Shown here piece by piece: positions 1 through 64,000 of a stretch of 64,000 bases of DNA (the first letter of the stretch is position 1; each line of letters begins with the position of its first letter). Source of the DNA: Gemmatimonas sp. (lineage in GTDB: Bacteria > Gemmatimonadota > Gemmatimonadetes > Gemmatimonadales > Gemmatimonadaceae); contig JAAVWC010000004.1 of the NCBI GenBank assembly GCA_023910675.1, forward strand, positions 62,001 to 126,000. The letters run 5' to 3'. Under the pieces are notes generated by a model. That model was not told the origin of the DNA. It saw nothing but the letters and a program-made list of their open reading frames with translations, and did not search any database. A program made the position numbers and the translations under genes.

Positions 1-285
1 CTGATCCTGGACCATCTCAACGTACACAAAGCGGCCACCGTCAAAGCGTGGCTCGCGGCCAACGCGGCGCGGATTGCGGAGTTCTACCTGCCGTCGTACT
101 CGCCGGAACTGAACCCCGACGAGTACCTCAATGGCGATCTGAAGGTGCAAGTGGCGCAGCGCGTGCCGGCGCGGGACAGCGTGGCCTTGGAGCGCACCGC
201 TACCGGACGCCTGCGATCGCTGCAGCGCCGCCCCGCGCAGGTCCAGAAGTTCTTCCGTCATCCGCGCGTGCAGTACGCCGCCTGA
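1..285 (+). CDS. IS630-family transposase, C-terminal part (cut by window edge)
   Basis: An open frame runs from the first base to a TGA at 283-285 and encodes the last 94 residues of a transposase. It shows the LILDHLNVHK segment carrying the second catalytic Asp, followed by YLPSYSPELNPDEYLN, the typical DDE-box end of IS630/Tc1-type enzymes with the final acidic residue in NPDE. The N-terminal half lies outside the window, so intactness cannot be judged. It is followed directly by a hairpin that looks like a terminator. Family assignment rests on the motif spacing and the SPELNP signature. Confidence 0.85.
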   Translation: MILDHLNVHKAATVKAWLAANAARIAEFYLPSYSPELNPDEYLNGDLKVQVAQRVPARDSVALERTATGRLRSLQRRPAQVQKFFRHPRVQYAA

Positions 286-314
286 TGCTTACTGTTTACT
301 GGCCCAAGTAATAA

Positions 315-342
315 GCGACGCCCCCGGATCCGGTGGCGTCGC
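315..342 (+). terminator. Terminator-like hairpin after the transposase
   Basis: GCGACGCC (315-322) and GGCGTCGC (335-342) form an 8-bp perfect stem, followed by TTGTGTTTTG. It lies 30 bp after the transposase stop, so it probably ends that transcript. Confidence 0.6.
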
Positions 343-471
343 TTGTGTTTTGCGACTGTCCCGATCGTGCCACCAAGGCGGAATCGCCCGAACAGCGCTT
401 ACGGCGAACCCGAACGGAATTTCTGGCAAACAGCGCCAAGAGTTGCGGAGGCCGTCAGTCGGTTGTACGGC

Positions 472-783
472 TTACTTCTTCTCCATCGCGTCGCGCACGT
501 CGAGCAGGATCTCGAAGTACAATTGCTCGCGCCGATACGAAAAGTCGAGCGCGGCCATCTGCGCCGGATCGCCGGTTTCCTTGGCGCGATCGAACGCTTC
601 GCGGTACATCTCTTCGAGGTTGCTCAGAATCCGTTCACGGCTACGCGACATACGAAAGGCCTCGAGGGCTTTGAAGGTCAGGCGGGGCACGACGTCATCC
701 CGGGTCTCGACACTTTCTTCCGTATCGAAGAACTTCGTGAGCCGCTCGAGTACGAGACGGCGTCCCTTGTCGGGAAGGTTCAC
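472..783 (-). CDS. Conserved-looking small hypothetical protein
   Basis: A 103-residue soluble, charged, helical protein if the GTG at 783 is used (it begins VNLPDKGRRLVLERL). The open frame continues upstream, but that part is antisense to the HNH gene and has shadow-like composition, so the short form is preferred. The C-terminal half is rich in Arg, Glu and Lys (RREQLYFEILLDVRDAMEKK). No catalytic motif or membrane segment is visible. Only 20 bp separate its start from the divergent HNH start. Function unknown. Confidence 0.55.
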   Translation of the reverse strand: MNLPDKGRRLVLERLTKFFDTEESVETRDDVVPRLTFKALEAFRMSRSRERILSNLEEMYREAFDRAKETGDPAQMAALDFSYRREQLYFEILLDVRDAMEKK

Positions 784-803
784 AGGAAACCGGGAAAGAG
801 CAC

Positions 804-1211
804 GTGGGAAATCGCTCCGACATCTTTGCCCGTGACGGCTACCGCTGCGTGTACTGCGGGCTCGTGCACGAACCGGACGACCTGAGCGTCGACCACGTCC
901 AGCCCCGGATGCGGGGTGGCGACGGGTCTCCCGGCAACCTAGTAACGGCTTGCAGGGGCTGCAACACGCGCAAGGGGAGCACCCCCCTGGCGGCCTTTCT
1001 GACGGCCGAGCCGGCGGCGCGCCGGAACTTCTTTGCGCTGGCGCGGTATGTATGGCCACGGCACTTGAAAGCGGTGGCCGAGGAGCTTGCGCGCCGGGGT
1101 GTGGTGACCGCCCCTACGGAGCTCGTGGAGGGGATCCGGGGGCTGCGCAGCTCCGAGGCCATCGCTAACTTGCTGCAGCAGCAGGACAACTCAGACTCCG
1201 AAGGGGAGTAG
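804..1211 (+). CDS. HNH endonuclease
   Basis: A 135-residue protein starting at GTG 804. The N-terminal half is a clear HNH fold: CVYCG zinc knuckle near residues 15-19, then SVDHVQPRMRGG with the catalytic Asp-His pair, and the second knuckle CRGCNTRKG. The rest (about residues 60-135) is helical and unassigned. HNH proteins of this size occur both as stand-alone nucleases and in restriction or mobile contexts. Nothing adjacent identifies a partner, although the IS630 fragment lies 0.5 kb away. The nuclease fold is well supported; the biological role is not. Confidence 0.85.
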   Translation: MGNRSDIFARDGYRCVYCGLVHEPDDLSVDHVQPRMRGGDGSPGNLVTACRGCNTRKGSTPLAAFLTAEPAARRNFFALARYVWPRHLKAVAEELARRGVVTAPTELVEGIRGLRSSEAIANLLQQQDNSDSEGE

Positions 1212-1417
1212 CCACGCGGGCGGACCGGCAACGGACCCGCTCGTGCGGCCGGATCGTCAAGACTGTCGCGGCAACGCGGCACGGTCCGGTCGGGTGATGT
1301 TTGCATCAGGCGAGACCTTCACACGCAACAGCTTTGGCCGTGCACCGGCCCGGTCTGTGTCGTGCGAAGGCTCGCCGTTTTTGCATACGTCCCCGTACAC
1401 CACAGCAATCCACCACG

Positions 1418-2257
1418 ATGAACAACGTCAAGGTTTTCGTTCTCATGGCCGGTCTTACCGGCCTCGTCATGGCCATTGGGCAGCTCGTCGGCGGCGGCAC
1501 GGGCGCGATCTTCGGCTTGCTCATGGCCGCCGGTATGAACCTGTTCATGTACTGGGGCTCGTCGAGCATGGTGCTGCGCTCGTACAACGCGCAGGTCGTG
1601 AATGCGCAGCAGGCCCCAGAGCTCTACGCCATGGTCGACCGACTGCGCCAGCGGGCGGGGCTCCCCATGCCCACGGTCGCCATTGCGCCGCACGATCAGC
1701 CCAATGCCTTCGCCACGGGCCGCAATCCGGAGCACTCGGTCGTGTGCGTGACCGAGGGGCTCATGCGCATGATGTCGAAGGACGAACTCGAGGGGGTCAT
1801 TGCGCACGAACTCGCGCACATCAAGAATCGCGACATGCTGCTGCAGACGATCGCGGCGACCATGGCTGGCGCCATCGGCAACATCGCGCAGTTCGCCATG
1901 TTCTTTGGCGGCGGTGACGACGAGGACAGCGTGAACCCGGTGGTGGCGATCGCGATCATGATCATCGGACCGGTCATCGCCATGGTCATTCAGTTTGCCA
2001 TCAGCCGTCAGCGCGAGTTCAAGGCCGACGCGGTGGGCGCCGAGATCAGCGGGCGCCCGTTGTCGCTGGCGAGTGCGTTGGGGCGTCTCGAAATGGGCGC
2101 GCGTCGCATTCCCATGCAGGTGTCGCCGAACGCGGCGCCGCTGGCCATCGTGAATCCGCTGGCCGCGTTCAACATGCGCGGGATGAGCAAGTGGTTCAGC
2201 ACGCACCCGCCCACCGAAGAGCGCATTGCGGCGCTGCAGTCGATCGCCGCGGCGTAA
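1418..2257 (+). CDS. htpX: Membrane zinc metalloprotease HtpX
   Basis: A 279-residue M48 peptidase of the inner membrane, involved in membrane protein quality control. The N-terminus has two hydrophobic segments (about residues 4-24 and 28-48). The catalytic HELAH zinc motif lies near residues 130-134, with a downstream acidic ligand in the REFKADAVGAEISG segment. Two further hydrophobic stretches sit between them, one being VVAIAIMIIGPVIAMVI. The ATG at 1418 is chosen because it gives the standard HtpX N-terminus; the longer frame upstream has no such homology. Length is normal for the family and it appears monocistronic. Confidence 0.95.
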   Translation: MNNVKVFVLMAGLTGLVMAIGQLVGGGTGAIFGLLMAAGMNLFMYWGSSSMVLRSYNAQVVNAQQAPELYAMVDRLRQRAGLPMPTVAIAPHDQPNAFATGRNPEHSVVCVTEGLMRMMSKDELEGVIAHELAHIKNRDMLLQTIAATMAGAIGNIAQFAMFFGGGDDEDSVNPVVAIAIMIIGPVIAMVIQFAISRQREFKADAVGAEISGRPLSLASALGRLEMGARRIPMQVSPNAAPLAIVNPLAAFNMRGMSKWFSTHPPTEERIAALQSIAAA

Positions 2258-2272
2258 GGCGCGGCCCCGCGT

Positions 2273-2647
2273 TCAGTCGTCGAACGCGGGGTCGAGCGGG
2301 GCTCCGAGTCGGTGGAAGACCAGCTCTTCCACCACTCGCCCCTCCTTCAAATGCTCGGTGACAATGCGTTCCATGCGCTCCGGCGTGACGCCGTGATACC
2401 AGACGCCCTCGGGATAGACGGCCACAATAGTGCCACCACTGCACACACCGAGGCAGGGCGCTTCACTGCGCTTGACGCGTCGTGGCCCAAAGAGCAGCCC
2501 GTGACGCTGCAGCAGCGACGCCAACGCGGCGTATACGGCGCGGCCGCCTGAGTTGTTCGTGCAGTAGCTCCCCGTGCACACCAGCACATGTCGGGAGTAT
2601 GGCTCCATTTCGGGCACACCGGCCACCGGTAACTCCTTGATAGTCAC
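2273..2647 (-). CDS. Thioredoxin-like [2Fe-2S] ferredoxin
   Basis: A 124-residue protein with the arrangement of thioredoxin-fold [2Fe-2S] ferredoxins: CTGSYC near the N-terminus and CLGVCSGG in the middle supply the four cysteines. The GTG start at 2647 overlaps the TGA of the upstream membrane-protein gene (GTGA), which indicates translational coupling. An internal ATG (MEPYSRH) is an alternative start. Likely an electron carrier or cluster-binding accessory; the partner is unknown. A relative occurs at 37756-38139. Confidence 0.8.
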   Translation of the reverse strand: MTIKELPVAGVPEMEPYSRHVLVCTGSYCTNNSGGRAVYAALASLLQRHGLLFGPRRVKRSEAPCLGVCSGGTIVAVYPEGVWYHGVTPERMERIVTEHLKEGRVVEELVFHRLGAPLDPAFDD

Positions 2648-2955
2648 TCTGACGTTGGCGGCTGTGGCGGCCGTGTCGCCGCCTGCTGCGCCGCCCGTTC
2701 GCGGATCAACAGATACATGCCGCGCATGGCGAACATGGTTCCCATGAGAGAGACCGCACCCCCTCTGGGTCCGGTGTGCCGCAGCCAACGGGCGGCCGCC
2801 GCGCTCAGGAGGAACCCACCGCCAACGTAGACCATCCCCTTGAGCTGGACGCCGTTCCACTTGCCAGAGCGCGAATGCACCAGCACCAACCCGAGGAGCC
2901 ACGCGCCGCCGGTGGCGAGGACGGTTGAGGCCAGGGTTTCGCGATCAAGGGGCAT
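2644..2955 (-). CDS. Small membrane protein
   Basis: A 103-residue protein with three to four hydrophobic segments (TVLATGGAWLLGLVLVH, GMVYVGGGFLLSAAAARW, AVSLMGTMFAMRGMYLL) and a polar C-terminus. It is the first gene of a two-gene unit; its TGA overlaps the GTG of the ferredoxin gene. I do not recognise a named family. The pairing suggests a membrane anchor or partner for the ferredoxin, which is inference only. Confidence 0.7.
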   Translation of the reverse strand: MPLDRETLASTVLATGGAWLLGLVLVHSRSGKWNGVQLKGMVYVGGGFLLSAAAARWLRHTGPRGGAVSLMGTMFAMRGMYLLIRERAAQQAATRPPQPPTSE

Positions 2956-3021
2956 GACGGCGCCGACGAAAGGGGGGCGGGATGAACACCTCCCGCAAAC
3001 TACACGCGCCGCGAGGTTCCA

Positions 3022-4125
3022 TCACTTGACGACCCCCACGATCAGTTCCACGACGATCAATGCCACAATGGCGATCTCCAGCGTTTCGCTGCGCGCCGCC
3101 TGCGCTTCGCCATTGAGCATGGCGTAGGTATCGCGCAGAATCGCGAGCTTGCGATCGATCCCCGCACGCCACGCGCGGCCGCGAAAGAGTTCGAGCGACG
3201 CCGAGTAGACGCGCGCGAGATATACATCGTCGGTGACCTTGAGGGCGTTCTCCACCCGCTCGACGAGTTCCGTACTGTCTGCCACCTGTGCCTGCAGACG
3301 CTGCAGCAAGGCCGCAAATCGTCGTCCGGGGAAGACGGCGTGTCGCGCGCGTGCCTTCTCGATGTCGTCGTACAGACGCGGCAATTCGGCATCGAGCAGC
3401 GCGTCGTAGTAGCGCAACTCGAGCAGTTGTGCGTTGGCGAATTCCACGATGTACTGCAAATCGGTATCGTGCTGCCCCGGCTCCACGACGAGCGCGTTCT
3501 CCCACGTGAGGAGGACCAGGTCATCGCCGTAATAGCTGAAGCGATGGGGAAGCAGCTCCCGCTTGGCGTCGGCACTCAGCAGACGATTTTCGTTGAGCAG
3601 CAGCGGGACCACGTCGAGGCCGGCGAGTTGCTCGGCGTCGAGGGCACCGCCATCGGCGTCGGTGATGCGCGAGACGCGAAAGACGGTGTATTCCTCGTGT
3701 ACCGCCGCGAGCACGGGCCGTTCAATGGCCGACGTGATGCGCTCGGTGAGCAGACGCAGATGGTGCGCGGTCATGGCGGCGAGGCCCGGATGGTGCTCGA
3801 GCCGCTGCCCAAAGAGCGTGAACTCGGCCCACGAACAGCGCGCGGGCGCGCGGACCTTCATTCGCAGCGACACGACCCCGAAATCGAAGATCCGGGCCGA
3901 GAGTTCCACGTCGTGCGCCGTCTCGCCTACCACCAGCGATTCGACCCCCAACAGGACGGTGATGGGCGGGTTTGGAATCTGCAGCGCCTGCCCTTCTCCC
4001 CGAACCGGACGTACGCGTTCCGGCGCGCTGGTAGCCAGCAGATCGAGCGCACGGTCGAGATCGATGGCGTACCCGACATCCCAGAGACGATATGCGATGG
4101 CGGCGCCGGTATCGACATGTTCCAT
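3022..4125 (-). CDS. RMD1/DUF155-family membrane-anchored protein
   Basis: A 367-residue protein starting at ATG 4125 (MEHVDTGAAIAYRL); the longer frame upstream looks non-coding. The C-terminal part carries the motifs expected of RMD1/SIF2-type proteins: a YYGDDLVLLTWENALVVEP block, LLELRYYDALLDAEL, and a final hydrophobic helix (EIAIVALIVVELIVGVV) that would anchor the C-terminus in the membrane. Bacterial members have no established biochemical role. It is transcribed divergently from the sulfurtransferase, with 54 bp between the starts. Confidence 0.7.
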   Translation of the reverse strand: MEHVDTGAAIAYRLWDVGYAIDLDRALDLLATSAPERVRPVRGEGQALQIPNPPITVLLGVESLVVGETAHDVELSARIFDFGVVSLRMKVRAPARCSWAEFTLFGQRLEHHPGLAAMTAHHLRLLTERITSAIERPVLAAVHEEYTVFRVSRITDADGGALDAEQLAGLDVVPLLLNENRLLSADAKRELLPHRFSYYGDDLVLLTWENALVVEPGQHDTDLQYIVEFANAQLLELRYYDALLDAELPRLYDDIEKARARHAVFPGRRFAALLQRLQAQVADSTELVERVENALKVTDDVYLARVYSASLELFRGRAWRAGIDRKLAILRDTYAMLNGEAQAARSETLEIAIVALIVVELIVGVVK

Positions 4126-4179
4126 AAGAGAATGATATCGCCGGTTTGCATTCGCGGTCGCACGCCTTAGCGTTGAGAG

Positions 4180-5085
4180 ATGACTCCTGCCACTGCACTG
4201 CCCGGTCTCCCGGACCCGGCCATCGTCGCCAAGGGCTACGCCCACCCTCGCCGCCTCGTCAGCTCCGACTGGCTCGCGGCGAACCTGTCCACGCCGTCGT
4301 TACGGCTGCTGGAGTGCAACGAAGACGTACTGCTCTACGACGTGGAGCACATTCCCGGCGCCCAGAAGCTGGACTGGCACATCGATCTCAATGATCAGGT
4401 CCAGCGCGACTATCTTGACCGCGCCGGCTTTCAGTCGTTGCTCCGTCGACTTGGCATCGACGACGGCACAACGGTGGTGCTGTACGGCGACAAGAACAAT
4501 TGGTGGGCGACGTATGCGCTGTGGGTGTTCGAGCTGTTCGGCTTCGACAACACCCTGATCCTCGACGGCGGACGCGCCAAGTGGCTGGCCGAGGATCGCA
4601 CCACGACCACCGATCGTCCGTCGTTCAGTCCGTCATCGTACGTGGCCCGAGCGCGCGACGACTCCCGTATCCGTGCCTACTTGGCCGACACCCGGGCCCA
4701 CATGGACGCGGGACTGCCCATGGTGGACGTGCGCTCTCCACAGGAGTACACCGGCGAGAAGCTGCACATGCCCGATTATCCACAGGAAGGCACCCTGCGC
4801 GGTGGACACATTCCGGGGGCGCGCAGCATGCCGTGGGCCCGCGCCGCAGAAGCGGACGGTTCGTTCAAGAACGCCGAGGCGCTGCGCGGACTCTACGAAG
4901 GCGAGCTCGGCCTGTCGAAGTCGGACACCGTGGTAACCTATTGCCGCATCGGTGAACGGTCGAGCCACACGTGGTTCGTATTGACGTACCTCCTCGGCTA
5001 CACGAACGTTCGCAACTACGACGGGTCGTGGACCGAGTGGGGCAACGCCGTGCGCGCGCCTATCCGCAAAGGAGAGCAGCCATGA
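4180..5085 (+). CDS. Thiosulfate sulfurtransferase (two-domain rhodanese)
   Basis: A 301-residue tandem rhodanese. The N-terminal domain is the inactive type. The C-terminal domain has the active-site loop CRIGERSSH, with the catalytic Cys transferring sulfane sulfur from thiosulfate to cyanide or another acceptor. This loop is the one seen in actinobacterial CysA-type enzymes rather than the CG(S/T)GVT loop of SseA. Soluble, with no signal peptide. It is followed 10 bp later by an OsmC-family gene with a purine-rich GAGGAT before its ATG, so the two probably form a sulfur/peroxide-related operon. Confidence 0.9.
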
Positions 5086-5095
5086 GGATCTCGAG

Positions 5096-5557
5096 ATGAG
5101 CAGTGAATCACTGAAAGACACGACCGCAATGCCGGTGGCCGGTAAGCCGCCGGCCAAGGTGCAGGTCACGTGGGACGGCGACCATCGCTTCGACGGTCGT
5201 CGCGCCAGCGGCGGCCCGTCCATCCGCATGGATGCCGGCGGTGTCACGGGCCCGTCGCCGGTCGACACGTTGCTGTCGGCACTCGCCGGCTGCACCGGCG
5301 TCGACGTGGTGGACATTCTCGCCAAGCGCCGCACCCCGGTGCAGGCGTTGTCGGTCGACGTCGACGGCGAACGCTTCGCCGGCGTCCCGGGGCGCGTGAC
5401 CAAGATTCATCTCGCGTATCACATCGTGGGCGCCGACATCGAGCGCCAGCACGCCGAGCGTGCGATCGAGCTGGCGGTGACGAAGTACTGCTCGGTGCGG
5501 GACTCTTTGGATCCGAACATGCCCGTCACCTGGAGCCTCAAACTCAATGAGAGTTGA
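5096..5557 (+). CDS. OsmC-family protein
   Basis: A 153-residue cytoplasmic protein of the OsmC/Ohr superfamily, which reduces organic hydroperoxides using paired cysteines. Family features are GPSPVDTLLSALAGCTGVDVVDIL, here with the first Cys in ALAGCTG, and the second Cys in KYCSVRDSL. It lies 10 bp after the rhodanese gene on the same strand and ends at the edge of a long palindromic repeat that separates it from the convergent M24 peptidase gene. Confidence 0.9.
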   Translation: MSSESLKDTTAMPVAGKPPAKVQVTWDGDHRFDGRRASGGPSIRMDAGGVTGPSPVDTLLSALAGCTGVDVVDILAKRRTPVQALSVDVDGERFAGVPGRVTKIHLAYHIVGADIERQHAERAIELAVTKYCSVRDSLDPNMPVTWSLKLNES

Positions 5558-5763
5558 GATCTGAGGTCTGAGGTCTGGAGCTGAGAGCTGAGAGCTCAGA
5601 TCTCAGAACTCAGTTGTGGATCGGGGTGAGAATCGAGTAACGCAGAAGCGAGAGGACAGAGCCTGTCTTCTCGCTTCTGCGTTGCTGGACTCTCACCCCG
5701 ATCAACGTCTGAACTCCGAGTTCTGAGATCTCAGCTCCAGACCTCAGATCTCAAAACTCAACT
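5558..5763. repeat. Long imperfect palindrome, copy A
   Basis: An approximately 205-bp imperfect inverted repeat filling the gap between two convergent genes. The outer arms are stacks of short GAGATCTGAG/CTCAGATCTC-type words. The inner arms contain GGATCGGGGTGAGA then GTAACGCAGAAGCGAGAGG, matched on the other side by CTTCTCGCTTCTGCGTTG then CTCTCACCCCGATC. It could act as a bidirectional terminator. A second copy with the same core layout sits at 7124-7309. Confidence 0.8.
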
Positions 5764-5764
5764 C

Positions 5765-7078
5765 TCATTTAATCAGCCAAATCCGTTGGTTGGTCGGATA
5801 GAGCCATTCCACCCCCCGCTCCGTCACGACCGCGTCGTCTTCGAGCGGAATGCGTACCTTCGCGCCCCCCCAGTCGGGGTTGGGGGTCCAGGCGAAGAGC
5901 TCGATGCTGAACGGATTGAACGGCTTGATGTTGAAGGTCATCTGCCGCGGATTGAACCACGCGATGCTGGGGCCGCTGCCGTGGCCGCGATCGCCCACGC
6001 TGTGGCAGCCGATGTTCACTTCGACTTTGTCATCGGCGCCGACTTCGTTGAACGTGCCCTGCATGCGGAAACCACCCTTGGTGATTTCCGTCCTGAGCTG
6101 CTCCACCATGGCGCCGGCGGTGGGGCCGGGCTTGATGGTGCGGTGAATGATTTCGCGAACCTTGAGGGCGTTGTCGAACGCGGTCTGAATGCCCTTGGGC
6201 GCAGCGGTTTCGCCGGGCTTGAGTACGTAGGCCATACGCTTCACATCGGTCCACGTGTTGAGATAGCCCACACCCCAATCGATGATCACGAGGTCGCCGC
6301 GCTGAATGATGCGCCCATTGCTCGTGGCCTCGATGCCCTTGGGGCCCGTGATGTACACACTGGGCATGTCGAAGCTCGAGCCCAGCGCACGCATCTGCAG
6401 CTGATCCATCATCCACCACGCGACATCCTCGAGCGTGGTCACGCCCGGTGTGATGACTTCGTTGCTGAGCGCCCGTTCGGCCACACGCCGCGAGATTTCG
6501 CCGGCCTCGCCCAGCGCCACGATCTGCGACACGGTGAAGCCCGAGCGGAAATCGCTCACCACCTTCTCGCTACTCACCAATTTCTCGGCGTATTCGGGAC
6601 CGATTTCCTTGACGAGCCGATCGTACGACGTCTTGGAGAGCCCATCGGCCGCACCGACTTCTTCACTCATGTTGATCGCAATGCGCGCCGGATTCCGCTC
6701 GGCGATGAACGCCTTGAGATTGGCGAGCGCGATCACGCGGTCGTACACCTTGCACCCTTCGAGCATGCCGCCGCTGGCGCCAATCGCGATGCGCTCGATG
6801 CGGTCACCACCGCGATCGGTGAAGATGTAGTAGCCCACACTCCCCACGTACCCGCGCCCCAGATCTTCGTACATGGGGTCGAACTGATTCTCCTTCTGCA
6901 TCGTGATCCACATCTGCACGTTGTTGTCGCGCAGTGCAGCCGGGAGAATCTTGTCGAACTTGTCGCGACGGATCTGACAGAGGCGCTCCCAGCGAACCCT
7001 CGCGGGCTCAGCCGCGGGCTGGGCCTGAGCGAGGACCGGGAGAACGGCAAGGAGACTGGCGAGAAGTGTTCGGCGCAT
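5765..7078 (-). CDS. Secreted M24-family metallopeptidase (Xaa-Pro aminopeptidase-like)
   Basis: A 437-residue protein from ATG 7078, giving a clean Sec signal peptide (MRRTLLASLLAVLPVLAQAQP); upstream codons in frame are rejected for lack of such a start. The C-terminal half is a pita-bread M24 domain with the expected dinuclear metal ligands: Asp pair in IDWGVGYLNTWTDV, His in GDRGHGSGP, and Glu residues in SIELFAWTP and PLEDDAVVTE. The N-terminal domain has the creatinase/prolidase-like layout. Probably periplasmic cleavage of peptides with proline at the second position. Flanked on both sides by long palindromic repeats. Confidence 0.85.
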   Translation of the reverse strand: MRRTLLASLLAVLPVLAQAQPAAEPARVRWERLCQIRRDKFDKILPAALRDNNVQMWITMQKENQFDPMYEDLGRGYVGSVGYYIFTDRGGDRIERIAIGASGGMLEGCKVYDRVIALANLKAFIAERNPARIAINMSEEVGAADGLSKTSYDRLVKEIGPEYAEKLVSSEKVVSDFRSGFTVSQIVALGEAGEISRRVAERALSNEVITPGVTTLEDVAWWMMDQLQMRALGSSFDMPSVYITGPKGIEATSNGRIIQRGDLVIIDWGVGYLNTWTDVKRMAYVLKPGETAAPKGIQTAFDNALKVREIIHRTIKPGPTAGAMVEQLRTEITKGGFRMQGTFNEVGADDKVEVNIGCHSVGDRGHGSGPSIAWFNPRQMTFNIKPFNPFSIELFAWTPNPDWGGAKVRIPLEDDAVVTERGVEWLYPTNQRIWLIK

Positions 7079-7123
7079 TCCGTGGGGGTGAGAGACCTCC
7101 CAAAATGCGCTTCGGCGGCTCAT

Positions 7124-7309
7124 GAGGCTAGAGATCTGAGAGTTCAGAATGAGAGTCGAGAGTTCCGCGCGAGACGTTGATAGGAGTGAGAGGTCAGTAA
7201 CGCAGCAGCGAGCAGCGAGATCTGACCTCTCGCCTCTGCGTTACTCGACTCTCACTCCTATCAACGTCTCGCGCGGAGTTCTCGACTCTCCGTCTCAACT
7301 CTGACCCAC
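7124..7309. repeat. Long imperfect palindrome, copy B
   Basis: An approximately 185-bp imperfect inverted repeat upstream of the M24 gene. The left arm has GCGCGAGACGTTGATAGGAG then GTAACGCAGCAGCGAG; the right arm has CTCTGCGTTACTCGAC then CACTCCTATCAACGTCTC. The core word order matches copy A at 5558-5763, including GTAACGCAG(A/C)AGCGAG and TCAACGTCT. A repeat family is therefore likely, not two chance terminators. Confidence 0.8.
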
Positions 7310-7375
7310 TCATGTCTCAGTTACGGCGCGCGTCCATGCTCTGCTGGGCCCAGCTCCCCGGACACCCCACAGGGT

Positions 7376-7400
7376 GGCGCTCGCCGCGAGGGCGAGCGCC
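7376..7400 (-). terminator. Terminator-like hairpin after the HEAT-repeat gene
   Basis: GGCGCTCGC (7376-7384) and GCGAGCGCC (7392-7400) form a 9-bp perfect stem 20 bp beyond the stop of the HEAT-repeat gene on the minus strand. There is no strong T run, so it is only terminator-like. Confidence 0.5.
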
Positions 7401-7419
7401 GGGCCAATACGAGCACGCA

Positions 7420-9060
7420 TCATTTGTTGATGATCTCTTGCAACAGCGCGATAGCGCGCGGGTCTTTGGTGCGCGAGAGGTAGCTCACGGCGGTGCGGCG
7501 GAGCTCGGGGTTCTTTTCGTTCTTCGCCACGTCGAGAATCTTGTCGATGCCCGCATTGTCTCGCAGCGACACCAATGAGGCGAGCGCCTGACGACGCAGA
7601 GAGAGTTCCTCGACGCGATCGTAGATCTGCGCCAGCATCGGCGCAATCATGGCTCCCGTAGGTCGGCTCGCCGCATCGGCGGCGGCGTTGAGCCCTGGTG
7701 CCGGCATCATCACGGTCACTGAGCCCGTGACGCTGTTGCCCACCGTGCGCGGGACCATGCTGGCAAGACCACCGCCCTTCGAGAGATGAGCGATGGCGCT
7801 GCGTCGCAGCTCGAGCGAATCACGACTGTCCAGCGCGATGTTCACGAGTGTCTCGCGCGCGTCTTCGGTACGGATGCTGGCAACTGATCGCATGACACTT
7901 TGACGGAACGCGACCCCCTGCCCCTTCGCGTATGCATTCTTGAGATACGCAAGTCGGTCACTGCCCTGTGGAATACGATTGACGTACCACATGAGCGCTT
8001 CGCCGCGCAGCTCTTCGGGAACGCGACTATCGAGCGTCATGTCGCGCAGGGTGTTCTGCGCACGATCCGACGTCGAACGAGAGAGCGCATACACCGCACG
8101 CTTGCGCAGCTCCAGATCGTCGCCCTCTTTGGCCAGCCCGATGAGCATATCGACCGCGTCATCGGTGGGTACGTTGGCCAGCCAGAACACCGCTTGCTCG
8201 CGCACCTCACGATCGGGATCGGTCTTCGCGGCGGTCACCAACAGCGACGCCGCCTCGGGTTGCTTCTGCCGAGCCACCATCCAGACCGCCGTGCGCCGCA
8301 GCGCCTGCGTACACGGTTCACGGCGCGCCAATACCTTTTTCAAGATCGGCATCGCCTGTTCCGGCGCCATCTGCGAGAGCGAATTCAGCGCTTCGATCCG
8401 CTCGTCTTCCTCCGCACGCGGACAACCGTCATCCGCGGCGCGTCGTGCCCGACTGGTAATCGTCGCGGCCATCTGCTCGTCACCGCGGCGCGCGAGCATG
8501 CCTTCTATGCGTGCGTTCAGAGCGGCCGCATCGCCACGGGTCGCCGCGCGGGGATAATCGCGCTGCTGCAGCCCCAACGCGTCCTGCGCCAGTCGCAAAT
8601 TGTCTTCGCCACCAAGGCGCTGCAGCGCGAAGGCCTCCCAATACGGTGCGTCCGATGCGTAGCTGCTCTTGGGATACTTCTGACGAATCTGCTTGAACAG
8701 TTCCGCCGCGCGCGGATACGCATTGCTGCTGAGTGCCTTGCGCGCATCACGATAGAGCGAGTCCGCGGGGTCCTGCTCGGCCCACGGCGCCGGCGCTTCG
8801 GTGCGGTACCCGCGAGCAACAAGGGGCGCACGAAACGCGCCGAGCTCCATGGCCATGGCGCGCCCTTCTGCCGCGAGCGGCGCCATTGCTGCCAGCGGCG
8901 ACAGTGGTGAGACGGGCGCTGGCGGCGCCGGGGGCGCGACCGGCGACCGACGCGCGGGAGGCGCCGGCGGTGTGGGCTGTGCCACGAGCGGTGCGACCGT
9001 GAAAGGAACACCAAGCGCGACGGCGCCGACAAGCATACGAAGGCGTGCAGTACGGAACAT
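7420..9060 (-). CDS. Exported HEAT-repeat protein
   Basis: A 546-residue protein with an N-terminal signal-like segment (MLVGAVALGVPFTVAPLVAQ), then a Pro/Ala-rich linker of about 50 residues. A short TPR-like region follows (DSLYRDARKALSSNAYPRAAELF), and then many HEAT-like helical pairs with a recurring pattern such as DPDREVREQAVFWLANV and NPELRRTAVSYLSRTKDPRA. Likely a periplasmic scaffold. Its ATG overlaps the anti-sigma stop (TGATG), so it is the last gene of a sigma / anti-sigma / HEAT operon and may sense or transmit an envelope signal. Confidence 0.75.
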   Translation of the reverse strand: MFRTARLRMLVGAVALGVPFTVAPLVAQPTPPAPPARRSPVAPPAPPAPVSPLSPLAAMAPLAAEGRAMAMELGAFRAPLVARGYRTEAPAPWAEQDPADSLYRDARKALSSNAYPRAAELFKQIRQKYPKSSYASDAPYWEAFALQRLGGEDNLRLAQDALGLQQRDYPRAATRGDAAALNARIEGMLARRGDEQMAATITSRARRAADDGCPRAEEDERIEALNSLSQMAPEQAMPILKKVLARREPCTQALRRTAVWMVARQKQPEAASLLVTAAKTDPDREVREQAVFWLANVPTDDAVDMLIGLAKEGDDLELRKRAVYALSRSTSDRAQNTLRDMTLDSRVPEELRGEALMWYVNRIPQGSDRLAYLKNAYAKGQGVAFRQSVMRSVASIRTEDARETLVNIALDSRDSLELRRSAIAHLSKGGGLASMVPRTVGNSVTGSVTVMMPAPGLNAAADAASRPTGAMIAPMLAQIYDRVEELSLRRQALASLVSLRDNAGIDKILDVAKNEKNPELRRTAVSYLSRTKDPRAIALLQEIINK

Positions 9061-9782
9061 CAGTCTTCTCCGGAAATGGCCGCGTCCGCATGGGACGATG
9101 CCGTGACCAACGCGTTCACACGCGTCAGCAGATTGGTTTCGCGCAGCGTTTCGCGCGGGGCGTTCTGCGTTTCCGGCGCGGTGGAGCGCGCCTGGATGAT
9201 CTGCAGGAGGACGAGCTCGAGGTCCTGCAACAGCCGACGCGTGCGCTCATCGCGCAACTGTGGTTGGTCGAGCAGCAATCGCGTGGTCGCCAACAGCTCC
9301 TTCGCCAGTGGCCCGAGATCGACCGCGTGGCGCGCGGTTGGCGCGTCGTCGCGCACGGAGACCAGCAACGAGACCGTCCGCACGAGATGCTCCTGCATCG
9401 CCACGCGCGCGGGGTCGGTGCTCGCGGCCGCCGCCGCATCACGCAGCGCGACCGCATTAGCTGTTTCCGCGACGCGCGGGGTCGTCGCGGTGGGGACGAC
9501 ATATCGCCCAATCGCCACGCCCACGATGAGCACCGCCGCCGCTGCGGCGATCTGCCGCGAGTAACGGAGCCCCACCGCACGTTGCCGCGGCGATACAACC
9601 ACCGGCGCCTCTTCCCGACGCGCCCGCTGAATCCGCGCCCACATCATGTCGCGCGGGACCTCCACCGACGCGTCCAGTTCGTCGGCGGCGTCACGTGCGA
9701 GCGCGAGCATCCACGGTTCGAGCGGCGCGTCCGGCGCGCCGTCGTTGGGGGTGTCGTCGGGCGGATGAGCGTGATTGGTCAT
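9060..9782 (-). CDS. Probable membrane anti-sigma factor
   Basis: A 240-residue protein from ATG 9782, which overlaps the sigma-factor stop (ATGA). The N-terminal 80 residues are acidic and cytoplasmic, a single membrane span follows (IAAAAAVLIVGVAIGRYVV), and the remaining 130 residues are periplasmic and helical. There is no obvious zinc HxxxCxxC motif, so it is assigned by position and topology rather than by a ZAS motif. It would hold the ECF sigma factor encoded immediately upstream. Confidence 0.65.
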   Translation of the reverse strand: MTNHAHPPDDTPNDGAPDAPLEPWMLALARDAADELDASVEVPRDMMWARIQRARREEAPVVVSPRQRAVGLRYSRQIAAAAAVLIVGVAIGRYVVPTATTPRVAETANAVALRDAAAAASTDPARVAMQEHLVRTVSLLVSVRDDAPTARHAVDLGPLAKELLATTRLLLDQPQLRDERTRRLLQDLELVLLQIIQARSTAPETQNAPRETLRETNLLTRVNALVTASSHADAAISGED

Positions 9783-10393
9783 GCAGACTCCTTGCCGAGT
9801 CGCAATGCGTTTATTGGCGCGAACGCCGCCAACGCATTGCGTAACTTCTCGCGGGCTCTGAAGAGCTGCGACTTGCTGGTGCCAATGGCGCACCCCAGCG
9901 CGTCGCTGATCTCTTCGTGGGTGAATCCTTCCACGTCGTGCATCACGAACACGCGGCGTGTGCCTTCGGGGAGCGCAGCGATTGCGGCCTTGAGACGGGT
10001 CTTGAGGTCAGGATCGCTGTGTTCAGCACCGTTGGTCGCCACGGTGGTGGCCTCTTCGAGCGGCGCGGCAAACGCTTCACGGCGTTTGTGGGTACGCAGT
10101 CCGTTGAGGGTGACCGACACGGCGATGGCGTGGAGCCAGCTGCCCAGCGCCGCGTCGCCGCGGAACTGGTCGAGCCGATTGAACGCCCGCAGGAACGTGT
10201 CCTGCGTCCATTCCTGCGCGAGTTCCGGTCGTCCGCACATCCGGTGAATGAGGCGGTAGATCCGGTCTACGTGACGCTCATAGAACTGCCGTTCCGCCGC
10301 GGGATCACGGGCCCGGAGCCGGGCCAGCAATTCCGCGTCAGTCGGGGGTGCCTCGAGGGTCACCGCGCCGTCGTCGTGTCGGTGCGCATGCAT
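9779..10393 (-). CDS. ECF-type RNA polymerase sigma factor
   Basis: A 204-residue sigma-70 family protein of ECF type. Region 2 is clear (RRRARDPAAERQFYERHVDRIY-like start, then AQEWTQDTFLRAFNRLDQF) and region 4 follows (LPEGTRRVFVMHDVEGFTHEEI, ALGCAIGTSKSQLFRAREKLR). The ATG at 10393 is preferred over the GTG at 10399 because GAGG lies five bases before it. The first residues are His-rich (MHAHRHDD). It is the first gene of the coupled operon with the anti-sigma and HEAT-repeat proteins. Confidence 0.88.
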   Translation of the reverse strand: MHAHRHDDGAVTLEAPPTDAELLARLRARDPAAERQFYERHVDRIYRLIHRMCGRPELAQEWTQDTFLRAFNRLDQFRGDAALGSWLHAIAVSVTLNGLRTHKRREAFAAPLEEATTVATNGAEHSDPDLKTRLKAAIAALPEGTRRVFVMHDVEGFTHEEISDALGCAIGTSKSQLFRAREKLRNALAAFAPINALRLGKESA

Positions 10394-10477
10394 GTGCACC
10401 TCAAGGACAACACCGGCGGGCCAAGGGTTGCGTGCGACGTCAGACCGGCTGCGGCCGGTCGCGCCGCCGCCGTGGCG

Positions 10478-11152
10478 TCAGCGCCGGTACTCGGGCACCT
10501 GTTCGCCCTGCGGCACCACAATGGGCTGTGCCGCACCGGCGCCGAGCCCCTTCGCGGGCTCGCTCATGACGCGGGTGAGGAAGCGCTGCCCTTCGCCAAT
10601 GCGCTCCACTTCGACCGCCATGCTTTCGATGGACTGGCCCATCTGCTCGAGCCGATCGGTCACTTCGCGCGGAATGGGGGGAATGACGGTCGCCCCCCGC
10701 TTCCAGATGCGACGCGAGTACGCGATCGCGATGGGGAAGAGCACGAAGATCGTAAAGACGATGGGGATGGCGGTCTCCGCCTCAGATGGCCCGGAGCGCT
10801 CGGGGTTCGACGGCTCCTCAATGACCGCCCCCGGCACCGACGCGGCCTTCGAGACGGCCAGGTCTGCCTGGTCGATCTGCTTTTCGAGCGAAGAAATCCG
10901 CGCGTCCGTTTCCTTGAGTCGCGCCGCCAGCCCATCCCGGTCGGGGGTCGTGATATCCTCGGCCTTCAGATCCCGCGCGATCTCGTTGCGCTGCTCCTGC
11001 AGCCGCTCCAATTGGTCCCGCAACACGTCGCGCTGCGCTTCCATGCCCTTGAGCACCGCCGCCGGCGACGCGCCGTCGAGCGCCCGCAACGCCTCGGTCG
11101 AGACGAGATTGGGCTCTGGCGACGGCGACGGTGTTGGCGGAGTGGGTTGCAT
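10478..11152 (-). CDS. Coiled-coil membrane protein of unknown function
   Basis: A 224-residue protein from ATG 11152. The order is a Pro-rich N-terminus (MQPTPPTPSPSPEP), a long coiled coil (about residues 30-110, e.g. QRDVLRDQLERLQEQRNEIARD), one membrane span (TAIPIVFTIFVLFPIAIAY), and a second helical region before a Pro/Gly-rich tail. No family recognised. It ends 85 bp before the sigma-factor gene on the same strand, so co-transcription is possible but not shown. Confidence 0.65.
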   Translation of the reverse strand: MQPTPPTPSPSPEPNLVSTEALRALDGASPAAVLKGMEAQRDVLRDQLERLQEQRNEIARDLKAEDITTPDRDGLAARLKETDARISSLEKQIDQADLAVSKAASVPGAVIEEPSNPERSGPSEAETAIPIVFTIFVLFPIAIAYSRRIWKRGATVIPPIPREVTDRLEQMGQSIESMAVEVERIGEGQRFLTRVMSEPAKGLGAGAAQPIVVPQGEQVPEYRR

Positions 11153-11283
11153 GGGGCGGACCGGTCTTCGGAGGGCAACGTGCGCAGCGAACGGCGGCCG
11201 GGACGGCCACGCCGTGTGCTGTACGTTCGGGGAGCCCACGGGTTTCGGCAACCGGGCCCCACGGTCCAACTATAGCCGTGCGC

Positions 11284-11676
11284 TCAGGCGATCAGGAGGC
11301 GCGCGTTCGTCCAATGGGCGCGCACGACGCACAGGGCCCCCGCCGCGACCGACAGTACCTCGGCGGCCGGCGTGTGCATGGCCGGGCGCATCACCAGCAA
11401 CAGCAGCAGCCCGATGGCAAACCACAGCGCCGGCTGCCACGACCGGTGTCGACGGAGCGCGTGACCCAGACTCAGCACGCCAAGCAGGATCGACGCCCCC
11501 AGGAACGTGCGCTCGACCCACGGCGCGGCGACACCACCGGCGCCGACGGCACTGAGCGTCCCCATGAGCAGCGCCGTGACCGCGCAATGCACGGCGCAGG
11601 CGGTACTGGTGGCCATGCCGAGGCGATCGAGCCACGGCAGCGGGCGATGAAGCTGGGGGGCGACGGCGCTGCACAT
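11284..11676 (-). CDS. MerC-domain membrane protein
   Basis: A 130-residue inner-membrane protein of the MerC type, with four hydrophobic helices and a Cys motif at the end of the first one (STACAVHCAVTALL), which in MerC binds the transported metal. Start ATG 11676 is preferred: upstream in-frame ATGs fall inside the operator-like palindrome at 11683-11709. There is no mer operon nearby. With the operator in front, transport of another soft metal such as zinc is more likely than mercury resistance; this is inference. Confidence 0.8.
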   Translation of the reverse strand: MCSAVAPQLHRPLPWLDRLGMATSTACAVHCAVTALLMGTLSAVGAGGVAAPWVERTFLGASILLGVLSLGHALRRHRSWQPALWFAIGLLLLLVMRPAMHTPAAEVLSVAAGALCVVRAHWTNARLLIA

Positions 11677-11682
11677 GGCTAC

Positions 11683-11709
11683 ATGATAGTGATTTCTCAT
11701 CATTTATCA
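11683..11709. promoter_or_regulatory. Putative Zur-type operator before the merC-like gene
   Basis: TGATAGTGATTTCTCATCAT followed by TTATCA. It matches the long sites at 31508 and 32822 (TGATAGT, then TTTCTCA or a variant, then TA-rich TTA). It lies 7 bp upstream of the MerC start and would block its promoter. The rpmE2-like gene on the other strand starts 184 bp away. Confidence 0.6.
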
Positions 11710-11892
11710 AGCTGATACGCCGGCGGCCGCCGTCCCACTTGAACCTTCCTCCAGAATTGACCAAATATAGAGGCTCTCTTAGAAGAGCACCGCCGATTTC
11801 GGCGACCCGCGCGCGGCTCCGCGCTGCGGTCGGGATCCCATTTTTGAACGCGTTCACCGCCGGCAATGGTGGCGCAAGCTGCTGGAGTTACG

Positions 11893-12138
11893 ATGGCTCA
11901 GGAAGGCATTCATCCGCCGTACCACCCCGTCGTCTTCAAGGACGCGTCCACTGGTGCCCTGGTGTTGACGCGCTCGACGATGACGAGCGACTCGAAGATC
12001 ACGCTCGACGACGGCAACACGTATCCGCTGGTCCTGCTCGAAATCACGAGCGATTCGCACCCGTTCTACACGGGCACGCAGCGCCTGATCGACACGCAGG
12101 GTCGCGTCGACAAGTTCAAGAAGCGCTACGGCCGCTAA
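11893..12138 (+). CDS. rpmE2: 50S ribosomal protein L31 type B (zinc-independent)
   Basis: An 81-residue L31 of the type B form: starts [15 protein letters not shown], contains [14 protein letters not shown] and SHPFYTG, and ends with [11 protein letters not shown]. It lacks the CxxC zinc ribbon of type A L31. In known systems the Cys-less paralogue replaces the zinc-bearing one under zinc limitation, releasing zinc. The position next to a putative Zur box and the presence of a Cys-less L33 elsewhere in the window fit that role. Confidence 0.93.
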
Positions 12139-12183
12139 GGCCGTACCGTTCGAGTCGTCGCCACGGCGGCGACTCACAACTCA

Positions 12184-12237
12184 AAACCCGAACGCACAAC
12201 CCCGAACTGATCAGTTTCGGGTCGTGCGTTCGGGTTT
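12184..12237. terminator. Bidirectional terminator between rpmE2 and copD
   Basis: AAACCCGAACGCAC on the left pairs with GTGCGTTCGGGTTT on the right, with an inner stem CCGAACTGATCAGTTTCGG. The flanking A and T runs allow termination in both directions between two convergent genes. Confidence 0.8.
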
Positions 12238-12257
12238 CGAGTTTGCGTGGAGTCTCG

Positions 12258-13109
12258 TTACTCGCCGGGGGGTTCGCTGCCGGTCAAAAGTGCCGTGACC
12301 AGCAGCACCGCGCCGGCGGTCCCCAGCTCCACCCACACGCGTCGTGACTCCGGCGTCTTGCCGTTGGCGATCCGCCGCCGTTCGCCTGCCCCGATGAACA
12401 AAATGACCGCGGCCAGAACGGTTTTGAGCACCAACAGTCGCCCATAGTCGCTCGCAAGAATGGCGGCGGGGGCGGTACCCAACAGCAGCCGCGCCGCACT
12501 CCCCACCCCGCTGGCCAGCGTCACCGGCGCCATGACCGTGGCCGTCCGACTGAACGTGCGCCACGCCGCGTCGCGCAGCGCGAATGCGGGGACACGCACG
12601 ATGAGCACGGTGCACAGCAAGCCGCCTATCCAGGCCCCCATGGCCGCAACGTGCATGGCGTCGAGCAGTCGCGCGCCAATGGGCCACTGCTCGTCGGCGG
12701 CGGCATGTCCGAGCCCGCCCATGGCCACGGCCACACCGAGGGCGGCCATGAGCAGCAACAGCGACGTGGTGCGCCCCATGGGGAGCAGCAAGGCGACCGC
12801 GGCCAATGCGCTCGCGCCGGCGAGCTGACTCCACCCGAGTCCCCATGATGTTTGCCCGAGCAGCACCGGGATGTCCGCGCGTGTCATCTCGAGTGCGGTG
12901 AGCTGTCCCCACAGCAATAGAGCCACGGCGCCGAGCAGTGCCACCGCAGCGAGTTTCGCGAGGCTACGCGGGCCAGCCGCGTCATGCACACTCCGCGCCC
13001 CAGCCTTCCACTCCGGGTCGAGAAACGCGACCGTGCCGCGACCCACGGCCACGAGCGCGCCGGCATACAAAAGCCAACGCGCCGCGGTCGCGAGTGTCAG
13101 GGCATCCAT
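12258..13109 (-). CDS. copD: CopD-family copper resistance membrane protein
   Basis: A 283-residue integral membrane protein with about eight hydrophobic helices. It has the CopD pattern, including conserved His residues in GGLGHAAADEQWPIG and LLDAMHVAAMGAWIGGLL. CopD with CopC moves copper across the inner membrane. ATG 13109 is chosen over the GTG one codon earlier. It lies 3 bp after the copC stop and completes the unit mbnP-mbnH-copC-copD. Its C-terminus is bounded by a bidirectional terminator. Confidence 0.85.
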   Translation of the reverse strand: MDALTLATAARWLLYAGALVAVGRGTVAFLDPEWKAGARSVHDAAGPRSLAKLAAVALLGAVALLLWGQLTALEMTRADIPVLLGQTSWGLGWSQLAGASALAAVALLLPMGRTTSLLLLMAALGVAVAMGGLGHAAADEQWPIGARLLDAMHVAAMGAWIGGLLCTVLIVRVPAFALRDAAWRTFSRTATVMAPVTLASGVGSAARLLLGTAPAAILASDYGRLLVLKTVLAAVILFIGAGERRRIANGKTPESRRVWVELGTAGAVLLVTALLTGSEPPGE

Positions 13110-13112
13110 CAC

Positions 13113-13502
13113 TTACTTGGGGAGCGCGACCGTAAAGCTGTACACGCCGCTTACCACATGACCGTCTTTGGACATGGCCTTCCAGGTCACCGTGTACTTC
13201 CCGCTCGCCAGCGGCGACGTGAACTTCGCCACGACCGGATCGGCGGACTGCGCGCCGCGTGTCAGCTTGGCCACCGGCACGGCGGTTCCGGCAGCGTCGG
13301 CGACCGCCACCTTGGTTGCCGGCAGGTCCGCCGGTTCACTGAGCCACAGCTTCACCGCGTCGGGAGACGACACCAAGGTCGTGTCCTTTCCGGGAAACAT
13401 GGCCTTGAGCTTGAGGTGCGGCAGGCGCGCGGCGGTGGCCGCAGCGGGTACCACGCACATCGCAACGACCAACGGCAGCAGGCGACGAGTGGAACGGGTC
13501 AT
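13113..13502 (-). CDS. copC: CopC-domain periplasmic copper-binding protein
   Basis: A 129-residue protein with a Sec signal (MTRSTRRLLPLVVAMCVVPAAATA) then a CopC-like beta sandwich: HLKLKAMFPGKDTTL, VKLWLSEPADLP and the C-terminal SKDGHVVSGVYSFTV. The N-terminal His of classic CopC is replaced by RLPHLKL, so the copper site may be modified. Its ATG overlaps the stop of the di-haem protein gene (ATGA), which places it firmly in this copper operon. Confidence 0.85.
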   Translation of the reverse strand: MTRSTRRLLPLVVAMCVVPAAATAARLPHLKLKAMFPGKDTTLVSSPDAVKLWLSEPADLPATKVAVADAAGTAVPVAKLTRGAQSADPVVAKFTSPLASGKYTVTWKAMSKDGHVVSGVYSFTVALPK

Positions 13503-14689
13503 CGGGAAACTCTCCAAGGATTGGTGAACCGCGGGTCGCGGAGGAAAGTGCTATCTGTGAGACTGCGCAGGAAGGCCACGAGATCCCGTTTGTCTTGAGC
13601 GGTGAGTCCCATGGGCTTCAGAAATTCACTCTTGAGCGGACTGTCGGCGCCTACGCCGGCGTTGGGGCCGCCGCGGATGGTGCGGCCACCCGCGTTGTAG
13701 TGATCGATGACCGCTTCCAAGGTCGCAATGCTGCCATCGTGCATGTACGGCGCGGTGACGGCGATGTTCCGGAGGGTGGGCGCTTTGTGCTTCCCCATAT
13801 CCTCGGGATCCGTCGTGACCGCATGCACACCCGTGTTGTTCGCGGGATACGCGCCGTGCCCATCGATGTTGTAGAGCGCGGTGTTGTGGAACTCCACCTC
13901 CACGAATCCCTTGCCCACGTAGTTCACGGTGCCGGTGAAATTGAAGCCGCCGTGACAGTGAAAGCACTCCGTCTTTTCGGAAAAGAACAGCGCCTCGCCG
14001 CGACGCGCCGACGCACTGATGGCGGTGCGATTTCCATTCTTGAACGCGTCGTACGGAGAACGCCCGCTGATGAGCGTCCGCTGAAAGCTGGCGATCGCCT
14101 TCACGATTCTGTCGAGCGTGACGGTCTCGGCCCCGCCGGGAAACGCCGACGCAAACAGCGCCGCATAGCGCGGTTCTTCGCGCACGCGTTGCAACAGCGC
14201 CCGCTCCTGTCCGGACAGCCCCAACTCCACCGGATCTTCCCCGAACATCGGGACCAGCGCCTGCTGCTCCAGCGACTTCATGAGCGGATTGGCCCACGTG
14301 AGCGCCGGGCTGTACGCCACGTTCGCCAACGACATGCTGCCACGCGGATGCACTTCGCCTGTTGAACCCACCGCGCGCGGTAGTGGGTCGGCAAAGGCAC
14401 GCGCCTGTTCGTGGCAGCTCGCGCAACTGAACGTGCCGTTCCCCGAGAGCCGCGTATCGTAGAACAGATGCCGCCCCAGCGCGACCTTGGCGTCACTCAT
14501 GGGATTCTCGGCTGGCACCACGGGCTCGGGAAAGCCCGTGGGCAATTGCCACCGATACGGCGCAGCGGGCGCCTGCGCCGAGAGGAGGCGCGGAGTACGC
14601 GCCCCCTCGACCATGGCCGCGGTGAGCAGTAGCACCGCCGCGGCCACGACGACTCTGAATCGACGACGAGGTGCGCCGCTGCTGCTCAA
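13499..14689 (-). CDS. MbnH-type di-haem cytochrome c peroxidase-like protein
   Basis: A 396-residue exported protein with two haem c motifs: CASCH at about residues 89-93 and CFHCH in the second domain. Family segments include LFYDTRLSGNGTFSC and APTLRNIAVTAPYMHDG, as in MauG/CcpA/MbnH proteins. MbnH acts on its partner MbnP, converting a tryptophan to kynurenine and helping copper binding. The start is a TTG overlapping the TGA of the MbnP gene (TTGA); the next gene, copC, overlaps its own stop. The MbnP partner identifies it as MbnH rather than a generic peroxidase. Confidence 0.88.
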   Translation of the reverse strand: MSSSGAPRRRFRVVVAAAVLLLTAAMVEGARTPRLLSAQAPAAPYRWQLPTGFPEPVVPAENPMSDAKVALGRHLFYDTRLSGNGTFSCASCHEQARAFADPLPRAVGSTGEVHPRGSMSLANVAYSPALTWANPLMKSLEQQALVPMFGEDPVELGLSGQERALLQRVREEPRYAALFASAFPGGAETVTLDRIVKAIASFQRTLISGRSPYDAFKNGNRTAISASARRGEALFFSEKTECFHCHGGFNFTGTVNYVGKGFVEVEFHNTALYNIDGHGAYPANNTGVHAVTTDPEDMGKHKAPTLRNIAVTAPYMHDGSIATLEAVIDHYNAGGRTIRGGPNAGVGADSPLKSEFLKPMGLTAQDKRDLVAFLRSLTDSTFLRDPRFTNPWRVSR

Positions 14690-15564
14690 TGCTGCTCTCC
14701 GCGGGCCGTGCGTGCGGCGCTGGCCTTCTCACGGCGGAAGAACGCGGGACTGTCGGCGCCGGTCCCGTTGGGATGCGACAATCCAAGCGACGCAAAAAGC
14801 CCACCGCAATCCACATCGCTGGGCGCCGACATGCACCCCATCGCGGTCTGTGGCTGATTGCGACGGACATCGCTGCGCGCGAGGAGTGCCGCGAGATCCG
14901 CTACGACGACGTCTTCCTGGGGATTGAACCCGGCGATTCGAATCTCGGCGCGATTGGGCTGTGCGCAGCGTGACGGCGCCTTCGCGCCCGCCTCACCCGC
15001 GCATCCCGTGCTGCCGAGATGAATGACCCAGGCGGTGGCGGCGCTGTCGGCTTGCGTGGCGCGCATGTCGACACGTAGGAACTTGTAGCCACCGTTCCAC
15101 GACCAGAACAGTCTCGACAACGAGAGTGGCGGTGCCTGTGCCGACAGATCGGCATGATTGCGCGCGAACGGGACCCCCAATGTGAACGCCAGTCCGCGAT
15201 ACGTGCCGGCGGGTGCGAGCACGGTTACGACGTCGCGGGTTTCGGCGGTGCCATTGGCGCACGATCCCGCGCCGTTTTCGAAGTCGACGAGCGCCACATC
15301 GGCGTCCTGCCACGGCGCCTGCGGCGCGAGGGCGGCGCGCACGGTGTCTCCGGCTGCGTTCACGAGCCGGACATTGTGCACGTAGAACCGGAAATCGCTC
15401 GCCGTCACGGTGGCCTTGGACGTGCCGATATCCGCGTACGACTGGGTGCAACTGAACGCGTCCGCCCCAACGGCGCCGCGCAGACGCACGGTGATGGGGA
15501 CGAGCGAGTCGGCGGCCGGCGCATTGAGCACCGCGGCGACCGACAAGAGAGAAAGCAACGACAT
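14686..15564 (-). CDS. MbnP-like copper-binding protein (metallo-mystery pair)
   Basis: A 292-residue exported protein from ATG 15564, with signal MSLLSLLSVAAVLNAPAA. It shows the four-Cys MbnP layout: cysteines in FSCTQSY, GSCANGT, STGCAGE and SRCAQPN, the DFRFYVHNVRLV motif, the FWSWNGGYKFLRVD motif with the tryptophans modified in MbnP, and further Cys in MGCMSAP and VDCGGLF. Periplasmic, probably binds copper. It is first in the mbnP-mbnH-copC-copD unit. No methanobactin biosynthetic gene is visible, consistent with the many MbnP/MbnH pairs found without one. Confidence 0.88.
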   Translation of the reverse strand: MSLLSLLSVAAVLNAPAADSLVPITVRLRGAVGADAFSCTQSYADIGTSKATVTASDFRFYVHNVRLVNAAGDTVRAALAPQAPWQDADVALVDFENGAGSCANGTAETRDVVTVLAPAGTYRGLAFTLGVPFARNHADLSAQAPPLSLSRLFWSWNGGYKFLRVDMRATQADSAATAWVIHLGSTGCAGEAGAKAPSRCAQPNRAEIRIAGFNPQEDVVVADLAALLARSDVRRNQPQTAMGCMSAPSDVDCGGLFASLGLSHPNGTGADSPAFFRREKASAARTARGEQH

Positions 15565-15785
15565 GGGATCGCGCCTCGATGAAGAGAGAAAGGCGCGGGC
15601 CGGCCAGCCCGCAGGCCCACGGACTGACCGACCCGCCGTCAGCGGGTGGCCATAACGTGTCTGGAGCACGACATGACGCCCCGCGGCATGGATGCAGCCG
15701 AGAAGAACGCGTACGTGCTATGTGGGAATCGGCGCGTGCGCGTTGCGCACCGCATCAACGCGCGGACATATCCGCGCGGATGGCA

Positions 15786-16193
15786 TTACGCCGTGTGACC
15801 CGTGGGCGGAGCCGTCGACGGCGGTTGCCAGTGCGACCAGGGCCGCACGGCGGGATTCGTTGGTGCGCCGTCGATGGTCGGTGCGGCCGCAACCGACACC
15901 AGCACCGATTCGATCGCCGCACTCTGCGGCACGGAGACCGCAGCGGCGGCGCAGCAGTGCGCCGCGCACTCGCAGGCCGGCGCAGACTGCTCCGGCGTGT
16001 CCGGTGTCGAGGTTTCGCCAAGCGCGCCGGCATCCGCCTGGTGCGCTCCATGGTGCTGATGCGAAACGGCTGCAGTGACTTCACCGACTGCATGATGGGG
16101 ACACGCGGGCTGAAGCGGCTGCGCGACACGCGCGACCGCCCACACCATCGCCAGCACGAGGCTGGCCATGCACCGCATGACCGCTGTTCGCAT
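15786..16193 (-). CDS. Small His/Cys-rich exported protein (DUF2946-like)
   Basis: A 135-residue protein from ATG 16193, with signal-like MRTAVMRCMASLVLAMVWAVARVAQP. It then has a metal-ligand-rich region with CPHHAV, SHQHHGAHQ, CECAAHCC, a hydrophobic stretch, and the ending WQPPSTAPP. The architecture (signal, His/Cys patch, short hydrophobic segment, Pro-rich end) resembles copper-linked DUF2946 proteins. It is divergent from 16320-16772, which has the same architecture and the same PPSTAPP ending. Probably a periplasmic copper binder. Confidence 0.55.
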   Translation of the reverse strand: MRTAVMRCMASLVLAMVWAVARVAQPLQPACPHHAVGEVTAAVSHQHHGAHQADAGALGETSTPDTPEQSAPACECAAHCCAAAAVSVPQSAAIESVLVSVAAAPTIDGAPTNPAVRPWSHWQPPSTAPPTGHTA

Positions 16194-16319
16194 GAGGAAG
16201 CCTACCGCGAGCCGGGGCGGCGTGTCAAATGGGCCGCGCGAAGCGATCGACGGCCGGTGCGGCGCGAACCTGCACCCGCCGAGACTTGCGCATCTTGGTA
16301 TCGGCATTAGCGTCTCTTC

Positions 16320-16772
16320 ATGTCGTTTTTCCAGCGCACCGCCGCCGTCTGCGTGCTCATCCTCCAGCTGTTCATGGGGATGCGGCCGGCCGTGCTATTG
16401 GAACATGCGAGTGCCCCGTCTGGGCACGCCGCTCTGGCGACGGCCAGCGTTCCCGATTGTCATCGGGCCGCCGATGCGCCGGCGAATGACGGCGATGTCT
16501 CGCATGCTGCGCACATGCCCGTAGAGGACACGACGGCGCCTGCCGAGCACACGCCGTCCGACCATGCCCCCTCGCACCATGATGGCGGCGGATGCCACGG
16601 TGCTCCGTGTTGCGCGCCGGTCATGGAGGGAAGCGCCGCGCTGACCGTGGTCGCATCGGTCGCCATGGTCGGGTTTCAGCGTCCGCTCAGTGGAGCGGCC
16701 CGCATTGTTTGGGTTGATGGCGCACGGCGCCGTCCCCCGTCCACCGCTCCGCCAGCCATCTCGCTGGTGTAA
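16320..16772 (+). CDS. Small His/Cys-rich exported protein (DUF2946-like)
   Basis: A 150-residue protein starting at ATG 16320. It has an N-terminal hydrophobic segment (AAVCVLILQLFMGMRPAVLL), a His-rich centre (VSHAAHMP, AEHTPSDHAPSHHDGGGCHG, then APCCAPVM), a second hydrophobic stretch and the ending RRPPSTAPP. It looks like a paralogue of the divergent gene, with 126 bp between the starts, presumably holding both promoters. Probably binds copper in the periplasm given the adjacent mbnP/copC genes. Confidence 0.6.
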   Translation: MSFFQRTAAVCVLILQLFMGMRPAVLLEHASAPSGHAALATASVPDCHRAADAPANDGDVSHAAHMPVEDTTAPAEHTPSDHAPSHHDGGGCHGAPCCAPVMEGSAALTVVASVAMVGFQRPLSGAARIVWVDGARRRPPSTAPPAISLV

Positions 16773-17079
16773 GTGGTGTCGGTCGCGCTCCGCGCGACCG
16801 TGTATTGGCGCGTATCGCGCGCCGCTCTGCCAACACAACTGATCCGTTGCCGTCGTCCGTGCGGAATGTCGCCGGCCCCCGTGTGTGCGTACACGTGGTG
16901 AGCGCTCCCTGAGACGCTCGTCGGTGTGCCTGCATGGTGCTCAGGCGAACGCATGGAACTGACGCCTTCTCACATGCCGGGAACCCTCTAGCCAAGGTCT
17001 CCAGTCCCGGTATGTCCCCCCACCCGGCGGGCCCGTCGGGTGCGGGGGGTCCTTTCCTCATTTCCATGGTACCCGCTAC
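16773..17079. other. 307-bp intergenic stretch with GC-rich hairpins
   Basis: No supported gene. It begins with GTCGGTCGCGCTCCGCGCGACCG, a compact hairpin that may end the preceding gene. Its 3' end is a very stable hairpin (listed separately) only 30 bp before the cytochrome c gene. I looked for a cobalamin-type B12 box and other familiar riboswitch cores and saw none. Confidence 0.5.
17016..17049 (+). promoter_or_regulatory. Stable leader hairpin before the cytochrome c gene
   Basis: CCCCCCACCCG (starting within 17016-17026) pairs with CGGGTGCGGGGGG (ending 17049) around GCGGGCCCGT, followed by TCCTTTCCTCATTTCC. It could be the terminator of an upstream transcript or an attenuator in the leader of the cytochrome c gene at 17080. 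Confidence 0.45.
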
Positions 17080-17622
17080 ATGCACTCCACTCGGTTTTCA
17101 CTCACTGCCTTTGCCGCTGCTGTCCTGATGACGGCGTGCGGTGGGGGCGACAAGTCCGCGTCCACTCCAGCGGCCGACAGCACGACAGCTACCGCTCCTG
17201 CACCGACGGATACGACGCCCGCGGCCACCGTCGCGTCGGCCAGCACCGCCAACGGCGAAGAGATCTACGGCCGCTGCATGGCCTGCCATCAGGCCACCGG
17301 CGCCGGCATGCCCGGCGCCTTCCCGCCGTTGGCGGGTTCGGAATGGGTCACCGGCCCCTCGTCGCGTCCCATCGCCATCCTGTTGCACGGCCTGCAGGGA
17401 GAAATCACCGTCAAGGGCGAGAAGTACAACAGCATGATGATGGCCTACGGCACGAACGTCCCGATGTCGGACGATGAAGTGGCCGCCGTGCTGACGTACG
17501 TGCGCAGCAGCTTTGGCAACAGCGCGCCAGCGGTAACGCCGGCGGAAGTGGCCAAGGTGCGCGCCGCGACGGCCAGCCGGACCACGCCGATGACCCAGAA
17601 GGACCTCGAGGCGCTGCAGTAA
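17080..17622 (+). CDS. Cytochrome c lipoprotein
   Basis: A 180-residue protein with a lipobox (AAVLMTACGGGD), then a Thr/Pro/Ala linker, then a single class I cytochrome c domain with CMACH near residues 64-68 and the ending MSDDEVAAVLTYVRSSFG. The likely axial Met is in MMMAYG or NVPMSD. Membrane-tethered, an electron carrier for a copper oxidase or reductase. Its TAA overlaps the ATG of the following lipoprotein gene (TAATG). Confidence 0.88.
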   Translation: MHSTRFSLTAFAAAVLMTACGGGDKSASTPAADSTTATAPAPTDTTPAATVASASTANGEEIYGRCMACHQATGAGMPGAFPPLAGSEWVTGPSSRPIAILLHGLQGEITVKGEKYNSMMMAYGTNVPMSDDEVAAVLTYVRSSFGNSAPAVTPAEVAKVRAATASRTTPMTQKDLEALQ

Positions 17623-18185
17623 TGGACCGGCGTCACCGTGGTCGGGTGGGACTGGCTACATGGGTGACGCCGGTGCTGGTCGGTATCGGGGGTGCATGCG
17701 CCCCCGATACTCCGGCGGCGCTCGCTTCGCGCATCGCGGGCTACGCCACCATGCACGACACCATGCCGGAAGCCATCCACGAGGCCAAACACCGGGCCGT
17801 AGAGCGGGCCGAGGCCGAGGTCGCACGATCGAACAGTGCGGAGGCGATGGATGCGCGATTGCAGCGCATTCCGGGGAGCAAGGACGCCTGGCTCGACTTC
17901 ACATTGCGGCGGCGCGCCGATGGGCCCCTGGCGGCCATGACCGATACGGTCACCCTGCTCATGAATTGCAACGCCGATTCGCTCGTCGTGCTGGACGCCC
18001 GGGAGGAGGTGCTCACGCACGCCGTCGTGTTGCCCCCAAACAAAGTCATTGCCTTTCGCGCCGGCGGCGCGCGCGTCCGAGTCTACGGCCTGCGCAGCAT
18101 GCGCGAAGGACAACGCAGCGAGTCCCTCGTGCGCACGGCGCGCGGCGGCGATCTCGTGCTTCGCACGCCGTTGACCGACGAATGA
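17622..18185 (+). CDS. Lipoprotein of unknown function
   Basis: A 187-residue protein with lipobox VGIGGAC near residues 20-26. The rest has a helical segment (EAIHEAKHRAVERAEAEVA) and a beta-rich C-terminus (DTVTLLMNCNADSLVVLDA). Family not recognised. Its ATG overlaps the stop of the cytochrome c gene, so it probably supports the same redox function. Confidence 0.65.
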   Translation: MDRRHRGRVGLATWVTPVLVGIGGACAPDTPAALASRIAGYATMHDTMPEAIHEAKHRAVERAEAEVARSNSAEAMDARLQRIPGSKDAWLDFTLRRRADGPLAAMTDTVTLLMNCNADSLVVLDAREEVLTHAVVLPPNKVIAFRAGGARVRVYGLRSMREGQRSESLVRTARGGDLVLRTPLTDE

Positions 18186-18243
18186 CCGACCAATAGCCGT
18201 TCGCACATCCCGCACGAACTCCCCTTCCCCTACCGAGCACATC

Positions 18244-19116
18244 ATGGATCGACGCGCGTTCAGTACACAGGCATTCGCCGCGGCGGCGGCGTTGGCCGCT
18301 GGCAGTCTCGCGGGGTGCCGTCCGCCCCAGACCATTGCGGCAGCGGCCGATGCCGATCATGCCAACCCGATGCTGCAGTTCATCGATGAACTGGCCAACG
18401 GGGACGCCACGCAGCGCGCCATGATTCTGCCAACCACCCCGCGCCGCATCGGGATGCTGGTGTACCCCGGCATGTATCCGCTCGATCTGCTCGGCCCAAA
18501 GACCATCTTCAACGATCTGCTCAATACGCAGGTGCATCTCGTGGCCGCCACCACCGCGCCGGTGCGCGCCGGTTCGGGCGTCACGGTCACTCCCGATGTC
18601 ACCTACGACACGTGCCCCACCGGTCTCGACGTGATCTTCGTGCCCGGCGGTGGCGACGGTACGATTGCGATGATGCGTGATGCGGCCACGCTCCGCTTTC
18701 TGCAGAAGCAGGCGCAAACGGCGCGCTGGGTGACCAGTGTGTGCACCGGCTCACTGGTGCTGGGCGCCGCGGGATTGCTGCAAGGGTATCGCGCCACCAC
18801 GCACTGGGTCACCTACGACGTGCTGCGGACCCTTGGCGCCACGCCGGTCCGTGAGCGGGTGGTGGAAGACCGCAATCGCATTACGTCGGCGGGGGTCACG
18901 GCGGGACTCGACCTCGCGCTCACTCTTACGGCGCGATTGGCCGGTGAGAACTATGCCAAAGCCGAACAGCTGAACATCGAGTACGATCCGGATCCGCCAT
19001 ACAAGGCCGGCACTCCAAAGGGCGCCGGCCCGCGCATTACCAACGCCATGCGACGCATGTACGGCGGTGTTGTGAAGGGCGCGACCGATGCGGCGGCGCT
19101 GGCGAAGCCGGACTGA
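18244..19116 (+). CDS. DJ-1/PfpI-family lipoprotein (isonitrile hydratase-like)
   Basis: A 290-residue protein with an N-terminal twin-Arg-like MDRRAFSTQAFAAAAALAAG and lipobox SLAGC. The catalytic domain runs from about residue 65: RRIGMLVYPGMYPLDLLGP, FVPGGGDGT, and the nucleophile elbow VCTGSLVLGAAGLL with the DJ-1/GATase-1 Cys. It resembles isonitrile hydratase and transcription-regulator DJ-1 domains but is exported and lacks an AraC domain. It lies 58 bp downstream of the lipoprotein gene on the same strand. Substrate unknown. Confidence 0.8.
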   Translation: MDRRAFSTQAFAAAAALAAGSLAGCRPPQTIAAAADADHANPMLQFIDELANGDATQRAMILPTTPRRIGMLVYPGMYPLDLLGPKTIFNDLLNTQVHLVAATTAPVRAGSGVTVTPDVTYDTCPTGLDVIFVPGGGDGTIAMMRDAATLRFLQKQAQTARWVTSVCTGSLVLGAAGLLQGYRATTHWVTYDVLRTLGATPVRERVVEDRNRITSAGVTAGLDLALTLTARLAGENYAKAEQLNIEYDPDPPYKAGTPKGAGPRITNAMRRMYGGVVKGATDAAALAKPD

Positions 19117-19130
19117 CGGCTCGCGCCAGC

Positions 19131-20513
19131 TCAGCGCATGTCCAGCGCCACCCGGGTGCAGGCGGCGAAGTGGGGATTGCCGGCCACGGCGCTCACGATC
19201 TGCGCGGCGCCCGCGGCAGCCTGCGCGAGGGGAGACCCGTGAAGTCGGGACGCCTCGAATGTTCTGGGGCGTGTGATGAGGCGTACATGCTCGCGCTCCG
19301 CGGGCGTGCGCCCCAGCGAGGCCACGGCGGTGGTGTTGGCCGCCAGCACCTCCGCAGACGGTCCCAGCACCGCTTCAGTGAGCGAGCCGCACGTGGACCA
19401 CTGCAGGTCTTCGAGGCTCGCCAAGCGCAGCGTGCGTGGCAGCGAGGCATCGGCAACGTTGCGAAGCTGGGTTTCGCGAAGTGCGTCGAAGCTGGCGCCG
19501 GCGAAGCGTGTTTCGCTGGGTCCACGTGGTGCGTTGTCGGGAAGCGCGGGGAGCGGCATGAGCCGCCCCTTCGCTTGGGGGATCTGCGCGAGCTCCTGGA
19601 GCCCCTTATAGGCCCCCCCGACGACCATGCGCCCCATGATCGCATCGAAGGGCGACGCGCCGTTGTCGATGAGCACGAACCCGATCGAGAGCGCCCGCCG
19701 CAACGCCAGCTCGGCCTGCCCGTACTCACGGAGCGACACGAGGTACGCCGCACGCGAGATGCTCGCGTACAGCACCGTTCGGGCATCGTGGTGACTCACA
19801 ATGGGCATGGCGTATGCCTTCACCCCGTCCGCGAACGGCGTACGGAAGCTGCCGCCCACCACGTCCACTGAAGGGGCCGACGCAACCAGATCCACGATGG
19901 GCCAGAGCGGTGCGTCCGCAATGCGCCGCAGCACGTCGCGCTCCTGCGTGGATAGCCCGGCGGCTGCGCGACCGATGATCTGCTCGTGCTTGGGCCCCCA
20001 CCATGGCGCGCCATCACCATTCGTGTTCGCCGGCGAAACGATCGCCGCCAACCGCTGCGCCGGACGTTCGTTCTTGGGGATGACGCGGCGCGCCACGTAC
20101 CCGTCGCGCGCATCCACCGGGAACAGCCGCGCGAAGGCGTCGCCCGCCGCCGCCGGCGTGACGGCCGAATTCGTCGGTACGCGCAAGGCACGCAGCGCCT
20201 CCACCTGCAGCACCCGTTCACCAAATCGCGACGATTCGAGGAGAAACCCCAGCCTGTTCACGCCAATCGTCGCCAGCGGCAGCGCCGTCAGCAGCCCCAT
20301 ACCAATGGCCGCGTACCGCGCCACCCGCCAGAGGCCACGCCACCACGGCAGCGGTGCCACCGGTGTGCGCGGTAGCGCGCCCGACGTCGGTCCGCGCTCG
20401 AGAGCGCCATCGGGAGCGTCGGCCAGCCGCACTCCGCTGCCTGCGCGCGCAATCGTATCCGCGGCCGCTCGAAACGCCGACACCTCACGCTCGCGAACCG
20501 GGGCCGTGTTCAT
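19131..20513 (-). CDS. Membrane protein of unknown function, coupled to the kinase
   Basis: A 460-residue protein. ATG 20513 overlaps the kinase stop (ATGA), which decides the start. One N-terminal membrane span (YAAIGMGLLTALPLATIGV, about residue 75) is followed by a long helical extracytoplasmic domain. In it, repeated helical stretches (YLVSLREYGQAELALRRAL) look TPR-like. No catalytic motif recognised. Probably a partner or target of the adjacent Ser/Thr kinase. Confidence 0.65.
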   Translation of the reverse strand: MNTAPVREREVSAFRAAADTIARAGSGVRLADAPDGALERGPTSGALPRTPVAPLPWWRGLWRVARYAAIGMGLLTALPLATIGVNRLGFLLESSRFGERVLQVEALRALRVPTNSAVTPAAAGDAFARLFPVDARDGYVARRVIPKNERPAQRLAAIVSPANTNGDGAPWWGPKHEQIIGRAAAGLSTQERDVLRRIADAPLWPIVDLVASAPSVDVVGGSFRTPFADGVKAYAMPIVSHHDARTVLYASISRAAYLVSLREYGQAELALRRALSIGFVLIDNGASPFDAIMGRMVVGGAYKGLQELAQIPQAKGRLMPLPALPDNAPRGPSETRFAGASFDALRETQLRNVADASLPRTLRLASLEDLQWSTCGSLTEAVLGPSAEVLAANTTAVASLGRTPAEREHVRLITRPRTFEASRLHGSPLAQAAAGAAQIVSAVAGNPHFAACTRVALDMR

Positions 20514-22420
20514 GCCCACTCCGGACCCGAAGCGTACACGGGCGACTCGGCGGCAGTCACCGCGCCAAAGATATCCTCGACCTCCTGCTGCGCTTCCGAC
20601 ATACGACGAACGTCGGCCGCCGCGTCGTGCGCGCGCACGATGTTGGTGGTCACGCTCTCCACGCTGATGGCGCCGGCGTGCAGCCGCAGCAGGTTGAGTC
20701 GTAACGTTTCGAGCGCCGCCACGCTCTCACGCAGACGAACGACGAGCCGCTGCTCTTCGTCTTCGAGCACGGAGGTGTCCTGTTCGCCAGACGCCCCGGC
20801 GGCTTGCAACGTCTCGCGCACCTGCGCCAAGCGGCGGCGCAGTGCCTCGGCGCTCGTCTGCAACAACTCGAGCACCGTCGGCACGTCGGAGAGTTCGTCA
20901 CGGACCGCGCGCGGCAGCGATTCGTACAACTGTTCGGCGGCCAATCCCAACGACAGCTCGGTCGCGCGATGCGTCATGGCCGCGGGCGCCGGTGCCGCGC
21001 GCCACAGTCGGCGGGCCGCCGCGAACGCCGCCCGACCGGCGCGCCCCGTCCAGAGCGCGCGCCAGAAGGTGACATCGACATCGCGCAGCGTTTGCAGCGC
21101 AATGAGCCAGCACACCGTGAGCAGCAGCGTCACGGCACCCACGCCCATCGTGAGCCGCGCCACCATATCGAGGGCGCGGTTCACGAAGCCCGCTACCGCA
21201 ACCGGCGTGAGCACGAGTGTCGTGCTCGCACCGATGCGCACCAGTCGGCCAAGCGTCCATTCGACAGCGCGCATGACCCGACGTGGGCTCACCGTACGTT
21301 TTTCGCGCAACGTCTCCAACTCCGCCTGAAACGCTGGCGCGAGATCGCCGTGGCGATAGCCCTGGCTCAGCAGACGGCGGGCGGCCGAGAGGCTGAACAC
21401 CACTGGTGCCGCGGCGGCCACGCCCAGCATGACACCAATACCCACGAGGTCGCTCGTCACACTCGAGATGCCAACGCCGCCCACCAACGCGCCGAACAGC
21501 GTAAGCATGGTGCCCGCGCCATCCATGCGGCCATCTCGCTTCACGAAGGCGCGCAATACCGCGGGCAACTCCCGTCGCTTCTCCAGCGCCGACGACAGCG
21601 CATCGGCCACCTGCTGCGCCGATTGCGGACGCTGCGCGGGCTCTTTGGCCAGGCAGCGATCCACCAGCTGTGCCAGCGGTCGCGGCACACTCATGACCGC
21701 CTGCGACAACTGCGGCGCCGCATCGGCGACGTGACGCGCAATGATCTCCGTGGCGCTGTTCCCGCTGAACGGTGGGCGTCCGGTAAATGCAAAGAATGCC
21801 GTCGCGCCAAGCGCATACAGATCGCTGCGCGCATCAACCGGGCGATCGAGCGCCTGCTCGGGGCTCATGAACTCGGGTGTCCCGCACGCGACATCGGCGG
21901 TACTGCCCATGGCGGCGGCAATGCCGAAGTCCGCCACCACGGCATGTCCGCTTTCGCGATCGAGCAGAATGTTGTCGGGCTTGATGTCGCGATGCACGAT
22001 CCCCTGCGCGTGCGCGTAGCTGAGCGCCCAGGACACTTCGCGCAACACTCGCGCCCCTTCACCAGCCGTCAGCGGTCCGCGTGCCGCGACGCGTTGCGTG
22101 AGCGTCTCGCCATCGACGTAACCCATGACGTAGAACACGAACGCCCCCACCTGCTCCACCGCGTGGATGGGGATGATGTGCGGGTGCGACAAGCGCGCCG
22201 CCATGCGGGCTTCGCGCAGGAAACGCTCGCGCGTATCGGCGCAGCTGGCTACCGCGGGGGGCAGCAGCTTGATGGCGACCAGTCGATCGAGATCGACATC
22301 GTGCGCGAGAAACACCACACCCATGCCGCCACGTCCCAGTTCGCGATCGAGGGAGTAGCGGCCGGCGAGGGCCGACTGCAATTCGAGAAACAATGCGTCT
22401 GAAGAATCACTGGCTGACAT
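20510..22420 (-). CDS. Membrane-bound Hanks-type Ser/Thr protein kinase
   Basis: A 636-residue protein. Kinase domain about residues 20-280: glycine loop GRGGMGVVFLA, catalytic Lys in VAIKLL, HRDIKPDN loop, DFG in VADFGIA, and APE-like GTPEFMSPEQA. Several hydrophobic segments follow (LVGIGVMLGVAAAAPVVFSL, VGAVTLLLTVCWLIAL), then a C-terminal coiled coil. An active kinase is expected since all key residues are present. It is the first gene of a two-gene operon with the overlapping membrane protein gene. The substrate cannot be inferred. Confidence 0.9.
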   Translation of the reverse strand: MSASDSSDALFLELQSALAGRYSLDRELGRGGMGVVFLAHDVDLDRLVAIKLLPPAVASCADTRERFLREARMAARLSHPHIIPIHAVEQVGAFVFYVMGYVDGETLTQRVAARGPLTAGEGARVLREVSWALSYAHAQGIVHRDIKPDNILLDRESGHAVVADFGIAAAMGSTADVACGTPEFMSPEQALDRPVDARSDLYALGATAFFAFTGRPPFSGNSATEIIARHVADAAPQLSQAVMSVPRPLAQLVDRCLAKEPAQRPQSAQQVADALSSALEKRRELPAVLRAFVKRDGRMDGAGTMLTLFGALVGGVGISSVTSDLVGIGVMLGVAAAAPVVFSLSAARRLLSQGYRHGDLAPAFQAELETLREKRTVSPRRVMRAVEWTLGRLVRIGASTTLVLTPVAVAGFVNRALDMVARLTMGVGAVTLLLTVCWLIALQTLRDVDVTFWRALWTGRAGRAAFAAARRLWRAAPAPAAMTHRATELSLGLAAEQLYESLPRAVRDELSDVPTVLELLQTSAEALRRRLAQVRETLQAAGASGEQDTSVLEDEEQRLVVRLRESVAALETLRLNLLRLHAGAISVESVTTNIVRAHDAAADVRRMSEAQQEVEDIFGAVTAAESPVYASGPEWA

Positions 22421-22544
22421 ATGTCGAGCGACGAGTGCGGCGCCCTCACCGTCACCGCTCGCCTTCGCCGTGTGCCCGCACCGAAACGATGGGGCCAGCG
22501 GCGAGACGGTCAGCGGGATGCTGTTGCCTCCTGGCCCAACGGTG

Positions 22545-23972
22545 TCAGCCGCCGTGAACGCTCACACGACGCAGATGTTGAACACCCCACAGGCCAATGA
22601 GCAGTGTGGGGGCGAACATGATCCACAGCAGCCCGCCAACACGAGCGGGCATCGTGGACGCGGCCTCTTCCGCATAGGTGAAGCTCGGCCGGCCCGCCAA
22701 GTCTGCGGGACCGAATGGTTGCGCGGCGAAAACACGCCTGAAGAAAAAGTCCTGCCACGCGCGATGATGGCGATCGACCTGAGCCTCGTAGTGAAGCGTA
22801 CGATCGATACTGCGGCCGGCGATATCGTGCAGCACATCTTGCATGAGGATGGCGGGGCTCAAGAGGCGGGCCCTATTGGCAACCATACGCTGTGCCACGA
22901 GTGCGGAGTCGAACGCCGCAAAGGTTGGCTGCAGTGCGGCGGTCGCCTGCTCCTGTTGCGCAATGGTACGCGCCCACGCATTCCCACTGGCCGAGGTCCC
23001 GAACTGCGCCATCTCGGGATGATCCGCCAGAAATTGACTCACGGCGGTGTCGCCCTTGGACGCCGCTTCATCCGACGCACGACGGAGCGCTGTCGTCAGC
23101 GCCACGCGCGAGGGAGACGGGTACCATGTGGTCACCACTGCTGCAATCGTGGAAGGCACCACCACCACCACCAGCAGCCACACGCCCAGCAGCAACACGG
23201 CATTCGTAGCGGACGACCGCCCAAGCGCGTTCACCGCGATGACCACGGCAATCCAGAAGAGGCCGTAGACCAACAGAGCGAGCGCCCACAGCGCGAGGCG
23301 CACCAGCGCTCCGTCTGCCGTGAGGGATACGCCGGTAAGCAGCGCGAGCGTCACCGACAGCCCCAACGTCATGGCGAGCACGAACCCCACACGCACCGCC
23401 ACTTTGGCCATGAGCACCCGTCGAGGCGAGATGGGCTGCGACATCCACAGCGGCATGGTGCCCAGATCGCGCTCACCAGACACCACATTGTAGGTGAGGG
23501 CGAGCAACAACAGCGGATAGATGAACACCATCACGAACGCGAGATCGAAACGACCCGCCAGCAGGTTGTGCGGATTCTCGATTTCGTCGGTCGCCATGAA
23601 CGACTGCTTGCTGCGAATGGAGACGCGAGCATAGTACGGAAACAGATCGCTGGCCCCAACCGCCAACGTGGCCAGCGGGCCTGGCGGCAGGACCGCGTGC
23701 GTGGTGGCCCCGGTCGCCCCCAATGCGCCAACGGGAGGGACCTTGGCGGTCGTGTCTCCCGCCGCCTGTCGCTGAAGCAGGGTATCCAAGCGGGCAATAC
23801 GTTGCCGGTCGCCCGCCACGACTTCCTGTAGCGTGTCGCGCTGAAAGGCTGCCCACTGCCACCCGTTCCATGCGCCGTATGCCGTGATGCACCCAAAGAC
23901 CAGCAGCAGGAGCCACGGCGTACGATCGGCCGCCAGCAGCCGCCACTCGGTCCGCAAAAGCGACTGCCGCAT
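22545..23972 (-). CDS. ABC-2 transporter permease, DUF3526-type
   Basis: A 475-residue membrane protein, with start ATG 23972 overlapping the stop of the previous permease gene (TGATG). One N-terminal span (WLLLLVFGCITAYGAW), a large extracytoplasmic loop of about 130 residues, then a block of five to six spans containing NVVSGERDLGTMPLWMSQPISP, the typical ABC-2 coupling segment, and a second loop before the last span. It pairs with a related permease and an ATPase as one exporter-type complex. The substrate is unknown; the Zur-like operator before the operon suggests a link to metal starvation. Confidence 0.82.
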   Translation of the reverse strand: MRQSLLRTEWRLLAADRTPWLLLLVFGCITAYGAWNGWQWAAFQRDTLQEVVAGDRQRIARLDTLLQRQAAGDTTAKVPPVGALGATGATTHAVLPPGPLATLAVGASDLFPYYARVSIRSKQSFMATDEIENPHNLLAGRFDLAFVMVFIYPLLLLALTYNVVSGERDLGTMPLWMSQPISPRRVLMAKVAVRVGFVLAMTLGLSVTLALLTGVSLTADGALVRLALWALALLVYGLFWIAVVIAVNALGRSSATNAVLLLGVWLLVVVVVPSTIAAVVTTWYPSPSRVALTTALRRASDEAASKGDTAVSQFLADHPEMAQFGTSASGNAWARTIAQQEQATAALQPTFAAFDSALVAQRMVANRARLLSPAILMQDVLHDIAGRSIDRTLHYEAQVDRHHRAWQDFFFRRVFAAQPFGPADLAGRPSFTYAEEAASTMPARVGGLLWIMFAPTLLIGLWGVQHLRRVSVHGG

Positions 23973-25390
23973 CAGGCCACTCGCGGCGCGGGGGTGCGCC
24001 ACAGCAATCCGAGCGATACCAGCACCCAGAAGGCCAGCACGAGCAACGCCGCGCCCTGATGACGAAGCGCCGTGGAGACGGGCGGTGCATCGTACTCGAA
24101 GGGCTCATAACGCGCCCACAGTTCAGGCGGCGCCTTCCAGTCCCATTCGCCCGTGCGGGTGTTGTCGCGGAAGTAGTTGTTGGTCCACTTGATCAGTCCA
24201 CGACGATACAACTCGGCCTGCACCGCAAAATCGCGATGCTGTTCGACGTCGGTGCCGGCCAGTCCCATCGAGAGGGAACGCACGGCCAGCAACGGCGACA
24301 GCAAACCAGTCCACTGCGTCAGCGTATTCTGTGCGCGATACTGGTTGTACAGATCGCCAAAGTGCTTGTCGAACACGGTATTGGCGTATTCCTCCGACGC
24401 CTGCATGGCGATGGCGTCGAAGTTCACGGGCAAGGCGTCGAGGGTGACGGCGCGATACTCGCGCAACGCTTGCGCTTCTACCGCCTTGCGCCGCTCGTCG
24501 GCGGGGTTGTGCCCATCGAGCCCACGCTCCGTATCGCGTTGCACGGCGGCCTGGAACGCAAAGGCCGACGGCGTGGGGTACGCGCGACGGGCCAGATCGG
24601 CGACCGCACGCGGCGCGACCAGCGAGTTCACCGTCCAGAACGCGAGAAGTGACAACAGCGCGAGACGCACCGTGGTCGTGCGCGCCGACACCGCGAGGGC
24701 GAGCACCAGCACCACTACGAAGTACAGCAGGTAAGCGCCAATCATGGCCAGAAAGCGGAGCACATCGTCTGTGCCACGACCAAAGCCGGCGCCCAGCGCC
24801 AGCGTGGCCACGCCAAGAATGGTGGCAGGTACGAGCACAGTAGACAGTGCGGCCGCGAGCCCCATGGCCTTGCCCATCATGAGCGTGCGCATGGGCACGC
24901 CGAGCGCGGCCAGTTGTCGCAGCGTCCCGGTTTCGCGTTCGCCGGCGAACGCCGGAAACGCGAGCATCACGATGAGCAGCGGAACGAGCAACTGCAGCAC
25001 CGCGGCCGCCGTCCATTCGCCAAACCGGGCAACCGAGGCTTGATCCATGGCCGGACGCCGAGTGAACTCATTCTGCTTGTGTGCCTCAAGCCACGTGGTC
25101 ACGCCGGTGTAGTTGTCCACGCCATAGTCGACAAACGACAACGGCATTTTGGGCTTGAAGACCCACAAGCCATAGTGGGCCGCTGAATGCGGGTTCTTGG
25201 CGCCCTGATTGACCCAGAAGCCGCGCATGGTTTCTTGCGCGGCGGCGTGTTCGCGCGCGAGGGCACGGGAGCTGGTCGCACCGGTGGCCAGCGCCACCAG
25301 CATGAGTCCCAGCAACAGCACACTCGCCCAGCGGAATCGACCGTCGCGAAACATCTCGGTCATTTCCTTGGCAGCAATGCGTCTGATCAT
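23972..25390 (-). CDS. ABC-2 transporter permease, DUF3526-type
   Basis: A 472-residue protein related in layout to the next gene: N-terminal span (WASVLLLGLMLVALATG), large outside loop (with FVDYGVDNYTGVTTW), then spans around FAGERETGTLRQLAALGVP, the conserved coupling motif, and a second loop ending in a last span (AALLVLAFWVLVSLGLLW). Two such non-identical permeases plus one ATPase form a heteromeric ABC-2 system. It lies 9 bp after the ATPase gene. Confidence 0.82.
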   Translation of the reverse strand: MIRRIAAKEMTEMFRDGRFRWASVLLLGLMLVALATGATSSRALAREHAAAQETMRGFWVNQGAKNPHSAAHYGLWVFKPKMPLSFVDYGVDNYTGVTTWLEAHKQNEFTRRPAMDQASVARFGEWTAAAVLQLLVPLLIVMLAFPAFAGERETGTLRQLAALGVPMRTLMMGKAMGLAAALSTVLVPATILGVATLALGAGFGRGTDDVLRFLAMIGAYLLYFVVVLVLALAVSARTTTVRLALLSLLAFWTVNSLVAPRAVADLARRAYPTPSAFAFQAAVQRDTERGLDGHNPADERRKAVEAQALREYRAVTLDALPVNFDAIAMQASEEYANTVFDKHFGDLYNQYRAQNTLTQWTGLLSPLLAVRSLSMGLAGTDVEQHRDFAVQAELYRRGLIKWTNNYFRDNTRTGEWDWKAPPELWARYEPFEYDAPPVSTALRHQGAALLVLAFWVLVSLGLLWRTPAPRVA

Positions 25391-25399
25391 GGCGGCGCC

Positions 25400-26131
25400 T
25401 CAGTCCTTCATGTGAGCGAGATACAGCCGTTCGAGATCGGCGTGCCCGACTTCGGCGGTATTCATCTGCGCTACGAGCGCGCCGTGCTTCATGATTCCCA
25501 CGCGCGTGCCGGATTCCTTGGCGCGAAACAGGTCATGCGTGGCCATGAGAATGGCGGCCCCACGCGCGCGCATCTGCCCAATGAGTTCGGAGAATTCGTT
25601 GGACGCTTTGGGATCCAACCCTGAGGTCGGCTCGTCGAGCAGCAGCACATCGGCGCGTTTGGCGATAGCAATCGCGATGCCCACCTTCTGCCGCATCCCC
25701 TTGGAAAAACCGCCGACGCGTTGGGTAGCCTGATCGGCGCGCAATCCGGCGTCGACCAGGAACTGCACGAGTTGGTCGCGCGAGAACTGCTCTCCTGTGG
25801 CCAATCCGGCGAAGTAGTCGAGGTTCTCCAGCGCCGTGAGTTGGCGGTAGAGCATGACCGTTTCGGGGATATACGCCAGATGACGCTTGCTGCCGAGCGG
25901 GTCGCGCGTGACGTCGATGCCGCACACCAGCGCCTGCCCACTGGTGGGCGCCACGAAGTTGAGAAAGAGATTGATCGTGGTGGTTTTGCCGGCGCCGTTG
26001 GCGCCGAGCAGGCAGTACACATCCCCGGCCCCAATTTCGAGGTCGAGATGATCGAGCGCCGTGACCGCACCGTAGGTTTTGGTGAGCGCTCGGGCGGTGA
26101 GGCGGGGGGCCACAGCGGAGGAAGTGGTCAT
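25400..26131 (-). CDS. ABC transporter ATP-binding protein of the ABC-2 system
   Basis: A 243-residue ATPase from ATG 26131. Walker A GANGAGKTTT, Q-loop region around YIPETVMLYRQL, signature-like FSKGMRQKVGIA, Walker B VLLLDEPTSGLD, and H-loop MATHD are all present. The start was chosen because upstream codons run into the operator at 26154-26169, 23 bp away. NosF-like length and sequence character. First gene of the ABC-2 operon. Confidence 0.9.
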   Translation of the reverse strand: MTTSSAVAPRLTARALTKTYGAVTALDHLDLEIGAGDVYCLLGANGAGKTTTINLFLNFVAPTSGQALVCGIDVTRDPLGSKRHLAYIPETVMLYRQLTALENLDYFAGLATGEQFSRDQLVQFLVDAGLRADQATQRVGGFSKGMRQKVGIAIAIAKRADVLLLDEPTSGLDPKASNEFSELIGQMRARGAAILMATHDLFRAKESGTRVGIMKHGALVAQMNTAEVGHADLERLYLAHMKD

Positions 26132-26153
26132 CGGGATGGGCGTAGACAATGAG

Positions 26154-26169
26154 TGATAGTGCGCTATCA
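26154..26169. promoter_or_regulatory. Putative Zur-type operator of the ABC-2 operon
   Basis: A perfect palindrome TGATAG-TGCG-CTATCA. The TGATA/TATCA half-sites are separated by six bases, the same geometry as the perfect site before the TonB receptor gene (52636-52655). It lies just upstream of the ATPase start. Confidence 0.7.
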
Positions 26170-26319
26170 TTACCGGCAAATGGCATCTCGCGCAAGGACT
26201 TTTCGCTGGTGGGCCTCACCTACTTCGTACGCTGCCCTACCTGATCACGGTTGGAGAGTCCGACACGCTGCCGCTGCTGGTGTGGCCCCCTGCCATCCGG
26301 GCGTTTGCGCTGCAGCAGC

Positions 26320-27255
26320 TTACCCCAGCGCGTCTACTGCTCCCCGCAGATCGGCGATCGGCATCGCCACTCCGATGAACAGGGCGGTGGGATTTGCATC
26401 GTCGTGCGGCCATGATCGATCAAGCCGGACGGTTTGCCGTCCCGGTACGCGGTGCCAGACAAACATGGCGCCAGGCGTATCGCGAATGCGCACCAACCCT
26501 TTGGCACGCACCACCGCCTCCGGTAGCGTTTGCACGAACCGCAGAAAGGCCGATCGATCGACCGAGTCGGGGAGCGCGAGCACGAGACTGGCAAAGGGAT
26601 GACGATGCGGGGCGACCGACGCGCGCGGCAGCGCGGCATCTTCCCGCCGTATTCCCGCGTCCGCCGACGCGTCAGGCGCCCGCAACGTATCCGCCAAGAC
26701 GTCGGCAAAGGACTCGGGGGTAACGCGGGCGGCCCGTGCATTCACCTCCGCCAACTGCTTCCCGACCAGCGCCTGCCGCGGCGCTCCAAGGCGCTCCGTC
26801 CAATTGAGATACACGTGCGTGGCCGTCGCCACCTGGGCCCGTTCGAGCGCGTTGTGCCACCACCGTTTCTGCCACCGGGCGGCATCGACGACCGTCAGTT
26901 GCAGCGGCAGCGTGAAGTGCTTCAGTCGCCCGTCGGTGCTCAGGTGACCGAGCAGTTCATCGGTTTCCGTGGCGCCATTGGCTTCGATGAGCATGACGCT
27001 CCCCGATTCCGCCGGGATGTCGTACAGGGTCTGCAGCAGTTCACGAAGCGATCCGCAGCAGACACATTCCCCATTGAGCGGCGTGACCAACGCGTCGAGC
27101 TGCCCCAACCGCGACGCGTCGATATTCGCATTCTGAAAATCGTTCAGAATGATGCGGCTCCGAATACCGCGCGCGGCCAACGTCGGAATGATGTGGGAGA
27201 GGAAACGCGTCTTCCCGGCGCCGAGGAATCCGGCCATGAGCACCAAGGGGATCAT
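26320..27255 (-). CDS. COG0523 (CobW-like) GTPase, divergent form
   Basis: About 311 residues from ATG 27255 ([16 protein letters not shown]); an upstream ATG at 27366 would place the start against the operator. It has the P-loop GFLGAGKT, switch region RIILNDFQNANID, and a metal-site motif GECVCCGSL in place of the usual GCICC. The NKxD guanine motif is replaced by YLNWTERLG, so nucleotide specificity may differ. COG0523 proteins are metal-delivery GTPases. It is divergent from the DUF3299 gene, with a shared operator between. Confidence 0.85.
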   Translation of the reverse strand: MIPLVLMAGFLGAGKTRFLSHIIPTLAARGIRSRIILNDFQNANIDASRLGQLDALVTPLNGECVCCGSLRELLQTLYDIPAESGSVMLIEANGATETDELLGHLSTDGRLKHFTLPLQLTVVDAARWQKRWWHNALERAQVATATHVYLNWTERLGAPRQALVGKQLAEVNARAARVTPESFADVLADTLRAPDASADAGIRREDAALPRASVAPHRHPFASLVLALPDSVDRSAFLRFVQTLPEAVVRAKGLVRIRDTPGAMFVWHRVPGRQTVRLDRSWPHDDANPTALFIGVAMPIADLRGAVDALG

Positions 27256-27368
27256 GGTGAGTGCGCGCGAGGGGGGAGGATCGACGATTTCCGGTGCATA
27301 GGCCGAAAGCTCAGGCTTTAGCCGTGGAATGCGAAAGATGGGTGGACAGACGACCTCATACAGCATAA

Positions 27369-27393
27369 TGATAATAGACTCGCAATAACTTAT
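27369..27393. promoter_or_regulatory. Putative Zur-type operator between COG0523 and DUF3299 genes
   Basis: TGATAATAGACTCGCAATA followed by ACTTAT. It closely matches 37673-37697 (TGATATTGCACTCGCAATA). Placed between two divergent genes, it could control both. The DUF3299 start lies 16 bp beyond it. Confidence 0.65.
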
Positions 27394-27409
27394 TCCTCGG
27401 AGGGACGTG

Positions 27410-27967
27410 ATGACGGGTCGGCTGAAACGCGATCATCGGGTGTGGTCCTGGCTGGTGATGGTGGTCGTGGCCGGCATGTGCTCGGTGCGTCCGGCGCGCG
27501 TGCCGGATGCGGTCGCGGCGTCGCCAACGTCTCTGCCACCTTCGGGCACCGTGCCAACGCAGCTGGTCGCGAATACCGCTTCGCCAACCGACGTCATCAC
27601 GATCGATTGGAAGATTCTTCGTACCCTTGATTTCCGCACCGGAAAGGCAAGCGACACGCTGCGCTTTCTCGAAAAGCGTCGCGTGCGGCTACCCGGGTTC
27701 ATTGTGCCGCTCGAGGACTTCCAGGAGCGCGCCAAGGAATTCTTGCTCGTCCCGTACTTTGGCGCGTGTGTACATCTCCCACCCCCGCCGCCCAACCAGA
27801 TGATCTACGTGACGATGAATCGCGACACCAAAATCTCGTGGTGGAATCCGGTCTGGATCGAAGGCGCCATCGAAGTCATCAACTACAAGTCCGTGTATGG
27901 CATTGCCGGCTATCGCATGCGTGTCGACCGAGTCACCCAGTACGAGGACAACGGAAAGTGGCCGTAA
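27410..27967 (+). CDS. DUF3299 exported protein (zinc-regulon associated)
   Basis: A 185-residue protein. ATG 27410 is preceded by GGAGGG five bases away. The N-terminal hydrophobic segment (VWSWLVMVVVAGMCSVRP) is a signal or anchor. The DUF3299 core follows: RLPGFIVPLEDFQERAKEFLLVP, the hallmark FGACVHLPPPPPNQ, and AGYRMRVDRV. DUF3299 proteins are often found with ZnuABC-type genes and under Zur control; their molecular job is not established. The following DUF2796 gene overlaps its 3' end by 10 bp. Confidence 0.85.
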   Translation: MTGRLKRDHRVWSWLVMVVVAGMCSVRPARVPDAVAASPTSLPPSGTVPTQLVANTASPTDVITIDWKILRTLDFRTGKASDTLRFLEKRRVRLPGFIVPLEDFQERAKEFLLVPYFGACVHLPPPPPNQMIYVTMNRDTKISWWNPVWIEGAIEVINYKSVYGIAGYRMRVDRVTQYEDNGKWP

Positions 27968-28344
27968 ACTTCCGAGCAGCGCGTCGCGCTGGAGTTTCCA
28001 TTGGTGCGTGCCTGATGCTGGCAAGCGTGCCCTCAACCGCGTTGGCGCAGCATGTACACGGTCATGCGACGCTCGTCATTGGCATGGAAGTGCGTACGGG
28101 GCAGATCGAGTTCGGAGGATCCGGCGAAGACTTGTACGGTTTCGAACGATCCCCGCGAACGGCGGCGGAGCGTACGCGGCAGACAGCCGCACTCGATCGA
28201 CTACGTACGCGGGGGGCCTCGCTCATTCGCTTCGGCGTGAGTGCGGTCTTTCCCGGAGTAGACCGCGTGGCGGTGCAGTTGGTGTCCGATACCACCCAAG
28301 TGGGTGCCACCATCTCGCGCGATCGCGGAACGGTTACGCCGTAA
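27958..28344 (+). CDS. Short DUF2796 (ZrgA-like) exported protein
   Basis: A 128-residue protein from GTG 27958, which overlaps the end of the DUF3299 gene. Signal peptide up to VPSTALA, then QHVHGHATLVIGMEV, typical of DUF2796/ZrgA zinc-uptake accessory proteins, and the SGEDLYGFERSP motif. The central His-rich loop and second half of longer ZrgA proteins are missing or shortened. Periplasmic zinc handling is likely. No ZrgBCDE transporter genes are adjacent. Confidence 0.8.
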   Translation: MAVNFRAARRAGVSIGACLMLASVPSTALAQHVHGHATLVIGMEVRTGQIEFGGSGEDLYGFERSPRTAAERTRQTAALDRLRTRGASLIRFGVSAVFPGVDRVAVQLVSDTTQVGATISRDRGTVTP

Positions 28345-28353
28345 GCGGTCCCC

Positions 28354-30162
28354 TCACGACGCCTCGGCCAAGCGGAGTTCGCCGAGAAACCCGCGAATTC
28401 CACGCCGAATGATGCTGGCGGCGTACAGGCCGGCAACCGCCACGACGGCCGCGAACTGCCAGCGCGTTTCTTCCTGCGCCACTTCTATGGGCATCGGCGC
28501 GTCGGCAAGCGATGGCAGCAACAAATTGGTGAGCAGCCCCAGCACGATGGCACACGTCGTCATCGCCACCGCAAACCATACGGCAAAGTGGCGCCCGTGC
28601 ATTCGGGTCAACACGCCCAACGTGGCGATGTTCGTAGCGGGTCCCGTCAGCAGCAGCGCAAGGCCCGCTCCGGGAGACACACCGGCCGCTACGAGCACGG
28701 CAACGAGCGGAGTCGAGGCCGATGCGCAGATATAGAGCGGCAGTCCGATGAGGGCGAAGGCTACGACGTCGACGCCAACGGGGAGGCGCGTCAGCCAGGA
28801 ATTCTGGAGGATGGGCATGGCCAGTGCCGCCATAACAATGCCGGCCAGGATCCACGGACCGGTGTGATCCACCATGTCGCCGAGACCGGCACGTGCTGCT
28901 CGTTGCAAACGGGAGCGCATCGGCAGCGCAGTCACGGTATCCATCGCCTGAGGAAGCGCTCGCGACCGGGTGCGGGCAAGCCGCCCCATGACGAGCGCGA
29001 CGCTCAGCGCAGCGAGTGCGGCAGCGCCGACGCGCACGGCGGCAAACTCGGTGCCCAACAGCGGCACGGACAACAGCACGGCATCGATGCCAAGTTCCGG
29101 AGTGGCCACCAGGAAGGCGATGGCGGCCGTGCTGGACGCCCCCTGCTGCACGAGCTGCTGGTACAACGGGACGACGCTGCACGAACAGATAGGCAGCGGC
29201 AATCCGACCGCCATGCCGGCCAGCCCCTGACGCACTCGCGAGCCTCTGCTCATCCATGCGAGGCTGCTGATTGGGAGGAACGCGTGAATCAGTCCCGCCG
29301 CCACATAAGCCAACAGGATGGCCGGTGCGCTATCGAGCGACAGCCGCCAGAAATTCTCTACGGTTTGATCGAGGGGAAACCCGCGTTCCCCACTTCGCGT
29401 GAGGTGAAGCAGGATGAGCAGCGCTGCTCCCAGTAGCGCACCAACACCGTTCGTTCGATTCGCACGTTGCAGCGCGGGCCCGTGTGCATGCGCGGGGGCA
29501 TGCGCGTGGCCGTGCTCATGCGAATGGTCATGCGTGTGGTTATGCGTGTGGCCATCAGTCGATGCGTCGTGCGCCGCGTGTCCAATGACGTGGAGCAATG
29601 ACCCACCAATGAGCGCTTCGAACCACAGGCCGGCACGCTCGGGGAGTCGTGTCAGCAGTTCGGGCTCAATGGCGAAACCCACGACGGTCGTGATGGCCAT
29701 CAGCAGCAGCACGGCCCACGCAATGAGCCGCGGACGATCGCGCAGCACCCACCAGACCATCAAGCTGACCGGGATCTGGTGCAGGAGTACGCCGTACCCC
29801 AGCAGACTGTGCACACTATCGCCGGCCTGCTTGAGGGCACTGCCATCCAATGCCGAATGGAGCGCCACGCCAACAAGCGCCAGCGCCAGCACCGCCGTGT
29901 GTGTCTGGCGCGCGCCGTAGTGCAGCAGTCGCTCGGCCATGGAGGGCAGAACAAAGCCCAGCGCAATGAAGACGAAGGCCAGGACATCACGAGACTGCAG
30001 TGCGTGCGGGACGACATCCAGCAGTACCAATCCGCCAATGGACACGACAATAAAGCCGTCGAGAAAACTCATGAGGGCGGGTCGTTTGTCGACTCCCCAT
30101 GACACAAGCGGCCCACTGGCCAACGCGCCCACCGATGCGGCAAGAAACAGCTGTGCTGACAT
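28354..30162 (-). CDS. Fusion of a ZIP-like transporter and a COG0701 permease
   Basis: A 602-residue membrane protein from ATG 30162. The N-terminal half (about residues 1-210) has ZIP-like helices, including ALHSALDGSALKQAGDSVHS and YGVLLHQIPVSLM with His/Asp ligands. A His-rich loop follows (TDGHTHNHTHDHSHEHGHAH). The C-terminal half is a COG0701/YraQ-type permease with the PICSCSVVPLYQ motif, repeated in part as LYICASASTPLVAVL, as in SO_0444-type Cu/Zn permeases. An operator-like site precedes it. Metal transport is well supported; the direction is not. Confidence 0.82.
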   Translation of the reverse strand: MSAQLFLAASVGALASGPLVSWGVDKRPALMSFLDGFIVVSIGGLVLLDVVPHALQSRDVLAFVFIALGFVLPSMAERLLHYGARQTHTAVLALALVGVALHSALDGSALKQAGDSVHSLLGYGVLLHQIPVSLMVWWVLRDRPRLIAWAVLLLMAITTVVGFAIEPELLTRLPERAGLWFEALIGGSLLHVIGHAAHDASTDGHTHNHTHDHSHEHGHAHAPAHAHGPALQRANRTNGVGALLGAALLILLHLTRSGERGFPLDQTVENFWRLSLDSAPAILLAYVAAGLIHAFLPISSLAWMSRGSRVRQGLAGMAVGLPLPICSCSVVPLYQQLVQQGASSTAAIAFLVATPELGIDAVLLSVPLLGTEFAAVRVGAAALAALSVALVMGRLARTRSRALPQAMDTVTALPMRSRLQRAARAGLGDMVDHTGPWILAGIVMAALAMPILQNSWLTRLPVGVDVVAFALIGLPLYICASASTPLVAVLVAAGVSPGAGLALLLTGPATNIATLGVLTRMHGRHFAVWFAVAMTTCAIVLGLLTNLLLPSLADAPMPIEVAQEETRWQFAAVVAVAGLYAASIIRRGIRGFLGELRLAEAS

Positions 30163-30190
30163 GCCGAAGGATAGCGAAGAGCGATGGCCT

Positions 30191-30208
30191 ATTGCAAACA
30201 CACTATCA
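30191..30208. promoter_or_regulatory. Putative Zur-type operator before the ZIP-permease fusion gene
   Basis: ATTGCAAACACACTATCAT, on the minus strand ATGATAGTGTGTTTGCAAT. It shares TGATAGTG and GCAATA elements with the other sites and lies about 30 bp before the start at 30162. Confidence 0.5.
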
Positions 30209-30254
30209 TCTGCAGAGACCATCGCTCTTTCGAATTGTCGCCCGGCAGTCGCTC

Positions 30255-30596
30255 CTACGCGACGGTGGTCAGCGCGCCGTGAAAGTCGCAGTGACCGTCG
30301 TGCGGGTGATGCAGGTGACCGTCGACGAGATAGTCGATGTGGTCTCCATGGGGGACGGCCACGTGGCCACACCCTTCGCCATGCTGATGCGCCGAGTCAT
30401 GTCCCCCGCACCGATGTGTCGGGGTGCAGTCCGCAGGGTTGGCCGCGGAGACATCGATCCGATGCTCATTGACCGCATCGCCGTCCTGATGGTGAAGGTG
30501 GCCATCGTGTAGATAATCCACGTGTCCATCGTGGAGCACGGCCGTGTGGCCGCAACCCTGACCATGCACATGCGAATGATTGGCATGCTGTGACAT
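30255..30596 (-). CDS. Histidine-rich tandem-repeat protein, probable metal buffer
   Basis: A 113-residue soluble protein, MSQHANHSHVHG at the start. It contains two copies of a 23-residue unit: GCGHTAVLHDGHVDYLHDG and GCGHVAVPHGDHIDYLVDG, each ending HLHH, joined by a linker with two Cys. About a quarter of the residues are His. There is no signal peptide, so it is likely cytoplasmic metal storage or delivery. Start ATG 30596 is preferred over the ORF start four codons upstream. It lies between the ArsR gene and the ZIP-permease fusion. Confidence 0.78.
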   Translation of the reverse strand: MSQHANHSHVHGQGCGHTAVLHDGHVDYLHDGHLHHQDGDAVNEHRIDVSAANPADCTPTHRCGGHDSAHQHGEGCGHVAVPHGDHIDYLVDGHLHHPHDGHCDFHGALTTVA

Positions 30597-30679
30597 ACGC
30601 GACTCCAAAGGGCCCGAGATAAGGAACCGCCTGGTGCGCCCTCGGGCGACTTCACCAGCCGGGTGGTGAATCCAGTCCG

Positions 30680-31027
30680 TTAGCCGAGTGGCTCGGCCGC
30701 GTGACGAAGAATGTTTGTCAGCAGCTCGCGGACATGAGCATCGGCCAGCGTGTAGAACACATGCTTGCCGTCTCGGCGCGAGCGCAGGAGCCCTTCCGTC
30801 TTTAGCAGGCGGAGTCGTTGCGAGATCGTCGGCATGGGATCGCCGGTGAGCGCGACCAGATCCGAGACGCAGAGCTCCCGTCCATCCAGCAGTTCCAACA
30901 GAGCCAATCGTGAAGGCTCACCGGCCGCGCTCAGCATGCGCGCCGCTCGCTCACGCACCGTTACAGCAACAGTGGGCGGGGCAACGGGTGCGGCGTGAGG
31001 CAGGTCGAGGCAGTCATCGGGCGACAT
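30680..31027 (-). CDS. ArsR/SmtB-family metal-responsive repressor
   Basis: A 115-residue winged-helix regulator: RMLSAAGEPSRLALLELL, LCVSDLVALTGDPMPTISQRLRLLKTEGLL, and RDGKHVFYTLADAHVRELL. The start of helix 3 has ELCVSDLV with a Cys in the ArsR position. The C-terminal helix ends with LLTNILRHAAEP and has a His that could be part of an SmtB-type alpha-5 site. A zinc-excess repressor controlling the His-rich protein and/or fusion transporter would fit. It is first in that minus-strand group. Confidence 0.88.
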   Translation of the reverse strand: MSPDDCLDLPHAAPVAPPTVAVTVRERAARMLSAAGEPSRLALLELLDGRELCVSDLVALTGDPMPTISQRLRLLKTEGLLRSRRDGKHVFYTLADAHVRELLTNILRHAAEPLG

Positions 31028-31029
31028 TT

Positions 31030-31063
31030 AGCGAGATTTACTCTATCACTTTCATATTTGCAA
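31030..31063. promoter_or_regulatory. AT-rich operator-like region before arsR
   Basis: AGCGAGATTTACTCTATCA then CTTTCATATTTGCAA. On the minus strand it reads TGATAGAGTAAATCTCGC. It contains a TGATA half-site but weak symmetry, so it may be a degenerate Zur-type site or an ArsR operator just before the arsR start. Confidence 0.4.
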
Positions 31064-31076
31064 GAATGTAGTTTCG

Positions 31077-31448
31077 TCAAACTTGGCGACAGGACGCACA
31101 TTCGCCGTGCAAGACCACCTCGTGTCGTTCATGGACAAAACCGGGTGGAACCCACGACGAAATGGCGCCGATACACCCCGGAAGCGTGAAGACCTGCTCA
31201 CATAGCCGACATCGGAAGTAGTGGTGATGTTGGCTGATCGTCCGCTCGAACCGTGTCGGTTCTCCCGGGAGCTCCACGATGGTGAGCCATCCCTCTTCCA
31301 GAAGGAGCCCAAGTGTCCGGTAGACCGTGGCAATGCCCAGCCCTTCATACCGCTGACGAGCGGCTGACAGAGTCTCGGCGGCGGTCATTGGACGTCCCGC
31401 CTGTTCAAGACTGGCCGTGATGGCGTTGCGCTGCCGAGTGCTTTTCAA
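31077..31448 (-). CDS. Fur-family regulator, probable Zur
   Basis: A 123-residue Fur-family protein. DNA-binding part: RQRNAITASLEQAGRPMTAAE and GLGIATVYRTLGLLLEEGWL. Metal part: TISQHHHYFRCRLCEQVF, then HERHEVVLHGECASC, supplying His and two CxxC zinc sites. The start at TTG 31448 is uncertain. Its place in the middle of the zinc island, with an operator 60 bp upstream at 31508, makes it the best candidate for the Zur of this regulon. The second Fur homologue at 53415 is an alternative. Confidence 0.85.
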   Translation of the reverse strand: MKSTRQRNAITASLEQAGRPMTAAETLSAARQRYEGLGIATVYRTLGLLLEEGWLTIVELPGEPTRFERTISQHHHYFRCRLCEQVFTLPGCIGAISSWVPPGFVHERHEVVLHGECASCRQV

Positions 31449-31507
31449 AGGTCCGGTCGGTAAGGGCAGGTGATTCGCATCCGGGTGTACCCCTCGCTTT
31501 TACTTGT

Positions 31508-31532
31508 TGATAGTTATATATCACTATTGTTA
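31508..31532. promoter_or_regulatory. Putative Zur-type operator between zur-like and DsbA-like genes
   Basis: TGATAGTTATATATCACTAT followed by TGTTA: inner palindrome ATAGT...ACTAT. It lies between two divergent genes and could autoregulate the Fur-family gene as well as the DsbA-like one. It aligns well with 32822-32846. Confidence 0.65.
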
Positions 31533-31568
31533 GCAGCTTTTGAATTCTCAACCTCTGTATCCGACACC

Positions 31569-32714
31569 ATGTCAAAGACCGTGAGCGTTGCCGTCATTGC
31601 GCTGTCGCTGTGGCTTGCCCCTCCGCTTGCGAGCCAGGTCCCGACGGTCTCCTCTGACAGCGCGCGGGCGGACCTGCCGCTCATTCGACGTGCCGATGCG
31701 GCCCGCACGAGGGGGGCCGGCACCGGCGGAGCGATCGATACACTACGCCCCACGCTGCACGAGTTCGTAGATCACGCCTGCCCCAGCTGCAGGGCGCTCC
31801 ACTCGGCCAAGGCGGACTCGCTCCTGGCCGTGGCACGGGAGACGCGGGCGAATTTCGTCATCCGCGTGAGCCCCATTCCGGGTCTGCTCCGAGGATGGCA
31901 CGGTGCCGAGGCGGCCCTATGCGCCGGCGGTTTGGGAGGCGCCGACGCGTTCGACCGGGTGCACGATCAGTTATTCGAGCAGCAGGAACAGTGGCGCCAC
32001 CAGCGCAACCCTACCGCGTTTTTTCTACGCGTGGCCAGTACCGCTAAGCTGGACTCCACAGCCTATGCCGACTGCTTGCATTCGGGAGCCATGCGCCCGC
32101 TCGTCATGAGTGATGCGCGAATGGCCGGCCAGATGGTGGTCGAGGGCACTCCAACAGTACTGGTCACGCGGCCGCAAGTGGTCGGTGGACACGTGCGAAT
32201 CGTTGGTGATGTCACGATGGCTCGAGTCAGGCAGGCTATCACCGATGCGCTCGAGCCGACGGCTGGTGTTCCGACACCGTATGAGTTGGTCGGGCGCTGG
32301 CGCCTCGACTCACTTGACGTCTTCCGATGGATGCCCGACCTGGGAACGACCGCCACCCAGGCACATGCCGTTTCGCAGCAATCGGTGGCGCGCACACTCG
32401 CGGAAATCCGGACCGGCGCATTGGTGATCGAAACCGTATTTGAACCGACGCTACGCTATGCCCATACGCTGGTTCGCGGCGACCGCACGGTGTACAGGGA
32501 GGATGGCGCGTGGGCCGTTCCGGGACTGACGGGGCAAGTCGCCACGATGACCGATACGGGGCTGGCCGGCACTTACCACCAGTCTCGGATCGTTGCTCGT
32601 ACTGAGTCCTTGCTCGTGCTGGAGCGCCACTTCACCGAGGGGGCGTCCCGTGGCACGGGAGAACGGGTGTTTCTTCGCCGGCAACCTGCCGCGAAGAGTG
32701 CCCCCCCACGGTAG
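31569..32714 (+). CDS. Exported DsbA-like thiol oxidoreductase with extra C-terminal domain
   Basis: A 381-residue protein from ATG 31569, with signal MSKTVSVAVIALSLWLAPPLAS. The thioredoxin-fold domain spans about residues 50-250, with the CxxC site in FVDHACPSCRALH and the cis-Pro loop in VEGTPTVLVTRP. The last 130 residues (YELVGRWRLDSLDVF onward) are beta-rich and unassigned. ATG 31569 is chosen because the upstream in-frame codons lie in the operator. It may keep metal-ligand cysteines of periplasmic proteins in the right redox state. Confidence 0.75.
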   Translation: MSKTVSVAVIALSLWLAPPLASQVPTVSSDSARADLPLIRRADAARTRGAGTGGAIDTLRPTLHEFVDHACPSCRALHSAKADSLLAVARETRANFVIRVSPIPGLLRGWHGAEAALCAGGLGGADAFDRVHDQLFEQQEQWRHQRNPTAFFLRVASTAKLDSTAYADCLHSGAMRPLVMSDARMAGQMVVEGTPTVLVTRPQVVGGHVRIVGDVTMARVRQAITDALEPTAGVPTPYELVGRWRLDSLDVFRWMPDLGTTATQAHAVSQQSVARTLAEIRTGALVIETVFEPTLRYAHTLVRGDRTVYREDGAWAVPGLTGQVATMTDTGLAGTYHQSRIVARTESLLVLERHFTEGASRGTGERVFLRRQPAAKSAPPR

Positions 32715-32724
32715 TCGTCGAAGG

Positions 32725-32753
32725 CGCCGTCAAAGTGGACTCAATCGACGGCG
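32725..32753 (+). terminator. Weak terminator-like hairpin
   Basis: CGCCGTC (32725-32731) and GACGGCG (32747-32753) form a 7-bp stem after the DsbA-like gene; no T run follows. Confidence 0.35.
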
Positions 32754-32821
32754 TACCGCCGTCACACCACCGGGCCGACCATGGAAGGTCGCCTGTTCCC
32801 CGATCTTGCATCGTCAATTAT

Positions 32822-32846
32822 TGATAGTAGTTTCTCACTACTGTTA
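32822..32846. promoter_or_regulatory. Putative Zur-type operator of the rpmG-COG0523 operon
   Basis: TGATAGTAGTTTCTCACTAC followed by TGTTA, with AGTAGT/ACTACT symmetry. It is 26 bp upstream of the L33 start. The same arrangement occurs at 11683 and 31508. Confidence 0.7.
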
Positions 32847-32871
32847 ATCTATCGCCACTGCGAGGCAACCC

Positions 32872-33030
32872 ATGGCCAAATCCGGACGGGTTCAGGTGAA
32901 GCTGCGCTCCACCGAGAGCCATTACATGTACGTCACGACCAAGAATCCGCGCACCATGCCCCAGCGCATGGAAAAGCTGAAGTATGATCCGCACGTGCGG
33001 CGGCATGTGCTCTTCAAGGAATCGAAATGA
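32872..33030 (+). CDS. rpmG: 50S ribosomal protein L33, zinc-independent form
   Basis: A 52-residue L33: [20 protein letters not shown], then [16 protein letters not shown]. The two CxxC pairs of zinc-binding L33 are absent. In other bacteria such Cys-less L33 paralogues are expressed under zinc limitation. Its TGA overlaps the ATG of the COG0523 gene (ATGA), so both are made together, and a Zur-type operator precedes it. Confidence 0.93.
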
Positions 33031-34283
33031 GCAACGAAAGCGCGACCGTTGATGCACGGCTCCCGGTCACCGTGCTCTCCGGGTTTCTTGGCGCCGGCAA
33101 GACCACGCTGCTGAATCATGTCTTGTCCAATCGCGAAGGGCTGAGAGTGGCCGTGATCGTGAACGACATGAGTGAGGTCAACATCGACGCGCAGCTGGTG
33201 CGCGGCGGCGAGGCGGCCCTCTCACGGACCGAAGAAAAGCTGGTCGAGATGACCAACGGGTGCATTTGTTGCACCCTGCGCGACGATCTGCTCCTCGAGG
33301 TCGCGCGCTTGGCCGCCGAGGGGCGCTTCGACTATCTGCTCATCGAGAGCACGGGGATCGGCGAGCCGCTGCCGGTGGCGGCCACGTTCACGTTTGAGAC
33401 GGAGGAAGGGGTCTCGCTGTCGCACGTGGCGCGGTTGGACACCATGGTCACGGTCGTCGACGCCCACCGCTTCCGTCAAGACCTCGGCTCCCTCGACGAC
33501 CTCCGCGAACGACAGATCGCACTCTCCGACGACGATGAACGCACCATCCCGGACCTGCTCATCGATCAGGTGGAGTTTGCCAATGTCATCGTCATCAACA
33601 AGGCGGATCTGCTGACCGAGACCGAACTCGGCGAATTGCGGGCACTGCTGCATCACCTCAATCCCGACGCGGAGCTCATTGTCGCCACCCGTGGCGTGGT
33701 GTCTCCGTCGCGCATTCTGGGCACGGGCCGTTTCGATTTCGAGCAGGCCGAAGCGGCGCCGGGGTGGCAGAAGGAGCTGGCCGGAGAGCATATCCCGGAA
33801 ACAGAGGAGTACGGCATCAGCAGCTTCGTCTATCGGGCGCGCCGGCCGTTTCACCCGGAGCGTCTCTGGCGCGCGGTCGATGCGGGACTCCCCGGCGTGC
33901 TGCGCGCAAAAGGATTTTTCTGGGTCGCCACGCGGCCGGATATGGTGGGCACGTGGTCGCAGGCGGGACAGCTGCTTGAGGTCAACCCCGGCGGTTACTG
34001 GTACGCCGCCAGCGACCCGGACTCGTGGGACGTGGATGACGAGGAGCGCGAGATCATCGAGGGGCACTGGCATCCCGAGGTCGGTGATCGGCGCCAGGAG
34101 ATTGCCGTGATTGGCCAGCGGCTCGATCAGCCCGCGCTCACGGCCATGCTCGATGCCTGTCTTGTGACGGAAGAAGAGCACCGCGCCGGCCCGTCGTTGT
34201 GGCAGACCTTCACCGATCCGTTTCCCGAGTGGAGTGAAGTGGAAGTCGAGGAAGAAGACGACGTCGATGATGCACGCGTGTAA
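33027..34283 (+). CDS. COG0523 zinc metallochaperone GTPase
   Basis: A 418-residue GTPase with P-loop [20 protein letters not shown], the metal-binding NGCICC motif, ESTGIGEP, and NKAD in VINKADLL. The C-terminal CobW_C domain contains FWVATRPDM and [10 protein letters not shown], and the tail is very acidic ([12 protein letters not shown]). It resembles the ZigA/ZagA-type class that delivers zinc to client enzymes under starvation. It is coupled to rpmG upstream and to a second COG0523 gene downstream (TAATG). Confidence 0.92.
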
Positions 34284-35494
34284 TGACGGATGAAGCGCAG
34301 GACCAGCGGCCGCCTCGCCCGGGGCCGCTGCCCATCACGGTATTGTGCGGCTTTCTGGGGGCCGGCAAGACGACACTGCTCAAACGCTTGCTTCGAGAGA
34401 GCGGTGCGCGACGGTATGCCGTCATCGTGAATGATCTCAGCGAGCTCGCAGTGGATGCCGAGCTCATTGAAGAAGCGCGTGAAGGTCGCGGTGAAACGCT
34501 GGTGGCGTTGAACGGTGGCTCTCTGGGAGGAACGCAGCGCACGCCGTTTCGCGAGGCGCTGTCGTCGATTGCCGAGAACACGGCGGTTGATTACCTCCTG
34601 ATTGAAACCAGTGGAGGTACCCACCCGGACGCCATGATTCAGGAAATTGAGGCGCTGCCTTCGCTTCGCCTTGATGCATTCGTCACGGTGGTTGATGGCC
34701 TGAACCTGCTTCGCGACTACGATTGCGGACGCGCGTTGCTCGCCCCTGGCGTGTCCAAGGCCAGTACACCGAGTGCGCTCTTGCACGCCCAGATTGCGGC
34801 GGCTTCCGTGCTGCTCATCAGCAAGGCCGACCTCCTGAAGCGTCCGCAGGCGGAGGCGGTGCTCAGCGCCTTGCGCCAGATCAACGCAACCGCGACGATC
34901 GTGACGATGGCGTATGGCTCCGTCGGCGCCGAGTACGTGACCGACACGCGGTCGTTTCGGCCGCGGAACAGGCGGCGGTCGGGTCCGTCGGCGCTGCCGC
35001 CCGCTCTCCCAACGGCAGTCGTCGCAGACGATGATCCGGAGAGCTTTGATATCGGCAGCGATACCCTGTACGACGTGCGACCGTTCCATCCGCAGCGCCT
35101 CTACGAACTGTTCACCCAGCGTTTGCCGCTCGGTGTGCACCGCACCAAAGGCTGGATGTGGCTTGCCTCGCGGCCTCTGGACGTGCTGTTGTGGAATCAG
35201 GCGGGCTCGTACTTTGGGCTGGAGTGGGTCGCCACGTGGAAAGCGGGCGTGCTGCTGGATCCGGCCGCCAAGCTGTTTCCCGAAGAGCGGACAGCGCTGG
35301 CCGAGCGGCTGGCCAGAACCCATCCCACGTTCGGCGATCGGCATTGCGAGCTCACCGTGATCGGCGCGGCGCGGCATCGGGCGCTGTTCATCGACGATCT
35401 GCAGCAGTGCCTGTGCACGGACGAGGAGGTCGCGGCCTGGCAGGAGGGTGCATTGTTCGATGATCCTTGGCCGCGGACGATTCGGCGGATTTGA
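34283..35494 (+). CDS. COG0523 GTPase lacking the CxCC metal motif
   Basis: A 403-residue protein with P-loop [20 protein letters not shown] and LIETSGGTHP, clearly a paralogue of the preceding protein. However, the conserved GCICC segment is replaced by ALNGGSLGGTQR: there is no cysteine at the metal site. The guanine motif is SKAD instead of NKAD. The C-terminal domain retains GWMWLASRP and FGDRHCELTVIG. The start ATG overlaps the previous TAA. It may act as a regulatory partner of the canonical GTPase rather than a metal carrier. Confidence 0.9.
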   Translation: MTDEAQDQRPPRPGPLPITVLCGFLGAGKTTLLKRLLRESGARRYAVIVNDLSELAVDAELIEEAREGRGETLVALNGGSLGGTQRTPFREALSSIAENTAVDYLLIETSGGTHPDAMIQEIEALPSLRLDAFVTVVDGLNLLRDYDCGRALLAPGVSKASTPSALLHAQIAAASVLLISKADLLKRPQAEAVLSALRQINATATIVTMAYGSVGAEYVTDTRSFRPRNRRRSGPSALPPALPTAVVADDDPESFDIGSDTLYDVRPFHPQRLYELFTQRLPLGVHRTKGWMWLASRPLDVLLWNQAGSYFGLEWVATWKAGVLLDPAAKLFPEERTALAERLARTHPTFGDRHCELTVIGAARHRALFIDDLQQCLCTDEEVAAWQEGALFDDPWPRTIRRI

Positions 35495-35539
35495 GGGCGG
35501 GGTGGGAGACGGGCAGCCGTGGCGCCGGGCGGTAGACAC

Positions 35540-37162
35540 TCACCGCTTTCGAAATCGTCGATGACCTGAAAGAGTCGCCCGAGCATAGCGCCAGCTGATC
35601 ACGACGCCCGTTACGGACAGCAGTGCGCCTCCAATCGAAAGCGTGATCAGGACCATGTCCCACAGGGGCCGACGATACATCAGGAACGCGAAATCGAAAT
35701 CGTGCAGGCCATCATACAGCCACCGTTCAAGGCGACTCTTCCATTCCCGCCGCTGAGCAATGGCACCGGTGCGTGGATCGAGATACAGCCAGGTGCGGTC
35801 CGGATCGTCGAACTTGACGCGCAGCACAGGCAGTCGCAGGAGTCGCTCCTGATCCCGATAGTAGCTGTCGTAGGTAGATAGGAGCGCCACATCGATCATG
35901 CGGGCCTTGGGCAACACCCGCGCCGCGTTTGTCAGGAGTTCCGCACGCGTGAATTCCTCGCGAACCACGGGCGCGGGTTGGGCGCCACGGTCGGGTGAAT
36001 CGAATGCCAGCATTCGGCTGCTATCCGCTGCGGTAAAGCCGACCCAGTACGACACGCCCGCAACGCGCGTGAGTTGCAACTCTTTGAGACTTCCGCCACC
36101 GGCCCCGCTCAAGAGGCGCCACGCCATGGCGACAGGGACGGCGCGCGCGGCCGCGGTATCGGGTACAAGCGGACCACCCATCCACGCGATGCGTTGCGTC
36201 GCGGTGGCGCTGCTGCCGGGACTCCACCTCCCGGGATTCATGCTCATCATGCCGCTGAACACCCAGGTGCATGTCACCATGCCGAACAGCAACCCGAGGA
36301 TGTGGTGCCAGCGCATCATCAGATCCCGATACGGCGTGCGGCGCTGACGGGTCCCGCGACGCGCCCGCCAGCGCCACTGCCACACCCCTAACGCCACTCC
36401 GGCAAGGCTCATGACTGTGCCCAACCCGGAAAGGGCGATGACGAGCCACGCCCACCCCTCCGCATGCCGTCGCAACAACGTCGGATAGATCCAATGGGGA
36501 ATGGCGCCGATCCAACTCAACCAGCGCTCGCGCCGTGTCGACACGCTCACCACCTCGCCCCCATGCACCGACACGTACAAACGAGTACCGGCCGCGTCGC
36601 CCGCGTCGTACCGGTGAAGCGGCATCTGATTGCGGACCGTCCGCGTCAGCGTCCATTGGTCGGCGTCCACGAGTGTCTCGCGATAGCGAACGGACACGGG
36701 CTCACCGAGAAAGGCCATCGCGATGTCCGCCCCGGCGGTAGGCGACACGGGAGCCAAGCGAGTCCCATCATCCGCGAACACCCCCAGCCATCGGCCCGTA
36801 CTGTCCATGGCGCGCCAGATCGGACGCTCGCGCAGCATGCCCAACCGTGGCGACGTGGTGCCGTTGACGATCCCTGCCGCCGCCAGCGCATCGATGGGGC
36901 CGATCACACAATGCGCGCACTGTAACGCTGGCATCGCGGCATAGCGCTCGCGCGCCGTCAACCCTGGATAGCCCTGATACATCATCACGACGCCGGATAC
37001 GAACCAGCTGACAAAGAGCACACACAGCGCGGCTCCAGCGTACAAATGCAGAAGCACCATCGAGCGCTTGAAACTCTGCCAATGACGCCGGCGGGCAACG
37101 GCGACCCGCATAGCCCCCCCTGGGGCGTGCGTCGCCTCCGGTTCCCGCGCGCTACTGATCAC
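35540..37162 (-). CDS. PepSY-associated membrane protein
   Basis: A 540-residue membrane protein of the PepSY/PiuB type: N-terminal span after RSMVLLHLYAGAALCVLF, a periplasmic loop with LQCAHC, two central spans around GLGTVMSLAGVALGVWQW and RWHHILGLLFGMVTCTW, a second periplasmic PepSY region, and a last span (MVLITLSIGGALLSVTGVVI). The GTG at 37162 overlaps the upstream gene; ATG 37111 with AGGGGGG just before it is an equally plausible start. Such proteins often accompany siderophore or metal receptors, with a possible reductase function. Confidence 0.8.
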   Translation of the reverse strand: MISSAREPEATHAPGGAMRVAVARRRHWQSFKRSMVLLHLYAGAALCVLFVSWFVSGVVMMYQGYPGLTARERYAAMPALQCAHCVIGPIDALAAAGIVNGTTSPRLGMLRERPIWRAMDSTGRWLGVFADDGTRLAPVSPTAGADIAMAFLGEPVSVRYRETLVDADQWTLTRTVRNQMPLHRYDAGDAAGTRLYVSVHGGEVVSVSTRRERWLSWIGAIPHWIYPTLLRRHAEGWAWLVIALSGLGTVMSLAGVALGVWQWRWRARRGTRQRRTPYRDLMMRWHHILGLLFGMVTCTWVFSGMMSMNPGRWSPGSSATATQRIAWMGGPLVPDTAAARAVPVAMAWRLLSGAGGGSLKELQLTRVAGVSYWVGFTAADSSRMLAFDSPDRGAQPAPVVREEFTRAELLTNAARVLPKARMIDVALLSTYDSYYRDQERLLRLPVLRVKFDDPDRTWLYLDPRTGAIAQRREWKSRLERWLYDGLHDFDFAFLMYRRPLWDMVLITLSIGGALLSVTGVVISWRYARATLSGHRRFRKR

Positions 37163-37418
37163 CGCGAGCCAACGCCACGATCTCTTCGCGAGAGACGTCC
37201 AGTGGTGCTTTGCCGATCTTGAACTGCCGTGTGTCGTGACCGGGGCGAAGAATGCCGATCACGGTTTCTACCGGCGGACACCCGGGCTCGTGGCACCTGA
37301 GTTCTGTGACCAGTACCGTGTCGTCTGGGGCAAGGCCGAAAGAGGCTTCCACCCACGCACGGATGCGCTGGCGCCCCTCGTCACTCCCTCGGTCGCGAGG
37401 GGCGAACATGTCCATCAT
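37152..37418 (-). CDS. Small protein with CHEPGCPP motif
   Basis: An 88-residue cytoplasmic protein. ATG 37418 overlaps the previous TGA (ATGA). It contains IRAWVEASFGLAPDDTVLV, then TELRCHEPGCPPVETVIGI with a CxxxxC/His metal-like patch, and QFKIGKAPLDVSREEI. Conserved in character, but I cannot name a family. It lies between a small membrane protein and the PepSY gene in one coupled unit under a Zur-type operator. Confidence 0.72.
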   Translation of the reverse strand: MMDMFAPRDRGSDEGRQRIRAWVEASFGLAPDDTVLVTELRCHEPGCPPVETVIGILRPGHDTRQFKIGKAPLDVSREEIVALARGDQ

Positions 37419-37621
37419 CGGCGCGAGGTCAGCGGGTCCGCACCCTGCTCCGCCGATTGTCGCGCGGACTCCGTTGACGTCTCGCGCGGGGCGGAGCCGA
37501 GCGAGGCTGGGAGCAGGTAGAGCGCCGTGCCCATCGTCGCCGCGAAAAGGCAGCCCCCGAGGATCAACGCGAGGTTTTGCCGCCACCAGGTCGGGGGCAC
37601 AGGGGATGGAGTACGAGTCAC
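37415..37621 (-). CDS. Small single-span membrane protein
   Basis: A 68-residue protein from GTG 37621, preceded by GGCGGAG with 8-base spacing. The longer frame upstream would start inside the operator and is rejected. It has one membrane span (NLALILGGCLFAATMGTALYL) and a polar C-terminus. First gene of the three-gene unit with the CHEPGCPP protein and the PepSY protein. Function unknown. Confidence 0.6.
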   Translation of the reverse strand: MTRTPSPVPPTWWRQNLALILGGCLFAATMGTALYLLPASLGSAPRETSTESARQSAEQGADPLTSRR

Positions 37622-37672
37622 GGGAGAGGCTCCGCCGGGTATGGGCGAAAAACGGTCGCCGAAGGGTACTAT

Positions 37673-37697
37673 TGATATTGCACTCGCAATATACTTA
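37673..37697. promoter_or_regulatory. Putative Zur-type operator between PepSY operon and ferredoxin gene
   Basis: TGATATTGCACTCGCAATAT then ACTTA; the core ATATTGC-ACTC-GCAATAT is a perfect 7-bp palindrome. It sits between two divergent units, about 52 bp from one start and 59 bp from the other. Confidence 0.75.
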
Positions 37698-37755
37698 GTT
37701 GTCAACTGACCGTCGAGAACCCTCTGTTTTTCCCGAACACTGCAACGATCCCTGT

Positions 37756-38139
37756 ATGACCACTTGGAATCTTGGCGGGTGCCAGCGGTTGGTACTGCTC
37801 TGCAACGGCGACACCTGCACGCAGCGGGGATCCGATGAGATCACTGTCGCACTGCGGCGGGAATTAGCCGAGTGCGGCCTCGACCCACTGGTGCACACGG
37901 CGCGTACCCGTTGCCTTGGCCGATGTGACGATGGGTGCACCGTCGTGGTGCAGCCCGACAATATCTGGTATCGCGAGGTCACCCCGGCGGTGGCGCGCCA
38001 GATTGTGCGCGAGCACTTGCAGGCGCATCAACCGGTCGGAGCGCACGTCAGCTTTCAACCCGGTCCCGACGGATTGGAGCAAGTCAGCGGAACGCGCCCG
38101 GGCGTGGAGAAACCACATCGCGGGCGCGCCGACGCCTAA
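37756..38139 (+). CDS. Thioredoxin-like [2Fe-2S] ferredoxin
   Basis: A 127-residue protein with CNGDTCTQRG near the N-terminus and CLGRCDDGCTVVV in the middle, plus NIWYREVTPAVARQIV as in the homologue at 2273-2647. ATG 37756 is chosen because the earlier in-frame start (TTG 37699) abuts the operator. Probably an electron carrier for the divergent PepSY unit or for a metal reductase. It overlaps the convergent WD40 gene by 4 bp. Confidence 0.78.
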   Translation: MTTWNLGGCQRLVLLCNGDTCTQRGSDEITVALRRELAECGLDPLVHTARTRCLGRCDDGCTVVVQPDNIWYREVTPAVARQIVREHLQAHQPVGAHVSFQPGPDGLEQVSGTRPGVEKPHRGRADA

Positions 38140-39218
38140 CCGCGCACCACCGGCCATCCCATGACCCATCCAGATTGATGCGCCGTAAAAACCCGGCGCT
38201 CGGTGGGATGCCATGCGAGTCGCAACGCCGCCGTGGGAACGAATCCCGCTGCGATGGCGCGTTGACTGGACACCGTAAGGTTCCAGATCAACAACTGTCC
38301 ATCTTCAGCGCAGGTTGCGACCCACAGCCCCTGGCGAGCGAAGGCGACATCGGTGACGGACAGGACGTGCCCGCCGAGTGACACCGGCCTCGTGCCGGCC
38401 GGTCCGTCGCCCGCGAAATTCCATACCGTTCCGTAGGGTCCACCGTTCGTGATCATGCGCTTGCCATCGGCACTCCACGACAGGCGCAGGACTTTCTGGG
38501 AGTAGCCGCTCATCTCGAGATCCCCTTTGGTCTTGGTCTCGAAGATGTGCACGGCGGACTCCTGCATCCCGGCCGCCAGCCACTTACCGGTTGGCGCCCA
38601 GGCGTGACACAGGAAGGAACCCTTCCAGTGCAGCGGGTCGCTCACCGACTCGTCATGGCGATGCCAAACCATCGCGCCACTGTAGCCGACCGCCGAAAGC
38701 CGGTCGCCATCAGGGAGCCATCGCAGGTCGGCGACCGTGCTCCGGAACGGAGGGAGTCGGCGGATGAGTGCTCCGGTGGTATCCCAAAGGGCGACATGGG
38801 GCCCTGCTGCCGTGGCCAGCGTCTGACCATCCGGCGACCAGACCACATGCTCGACCCAGGGTCGCTTGACCCGAGTGCCGGTCTCGATATCGGGAGCCCC
38901 TGGCTGCGTGATGAGGGCGCCATCCCCATCGAGCGACCAGAAGCGCACGTACCCATCCTGGCCACCGGACGCCAGAGCGTCAGTCGCCCGAGACCAGTCG
39001 ACGCAGAGCGCACCGAACGCATGCGCCGCCCACGAACGCACCACATGGCCGCTCATGCTGTCGAGGACGTGCACCTCACCGTCGCCACCGGCAACCGCCA
39101 GATACTCTCCCCGCGTGTTGACGGCGATCGCCAGTGGCGCATCGCCCGTCTCAGTGCGCCAGGCGGGCTCGATCACCGACCCGGCGCGGACGCGGGACGG
39201 GGCTACGACGCCAGACAC
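38136..39218 (-). CDS. WD40-repeat protein of the CobW operon
   Basis: A 360-residue beta-propeller with about seven WD repeats; blades include VWSPDGQTLATAAGPHVALWD and LSWSADGKRMITNGGPYGTVWN. The GTG start at 39218 overlaps the end of the COG0523 gene by 16 bp; the frame upstream is the shadow of that gene. There is no signal peptide. WD40 proteins are known neighbours of CobW-type GTPases in zinc-starvation loci, where they may act as a scaffold for metal transfer. Confidence 0.85.
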   Translation of the reverse strand: MSGVVAPSRVRAGSVIEPAWRTETGDAPLAIAVNTRGEYLAVAGGDGEVHVLDSMSGHVVRSWAAHAFGALCVDWSRATDALASGGQDGYVRFWSLDGDGALITQPGAPDIETGTRVKRPWVEHVVWSPDGQTLATAAGPHVALWDTTGALIRRLPPFRSTVADLRWLPDGDRLSAVGYSGAMVWHRHDESVSDPLHWKGSFLCHAWAPTGKWLAAGMQESAVHIFETKTKGDLEMSGYSQKVLRLSWSADGKRMITNGGPYGTVWNFAGDGPAGTRPVSLGGHVLSVTDVAFARQGLWVATCAEDGQLLIWNLTVSSQRAIAAGFVPTAALRLAWHPTERRVFTAHQSGWVMGWPVVRG

Positions 39219-40594
39219 GCGCGGAATCCGTCGTGCAGGGCTTGACGATCGAGATGGCGGCCGATGAAGACCAGTTGGCTCGAGCGCGCCGTATCCCCCC
39301 ACGGGCGATCAGGACGCCCATCGAACAACATGTGTACCCCCTGAAACACGAAACGCAGGGGTTCGCCGCGAATGGCAACGATGCCCTTCATGCGGAAGAT
39401 GTCCGTGCCCTTGTTCATCAGGAGGTCGCCCAGCCAGCGGTTCAACTTCTGCTGATCGAAATCTCCGCTGAACTCCAAGCCAACCGACGTGACTTCTTCG
39501 TCGTGTTCGTGCTCGGGATTGTAGTGGTGCTCGGCAACAGGCAGCAGCCGTTGGGTCTGCTGCTCGACGCGCATCTGGAATTCATCGGGATGGTGCTGGG
39601 TGAAGAGGGCGTACGCTCCAGCGTGCTCCACGTGCAGCAGGAACCGCTTTTCGCCGGCGCCATCCAGGCACAGCTCGGTCGGCGTCAGCCTCAATTCGAA
39701 GCCTTGTCCGGGCTGCACCGGTACCGGGTCATCGGAAAAATGCACGGCAACCCGATCCTGTGCGGCCGCGAGCGCATCAGCGGTGGTATTGGGAAGTTTC
39801 CACGCCATCAGGGTCATTTCAGGGTCGGGACCATCCGCCAGAACGAGTTGCACGTTTCCCGGTGCGAAGTCGAAGGTGCCGCCCCATTCAAACGGATACT
39901 CAGGCTCGAGAAATGTTGGCCGGGTCGCGAGCGCGCGATCGAGATCGAACCCACCAATATTGAGCACGTCGTCAAGCGGAACTTCGGCATTAGTCGCACG
40001 AATGATGCGCGCCACCGCGTTCATGCCGCGAATGCGTCGTTGCAGATCATCCAGATCTGCCGGCGACACCAGATCACACTTGTTGAGGATGACCACATCG
40101 GCGAAGGCCAGTTGCTCCTGGCATTCACTCGAGTCCTCGATGTGGAGCAACACGTGCTTGGCGTCGACCATCGTGACGATACCATCCAACTTGAGTTTCC
40201 CCTGCATTTCGTCGTCGACGAAGAACGTCTGGGCAACAGGAGCAGGATCGGCGAGCCCGGTCGTCTCGATCAGGATGGCATCAAAGCGATCGCGACGACG
40301 CATGAGCGAGCCAAGAATGCGGATGAGATCACCGCGGACGGTGCAGCAAATGCACCCGTTGTTCATTTCGAAGATCTCTTCGTCGGCGTTGATGACCAGA
40401 TCGTTGTCAATGCCGATCTCACCGAACTCGTTTTCGATCACGGCGATCTTCTTGCCGTGCTGTGCCGTGAGGATGTAGTTGAGGAGCGTGGTCTTGCCGC
40501 TCCCGAGAAATCCGGTCAAGACGGTGACGGGAACGCGATGATCGGCAGCGCGCTCTGCATCGAGCGAAGCAACGGGCGATGAGGCAGTGGTCAT
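39203..40594 (-). CDS. COG0523 GTPase with His-rich insertion
   Basis: A 463-residue GTPase. P-loop GFLGSGKTTL, ENEFGEIGID, metal motif NNGCICC, ETTGLADP, and NKCD in VILNKCDLV are all intact. The C-terminal domain has a metal-ligand stretch EHHYNPEHEHDEE and the ending SSQLVFIGRHLDRQAL. The EFGE and RGEPLRFVFQGVH features match the CobW/YjiA subgroup. ATG 40594 overlaps the stop of the upstream ferredoxin-like gene (ATGA) and the WD40 gene follows with overlap, so the three are one operon. Confidence 0.92.
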   Translation of the reverse strand: MTTASSPVASLDAERAADHRVPVTVLTGFLGSGKTTLLNYILTAQHGKKIAVIENEFGEIGIDNDLVINADEEIFEMNNGCICCTVRGDLIRILGSLMRRRDRFDAILIETTGLADPAPVAQTFFVDDEMQGKLKLDGIVTMVDAKHVLLHIEDSSECQEQLAFADVVILNKCDLVSPADLDDLQRRIRGMNAVARIIRATNAEVPLDDVLNIGGFDLDRALATRPTFLEPEYPFEWGGTFDFAPGNVQLVLADGPDPEMTLMAWKLPNTTADALAAAQDRVAVHFSDDPVPVQPGQGFELRLTPTELCLDGAGEKRFLLHVEHAGAYALFTQHHPDEFQMRVEQQTQRLLPVAEHHYNPEHEHDEEVTSVGLEFSGDFDQQKLNRWLGDLLMNKGTDIFRMKGIVAIRGEPLRFVFQGVHMLFDGRPDRPWGDTARSSQLVFIGRHLDRQALHDGFRACLAS

Positions 40595-40989
40595 GACGCA
40601 GACTCCGAAGGAATTGGTGGTGATGTGAACCGATCAAAGCGATGCGGCTGCAAGGACGAGGGGAGCGGCAACAGCCGTCCGGCGTCACGCGACGCGGTTG
40701 CCCAGAGGAGGAGCTCAACGAAGCGCTCCTCGTCGACCAGCCCACCCAGCCAGATGGGCTCATCTTCCGAAAACACGGCGACGACATTGACGAGATCGCA
40801 GGGCCCCAGGCACTCGGCGATGGTCAACTGCACGCGCGGATTGAGTCGCCGGGCTCGCCATTCCGCTTTGAGCCAAGGAACGGGTACGGCTGGTTTTCCC
40901 TTGTCGGTCCGGCCGCAACAGCATCCGCTGGCGCACACCAGGAAGTGGGCAAAGGCGTGGCGGCGGGTGCTTCGGGGAAACAGCGTCAT
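40591..40989 (-). CDS. Cys-rich thioredoxin-like [2Fe-2S] protein
   Basis: A 132-residue protein with CASGCCCGRTDKGKPAVP near the N-terminus and ECLGPCDLVNVV in the middle, which are the cluster cysteines of a thioredoxin-fold ferredoxin family that accompanies CobW-type genes. It contains an additional CCC cluster not present in the two ferredoxins at 2273 and 37756. First gene of the ferredoxin-COG0523-WD40 operon. Electron or metal transfer to the GTPase is a possible role. Confidence 0.75.
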   Translation of the reverse strand: MTLFPRSTRRHAFAHFLVCASGCCCGRTDKGKPAVPVPWLKAEWRARRLNPRVQLTIAECLGPCDLVNVVAVFSEDEPIWLGGLVDEERFVELLLWATASRDAGRLLPLPSSLQPHRFDRFTSPPIPSESAS

Positions 40990-41020
40990 GCGAGGCCCTT
41001 GAATGGAGGAACAGTGTTAT

Positions 41021-41046
41021 TGATATTGCGCTTTCAATATATTTGC
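41021..41046. promoter_or_regulatory. Putative Zur-type operator between COG0523 operon and cbiMNQO
   Basis: TGATATTGCGCTTTCAATAT then ATTTGC; core ATATTG...CAATAT. It lies between two divergent operons: 32 bp from the minus-strand start at 40989 and 60 bp from cbiM at 41106. Confidence 0.7.
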
Positions 41047-41105
41047 AAGCTTCGACCATTCCCCGCGGGTCCCGGGGCTCCCCCAGTCACCCCTGCTCAG
41101 GCGCT

Positions 41106-41771
41106 ATGCACATCATGGACGGGTACCTGCCGCTCGCGCACGCAGCGGCATGGACCGGGGCCAGTGCGCCCTTCGTCATCACCGGTTATCGCACCCTTCG
41201 CCGAACCGTTGGCGCCGATGGTCGTTTCGTGCTCGCCACGGCAGCGGCGTTCACGCTGTTGCTGTCGTCGCTCAAACTTCCATCGGTCGCCGGCAGCAGC
41301 TCGCACCCCACCGGGACCGCCCTGGGGACCATGTTGGCCGGCGCACCGGTCATGAGCGTCGTCGCCACGATTGTTCTGCTTTTTCAGGCGCTGTTGCTGG
41401 CGCACGGCGGGGTGACCACGCTTGGGGCGAACGTGTTTTCCATGGGCGTCGTCGGTCCATGGTGCGCGCTGCTGACCTACCGCCTGCTGCAGCGCGTTGG
41501 GGTACCTTCGGCTTTGACGCTGGGTGTCGCGGCATTTGTGGGCGATATGAGCACCTATGTCACCACGAGCTTGCAACTGGCCATCGCTCATCCCGAAGCG
41601 GGCGCTTCGATCGGTGCCGCATTCGGCCGATTTCTGGGCGTATTCAGTCTCGCGCAAGTGCCGATCGCCATCCTCGAAGGGGTACTGACGGTTCTGGTGT
41701 TTCGGGCGCTCCCGGCCCCTGCACGAACTGGCCTTACGACGACCGCATCGTCTTCCGTGCATCCGGCATGA
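41106..41771 (+). CDS. cbiM: ECF transporter substrate-binding subunit, CbiM/NikM type
   Basis: A 221-residue membrane protein starting MHIMDGYLPLAHA: the N-terminal His2 metal motif of CbiM/NikM requires exactly this start. Further ligands sit in LLLSSLKLPSVAGSSSHPTGT, the conserved metal loop. Six to seven membrane helices. CbiM proteins bind Co(II) or Ni(II). The Zur-type operator and zinc-related neighbours raise the possibility that this one serves zinc or supplies cobalt as a zinc substitute. Its TGA overlaps the next ATG. Confidence 0.92.
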   Translation: MHIMDGYLPLAHAAAWTGASAPFVITGYRTLRRTVGADGRFVLATAAAFTLLLSSLKLPSVAGSSSHPTGTALGTMLAGAPVMSVVATIVLLFQALLLAHGGVTTLGANVFSMGVVGPWCALLTYRLLQRVGVPSALTLGVAAFVGDMSTYVTTSLQLAIAHPEAGASIGAAFGRFLGVFSLAQVPIAILEGVLTVLVFRALPAPARTGLTTTASSSVHPA

Positions 41772-42100
41772 GCCAACAGTTAGACACCGAGTTTGCAACG
41801 CCCCGCCACTCCCTCATGCCGATGAGACGTCGTCGGCACACCATTATTGCGCTGACGGCACTCATTGCCGCCGCCCTCGGCGGATTGGTGTGGGGACCGG
41901 GGCGAGGGGTAGGCACCGATGACCGCGTGCAGGAGATCGCCGCGCCAGTTGCGACGGCATGGAACCCGGCATGGCGCGAGCGATTGGCACCGGCATCGGA
42001 TCGTGAGGAACGCATCCGCTTTGGGGTCTTGGGTGGCACCGGATTGGTGGCGCTGCTCTTGTTGTTGGCCCGTCAACGGCGCTCCGGTGGCACGCCGTAA
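41768..42100 (+). CDS. CbiN-like accessory subunit of the ECF transporter
   Basis: A 110-residue protein with two hydrophobic spans (IIALTALIAAALGGLVW and FGVLGGTGLVALLLLLA) separated by a periplasmic loop of about 40 residues. This is the CbiN/NikN layout. Coupled to cbiM by ATGA. Sequence similarity to classic CbiN is hard to judge, so the name rests on topology and position. Confidence 0.7.
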   Translation: MSQQLDTEFATPRHSLMPMRRRRHTIIALTALIAAALGGLVWGPGRGVGTDDRVQEIAAPVATAWNPAWRERLAPASDREERIRFGVLGGTGLVALLLLLARQRRSGGTP

Positions 42101-42121
42101 GCGCTGGCTCCACCGCCTTCC

Positions 42122-42877
42122 GTGATCACCCCCTCCTCAACGCGGTGGGAAAAGCATCACCCGGGTGAGCGTGCGCTGCTGTCCGGCGGTTTGCTGCTGA
42201 TTGCGCTGTGGCGCGTTGACCTCGGACCAGCGCTCGTTGTTCTTGTGGTGACAACCGCGAGCGCGATGGCCGCGGGACTCTCGCCGGTGTTGTGGGCGCG
42301 CTGGATGGCGCTCCCGCTGGGCTTTGTCACGCTATCCGTCATTCCCTTCGCGATGGCGTCACCGGCGCCGGGGCTGTCTGGTGCGGCACTTGCCGACGGT
42401 GCGTGGTGGTCTCCCACCGGTGCTGTTCGCGGCGTGGCCCTTGGGTCCCGTGCGCTCGCTTGCGCCAGCTGCGTCGTGCTGTTTGCAGCCACGACCCCCA
42501 TTCACCGGTGTGCGCTGCTACTGCGTCGGGTTGGCGTTCCGTCCATGCTGACGGACGCGATCGTGCTCACCATTCGACTGCAAGACGTCGTGCGGGAGCG
42601 CTTTCTCGCGCGCGCACGTGCCGCACGTCTGCGTCTGGGCAATCACTCGTGGAGCGCTCGCTGGCGTACCAGCGCGTCTCTCGGTGCAGGACTGCTGCTC
42701 GATACAGTCGTCCGCGCACAGCGCCTGGAGCGAGGCTTGCTCTTGCGCGGTGGGTTCTCGACCGAGCGCGTGGTCGCTGGCGGGTGGGATCCCTTGTCCG
42801 CGCGTCGTATCGCGGGTGTGCTATGCGTTCAACTGTTCACCGCGTGGCTGGCATCGCTGGTAGCGACGAGCCCATGA
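42122..42877 (+). CDS. cbiQ: ECF transporter transmembrane subunit, CbiQ type
   Basis: A 251-residue membrane protein with several spans. It has the two coupling motifs of T-components: ARAARLRLG and QRLERGLLLRG, which contact the ATPase. GTG start at 42122. It lies between the CbiN-like gene and the ATPase gene. Confidence 0.85.
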   Translation: MITPSSTRWEKHHPGERALLSGGLLLIALWRVDLGPALVVLVVTTASAMAAGLSPVLWARWMALPLGFVTLSVIPFAMASPAPGLSGAALADGAWWSPTGAVRGVALGSRALACASCVVLFAATTPIHRCALLLRRVGVPSMLTDAIVLTIRLQDVVRERFLARARAARLRLGNHSWSARWRTSASLGAGLLLDTVVRAQRLERGLLLRGGFSTERVVAGGWDPLSARRIAGVLCVQLFTAWLASLVATSP

Positions 42878-42890
42878 GTCGTCAGCATCC

Positions 42891-43673
42891 ATGACGGCCG
42901 TACTCGAAGCTACGGCCGTTTCCGTGCGATTTGATGACGCGCGGCTGGCCCTCAAGTCCGTCTCGTTCATGCTGGCCCCCGGCGAGCGGGTCGCGTTGCT
43001 TGGCGCGAACGGTTCCGGAAAGACGACATTGTTAAACGTCTTGGCCGGTATCCTGGCACCGTCCTCCGGCGAGGTACGCCTGCACGGACAGCTCGCGAAT
43101 TTCTCCTCTCACCAACAGCGTCGCTGGCGCACCGCGATCGGGATGGTGCTGGCCGACGTTGACGATCAACTCATCGCGCCAGTCGTCCGGGACGATGTCG
43201 CATTCGGGATCCGCAATGCCACGACGCGATCGACGCAGGTTACCGAGCTGACACTGCTCAACCAGGTTGACGACGTCCTGGCTCAGCTCGGAATTGCCGC
43301 GTTGGCGGATCGCGCCATCCACACCTTGAGCCTTGGCGAACGACGGCGCGTGGCGTTGGCCGGTGTGCTGGTCATGCGACCGGAGATCATTCTGTTGGAC
43401 GAACCGACCGCCAATCTCGACCGCCGGGCCCGCGAAGCGCTTCGCGAGCTGCTCGAGCGGGCGAGCGCCGACGAGCGCGCCGTGTGTCTCGCCACCCATG
43501 ACACCACGTTCGCCTGGGAATGGGCGACACGAGTGGTGGTGCTCGAGCAGGGCCGGATCCTCGCCGAGGGGCGAACGCAGGCGATCTTGCGGGATGAGGC
43601 GCTGCTCGCGCGGGCGGAGCTGGATCCTCCCCGACCGGACCGTGGGTTTCGGGATACCTCTACCACGGATTGA
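42891..43673 (+). CDS. cbiO: ECF transporter ATPase subunit, CbiO type
   Basis: A 260-residue ATPase: Walker A LGANGSGKTTL, Q-loop region FSSHQQRRWRTAIGMVLADVDDQL as in EcfA/CbiO, signature LSLGERRRVALAG, Walker B IILLDEPTANLD, and H-loop CLATHD. It completes a full M-N-Q-O transporter. The last 14 bp overlap the convergent DsrE gene. Confidence 0.92.
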   Translation: MTAVLEATAVSVRFDDARLALKSVSFMLAPGERVALLGANGSGKTTLLNVLAGILAPSSGEVRLHGQLANFSSHQQRRWRTAIGMVLADVDDQLIAPVVRDDVAFGIRNATTRSTQVTELTLLNQVDDVLAQLGIAALADRAIHTLSLGERRRVALAGVLVMRPEIILLDEPTANLDRRAREALRELLERASADERAVCLATHDTTFAWEWATRVVVLEQGRILAEGRTQAILRDEALLARAELDPPRPDRGFRDTSTTD

Positions 43674-44226
43674 GCAGATACCCTTGCGATTGCAGCACGT
43701 TCAGTGCGGTCATCGCTGAGATCGCCACGGTAACCCCTGGGAGTAGCTCGTCCCGACGAATATGCGCCGCTCCTGCGGTTTGCCCGCAGAGCACCAGTTG
43801 CGCGCCCTGTTGCAGGAGTTCCTGCACAAGCGCTCGACTGGGATTGTGGGCCGTACCAAAGCGCGCGGCAAACGCGGCATCGGTGAGCAGGGACTGCCAT
43901 CCATTGCCGAATACGACGGCCGCCAGCTGCAACCGCGACGCGGGATATCCATTCAGCGCGTGCAGATTGTAGAAACGGGCCATGGTGCTCAGCTTAGCAT
44001 TGGCCCGCGTGGTGTCGTTGCCGCCAACATCAATGACGAAGACCGTTTTGAATTGGTGGCCCGCAGGCACATGGAACGTGGGATCCTCAACGGTGAGGGC
44101 GGCGCCGGCACTGTGAATGACCGGGCCGGAAGGCGGCGTCGGGCGATTCGCCGATTGCGCTGCGGCCGTACTTGCACCTGCGGCCAAGGTACCGAACACG
44201 AGCAGCCACCCTATCGCATGTGTCAT
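43660..44226 (-). CDS. Exported DsrE-family protein
   Basis: A 188-residue protein with signal MTHAIGWLLVFGTLAAGASTAAAQ. The DsrE-like domain follows: FKTVFVIDVGGNDTTRANAKL, SRLQLAAVVFGNGWQSLL, and the Cys in QLVLCGQTAGAAHI, in the position of the DsrE/DsrF active cysteine. Periplasmic location is unusual for sulfur-relay DsrE but common for DsrE-like proteins in environmental bacteria. ATG overlaps the DUF2911 stop (ATGA). Confidence 0.8.
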   Translation of the reverse strand: MTHAIGWLLVFGTLAAGASTAAAQSANRPTPPSGPVIHSAGAALTVEDPTFHVPAGHQFKTVFVIDVGGNDTTRANAKLSTMARFYNLHALNGYPASRLQLAAVVFGNGWQSLLTDAAFAARFGTAHNPSRALVQELLQQGAQLVLCGQTAGAAHIRRDELLPGVTVAISAMTALNVLQSQGYLLNPW

Positions 44227-45116
44227 GGCCGACGCGTCCCACTCGCCATGACGTTGTCGCCGGACCGATAAGTCAACCGGACGACACGACCGTCGCGCCG
44301 TTCAAACACAATGTTCAGATCAGGATTGGTCGCCCAGAGTGATCCGTCGCGAAACCAGCCAAAGGCAAACCGGTCGGGCCCATTGGCCAACAGCTGCATC
44401 TCCTTGAGCGTCCCGAACTGCGGCGTATCCCACGTGCCGAACAGTCGGTCTCCGCGCCGCTCGACCGTGAAAATCGAACGACGCGGCTGGCTGGTCGTAT
44501 CCGCCCACTCGTAGTCATAATTGCCGAGGAAGGGGGCGACCTCCGGGGCCGTGACCGTGAAAGGCAACGTCTGTTGCACGAGGATCGGAAGCGCTACCCC
44601 TTTGGTGCCCCAGCGGAATTCCAGCGTGGCGCCGCGGTTGGTGACCTCGGGAAAGGACCAGGTCAGGACCTCCGTGCTTGCGATATCCATTGGCACAATG
44701 GGAGCCCGGAGTTGCGCCGGTGTCGAGTCGGGGTGCGCCGTGTGAAAGAGCGAATCCCGGGGGTCGAGGACCAGCGTCCACGGTTCCTTCTCCCGCAAGA
44801 CAAACCAGACCGAGTAGCGGCCCGCCGGCACCGTGAGGCCGGCCAACGTGACGGGGCGCGACAGCTGAATGGCCGTGGCATCATCGGCACCGGGCGTCCA
44901 GGTGGTGCCCCATTTCTCCATGCCCCCGTACAGATTGGTCCGGCCGCGCAGCCGCGGGCGTGAGTAGTCGACCGTGATGCGGGTCCCGTCAACGGTCTGC
45001 GCGACCATGGCGCGTTCGGACGCCACGACCTGCGCCTTGAGCGCCGATGCATGCAGGGCGAGGCTGGCGGCACCGCCCAAGAGCAGACCGCAGAGACGGG
45101 AGACAGGAATTGACAT
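44223..45116 (-). CDS. DUF2911 exported protein
   Basis: A 297-residue protein with signal MSIPVSRLCGLLLGGAASLALHASALKA. The DUF2911 core is clear: ITVDYSRPRLRGRTNLYG, KWGTTWTPGADDATAI, LTVPAGRYSVWFVLREKEPW. The C-terminal third has a lipocalin-like beta pattern (DRLFGTWDTPQFGTLKEMQL). Function unknown. It leads a two-gene unit with the DsrE gene, preceded by an operator-like site, which places both in the metal-starvation regulon. Confidence 0.82.
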   Translation of the reverse strand: MSIPVSRLCGLLLGGAASLALHASALKAQVVASERAMVAQTVDGTRITVDYSRPRLRGRTNLYGGMEKWGTTWTPGADDATAIQLSRPVTLAGLTVPAGRYSVWFVLREKEPWTLVLDPRDSLFHTAHPDSTPAQLRAPIVPMDIASTEVLTWSFPEVTNRGATLEFRWGTKGVALPILVQQTLPFTVTAPEVAPFLGNYDYEWADTTSQPRRSIFTVERRGDRLFGTWDTPQFGTLKEMQLLANGPDRFAFGWFRDGSLWATNPDLNIVFERRDGRVVRLTYRSGDNVMASGTRRP

Positions 45117-45143
45117 GAGGGGATCCGGGAAAAGGGGGAATTC

Positions 45144-45166
45144 CTATTGCGCTTAGATTATCAATA
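45144..45166. promoter_or_regulatory. Putative Zur-type operator before the DUF2911-DsrE unit
   Basis: CTATTGCGCTTAGATTATCA; on the minus strand TGATAATCTAAGCGCAATAG, matching the TGATAAT...GCAATA form at 27369. It lies 28 bp before the DUF2911 start. Confidence 0.6.
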
Positions 45167-45385
45167 AACATGTTGTTGCACAATCCTCTCGGACTTTGAG
45201 ATGCCCCTTATTGACTCGGTACCCTGACCGCGCTGTTGATGCGGCGCACTCGGTACCAGATCATGGGTTCGTGACCCATAGTTTTTCGCGTCGCGTATAT
45301 GCCTGCGGGTCTTCGCGCGAACGCTATGCCACCGCTCAACGCGGTGGTGCGTTGCGTCCGGTAAACCACGGTCGACGAAGGGCGA

Positions 45386-45416
45386 TTGACTTATGGTACT
45401 GCGAACGTAGTATCAT
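45386..45416 (+). promoter_or_regulatory. Promoter with embedded operator before the 45420 gene
   Basis: TTGACT (45386-45391) and TAGTAT (45408-45413), 16 bases apart, form a good -35/-10 pair. Overlapping them is ATGGTACTGCGAACGTAGTATCAT (45393-45416), a partial palindrome related to the other sites. The downstream ATG at 45420 is so close to the -10 that the transcript would be leaderless or the start lies further in. The preceding 200 bp hold no gene that I can see. Confidence 0.6.
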
Positions 45417-45419
45417 CTA

Positions 45420-46031
45420 ATGGCTCAGCGCGCCCCCCGGCCCCTCAAGCTCACCACGCTGCTCGACCAGCAGTTGTGGTTCATTGGCCATGACATCCGG
45501 CATGCCGACGGCAATGCCCTGACACGGTTCGGCTTTGACCGTTGGCGCAGCCTATCGGTCGGGACCTCCTGCTATCGGCTCCCCGGAGAGGATCCCTCAC
45601 GCCACGTGGTGTGCTGGGGGTTCGGCCTCTACGTGGGGCCGGTGGATGAGGGGGCCGACCTGTCGGCCACCCCTTCGACGGCGCCGGTGTGTTCCCCCTT
45701 ATGCCGCGGGGTTTTCATCCAGCGGCACTCCGTGACGCCGCGTCTGCTGTCGCACCCGCTTCGGCTGCCGGTACATCAACCGAGTGATCTCCCCGCTCTG
45801 CGGTCCCCTGTGACACCAGGCGACTGGCAGGATGTGCAGGCCGGGTTGGAAGCGCTGGCCAGCGTCTGGTCGCGCTACGAAGGGTGGGCGCGTGATGCGC
45901 TTGGAACGACGCATCGCTCGCATGTGCTGGCAATGGTCCCACGACACAAACGACGGCGGTTCAGCACCGCGACGGACCTGGCCGAACTCTGGAGTACGCA
46001 GACCGCCGGACAATCAGTCGTGTCGCACTGA
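45420..46031 (+). CDS. Protein of unknown function in the metal island
   Basis: A 203-residue soluble protein, no signal or membrane segment. Notable parts: LDQQLWFIGHDIRHADGNAL, CWGFGLYVGPVDEGADL, a Cys pair in PVCSPLCRGVFIQRH, and WSRYEGWARDALGTTHR. No family recognised. It has its own promoter with an operator-like palindrome, so it probably belongs to the same metal regulon. The Cys/His cluster could bind metal. Confidence 0.7.
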   Translation: MAQRAPRPLKLTTLLDQQLWFIGHDIRHADGNALTRFGFDRWRSLSVGTSCYRLPGEDPSRHVVCWGFGLYVGPVDEGADLSATPSTAPVCSPLCRGVFIQRHSVTPRLLSHPLRLPVHQPSDLPALRSPVTPGDWQDVQAGLEALASVWSRYEGWARDALGTTHRSHVLAMVPRHKRRRFSTATDLAELWSTQTAGQSVVSH

Positions 46032-46062
46032 CCGCCCGGCGCCACCGCTCTCCTGGCAGAGG

Positions 46063-46977
46063 TCAGCGCGCGTCGGTCACCCAGCGTCGAAACAACGCCA
46101 CGGCTCCACTGCTGTCGTTCTGAATGGCGACGGCCCGTTCGCGACGGTAACGGGCATACACCGGCGCTGCTGCCGCACGCAGCGCCGTTTCCTGCTGGCT
46201 TTGCGGGGCGCCCTTGGGGACCGCAAACACGAAGCTGGACAGCGTGGGCGCGTCGCCACTGCCGGCGGGATACTTGTACCACGTCTCAATGCGCCGGAAA
46301 TCACGCGGGACCAGCTTGCCGCTGGCATCGCCCTCTTCGCCCGCGCGCACAAAGAAGTCGACGGCATCGTCGGGATAGCCGAATAGATAGCCGTACCCGC
46401 GCCACCGCGGCGACCGCGGCGCATTCTCCACGGCGAGGATCACCTCGCGCGGATCGGTGGAGACGGTGACGCCCAACGTGGCAAAGAACGACGCATGTGC
46501 TTCAATGGTGCGCCGCACCGCCGCCCGATGAAAGATCACCATGGACGTGTTGCGCACCTCCGATGAATCACGGCGACGTTGAGTGGCCGTAAACACTTGC
46601 ACGAACGCACCGATCTCGCCGCAACTGAGCGCGGCGGCCATGCGTCGCTGCTGGTCCAACGTCGCCAATGCCGCACTATCGATGGTGGGCGCAATACGCA
46701 CGGTCAAGTCGCGCACATCGCTCGAGATGGGCTTGATGCCGCCGGCCAGCGTATAGAGTCCCTCACGATCGGCGAACTCAAGCAGCACGCGATCGGCATC
46801 CCGTCTGTCTGCGGCGGACAGGGAGCTCACCGAAAAACAGGCCGCCGTTGAGCCACCACGTTGCTCCTGCGCCGTCGTCTGGTTCACAGCGTCGTTTGCC
46901 GTACCGCCGCGCACCGCACACGCATTCGCCACCACGGTCCCTACCATCAGCATCGCGAGCGGCGCCCGTCTCCGCAT
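46063..46977 (-). CDS. Probable lipoprotein of the TonB-receptor operon
   Basis: A 304-residue protein. ATG 46977 follows GGAGGAGCA, a strong ribosome-binding site, which decides the start. Signal MRRRAPLAMLMVGTVVANACAVRG with a Cys in a lipobox-like position. The rest is mixed alpha/beta, with CFSVSSLSAADRRDADRVLL and ETWYKYPAGSGDAPTLSSFVF. Family not recognised. It is the last gene after the receptor, DUF4876 and DUF6850 genes, 44 bp downstream of the latter, and may be an additional surface component. Confidence 0.65.
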   Translation of the reverse strand: MRRRAPLAMLMVGTVVANACAVRGGTANDAVNQTTAQEQRGGSTAACFSVSSLSAADRRDADRVLLEFADREGLYTLAGGIKPISSDVRDLTVRIAPTIDSAALATLDQQRRMAAALSCGEIGAFVQVFTATQRRRDSSEVRNTSMVIFHRAAVRRTIEAHASFFATLGVTVSTDPREVILAVENAPRSPRWRGYGYLFGYPDDAVDFFVRAGEEGDASGKLVPRDFRRIETWYKYPAGSGDAPTLSSFVFAVPKGAPQSQQETALRAAAAPVYARYRRERAVAIQNDSSGAVALFRRWVTDAR

Positions 46978-47020
46978 TGCTCCTCCATACATCATCCCGA
47001 ACTCCCGAGCCGTAGGGCTC

Positions 47021-48562
47021 TCAGAAAACTTCCAACGCCAACGTAAAAGTGTGGGCCGCCAGCCCGCGACGACCATCAAAGAGTACGCCGCGGCTTTGCT
47101 GACTGGCGCCAACGAGCGAAAGCCGCGAGGCAAGCTGACCGCCGTGCAGACGGTCCCAGGCGAGCATGAATTGCCCTCCGGTAGCCGGTATCGCGGCCAC
47201 CGCGTAATCGGCATCAACGAGTACCGGCGTGAGGCGGGTGGGGCGCGCCGCCACACGCGCCGTGTTCGTAACTGCGTGATGTGTCACCCCCAACTCGGCG
47301 ACCCACCCGTGATCGGTGCGTTGCCACCGTCGTCCACCACGCAGCGTGAGCGGAATACGGGTTGCCTGCCACCGCGTTTCTGCGGCTACGTCGCGCGCGA
47401 CAAACGTGTGGAGCGCCACGTCCATCGAGGCCGACCATGGCGCACGCACGCGTTCGGTGCCCCGCCACCACGAGGCGCTCGCGTGCAGTTGGCGACCCTC
47501 GGCCGTAGCGTTGACCGCTATGAACACAGGATCGCGACCGCGCAGCGTTTCCTGCTTCGCCAGCAGGTCGAGTTCGCCCCCACTGGCACCACCCTGCCGA
47601 CGGATGGCTGCACGGAGATCACCGCGCACGCGTCTGCTGTGCCCACCACTCACCGGGGACGCAATGCCGTCACGGACGGAGTCTTGCTCCACGCGAATGG
47701 TGGCGCCAGTGGCAATCTGCCAACGCGCACTCCGCCACGCATATCCGCCGTGGCCACCCATCACGCCACCCAGCAAGGCCCGCTCGGCCGAAATGAGTTG
47801 CGTGCGATCGAAGGTGGAGATGCCACGCAAGCGGAACACCACCGGCACCTCGGTGGTGGTGCCGCCTCCGATTTCGAGATCTTCACGGTGCCAGCCGATC
47901 ATGGCGCCGAGCCCCAGCTGATGCACGCCTCGCTGCCAGCGTATCGAGGGAGAGAGTTCCGCGACGCGGCGCCGAAAGAGTGGGCGCGGGTCGTTGCGGC
48001 GTGCGCCCTGCCCCAGCCCGTAGTCCACTGGAAGCGCGACGGTAAACCCACGCCACGATGGCGATATGATTGCCGCTGCGAGCACCAGCCGATCACTGCG
48101 GAAGGTCCCGCCAACGGAGTCGGCCCACACGTATGCCGACGTGAGCGACGCAATCGATTGATTGCGCCACTGCACATCGGATTCGTGTTGCTTGGCAAAA
48201 GCAGCCTGTCCCCAGAGGCGCCATTTGCCAGCGGTTTGCCCACCTTCGGCGAGCACCAGGCCCTCGCGGTTGGTTGCCGCCGCCTGCGGTCGTCGCCAAT
48301 CACCAGCCACCGAATGCGTACGCACCACGAACCGCCGCCACACGGCGGGCATGTCATCGTGCGCCGCCATGAGTCGTGCCGTGCGTAACAACCCGGGCGC
48401 AGTGTCGAGCGACACGCGCACTGCGCTACCCGAGTGACAGCAGATGCCGAGCGGCGACGACGCGGCGTATGGGGTGGCCTGCGCCCACAACGGCGCCGCA
48501 CTCACAACACACAGCGCAGCAACAGCACCGGTCAATGCCGCGTCGCGCACCGCCACGATCAC
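47021..48562 (-). CDS. DUF6850-like outer-membrane beta-barrel protein
   Basis: A 513-residue protein with a signal peptide (to about residue 27, APLWAQA). The remainder alternates aromatic and polar residues in beta strands and ends in LAAHTFTLALEVF with a terminal Phe, as in outer-membrane barrels. It includes DYGLGQGARRNDPRPLFRRR, reminiscent of DUF6850 proteins. The GTG start overlaps the stop of the DUF4876 gene (GTGA). Likely an outer-membrane partner of the receptor. Confidence 0.72.
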   Translation of the reverse strand: MIVAVRDAALTGAVAALCVVSAAPLWAQATPYAASSPLGICCHSGSAVRVSLDTAPGLLRTARLMAAHDDMPAVWRRFVVRTHSVAGDWRRPQAAATNREGLVLAEGGQTAGKWRLWGQAAFAKQHESDVQWRNQSIASLTSAYVWADSVGGTFRSDRLVLAAAIISPSWRGFTVALPVDYGLGQGARRNDPRPLFRRRVAELSPSIRWQRGVHQLGLGAMIGWHREDLEIGGGTTTEVPVVFRLRGISTFDRTQLISAERALLGGVMGGHGGYAWRSARWQIATGATIRVEQDSVRDGIASPVSGGHSRRVRGDLRAAIRRQGGASGGELDLLAKQETLRGRDPVFIAVNATAEGRQLHASASWWRGTERVRAPWSASMDVALHTFVARDVAAETRWQATRIPLTLRGGRRWQRTDHGWVAELGVTHHAVTNTARVAARPTRLTPVLVDADYAVAAIPATGGQFMLAWDRLHGGQLASRLSLVGASQQSRGVLFDGRRGLAAHTFTLALEVF

Positions 48563-49812
48563 GGCGCGGCGAATCCGCGCGGTGTGGGACGCGCAAGGAT
48601 CTCGAAGTCAGCGCTGCTGTTGTTCGAATCACGAAGCACGCGACGGGTACCGATGGTCGTCGCGATACGGCGCCGTGCCGACTCGCTGGTGTACGTTCCC
48701 GTGGCAAACACGAAGCCGGCGTCGAGCGCCGCAGGGATGCGCTTGTACGCCGCGCTGTTGCCGTTCTGCAGCGCCTCAAAGGCGTCCACGACCAGTTCGT
48801 TGGGCACGCGTGTCACCCACGTCCCCGTGGTACCGGGCACCAACGTGCTGTCGAGGGCCGCGACATTGGCGGATCGGAAAATGACCAGACCGGGTCCGAA
48901 CACCGGCATCAACCAATCGAAGCCGCCGCGATGCACGACGCGGGTGAGATTCGGCACCGATGGCGAATCGAGATCACGCCCATCCGGGCGCAGATTGAAC
49001 GTTTCCCAGTCGGCCGACGCAAGATTCACGGGACTCGCCGGGTTGCCGTTGGGATCGTTGCGATGATCAATGCCATCTTGCGCAATCACGATGCTCCTGC
49101 CCGGAGCAATGGGATGTTGACGACCGGTGCCGGGAATCTGATAAATGCTGGAGACGAACACGCTGCCGGTCTGTGACTGCAACGGCGTAGGCACCGTCGT
49201 CGGATTGATCTGTCCGGCCGGGCCAAAGGCATCGGCGATCAGCAGCCCGTCGGCATACACGGTATCGGTGGCGTTGTTGTAGATCTCCACGAACTGATCG
49301 GAGAAATAGGTACCGCCACTTGGCGTGCGCGAGGCGGAGTAGTACACCTCCTTGATCACCAGATCGCCGAGTCGCGACCCGCTCAACCGCTGCGCAAAGG
49401 GCCCTGTTGGCGCCGTGACGATCGCTCGCGCGGGATCGAGTGCATTGAGCGTGAGCGCCGCACGCTGTCCCGTAAGCGCGAGCGCGCGGTCGGGGTCGAG
49501 CGCCAGGCTGCTCGCAATGATGTAACTCCCGGGCAGCACGCGCGGGAAGCGCGCCAATCCCTGTGCATCCGCGACTACGGTATCGGTGACGTTGCGTTCG
49601 GTGCTGGTGAGCAGCACGCGTGCACCCGCCGCGGCCGACTGCGCAAAGGTTTCCGGAAGCGTTACCTGCACGTCAACCACAAAAGTCTGGACTTCGCTGG
49701 CGCCATCGCCGCATGCCGACAGAAGTCCAGCGGCAGTCATGGCGAGCAGGAGACGCGCGCGGAGTCGGGCACCGTCGGCGCGAAGTGAGCGGCGAGGAAT
49801 CGGGGCAAGCAT
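48559..49812 (-). CDS. DUF4876-type lipoprotein
   Basis: A 417-residue protein with lipobox LLSACGD near residues 31-37. N-terminal beta domain like a carboxypeptidase regulatory fold (VQVTLPETF, DAQGLARFPRVLPGSY), then the DUF4876 core with LVIKEVYYSASRTPSGGTYF and QFVEIYNNATDTVYADGL. DUF4876 proteins are surface lipoproteins, mainly in Bacteroidetes, next to TonB receptors; their ligand is not known. It lies 11 bp after the receptor gene. Confidence 0.78.
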   Translation of the reverse strand: MLAPIPRRSLRADGARLRARLLLAMTAAGLLSACGDGASEVQTFVVDVQVTLPETFAQSAAAGARVLLTSTERNVTDTVVADAQGLARFPRVLPGSYIIASSLALDPDRALALTGQRAALTLNALDPARAIVTAPTGPFAQRLSGSRLGDLVIKEVYYSASRTPSGGTYFSDQFVEIYNNATDTVYADGLLIADAFGPAGQINPTTVPTPLQSQTGSVFVSSIYQIPGTGRQHPIAPGRSIVIAQDGIDHRNDPNGNPASPVNLASADWETFNLRPDGRDLDSPSVPNLTRVVHRGGFDWLMPVFGPGLVIFRSANVAALDSTLVPGTTGTWVTRVPNELVVDAFEALQNGNSAAYKRIPAALDAGFVFATGTYTSESARRRIATTIGTRRVLRDSNNSSADFEILARPTPRGFAAP

Positions 49813-49823
49813 GAAGAGGCCTA

Positions 49824-52586
49824 TCAGAGGGAAGCAGGAAGTGCCGCGAGAAACTCGAGGCCGAAAAACGCCGGCTGGTTGCGGCGTTCAAAACCGATCT
49901 GACGCTGCCGTTGGTAGAGCGGGCGGTCGGCCAATGCATTGTTGGCGAACAGCGCCACCTGCGTGCGCCCCGGCAACGTCTTGGTAAGGCGCAGGTTGAG
50001 CAGATGCAGCGGCGGACGACGTTCCCACCGCCCTTCTTCGGGCGCGACGGCACGCGTGAGCGCGGCGAACTCCGGTGCGGCCGCCTGCTGTGGCGTGAGT
50101 GACGAAATGCGACCGGTGCGGTCCACGTATCCCACAGGCACGCCGTTGGTGCGCCCCACCGGCTGGTCGTCTTCACGCCAGGTGGTTTGCCACAGCACCG
50201 ACACCACCAACCCCAACGCCGGCGCGCGATGCACCAGCCGTAGCGCGGTGATGGCGCGCTGTGATTCAACACCACGGCCTCCGGCGTACACCCCAACCCG
50301 CACGGGTTGCACCGAGCCACTGATGAACTGCTCCACCGGAATCTCTACGTCGTCGTCGCGGGCTACGGTGCGGAACCATCCACCGCTGACCGACAACTGT
50401 GTACGCAGGCGCTTCCACTCCGGGCGTTCTGCCGTGAACTCGGCGCCCGTCGTGGAAATGGTGCGACTGTTGCGCGGCGCGTCGTAGAGCCCCACAAACG
50501 AGTCCACGCGAATCGGTACCGTGCGCAACAGCGGCGGCTGACCAGCGGGAAAGGCCGCCGCCTCGAACTGTGGCACCGCAATCCCCACCGGCATGCGGCT
50601 GGTACCGAACGCCCCGCGCGTTTGCTCGCGGAACAGCGCGAGTGTTCCGCTCGTGCGCCCCACCTGCCAATCGACACCGGTTTCCGACTTGGTCGCTCGC
50701 GCCGACCGCAGCGCGTCGGTACGCACGTCCACTACGCGCGTGGTAAAGAGCACCAACCGCTCGGCGGGATTGCTGGCGTAGTAGTTGAACGAGGTGAGAT
50801 CGAAGTACCGTGGCAGCGGATACAGCTGCGACAGCGTGGGGGCTTTGGTGGTGGTGCCGTGTGACACGCGCCACGTGAGGCCGCGCGTGACTGCGGTGCT
50901 GAGCGACAGACGCGGAACGAGCTGCGTGCCGTGGATACTGCCGGCGAGGGCGGGATCGATGGCATCGGCGCGCACGCCGGCGCTGGCATCGAGCGCGCGC
51001 CCGCCGAGCAACGCGCGCACTCGGTATTCCGCGTAGGCCGCCAGTTGCGATTGGGAGGGAATATCGCGATACGATTGCGGCCGGTCACCAACGCCGTAGT
51101 TCTGACGCGGGGGCTCAATAGGATCGAAGACGCGTCCATCGCCGGCGTTGCCATCGAAGCGGTACTCGAGGCCAAGCACCGGATCGTGGCGCACGCCGCG
51201 CCACGAGCGCGCGCGTCGTGTTTCGAGTCGCGCATACGCGTTGCGCGGGTCACCACTCACCGCGAGGCGTGTGAGATACTCACTGCGCCCGTAGACTCCG
51301 GGGGCGAGAGTGTCACGTCGTGCCGCGGAGAGCGGGAAGATGTCGCGAGTAATGAGCTCCTGATACTGCGAACGCTGTTTGGCGTGGCTTCCGCTTGCCG
51401 TTAACTCCGTGACCCAGCCGGTGCGCTCTCCCAGACGAACACGCACGTCCAGGCGAGCCCCCTGATCGCGTGACGACACGAGGCGCTGATAGCGCCGGTC
51501 GTCCGGATCCTGCCGACTTTCGTCGACGGCGCTGAAGGCCCGCACGCGTAGTGAGGCACCAAGGATGGGGCGTTCATGGGTGAAGGCCCCCTGCATGGTG
51601 TAGCGGGTGAAGCGATCGAGAGTAGAGCGCGGATCATCCTGACTGGACACCACGTTGGCGTCGAGGGCAAAGCCGTCGCGGGTGGCGCGCCCCCACCCGG
51701 CAACGGTGCTCGCCTCGATCGTTTGCGGGTTGGCGCGTACGTGGAATTCCGGCGCCTGCGCCCCCGCTCGCGATGTCACGAGAATGGCGCCGGCGGTCAG
51801 GTCACCATGACGTGCGCTGGGGACGCCGCGAATGACCTCCACGGATTCGATCTGGTCGGCCGGGATTTGCCGTAGGTCGAGACCACGCCCTGCCGTACTG
51901 GAAAACTGCGGCAACGCATTGGGGCCGCTGTTGAGAATGGTGAGCGTGGTTTGCAGGTTGGCATTGTTCGAGACCGGCACCCCATCCAGCACGACGCTGG
52001 TGCCGAGGGCATTGGCGCGCTCCGCTTCGGTCCCGGGGCCGGGATCACGCGCCCCGGCGGTGGGGGCCTGACGCAGCAGCGATTGACGGGCGCCGGCCAA
52101 GGTGGGATTGAGAGCAGCCTGCCCAGGCACCAGCTGCAGCACGTCGGCCAGACTGGAGGCCTGCACGTGCTCAATGGCATCACGCCCAATACGGGAGACG
52201 CTTGACCCTTCCGCGGAGCGGGCGATCTCGGTGGCGGTGACTACCACCTGCTCCAGCTGGGGGGCCCGTGCCGCGAGCCGCACAAACAGGCGAAGGGGAA
52301 CCGGACCACACGGTTGCACCGCAATGCGGCGCTCACTCAAGCCAGCCGCGATCGCCCGCAGCTCGGCGGTTTCCGGCTCCACCCGAGGAAAGGAAAAGCG
52401 TCCCTCCCGGTCGGTCACGAGCGTGACTCCCCCCAGGGTAACCGAGGCGCCAGGTACGGGCGACAGCTGCGGGAGACGCTGCACGATGCCCATGACTTCA
52501 GCAGACGCACACTTTTCTTGCGCACTTACAGACCAGTATGGCGCCATAATAGTGGCTCCTAAAAGCCACGACTTGGCTTTCAGCAT
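49824..52586 (-). CDS. TonB-dependent outer-membrane receptor
   Basis: A 920-residue receptor. Signal peptide to SVSAQ, then a carboxypeptidase-regulatory-like domain (GASVTLGGVTLVTDREGRF, about residues 35-115), a plug domain (IGRDAIEHVQASSLADVLQL, then VIRGVPSARHGDLTAGAILV), and a 22-strand-type barrel ending GLEFLAALPASL. The operator at 52636-52655 is 50 bp upstream. It heads a four-gene operon. The ligand is unknown; a zinc chelate or metallophore is inferred from context. Confidence 0.9.
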   Translation of the reverse strand: MLKAKSWLLGATIMAPYWSVSAQEKCASAEVMGIVQRLPQLSPVPGASVTLGGVTLVTDREGRFSFPRVEPETAELRAIAAGLSERRIAVQPCGPVPLRLFVRLAARAPQLEQVVVTATEIARSAEGSSVSRIGRDAIEHVQASSLADVLQLVPGQAALNPTLAGARQSLLRQAPTAGARDPGPGTEAERANALGTSVVLDGVPVSNNANLQTTLTILNSGPNALPQFSSTAGRGLDLRQIPADQIESVEVIRGVPSARHGDLTAGAILVTSRAGAQAPEFHVRANPQTIEASTVAGWGRATRDGFALDANVVSSQDDPRSTLDRFTRYTMQGAFTHERPILGASLRVRAFSAVDESRQDPDDRRYQRLVSSRDQGARLDVRVRLGERTGWVTELTASGSHAKQRSQYQELITRDIFPLSAARRDTLAPGVYGRSEYLTRLAVSGDPRNAYARLETRRARSWRGVRHDPVLGLEYRFDGNAGDGRVFDPIEPPRQNYGVGDRPQSYRDIPSQSQLAAYAEYRVRALLGGRALDASAGVRADAIDPALAGSIHGTQLVPRLSLSTAVTRGLTWRVSHGTTTKAPTLSQLYPLPRYFDLTSFNYYASNPAERLVLFTTRVVDVRTDALRSARATKSETGVDWQVGRTSGTLALFREQTRGAFGTSRMPVGIAVPQFEAAAFPAGQPPLLRTVPIRVDSFVGLYDAPRNSRTISTTGAEFTAERPEWKRLRTQLSVSGGWFRTVARDDDVEIPVEQFISGSVQPVRVGVYAGGRGVESQRAITALRLVHRAPALGLVVSVLWQTTWREDDQPVGRTNGVPVGYVDRTGRISSLTPQQAAAPEFAALTRAVAPEEGRWERRPPLHLLNLRLTKTLPGRTQVALFANNALADRPLYQRQRQIGFERRNQPAFFGLEFLAALPASL

Positions 52587-52635
52587 CGCTGTTCTCTAGA
52601 GCGCGCAGAGGGGGTACCGTTCTCCATAACGCGCG

Positions 52636-52655
52636 AATGATAACTCACTATCATT
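52636..52655. promoter_or_regulatory. Putative Zur-type operator of the TonB-receptor operon
   Basis: AATGATA-ACTCAC-TATCATT: a perfect 7-bp inverted repeat. It has the same spacing between TGATA and TATCA as the ABC-2 operon site at 26154, and is the best-formed site in the window. Confidence 0.75.
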
Positions 52656-52694
52656 CAATTGCAACACACCGACCCGCGTACGGCCCCTACGTGG

Positions 52695-53312
52695 TCAGTG
52701 GCGCTGCCCGATCCGCTCCCACACCAGCGCCACCACCGCCCACCCCACACAAGCCGCCACCACCGTATCGCTCAGGTAGTGCGCATTGGCCATCACCCGC
52801 GTGAGGCCGCAGCCGGCCGCCAGCGCGTACATGACCCAGCGGACCCGCGGGAACAGCCGCGCCACGGCAAAAGCGCCGGCGAAGGCCACCAGGGTGTGTG
52901 AACTGGGGAGCCCGAGGCCGCGATTGGACCACGGCCCGTCGCCAAAGGCGCGAAACACGTAGCCGAACGTCTCCGCGTCGGGGCGCACGCGCCGAAAAAG
53001 CAGCTTGAGAAGCTCGGCGGCGAGCCCGCCTAGGGCGGGGCCGAACACGAGGAACGTCGTGTGCGCTCGGCGAGCGGGATCCTCACGCTGGTGCAGCCAG
53101 TAGGTGAGCGCCACCAGCAGCCAGGTGGGCAGGAAGCCGATCGACCGGAGCAACCGCCCCCAATCCTTGTCGTACACCGACGGCAGCCGGAGCAGGCGCC
53201 ACGCGGTCTCGTCGACCAGGTGGGCGGCGGCGATGACGACGAGGCTGACGAGGGCCCACCGTTTCCACGGCTCTGACAGGGGCGCTGCGGGCACAGGGGT
53301 GGGCGATACCAT
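52695..53312 (-). CDS. PAP2-family membrane phosphatase
   Basis: A 205-residue membrane protein with five to six spans. The three PAP2 motifs are present: KLLFRRVRPD, GLPSSHTL, and RVMANAHYLSDTV. It removes phosphate from lipid phosphates such as undecaprenyl pyrophosphate or phosphatidate. It lies outside the receptor operon, divergent from the second Fur gene. Confidence 0.88.
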   Translation of the reverse strand: MVSPTPVPAAPLSEPWKRWALVSLVVIAAAHLVDETAWRLLRLPSVYDKDWGRLLRSIGFLPTWLLVALTYWLHQREDPARRAHTTFLVFGPALGGLAAELLKLLFRRVRPDAETFGYVFRAFGDGPWSNRGLGLPSSHTLVAFAGAFAVARLFPRVRWVMYALAAGCGLTRVMANAHYLSDTVVAACVGWAVVALVWERIGQRH

Positions 53313-53414
53313 GCCGGCAAATCAATCAGCCCACCGTGCGACACGCCACCGGCCACGGGCACCGGCGCTCGGTCCCCAATGCCACCGGACTGCGCGACGT
53401 GGCATATTGCACAA

Positions 53415-53786
53415 ATGGAACGCAACACCCGTCAGCGCGATGCCATTCGCCAGGTTTTCGAAGAACAGCCCCGACCGCTCGGCCCCACCGAGGTGCTCGA
53501 GTTCGGCCGTGATCACGTGTCCAAGCTCGGCATCGCCACTGTCTATCGCACCATCAATTCTCTGGTCGACAGTGGCTGGCTGGTGCCCGTAGAGCTCCCG
53601 GGCGAACCGCCGCGCTACGAAAAGTCCGGATCGGCGCACCATCATCATTTCCGCTGTCGGACCTGCAGCCGGGTGTTCGAGATCCACGGCTGCCCCGGAG
53701 ACCTCCGCGACCTGACGCCGGCGGGCTTCACCCTCGAGTCGCACGAAGTCGTGCTGTACGGGCTGTGCAACACGTGCGCGGCCTAG
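53415..53786 (+). CDS. Fur-family regulator (second copy)
   Basis: A 123-residue protein from ATG 53415. DNA-binding helix in KLGIATVYRTINSLVDSGWL; metal region GSAHHHHFRCRTCSRVFEIHGC and LESHEVVLYGLCNTC, with both CxxC pairs. It is clearly related to the homologue at 31077 (shared VYRT, VELPGEPPR/T segments). It is followed by copper genes, so it may sense zinc, iron or peroxide, and could equally be the Zur of the island. Confidence 0.88.
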   Translation: MERNTRQRDAIRQVFEEQPRPLGPTEVLEFGRDHVSKLGIATVYRTINSLVDSGWLVPVELPGEPPRYEKSGSAHHHHFRCRTCSRVFEIHGCPGDLRDLTPAGFTLESHEVVLYGLCNTCAA

Positions 53787-54358
53787 CCACGCGCTTCCGT
53801 TCGCGCTTCGTCCTCGCGGCCGCGCTACTCACCGCCTGCCAATCCGGTCCGACCTTCGAAGGCATGGCGGTCGATCCGCCGCGCGACATGCCGGCGTTCA
53901 CTTTTGCGCTCCCCGACAGTAGCCGCCTCGAGCTTGGACCCGCCGCGGGGAAGCCCACGGTGCTCTTCTTCGGCTATACGCACTGCCCCGATGTCTGCCC
54001 CACGACGCTCGCCGATTGGAAGCGGGCCAAGGCACAGTTGGGCGACAAGGCCGCGTCGGTGCGCTTCGTCTTCGTCACGGTCGATCCTGACCGCGATACC
54101 CCGGAGGTCGCGCAGCGCTATGCGCGCCAGTACGACGCGAGCTTTGAAGGCGTTTCAGGCGACGCGCAGACGACCGCGAAGATCATGGAAGCGTACGGCG
54201 TCGCGGCGGCCAAGGAAGAGGGGAGCGCCGCCAGCGGGTATCTGGTAAGCCATTCGTCGCAGGTATTCCTCGTGAATAGCGCCGGGAAACTCGTCGCGCT
54301 CTATCCATTCGGCACGCGCTGGGAAGCGCTCGCCAACGATCTGTCCAGCCTTCTGTGA
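53774..54358 (+). CDS. SCO1/SenC-type copper chaperone lipoprotein
   Basis: About 194 residues. The GTG at 53774 overlaps the Fur gene by 13 bp; start uncertain. Lipobox ALLTACQSG. Thioredoxin-fold domain with the copper-binding FFGYTHCPDVCPTTL and the conserved His in YLVSHSSQVFLV. SCO proteins load the CuA site of cytochrome oxidase. First of a copper delivery set with PCuAC and a cupredoxin-like protein. Confidence 0.88.
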   Translation: MRGLATRFRSRFVLAAALLTACQSGPTFEGMAVDPPRDMPAFTFALPDSSRLELGPAAGKPTVLFFGYTHCPDVCPTTLADWKRAKAQLGDKAASVRFVFVTVDPDRDTPEVAQRYARQYDASFEGVSGDAQTTAKIMEAYGVAAAKEEGSAASGYLVSHSSQVFLVNSAGKLVALYPFGTRWEALANDLSSLL

Positions 54359-54360
54359 CC

Positions 54361-54795
54361 ATGCGCTCGCGTTCCTTGCCGTTGGCCGCACTCCTGCCGC
54401 TGGTTGCGGCCTGCACGACTGCCGATGTTCCCGCCAGCGGACTCCGCGTGTCGGCGTCGTGGGCACGCACCGCCGACTCCGGTACCACCGGCGGCGTGTA
54501 TGTCACCATCGTGAATGCCGACAGCACCCCGGTCGATCTCACGGGAGCGAGCACGCCGTACGCGACAGCCACCGAAGTGCACGAGTCGATGATGCACGAC
54601 GGCATGTCGCGTATGATGGCGCGCCCCTCGATCACCATTGCGGGTCGCGACTCGCTCGTCATGAAGCCCGGCGGGCTGCACATCATGCTCCTCCAACTGA
54701 CACGCGCCCTGGTCACCACCGACAGTATTCCGCTCACGCTGCGTTTCTCCACCGGAGATTCGCTCGTGGTGCGCGTGCCGGTGCAAGCCCCATGA
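54361..54795 (+). CDS. PCuAC copper chaperone
   Basis: A 144-residue protein with signal/lipobox LLPLVAACTTAD. The PCuAC copper site is visible as VHESMMHDGMSRMM followed by MKPGGLHIMLLQL (His and Met ligands). It works with SCO1 in copper delivery to cytochrome oxidase. ATG 54361 lies 3 bp after the SCO stop; its own TGA overlaps the next ATG (ATGA). Confidence 0.9.
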   Translation: MRSRSLPLAALLPLVAACTTADVPASGLRVSASWARTADSGTTGGVYVTIVNADSTPVDLTGASTPYATATEVHESMMHDGMSRMMARPSITIAGRDSLVMKPGGLHIMLLQLTRALVTTDSIPLTLRFSTGDSLVVRVPVQAP

Positions 54796-55145
54796 TGCCA
54801 CTGCGCCAGCTCGCCACGCTCACCGCGCTCGGCCTTGGCACCGTCGTCATTGCGTGGTACACCTGGCCACGGCCGGATACACTCATTCGCATCCGCGCCG
54901 GCGGTGTACCGGTCGTGACCGACCGCTTCGGTCGAGACACACCGCTCCCCGACACCGTCTTCGTGGGCGGCAGCGGCGGGAAGCGCACCATTCGCGTGGT
55001 GAACGAAGACACACGTCAACACCAGGTGGCAATGTTCAACGTGCCCGCCGGTGAGCGAACCGACTACACCGTGCCACTCGGCACGTTCGGCGGCGCCTGT
55101 TCGGCGCACCCGGACAACCGGCAACTCACGTTCGTGATCCGCTGA
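54792..55145 (+). CDS. Cupredoxin-like exported protein
   Basis: A 117-residue protein with one N-terminal span (LATLTALGLGTVVIAWYTW) and a beta-rich domain. Possible copper ligands: His in TRQHQVAMFNVP and the Cys/His group GACSAHPDNRQLTF. It resembles small cupredoxins but the pattern is not classical. Coupled to PCuAC upstream (ATGA) and to bioF downstream (TGATG). Confidence 0.6.
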   Translation: MMPLRQLATLTALGLGTVVIAWYTWPRPDTLIRIRAGGVPVVTDRFGRDTPLPDTVFVGGSGGKRTIRVVNEDTRQHQVAMFNVPAGERTDYTVPLGTFGGACSAHPDNRQLTFVIR

Positions 55146-56344
55146 TGGTCGATTCGCTTTCCACGCGGCATTCGACGATGAATGCCGCACTCGACGAAGA
55201 GCTGCGTATTCTGGAGGCATCGGGGCTCAAGCGCTCGCTGCGTCAGGTGCAGCAGCGACGGGCGGGCACCGTGTTGCTCAATGGTGAACGCGTCGCCGAT
55301 TTTGCGTCGAACGACTATCTCGGGCTCGCGAGCGATCCGCGCGTGGCGCGCGCTGCGCATGCCGTGTTGCAGGCGGAGGGCACGGGCGCCGGTGCAGCGC
55401 GCCTCATCTCCGGCAACCACCCCATCCACGAAGCGCTCGAGCACACGCTCGCCCGTCTCAAGGGGTGCGACTACACGTTGCTCTTTCCGTCGGGATACAT
55501 GGTGAATGTGGGCGCGATTCCAGCGCTCACCGACCGTGGCGACGTCATCTACTCCGACGAGCTCAATCACGCGTCGCTCATCGATGGCTGCCGCCTCTCG
55601 CGCGCCACTGTGCGTGTCTTCCCGCACAACGACCTCGACGGGCTGGGTCGCATGCTCGCGGCTGAACGTCATCTGTTCCGCCGGGCCATGATCGTTGTAG
55701 AAGGCGTGTTCTCCATGGACGGCGACAGCTGCCCCCTCGACCGGCTCGTACCCATCGCGCGCCAGTACGATGCGTGGACGTACGTCGACGATGCCCACGG
55801 CACGGGCGTGCTGGGCGCGACCGGTGCAGGAAGCCTTGAGCACTATGGCGTGGCCGGACAGGTGGACATCGTCGTCGGCACCCTCGGCAAAGCGCTCGGT
55901 ACCTCGGGCGCCTACGTGGGCGGCTCGCAGGAACTCGTGGAGTTTCTCGTAAGCCGCGCGCGATCGTTCATCTTCACCACCGGATCGCCACCGGCGCTCG
56001 CCGCCGCGACGCTCGAAGCGTTGCGCATCGCGCAGGTGGAGAGCTGGCGACGCGAAGCGGTGCGTGATCGCGCCCGACGGCTCCGCTCGCGTCTCAACGC
56101 CGCTGGCATTGCCACCTCGGGGGCCGCCGATGGGCACATCATTCCCATCGTCATCGGCGATCCTGTAAAGACCATGTCGGTGGTGACCGACTTGCGACGG
56201 CGCGGGTTTCTTGTGGGCGGCGTCCGTCCTCCCACGGTACCGGCGGGAACGTCGCGCCTCCGTCTGTCCATGTCGGCGGTACATCCAGTCGAACTGGTCG
56301 ACTCACTGACAGCGACACTGCTCGACGTACTCCGCAAGGTGTAA
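55145..56344 (+). CDS. bioF: 8-amino-7-oxononanoate synthase
   Basis: A 399-residue PLP enzyme that condenses pimeloyl-thioester with alanine in biotin synthesis. Characteristic segments: FASNDYLGLASDPRV, GTGAGAARLISGNHPIHEALE, DDAHGTGVLG, and the PLP Lys in VGTLGKALGTSG. The start ATG overlaps the TGA of the cupredoxin-like gene (TGATG). First biotin gene, followed by bioA 7 bp later. Confidence 0.95.
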   Translation: MVDSLSTRHSTMNAALDEELRILEASGLKRSLRQVQQRRAGTVLLNGERVADFASNDYLGLASDPRVARAAHAVLQAEGTGAGAARLISGNHPIHEALEHTLARLKGCDYTLLFPSGYMVNVGAIPALTDRGDVIYSDELNHASLIDGCRLSRATVRVFPHNDLDGLGRMLAAERHLFRRAMIVVEGVFSMDGDSCPLDRLVPIARQYDAWTYVDDAHGTGVLGATGAGSLEHYGVAGQVDIVVGTLGKALGTSGAYVGGSQELVEFLVSRARSFIFTTGSPPALAAATLEALRIAQVESWRREAVRDRARRLRSRLNAAGIATSGAADGHIIPIVIGDPVKTMSVVTDLRRRGFLVGGVRPPTVPAGTSRLRLSMSAVHPVELVDSLTATLLDVLRKV

Positions 56345-56351
56345 GCGCGGC

Positions 56352-57656
56352 ATGAGCGACATCATTCTGCAGCGCGATGCGCAGTACGTGTGGCACCCGT
56401 ACACGCAGCACCAGCAGGCGCCGTTTCCCATTCCGGTGGCGCGCGCGCAGGGCAGCTGGCTGTACGACACGAACGGCCGCGCCATACTCGACGCGATTTC
56501 GAGCTGGTGGGTGACGACGCATGGGCACTGCCATCCGACGATTGTCGACGCGATCGCCGAGCAGGCGCGCACACTCGATCAGGTGATCTTTGCGGGCTTC
56601 ACGCATGCGCCGGCTACGGCGTTGGCGGCCGCGCTGGTGTTGGAGCTGCCGCAGGGGCTCACGCGCATTTTTTTCAGTGATGACGGCAGCACGGCGGTGG
56701 AAGTCGCCATCAAACTGTCGCTGCAATCGTTCGCCAATCAGGGAAAGCCGCGGCGACTCATTGCGGCGCTCGAGAATGCGTACCACGGAGATACGTTCGG
56801 CGCGATGGCGGCTGGTGCGCGCGGTGTGTTCACGCACATGTACGAGCCATTGCTGTTCGATGTGGCCCGCTTACCCGACCCCTCGGAAGGCGACACGCTC
56901 GAGGCGCTCGATGCGCTCATTGCGTCACGCGGGCATGAACTCGCGGCCGTGATCGTGGAGCCGCTGGTGCTTGGCGCGAGCGGCATGCGCGTGTGGGATG
57001 AGCAGGTACTGCACGACATTCGCGAGCGAACGAGCGCGGCGGGGGTACATCTCATTGCCGACGAAGTCATGACCGGCTTCGGGCGCACTGGGCCCATGTT
57101 CGCCTGCGACCGGGCCAACGTGCGGCCGGATCTGTTGTGCATGTCCAAGGGCATTACGGGCGGTGTGTTGCCGCTTGGCGCCACAGCGGCCACCGAAGAG
57201 ATCTTCGACGCGTTCCGCAGTGACGACCGGCGCAAGACGTTCTTTCACGGGCACTCGTACACGGCCAATCCCATTGCGTGTGCCGCGGCACTGGCATCGC
57301 TGTCGTTGTTCACGCCGGCGTGCCATGCTGAACGGGTGCGCATCGAACAGCTGCACACCGAGCAGCTATCTGTACTGCGCGGCGCGCGTGGTGTAAAAGC
57401 GGTGCGACAGATCGGTACCGTTGCCGCGGTCGAACTCGATGCGCCGGCCGGTTATCTCAGCGATATCGGCCGAGAACTCGCGGCGTTTTCGCTGCAGCAG
57501 GGCGTGCTGATCAGGCCGCTGGGGAATGTCGCGTATTGCCTGCCGCCATACTGCACCACCAACGACGAACTGCGGCTCGTATACGATGTGTTGCAGCGCT
57601 TTCTGCAAGGCGAGCGCGCGGCACCTGTCCCTACCGGCGGACCGGTTGATGACTGA
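56352..57656 (+). CDS. bioA: Adenosylmethionine-8-amino-7-oxononanoate aminotransferase
   Basis: A 434-residue class III aminotransferase. BioA hallmarks: HPYTQHQQAPFPIPV at the N-terminus, SSWWVTTHGHCHP, FSDDGSTAVEVAIK, DEVMTGFGRTG, PLP-binding Lys in LLCMSKGITGGVLPLG, and FFHGHSYTANP. It transfers an amino group from S-adenosylmethionine. Its end overlaps bioD by 8 bp. Confidence 0.95.
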   Translation: MSDIILQRDAQYVWHPYTQHQQAPFPIPVARAQGSWLYDTNGRAILDAISSWWVTTHGHCHPTIVDAIAEQARTLDQVIFAGFTHAPATALAAALVLELPQGLTRIFFSDDGSTAVEVAIKLSLQSFANQGKPRRLIAALENAYHGDTFGAMAAGARGVFTHMYEPLLFDVARLPDPSEGDTLEALDALIASRGHELAAVIVEPLVLGASGMRVWDEQVLHDIRERTSAAGVHLIADEVMTGFGRTGPMFACDRANVRPDLLCMSKGITGGVLPLGATAATEEIFDAFRSDDRRKTFFHGHSYTANPIACAAALASLSLFTPACHAERVRIEQLHTEQLSVLRGARGVKAVRQIGTVAAVELDAPAGYLSDIGRELAAFSLQQGVLIRPLGNVAYCLPPYCTTNDELRLVYDVLQRFLQGERAAPVPTGGPVDD

Positions 57657-58383
57657 CGCGACAACGGCCCTGCGTCGTCTCGGCGTGACCGGCACCGATA
57701 CCGGCATCGGCAAAACCGTGGTGAGCTGTGCGCTCGCCGCGCGCGCTCGACAGTTGGGATTGCGCGTAGCGGCCATGAAGCCCGTGGAAAGCGGCATCGA
57801 CGATCGTGCCGTGGCTGCCGGGAGCGCCCCGTTATCCGACGCGGAGCGATTGCGCGCGGCCTGTGGCAATGTCGACGACCTGTCGCTGATCCGTCCCTAC
57901 GTGCTCGCGGAGCCGTTGGCACCCATGGTGGCTGCCCATCGTGCGGGCGTCTCGTTCGACATGGGGCGACTCGATGCCGCGCGAAACGCGCTGGAGTCGG
58001 AACGCGATCTGCTGCTGGTCGAGGGCGCTGGCGGACTGCTCGTCCCCATAACACGCGAGTTGTCCTACGCCGGTTTGTTCGCGCGGTGGGAGTGCGAGCT
58101 GGTCATCGTCGCCGGGAATCGCCTCGGCGTGCTCAACCATGCATTGCTCACCGTGCAGGCCGCCGAGCAGGCGGGACTGCGGGTCTCCGCCGTGGTGCTC
58201 ACCACGATGAACCGTGACGAACCGTCGGTGTCGGAAGCGACGAATTACGAGGTCTTGCAGCAGCTGCTCCCCGGACACGCGGTCTACGAGTTCCCGTATG
58301 TGGAGCAGCTCGACCGTGTCGACGCCTTGGCGACCGCCGCACACGCTGCCGGCCTCGACCGCCTGCTCAGTCCTCGTGCGTGA
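57649..58383 (+). CDS. bioD: Dethiobiotin synthetase
   Basis: A 244-residue enzyme forming the ureido ring. P-loop GVTGTDTGIGKTVVSCAL, AAMKPVESG, and VEGAGGLLVPI are family-defining. ATG 57649 overlaps the bioA stop by 8 bp, so bioF-bioA-bioD are one operon. bioB follows after 90 bp. Confidence 0.94.
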   Translation: MTDATTALRRLGVTGTDTGIGKTVVSCALAARARQLGLRVAAMKPVESGIDDRAVAAGSAPLSDAERLRAACGNVDDLSLIRPYVLAEPLAPMVAAHRAGVSFDMGRLDAARNALESERDLLLVEGAGGLLVPITRELSYAGLFARWECELVIVAGNRLGVLNHALLTVQAAEQAGLRVSAVVLTTMNRDEPSVSEATNYEVLQQLLPGHAVYEFPYVEQLDRVDALATAAHAAGLDRLLSPRA

Positions 58384-58473
58384 CTAGGCAGCGCTCTGCC
58401 GTACGGTGATATTTCTCTACAGGACCGCGCCGTCGTGTGGGCGCCCTGCTCTGTTCCCCGCCCCAAGCATTCG

Positions 58474-59535
58474 ATGACCCAGACCAACTGGCAATTGCTC
58501 GCCGACAAGTCACTCGCCGGCGAGATGATCACCCGCGACGAAGCGCGTGCGGTACTCAACGCGCCGGACGATCAGCTGCTCGATCAGCTGGCCGCAGCCT
58601 ATCGCGTGCGACGGGCAGCGTGGGGGAACCGGGTGCGCTTGCACTTCCTGCTCAATGCACAAAGCGGGCTCTGCCCTGAAGACTGCAACTACTGCTCGCA
58701 GTCCAAGATCTCGGCGGCGGAGATCGAGAAGTACCCCATGCTCGCGCAGGACAAGATCATGGAGGCGGCGGACCGCGCGGCCAGCCTCAAGGCCGGCACG
58801 CTGTGCATGGTGATCTCGGGGCGCACGCCCGGCGATACGGTGTTCGGCAAGGTGCTCGATGCGGTGAAAGCGGTGCGCGCCAAGCATGATCTCAAGATCT
58901 GTGCATGCCTCGGTCTGCTGAATGAGGAGCAGGTGCTGCGCCTCAAGGAAGCGGGCGTGGAGACGGTGAATCACAATCTCAACACGTCGGCCAACTACAC
59001 GCCGGAAATCGTCAGCACGCACACCTTCGAAGATCGTGTGAATACGGTCGAAGCGGTGAAGGCAGCCGGCATGAAGACGTGCAGCGGCGGCATTGTGGGC
59101 ATGGGTGAGAGCGACGACGACGTGATCGATTTGGCGTTGTCTCTGCGTGAGCTCGATGTGAAGAGCGTGCCGGTGAACTTCCTCATCCCGGTGCCCGGCA
59201 CGTCGTTCGAAGGGCGCAACGAGCTCAACCCGCGTCGCTGCCTGCGCATTCTGGCGTTGTACCGTCTGCTGCTCCCCACGCAGGAAATCCGCATCAGTGG
59301 CGGTCGTGAAGTGCACCTGCGCAGCATGCAGGTGATGGGGCTCTACGCAGCCAACTCCATTTTCGTGGGTGACTATCTCACCACGCAGGGGCAGACGGCG
59401 CGCGATGATCTGCGCATGATCGAAGACGCCGGCTTCGTGCTGGAAACGCCAGACGGTGAGCCGCTCGAAGGCGACCCGTTTGCCGGCGTCCCCGAGAGCT
59501 ACCCGCGCGCGCCGTTGCCGCTGGTCGAGGTGTAA
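58474..59535 (+). CDS. bioB: Biotin synthase
   Basis: A 353-residue radical SAM enzyme that inserts sulfur into dethiobiotin. Cluster motif [11 protein letters not shown], then [12 protein letters not shown], the [22 protein letters not shown] segment in which NHNLNTS is conserved, [11 protein letters not shown], and the Arg of [12 protein letters not shown] near the second cluster. ATG 58474 chosen by homology to usual BioB starts. Last gene of the biotin set; possibly has its own promoter in the 90-bp gap. Confidence 0.95.
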
Positions 59536-59559
59536 TGCGTTGGAACGGGCGGTGACGCG

Positions 59560-60231
59560 TTACTCGGTCGCCGCCCGTCGTAGTGCTTCGGCAAAGAGTT
59601 CGGTGGGCTGCGCCCCGCTCACGCCAAAGCGGCCGTCGAGCACGAGCAACGGCACGCCCTGAATGCCAAGTCGCGCCGCCTCGCGCTGACTCTGCAGGAC
59701 ATCCACGTGGTGCGTCCCTGCGGCGAGTTGGTCACGCACCACCTGCGCGTCGAGCCCGCATTCGGTGGCGAGGCGCACCAGCACCTCGTCGTCGCCAATG
59801 TCCTGCCCGTGCTCGAAGTACGCCGCGAAGAGCGCCTCGACCAACGGCCACGGATTGTGCTGGGTCTGCTGGGCATGCACGACCAGCGCGTGCGCTTTAA
59901 CGGTGTTGGGCGCGCGCGTGAGTTTATCGAAGGCGAAGTGCAGGCCATCGCCGACGCCGGCACCGGCGACCCGCTCGAACATGGGCTGCGCCCGCAGCGC
60001 ACCGCCGAACTTCTGCTCGACGACCTCGTTCCAGTCGCGCCCCTCTGCGGGCACGGTGGGGTCGAGCTGAAAGGGGCGCCACATCAGGTCGAACGCTACG
60101 TCGGGGAGTTCGGCGCGGACGGTCTCGAGGGCGGCAAAGAGCCGACGGTCCCCAATCCAGCACCAGGGGCACACGACGTCGGCATAGAGTTCGAGCGCAA
60201 CGGTTTTGGATACGGCTTTCGTGGATCGCAT
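59560..60231 (-). CDS. DsbA-family oxidoreductase, FrnE-like
   Basis: A 223-residue cytoplasmic DsbA-fold protein: active site ADVVCPWCWIG, then MWRPFQLDPTVP typical of FrnE/2-hydroxychromene-2-carboxylate isomerase-like proteins, and cis-Pro in GIQGVPLLVLDG. No signal peptide. Convergent with bioB and divergent from pdxH. Confidence 0.88.
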   Translation of the reverse strand: MRSTKAVSKTVALELYADVVCPWCWIGDRRLFAALETVRAELPDVAFDLMWRPFQLDPTVPAEGRDWNEVVEQKFGGALRAQPMFERVAGAGVGDGLHFAFDKLTRAPNTVKAHALVVHAQQTQHNPWPLVEALFAAYFEHGQDIGDDEVLVRLATECGLDAQVVRDQLAAGTHHVDVLQSQREAARLGIQGVPLLVLDGRFGVSGAQPTELFAEALRRAATE

Positions 60232-60326
60232 GACGCGGAGTGTACGTTAAGGACAGGGGCGGCAGTAGCCCCGCCCGCGTTTTCCGTTTCCATCGTTATT
60301 TCCGCATCATCCCGACGTTCATTCCG

Positions 60327-60962
60327 ATGTCCATCGCCGATATCCGCAAGGACTACCAGCGCGCCGCACTCTCTGAACGCGACGTCGCTGCCGATCCGAT
60401 CATGCAGTTCACCACCTGGTTCGACGAAGCCGTGACGGCCGAAGTGCTCGAGGTGAACGCCATGTGCCTCGCCACCGCGACGCCCGACGCCTACCCCTCG
60501 GCGCGCATGGTGCTGCTCAAGGGCGTGGATCAGCGCGGCTTCGTGTTCTACACCGACTACCGCAGCCGGAAGGGGCGCGAACTCGCCGACAACCCGTGCG
60601 CCTCACTCTGCTTTTTCTGGCCCGAACTCGAGCGGCAGGTGCGTATCAACGGCGCCGTGCAGCGGGTGAGCCGCACCGAGTCGGACGAGTATTTCCAGTC
60701 ACGCCCGTTGCCCAGTCGTGTGGGCGCGTGGACGTCGTCGCAGAGCAGCGTGCTGGCGTCGCGCGAAGTGCTCGAGTCGCAGCTCGCCGAGAACGAGCAG
60801 CGCTTTGCGAGTGGCACCGTGCCACTCCCCGAGCATTGGGGCGGGTTCCGCGTGGTGCCCGAGGAGATCGAGTTCTGGCAGGGGCGTTCGAGCCGGTTGC
60901 ACGACCGTATCCAGTTCCGCAAAGAAGCTGGGCAGTGGGTACGCCGTCGGTTGTCGCCGTAA
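60327..60962 (+). CDS. pdxH: Pyridoxamine 5'-phosphate oxidase
   Basis: A 211-residue FMN enzyme that makes pyridoxal 5'-phosphate. Hallmarks: MSIADIRKDYQRAALSE, SARMVLLKGVDQRGFVFYTDY, SRKGREL, QVRINGAVQRVS, SQSSVL, and EFWQGRSSRLHDR near the C-terminus. ATG 60327 gives the usual N-terminus. PLP made here is needed by BioF and BioA encoded nearby. Confidence 0.95.
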   Translation: MSIADIRKDYQRAALSERDVAADPIMQFTTWFDEAVTAEVLEVNAMCLATATPDAYPSARMVLLKGVDQRGFVFYTDYRSRKGRELADNPCASLCFFWPELERQVRINGAVQRVSRTESDEYFQSRPLPSRVGAWTSSQSSVLASREVLESQLAENEQRFASGTVPLPEHWGGFRVVPEEIEFWQGRSSRLHDRIQFRKEAGQWVRRRLSP

Positions 60963-61131
60963 ACTCGTCGTGAGCTTCTGGTAAGCAGATCACGCAGCGG
61001 ACAGTAAGAAGATGTCCTCGTTGTTCAAGAGCGATGCGATGATCTGGAAAACATGGAGCGACGTAAAGAGCTGGTAAGCCGTTGCCCGCGACCTTCGGGA
61101 ACCCAGCCCCTGTTTCGCGAGTTCCGCGTGC

Positions 61132-61869
61132 ATGTCCCAGACATCGCACGCGGTTCTCATTTTCGGCGCCACCGGTGGCGTCGGTGCAGCGCTTGCCCGC
61201 CGCCTCGTGGCCGTCGGCACTCAGGTATTTCTCACGGCCCGACGCGAAGAGCCGTTGGCGGCGCTCGCCGGTGAACTCCACATGCCGTACGCCACGAGCG
61301 ACGCTGCCGATTGGACGGAAATCGATCGCGTCACCGATGCGGCCGTGGCGCACTTCGGCACCCTGACCGGCATGGCCAATTGCGTGGGGTCGCTGCTGCT
61401 CAAGCCGGCGCACCTGACCAAGTTCGAGGAGTTTCAACTCACGATTGCGCAGAACCTGACCAGCGCCTTTGGTGTGGTCCGTGCGGGTGCGCGCGTGATG
61501 ACGGGCGGGGGCAGCGTGGTGCTGTGCAGCACCGCAGCGGCGCGCATTGGCTTGTCGAATCACGAAGCCATTGCGGCGGCCAAGGGTGGTGTGCAGGGAC
61601 TCGTGCTGTCGGCGGCGGCGACCTATGCGTCGCGCGGGTTGCGCGTGAACGCCGTCGCGCCCGGCTTGGTAGACACGCCGCTCACCGCGCGGATTACCGG
61701 ATCAGCGCCGGCGCTGCAGGCGTCGCAATCCCTGCACGCGTTGGGACGCGTTGGTCAGCCTGACGATGTAGCCGCGTGCATGGCGTTCCTGCTCGGCGCA
61801 GACGCGTCGTGGGTGACGGGTCAGGTATACGGGGTGGATGGCGGGCTTGGAACGGTGCGCAGCAAGTAA
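61132..61869 (+). CDS. Short-chain dehydrogenase/reductase lacking the catalytic Tyr
   Basis: A 245-residue Rossmann protein: IFGATGGVGAALARRL (NAD(P) loop), NCVGSLL, VVLCSTAAARIGLS with the catalytic Ser, and AAKGGVQGL with the Lys. The YxxxK tyrosine position reads Ile (EAIAAAKG), so standard SDR chemistry is doubtful. The C-terminus YGVDGGLGTV is typical. Soluble, apparently monocistronic. Substrate unknown. Confidence 0.85.
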   Translation: MSQTSHAVLIFGATGGVGAALARRLVAVGTQVFLTARREEPLAALAGELHMPYATSDAADWTEIDRVTDAAVAHFGTLTGMANCVGSLLLKPAHLTKFEEFQLTIAQNLTSAFGVVRAGARVMTGGGSVVLCSTAAARIGLSNHEAIAAAKGGVQGLVLSAAATYASRGLRVNAVAPGLVDTPLTARITGSAPALQASQSLHALGRVGQPDDVAACMAFLLGADASWVTGQVYGVDGGLGTVRSK

Positions 61870-61894
61870 CGACCACTGCGTGGCTGGCACCAAC

Positions 61895-62110
61895 CCCGCA
61901 ATGAACGGGGGCATCGTCGGCGCGATGGCCCTGATGCCGGTAGGCAGGTCTCACTGATGCCGAAGGTACGGCAGGCGTGCTGGATGGTGGTGCGCTTCGT
62001 CAGCAGGTCGGCGCTGAGCCGGGCATCCACGCACCGCTTCTTCAGGCGCCGACTCTCTTCCTCCAGCTCCTTCATCTTGGGGGGGATTCCCCCCGTCACC
62101 TGCGTGCCTC
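61895..62110 (-). pseudogene. IS3-family transposase remnant
   Basis: On the minus strand, a fragment of an IS3 OrfA end is readable: GIPPKMKELEEESRRLKKRC and LSADLLTK, followed by the start of OrfB, ACRTFGISETC. The frame then breaks: CYRHQG resumes only in another frame, a one-base shift. No complete transposase or terminal repeats are visible. It is a decayed insertion between two genes. Confidence 0.8.
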
Positions 62111-62227
62111 ACGTGAATCAACGACGCCCCACTGGCGCGGGGCCCGCGTCAAAGATTGGCACGAAAGGGCAGCAGATTGGCGAGCTCGGGTGTACCTTGC
62201 ACGATTTTCGCCGGGTATTCCTTCAGC

Positions 62228-63667
62228 ATGAATACTCCATCTTTTTTCCGTGCCAGACACCTTGTGTCTAGCTTGGCCCTTGGGGCTAGTATCGTCGCCT
62301 GCGACAGCGACAACGCCGTTGGCCCGACGCCCGACGGATCTGGGCGGTTCACCGCGTCGGCGTGCCCGAAGCCCCTTCCGCCGGGGCTCACCGAGGGAAC
62401 CACCGTGCGCTGCGGGACGCTCACCGTTCCCGAGAACCACGCGGTGCCCAACGGCAAGTCGATCCAACTGTCCGTCCTGATCCTCAAGGGGGCGGCCACG
62501 GTAACCAAGGATCCCATTGTCCACTTTCAAGGTGGGCCAGGTGGCACCTACAGCAGCTATGCCCAGGTCCTCGGTGGGGAGTTCGGCCTCGGGACCTCCA
62601 GGGAAACTGGCCGCGAGATCGTATTCTTTGATCAACGCGGTACCGGCGATTCGAAGCCGGCGCTCATGTGCAAGGACAACGAGGAAGTTCCGGCATGCCT
62701 GAGCCGGCTGAAGGCAGCGAATATCGATCTCGCGGCCTACAACTCCGAGGAGAGTGCGCGGGATGTGGAGATGCTGCGCACGGCGCTGGGCTACGAAAAG
62801 CTCAACCTGTACGGCCAGTCCTACGGGACAATCCTGGCGCAGACGGTGATGCGGTTGTTCCCCGGCTCCGTGCGGTCTACGATGATCGAAGGCGTTTCAT
62901 CCGTTCCGTTCGACGCCCAACTCCCTGGCTCACCGAAGGCCCTCGAGTCTGCGCTCGGGCGCGTCTTCGAGGAATGTGCCGCCGACGCTGCCTGCAAGGC
63001 GGCGTACCCGTCGCCCGCCAAGGATCTCGATGACATCCTGCTCGCGCTTTCGCAGGCGGGCGTTGACCCGTCGGGGTTCGTGGGTGTTCTCAGCACGCTG
63101 ACCCAGTTCTCGCAGGGCAAGTCCTACATCCCGTACATGCTGCGCGCCGCCGCGACGAATAACGAAGCGAAGTTCAATGCGCTCGGGCCGATATTGGAGG
63201 AGGCCGAGGGGTATCAAGCTGCGGTTCAGCAGACCCTCGCGCTGGGCGCCTTGATCGTGGTGAATTGCTACGACTACGGGCCGCTCGCCACGACCGCACG
63301 GTGGAACGCCGTCAACGGCAGCGCCCGCCCCGCATTTCGCGCGGCCAACCCCGAACAGCCGCTGCCATGCGACCTGCTGCCGACGTCGAGAGTCTCCGCC
63401 GCCCACCAGAGCCCGTTCGCCAGCAGCATTCCGACGCTGCTGATCAGTGGCTCGACCGATAGCAACACGCCCAAGGAGACCGCCGACGCGCTGGCGCCTT
63501 CGCTGAGCAAGGCCTACAAAGTGGTGGTTCCTGGCTGGGGGCATGTCATACTGGGCTTCTCTGAGCCGTGCAGCACGAGCATTTTCCGCGAATTCGTCAA
63601 GGACCCGTCGCGGGCGCCGAACACGTCGTGTCTCGTGAAGACCAAGTTCCCAACGACTGTTCCCTGA
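62228..63667 (+). CDS. Secreted alpha/beta hydrolase (tripeptidyl-aminopeptidase-like)
   Basis: A 479-residue protein from ATG 62228. Lipobox-like SLALGASIVACDSD. The hydrolase core has the oxyanion HFQGGPGGTYSS, FFDQRGTGDS, the nucleophile elbow LYGQSYGTILAQ, the acid in ISGSTDSNTP, and the His in GWGHVIL. This is the layout of TAP/proline iminopeptidase-type enzymes. It would cleave short peptides or esters at the cell surface. The IS3 remnant lies just upstream. Confidence 0.85.
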   Translation: MNTPSFFRARHLVSSLALGASIVACDSDNAVGPTPDGSGRFTASACPKPLPPGLTEGTTVRCGTLTVPENHAVPNGKSIQLSVLILKGAATVTKDPIVHFQGGPGGTYSSYAQVLGGEFGLGTSRETGREIVFFDQRGTGDSKPALMCKDNEEVPACLSRLKAANIDLAAYNSEESARDVEMLRTALGYEKLNLYGQSYGTILAQTVMRLFPGSVRSTMIEGVSSVPFDAQLPGSPKALESALGRVFEECAADAACKAAYPSPAKDLDDILLALSQAGVDPSGFVGVLSTLTQFSQGKSYIPYMLRAAATNNEAKFNALGPILEEAEGYQAAVQQTLALGALIVVNCYDYGPLATTARWNAVNGSARPAFRAANPEQPLPCDLLPTSRVSAAHQSPFASSIPTLLISGSTDSNTPKETADALAPSLSKAYKVVVPGWGHVILGFSEPCSTSIFREFVKDPSRAPNTSCLVKTKFPTTVP

Positions 63668-63834
63668 TCTCCCGCGCCAAGACGCTGGGCCGGCAGCACA
63701 TCCCCCCGGGACGCACTGGCTCTCCTGGGAGGTCGTGACACCCGCTCAAGTTCTGTGACCCTGTTGCCGACCCTCGAAAGGTCGAACCGTTCGATGTGAC
63801 TCATTCGGACGGTTCGCCTTGCTGCGACGTAGGC

Positions 63835-63859
63835 CCCGACGCAATGTTCTCGCGTCGGG
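63835..63859. terminator. Terminator-like hairpin
   Basis: CCCGACGC (63835-63842) and GCGTCGGG (63852-63859) form an 8-bp perfect stem in the unassigned stretch between the hydrolase gene and the window end. A short A run follows in CCGCAAAAGGGG. Confidence 0.5.
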
Positions 63860-63895
63860 CCGCAAAAGGGGAGGATATGGGCTTGTTCGACTCTA

Positions 63896-64000
63896 CTACA
63901 GACGGCAGTTGCGTCGCTTCAACGCTGCGGGAAGTACCGCTGAGCCCAGCAGGACGCGCTGGGCGATGAGCACCTCACACAGTGCGGTGGTGTCGATCGC
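63896..64000 (-). other. Possible 3' end of an unidentified gene (cut by window edge)
   Basis: On the minus strand an open frame enters from the window end and stops at 63896, giving 34 residues (it begins AIDTTALCEVLIAQRVLLGS). Too short to identify. A 130-bp stretch without another supported gene lies between it and the hydrolase terminator region. Confidence 0.25.

Follow-up and report, generated by a model that had tools for sequence, protein, structure and literature searches.

We identified, in a 64,000-nt stretch of a Gemmatimonas sp. genome (from here on, the window), a set of four genes that probably represents a Zur-controlled branch of the DUF4876/DUF6850 uptake family and that would most likely import zinc or a zinc complex. 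This reading builds on the gene set itself, on an operator family, on the content of co-regulated genes, on conservation across phyla and on the grouping of its members in a single clade. Outer-membrane zinc uptake has been described mainly in Proteobacteria, and in the open-access literature we found no paper describing this zinc-linked set, whose fourth gene encodes a protein that we call LP4. The set is a strong candidate for the passage of scarce zinc through the outer membrane in carriers from several phyla, and it provides a testable zinc-uptake candidate for Bacteroidota and neighbouring phyla, along with predicted Zur boxes for two lineages, one in each. It also offers a likely role for DUF4876 and DUF6850, two families without assigned function.

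The four genes and the palindrome that precedes them

All four genes lie on the minus strand. They encode a TonB-dependent receptor of 920 aa with an N-terminal carboxypeptidase-regulatory-like domain (49824..52586), a DUF4876 lipoprotein of 417 aa with the lipobox LSAC (48559..49812), a DUF6850 outer-membrane β-barrel of 513 aa (47021..48562) and LP4 (46063..46977), a lipoprotein-like protein of an unnamed family that serves as the marker of the zinc branch. Packing is tight: 11 bp separate the receptor stop (49824) from the DUF4876 start (49812), the DUF4876 and DUF6850 genes overlap by 4 bp (48559-48562) and 43 bp lie between the DUF6850 stop (47021) and the likely ATG of LP4 (46977). The original prediction, made from the letters of the window, had described four genes in a row, two of them with overlapping or nearly touching junctions, and the coordinates, running from 52586 down to 46063, confirm that order.

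Pfam profiles for the barrel (PF00593, 1.4e-18) and the plug (PF07715, 1.1e-10) both matched the receptor above their cut-offs, as expected for a TonB-dependent transporter, and the receptor is kept in the conserved set. The CarboxypepD_reg match (2.1e-6) fell below the curated cut-off, so that "regulatory-like", as the N-terminus had been called, is fair wording. The DUF4876 assignment is firm (PF16215, 6.7e-34; 118 bits against a curated cut-off of 27.9), with PDB 4q1z as a solved homologue (E=6e-33), and so is that of DUF6850 (PF21012, 1.4e-43; 150 bits against a curated cut-off of 27). The structure model of the DUF6850 protein (pLDDT 88, pTM 0.85) predicts a barrel lacking a plug, and its best Foldseek matches were outer-membrane barrels (E about 1e-7, with low TM-scores). 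LP4 gave no match in Pfam and NCBIfam profile searches. Its model was confident (pLDDT 88), and comparison of this model with the PDB returned no match better than E=0.098. LP4 is a new protein family, matching no solved fold. Of 38 rows of the family, among them partial ORFs, 20 conform to a strict lipobox pattern; the remaining ones have either a cysteine that falls outside it or an ordinary signal peptide, which means that lipoprotein status is not universal in the family.

The perfect palindrome of the original prediction, AATGATA-ACTCAC-TATCATT, occupies 52636-52655 and precedes the receptor ATG by 49 bp; we predict it to be the Zur box of the four-gene operon. Consensus scanning of the region before the receptor gave a single promoter-like site (TTGCAA-16-TATCAT, 52637..52664, minus strand), whose −10 region is covered by the palindrome; such a match is no proof of function. 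The exact pattern occurs once in the 4.55 Mb genome. When up to 3 mismatches were allowed, the consensus scan returned 7 copies in the window against 0.25 expected, and 15 genome-wide. A weight matrix built from these 7 sites found 10 sites at ≥16 bits in the 64 kb window, 3 of them being independent gain, whereas first-order random sequences scanned at the same threshold averaged 0.05 sites. The palindrome had been presented as the best in the window. This holds insofar as it is the top scorer (31.1 bits) of the ten-member operator family; it is not the longest inverted repeat, and we discarded that sense of the claim because 15 perfect short-spacer repeats in the window have longer arms. In another 7 repeats the arms are as long as its own and the spacer is no longer than its own, and nearly all of these competing repeats are G+C-rich.

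Operator family and Fur-family regulators in the window

The other members of the operator family precede genes that include a zinc-sparing ribosomal paralogue, a COG0523 GTPase and uptake genes, the content expected of a Zur regulon. The copy at 32820..32839, found in both scans, lies upstream of a cysteine-free (C−) ribosomal protein L33 gene (32872..33030, plus strand) and of the gene for the zinc metallochaperone GTPase ZigA (33027..34283, plus strand; NF038288, 612.8 bits against a cut-off of 600). The second L33 of the genome, encoded on contig C11, has two CxxC pairs. In other bacteria, C− paralogues of this kind are under Zur control (PMC9976891). The scans also located copies upstream of an ABC transporter operon (26152..26171), whose profile matches comprise an ATPase (25400-26179) and two DUF3526/ABC-2 permeases (22545..26179 as a whole, minus strand), between the second Fur-family gene and a DsbA-like gene (31506..31525), and at the 5′ end of a MerC gene (11682..11701; gene from 11284 to about 11677, minus strand). 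Two more copies came from scanning, one between a CobW gene (26320-27366) and a DUF3299 gene (27407-27967) that are divergent (27367..27386), the other upstream of cbiM-cbiQ-cbiO (41019..41038; genes at 41043-43673). The matrix scan added a copy upstream of a 2Fe-2S thioredoxin-like gene (37671..37690) and two weaker ones, upstream of an ArsP-type permease gene (30191..30210) and of DUF2911-DsrE genes (45146..45165). The presence of the operator on genes of zinc economy supports the zinc and regulatory reading given in the original prediction.

The MerC gene is divergent from an L31 gene (start at 11866 or 11893, plus strand). This L31 gene (11866-12138), the sole one found in the genome, encodes a protein of the cysteine-free type. 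We dropped it as evidence for zinc, given that it is the only L31 copy found and that its start is about 165-190 bp away from the operator. The CbiM-CbiQ-CbiO ECF transporter (41043-43673) is a possible inner-membrane importer of zinc or cobalt under the same regulator. Elsewhere in the window, at 13113-15669, an MbnP-like protein and a MauG-type di-haem peroxidase are encoded beside CopC and CopD, an arrangement that recalls the MbnH/MbnP copper pair.

Two Fur-family genes in the window (both PF01475) are Zur candidates, and the nearest solved relatives of both are Zur proteins. One is located at 53379..53786 (plus strand, probably starting from the ATG at 53415) and adjoins the operon in two same-genus genomes; the structures nearest to its product are M. 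tuberculosis FurB 2o03 and 3mwm. The product of the second (31077..31448, minus strand) is closest to 3mwm, 7vo0 and 2o03. Both products are thereby nearest to FurB and to a metal uptake regulator from S. coelicolor; 3mwm and 7vo0 are S. coelicolor Zur. NCBIfam names neither regulator, its best match being PerR, below the cut-off. Directly 3′ of the first Fur-family gene lie genes for SCO1 and a PCu(A)C copper chaperone (53765-54795), which are kept in two same-genus genomes.

Conservation across phyla and the LP4-bearing branch

DUF4876 is present in 17 of 298 Gemmatimonadota genomes, with strong matches in six, that of the window included. Among the other five, four have all four genes in the same order, and in the fifth (G279) the set is cut by a contig end. 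The same-genus genome G250 has the regulator, the receptor operon, L33 and ZigA side by side, and sites precede both the receptor and L33. Counterparts of the operator were found upstream of the receptor in the same-phylum loci L037, L038, L039, L059 and, weakly, L060, and the best operator score of the locus fell just before the receptor in L037, L039, L059 and, again weakly, L060.

The four-gene set recurs in Bacteroidota, Chlorobiota, Balneolota, Ignavibacteria and Gemmatimonadota. Relatives of DUF4876 are encoded in forty loci, most of which hold the receptor, DUF4876, DUF6850 and LP4 together, and LP4 comes first in Balneolota-like loci. The gene-neighbourhood search that had been proposed for the set placed a ZigA-like CobW gene near it in 14 loci, an amino-acid permease in 9, DUF3526 permeases in 7 and a Fur-family gene in 4. 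Because genomes hold about 0-3 strong CobW genes each, adjacency to the ZigA-like CobW is far above chance; these recurrent proteins match the ZigA type with 530-652 bits. The amino-acid permease genes lie in L098 and in the flanks of L048, L050, L052, L056-L058, L060, L062 and L073; such a gene carries a TGCAACA box once, in one genome. Arthrospiribacter ruber has three copies of the set (L066, L067, L068), each on a scaffold of its own and all with the same match statistics, which may reflect an assembly effect or a recent duplication.

Comparison of upstream sequences revealed that outside Gemmatimonadota the set has a box of its own, the palindrome TTTGCAACA-N-TGTTGCAAA replacing the operator. 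The pattern TGCAA-N5-TTGCA was found upstream in 13 loci outside the phylum, compared to 1.8 expected, and TGCAACANTGTTGCA gave 3-10 sites per genome in six genomes, with 0 in a reversed-pattern control. Among the targets of this palindrome are the operon, the ZigA-like CobW gene, MerC, a Fur-family gene and a DUF3526 permease, as well as a homologue of AztD (E=4.5e-24). Despite their differing sequences, both boxes share the operon, ZigA, MerC and the DUF3526 permease as targets. We discarded DUF3299 as a further target shared with Bacteroidota, the match being just a weak one of 25 residues. The AztD-like lipoprotein genes stand behind the Bacteroidota box in three genomes (L095, L107, L113), and their products, rich in His motifs, are predicted zinc chaperones. 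AztD itself is a zinc chaperone; the matching PDB entry is titled only "AztD protein". That this palindrome is shared with ZigA and the AztD-like chaperone also favours a zinc-related regulon. The Larkinella Fur-like protein encoded beside the box has a weak Pfam match (2.9e-4) and no solved relative at E<0.001, so that outside Gemmatimonadota it is from the target genes that the regulator is predicted to be Zur.

A second sample, of Bacteroidota picked by DUF6850 (29 of 296 genomes above the cut-off), split into loci with LP4 (LP4+) and without it (LP4−). In the pooled samples the box was present in 16 of 33 LP4+ loci compared to 0 of 25 LP4− loci (p=1.6e-5), and ZigA in 13 of 33 compared to 0 of 25 (p=2.4e-4), p-values that are optimistic because the tests treat loci of related genomes as independent. 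In a DUF4876 tree of 67 rows the LP4+ rows formed one group with support 99/92, which includes two rows whose contigs show no LP4, and the DUF4876 of the window was placed in this clade and not in the LP4− part. Gemmatimonadota rows appeared at two places in the tree, with moderate support on the branches between them, which suggests two acquisitions. PDB 4q1z, which we take to be BT_1938, fell outside the LP4+ clade. BT_1938 is the counterpart of the iron-responsive PG1019 (PMC10434189), and the published iron-responsive DUF4876 loci probably belong to the LP4-lacking part of the family. The family is thus divided into a zinc-linked branch, with LP4 as its marker, and a remainder with iron-linked members. 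By the original prediction's own account, a set lying mostly away from metal genes and lacking the operator would have spoken against it; the LP4+ branch does not look like this, whereas the LP4− part has neither box nor ZigA.

Possible mechanism and nature of the metal

From the sequences we infer that the regulator is Zur, that the metal is zinc and that transport is inward, with the following division of labour. The four genes would form one operon, repressed by a zinc-loaded Zur-type protein of the Fur family bound to the promoter palindrome. On a drop in cytoplasmic zinc, Zur would leave the DNA and a high-affinity outer-membrane uptake system would be made. The DUF4876 surface lipoprotein and/or LP4 would capture zinc or a zinc complex and pass it to the TonB-dependent receptor for import to the periplasm, while LP4 and the DUF6850 barrel, which lacks a plug, would act as accessory parts. 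The inner-membrane step might be carried out by the co-regulated DUF3526-type ABC transporter and/or the CbiMQO ECF transporter, while ZigA would allocate zinc and the zinc-free L33 would spare it. The system would then be the LP4-bearing branch of a wider DUF4876/DUF6850 family with iron-responsive members.

Regarding the inner membrane, neither ZnuA nor an ABC-3 permease was found in the genome (G000, 85% complete), which provisionally indicates that ZnuABC is absent from it. Of the 38 set-bearing genomes, 29 gave no strong match to an ABC-3 permease. We rejected the idea that the DUF3526 transporter strictly replaces ZnuABC as a rule: strong DUF3526 relatives are present in 16 of the 29 genomes without ABC-3 but also in 7 of the 9 with it, so that the two do not complement each other, many of these genomes being incomplete.

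A conserved His/Cys cluster was sought in alignments of the receptor, DUF4876 and DUF6850, and none was found. The sole conserved histidine of the receptor, H140, is shared with most of the LP4− branch, the alignment offered no convincing candidate for metal-ligand residues in the receptor, and a test made on its sequence did not reveal a ZnuD-type histidine metal cluster. These results argue against a ZnuD-like site for bare zinc, and with just one conserved histidine in the receptor a zinc complex is the likelier ligand. The system resembles ZnuD of Neisseria and ZnuK/ZnuL/ZnuM of Caulobacter (PMC4176598) in its TonB-dependent receptor, predicted Zur repression and co-regulation with zinc genes. 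It differs from them by the addition of DUF4876, the plug-less DUF6850 barrel and LP4 and by a receptor without the conserved cluster, which fits the earlier description of the set as analogous to but different from ZnuD-type receptors.

Within the zinc explanation, the receptor may take a zinc-metallophore, own or foreign, instead of free zinc, a plausible version that falls somewhat short of probable. It would agree with the lack of a His/Cys cluster in the three proteins, with dedicated surface lipoproteins that resemble ligand capture of the XusB type, and with the amino-acid permease found by the set in 9 loci and box-bearing in one genome; against it, neither the window nor, as a recurrent feature, the flanks contained recognisable genes for metallophore synthesis. 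XusABC of B. thetaiotaomicron, likened here by description, has a similar layout of surface lipoprotein and TonB-dependent transporter for a metal ligand, and differs in that XusB binds ferric enterobactin (PMC12574912). AztD zinc-uptake systems are related through the AztD-like lipoproteins under the box of the set in three Bacteroidota genomes; they differ at the outer-membrane step, and in the window the surroundings of the set showed no AztD. More tentatively, and as a less likely reading, the receptor, DUF4876, the DUF6850 barrel and LP4 may co-assemble as a dedicated outer-membrane importer of zinc complexes, which would have passed from phylum to phylum and come each time under the local Zur box, the DUF3526 ABC transporter being the inner-membrane step in many carriers that lack ZnuABC.

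An alternative to zinc is that the set imports iron, siderophore- or heme-derived, as in the published Bacteroidota relatives, with the Fur-family regulator as an iron sensor. In low iron PG1019-22 rises 21- to 215-fold and BT3625-33 37- to 128-fold (PMC10434189), and the P. gingivalis DUF4876 gene goes down with excess hemin (PMC10470040). These loci, known here from publication, likewise have DUF4876 beside a TonB-dependent receptor, and BT3625-33 also has an ABC ATPase and PepSY proteins (PMC10434189). They differ from the window operon in their iron regulation, and LP4− relatives are without LP4, ZigA and box. Since the solved homologue 4q1z lies outside the LP4+ clade, LP4− loci have neither box nor ZigA, and the partners of LP4+ loci are zinc-linked (C− L33, ZigA, AztD), we regard iron as an unlikely substrate of the LP4+ branch.

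Import of cobalt, nickel or a corrinoid, served by the CobW proteins and CbiMQO, would also fit the operator copy at CbiMQO and the several CobW-family genes in the window, but it is very improbable because the recurrent CobW is of the ZigA zinc type (530-652 bits) and not the CobW of cobalamin synthesis, a zinc-free ribosomal paralogue would be useless in cobalt limitation, and the recurrent flank families included no recognisable cobalamin genes. For the LP4+ branch we retain zinc as the most likely metal; because the DUF4876 relatives described in the literature are iron- or hemin-responsive (PMC10434189, PMC10470040), the metal may differ by lineage.
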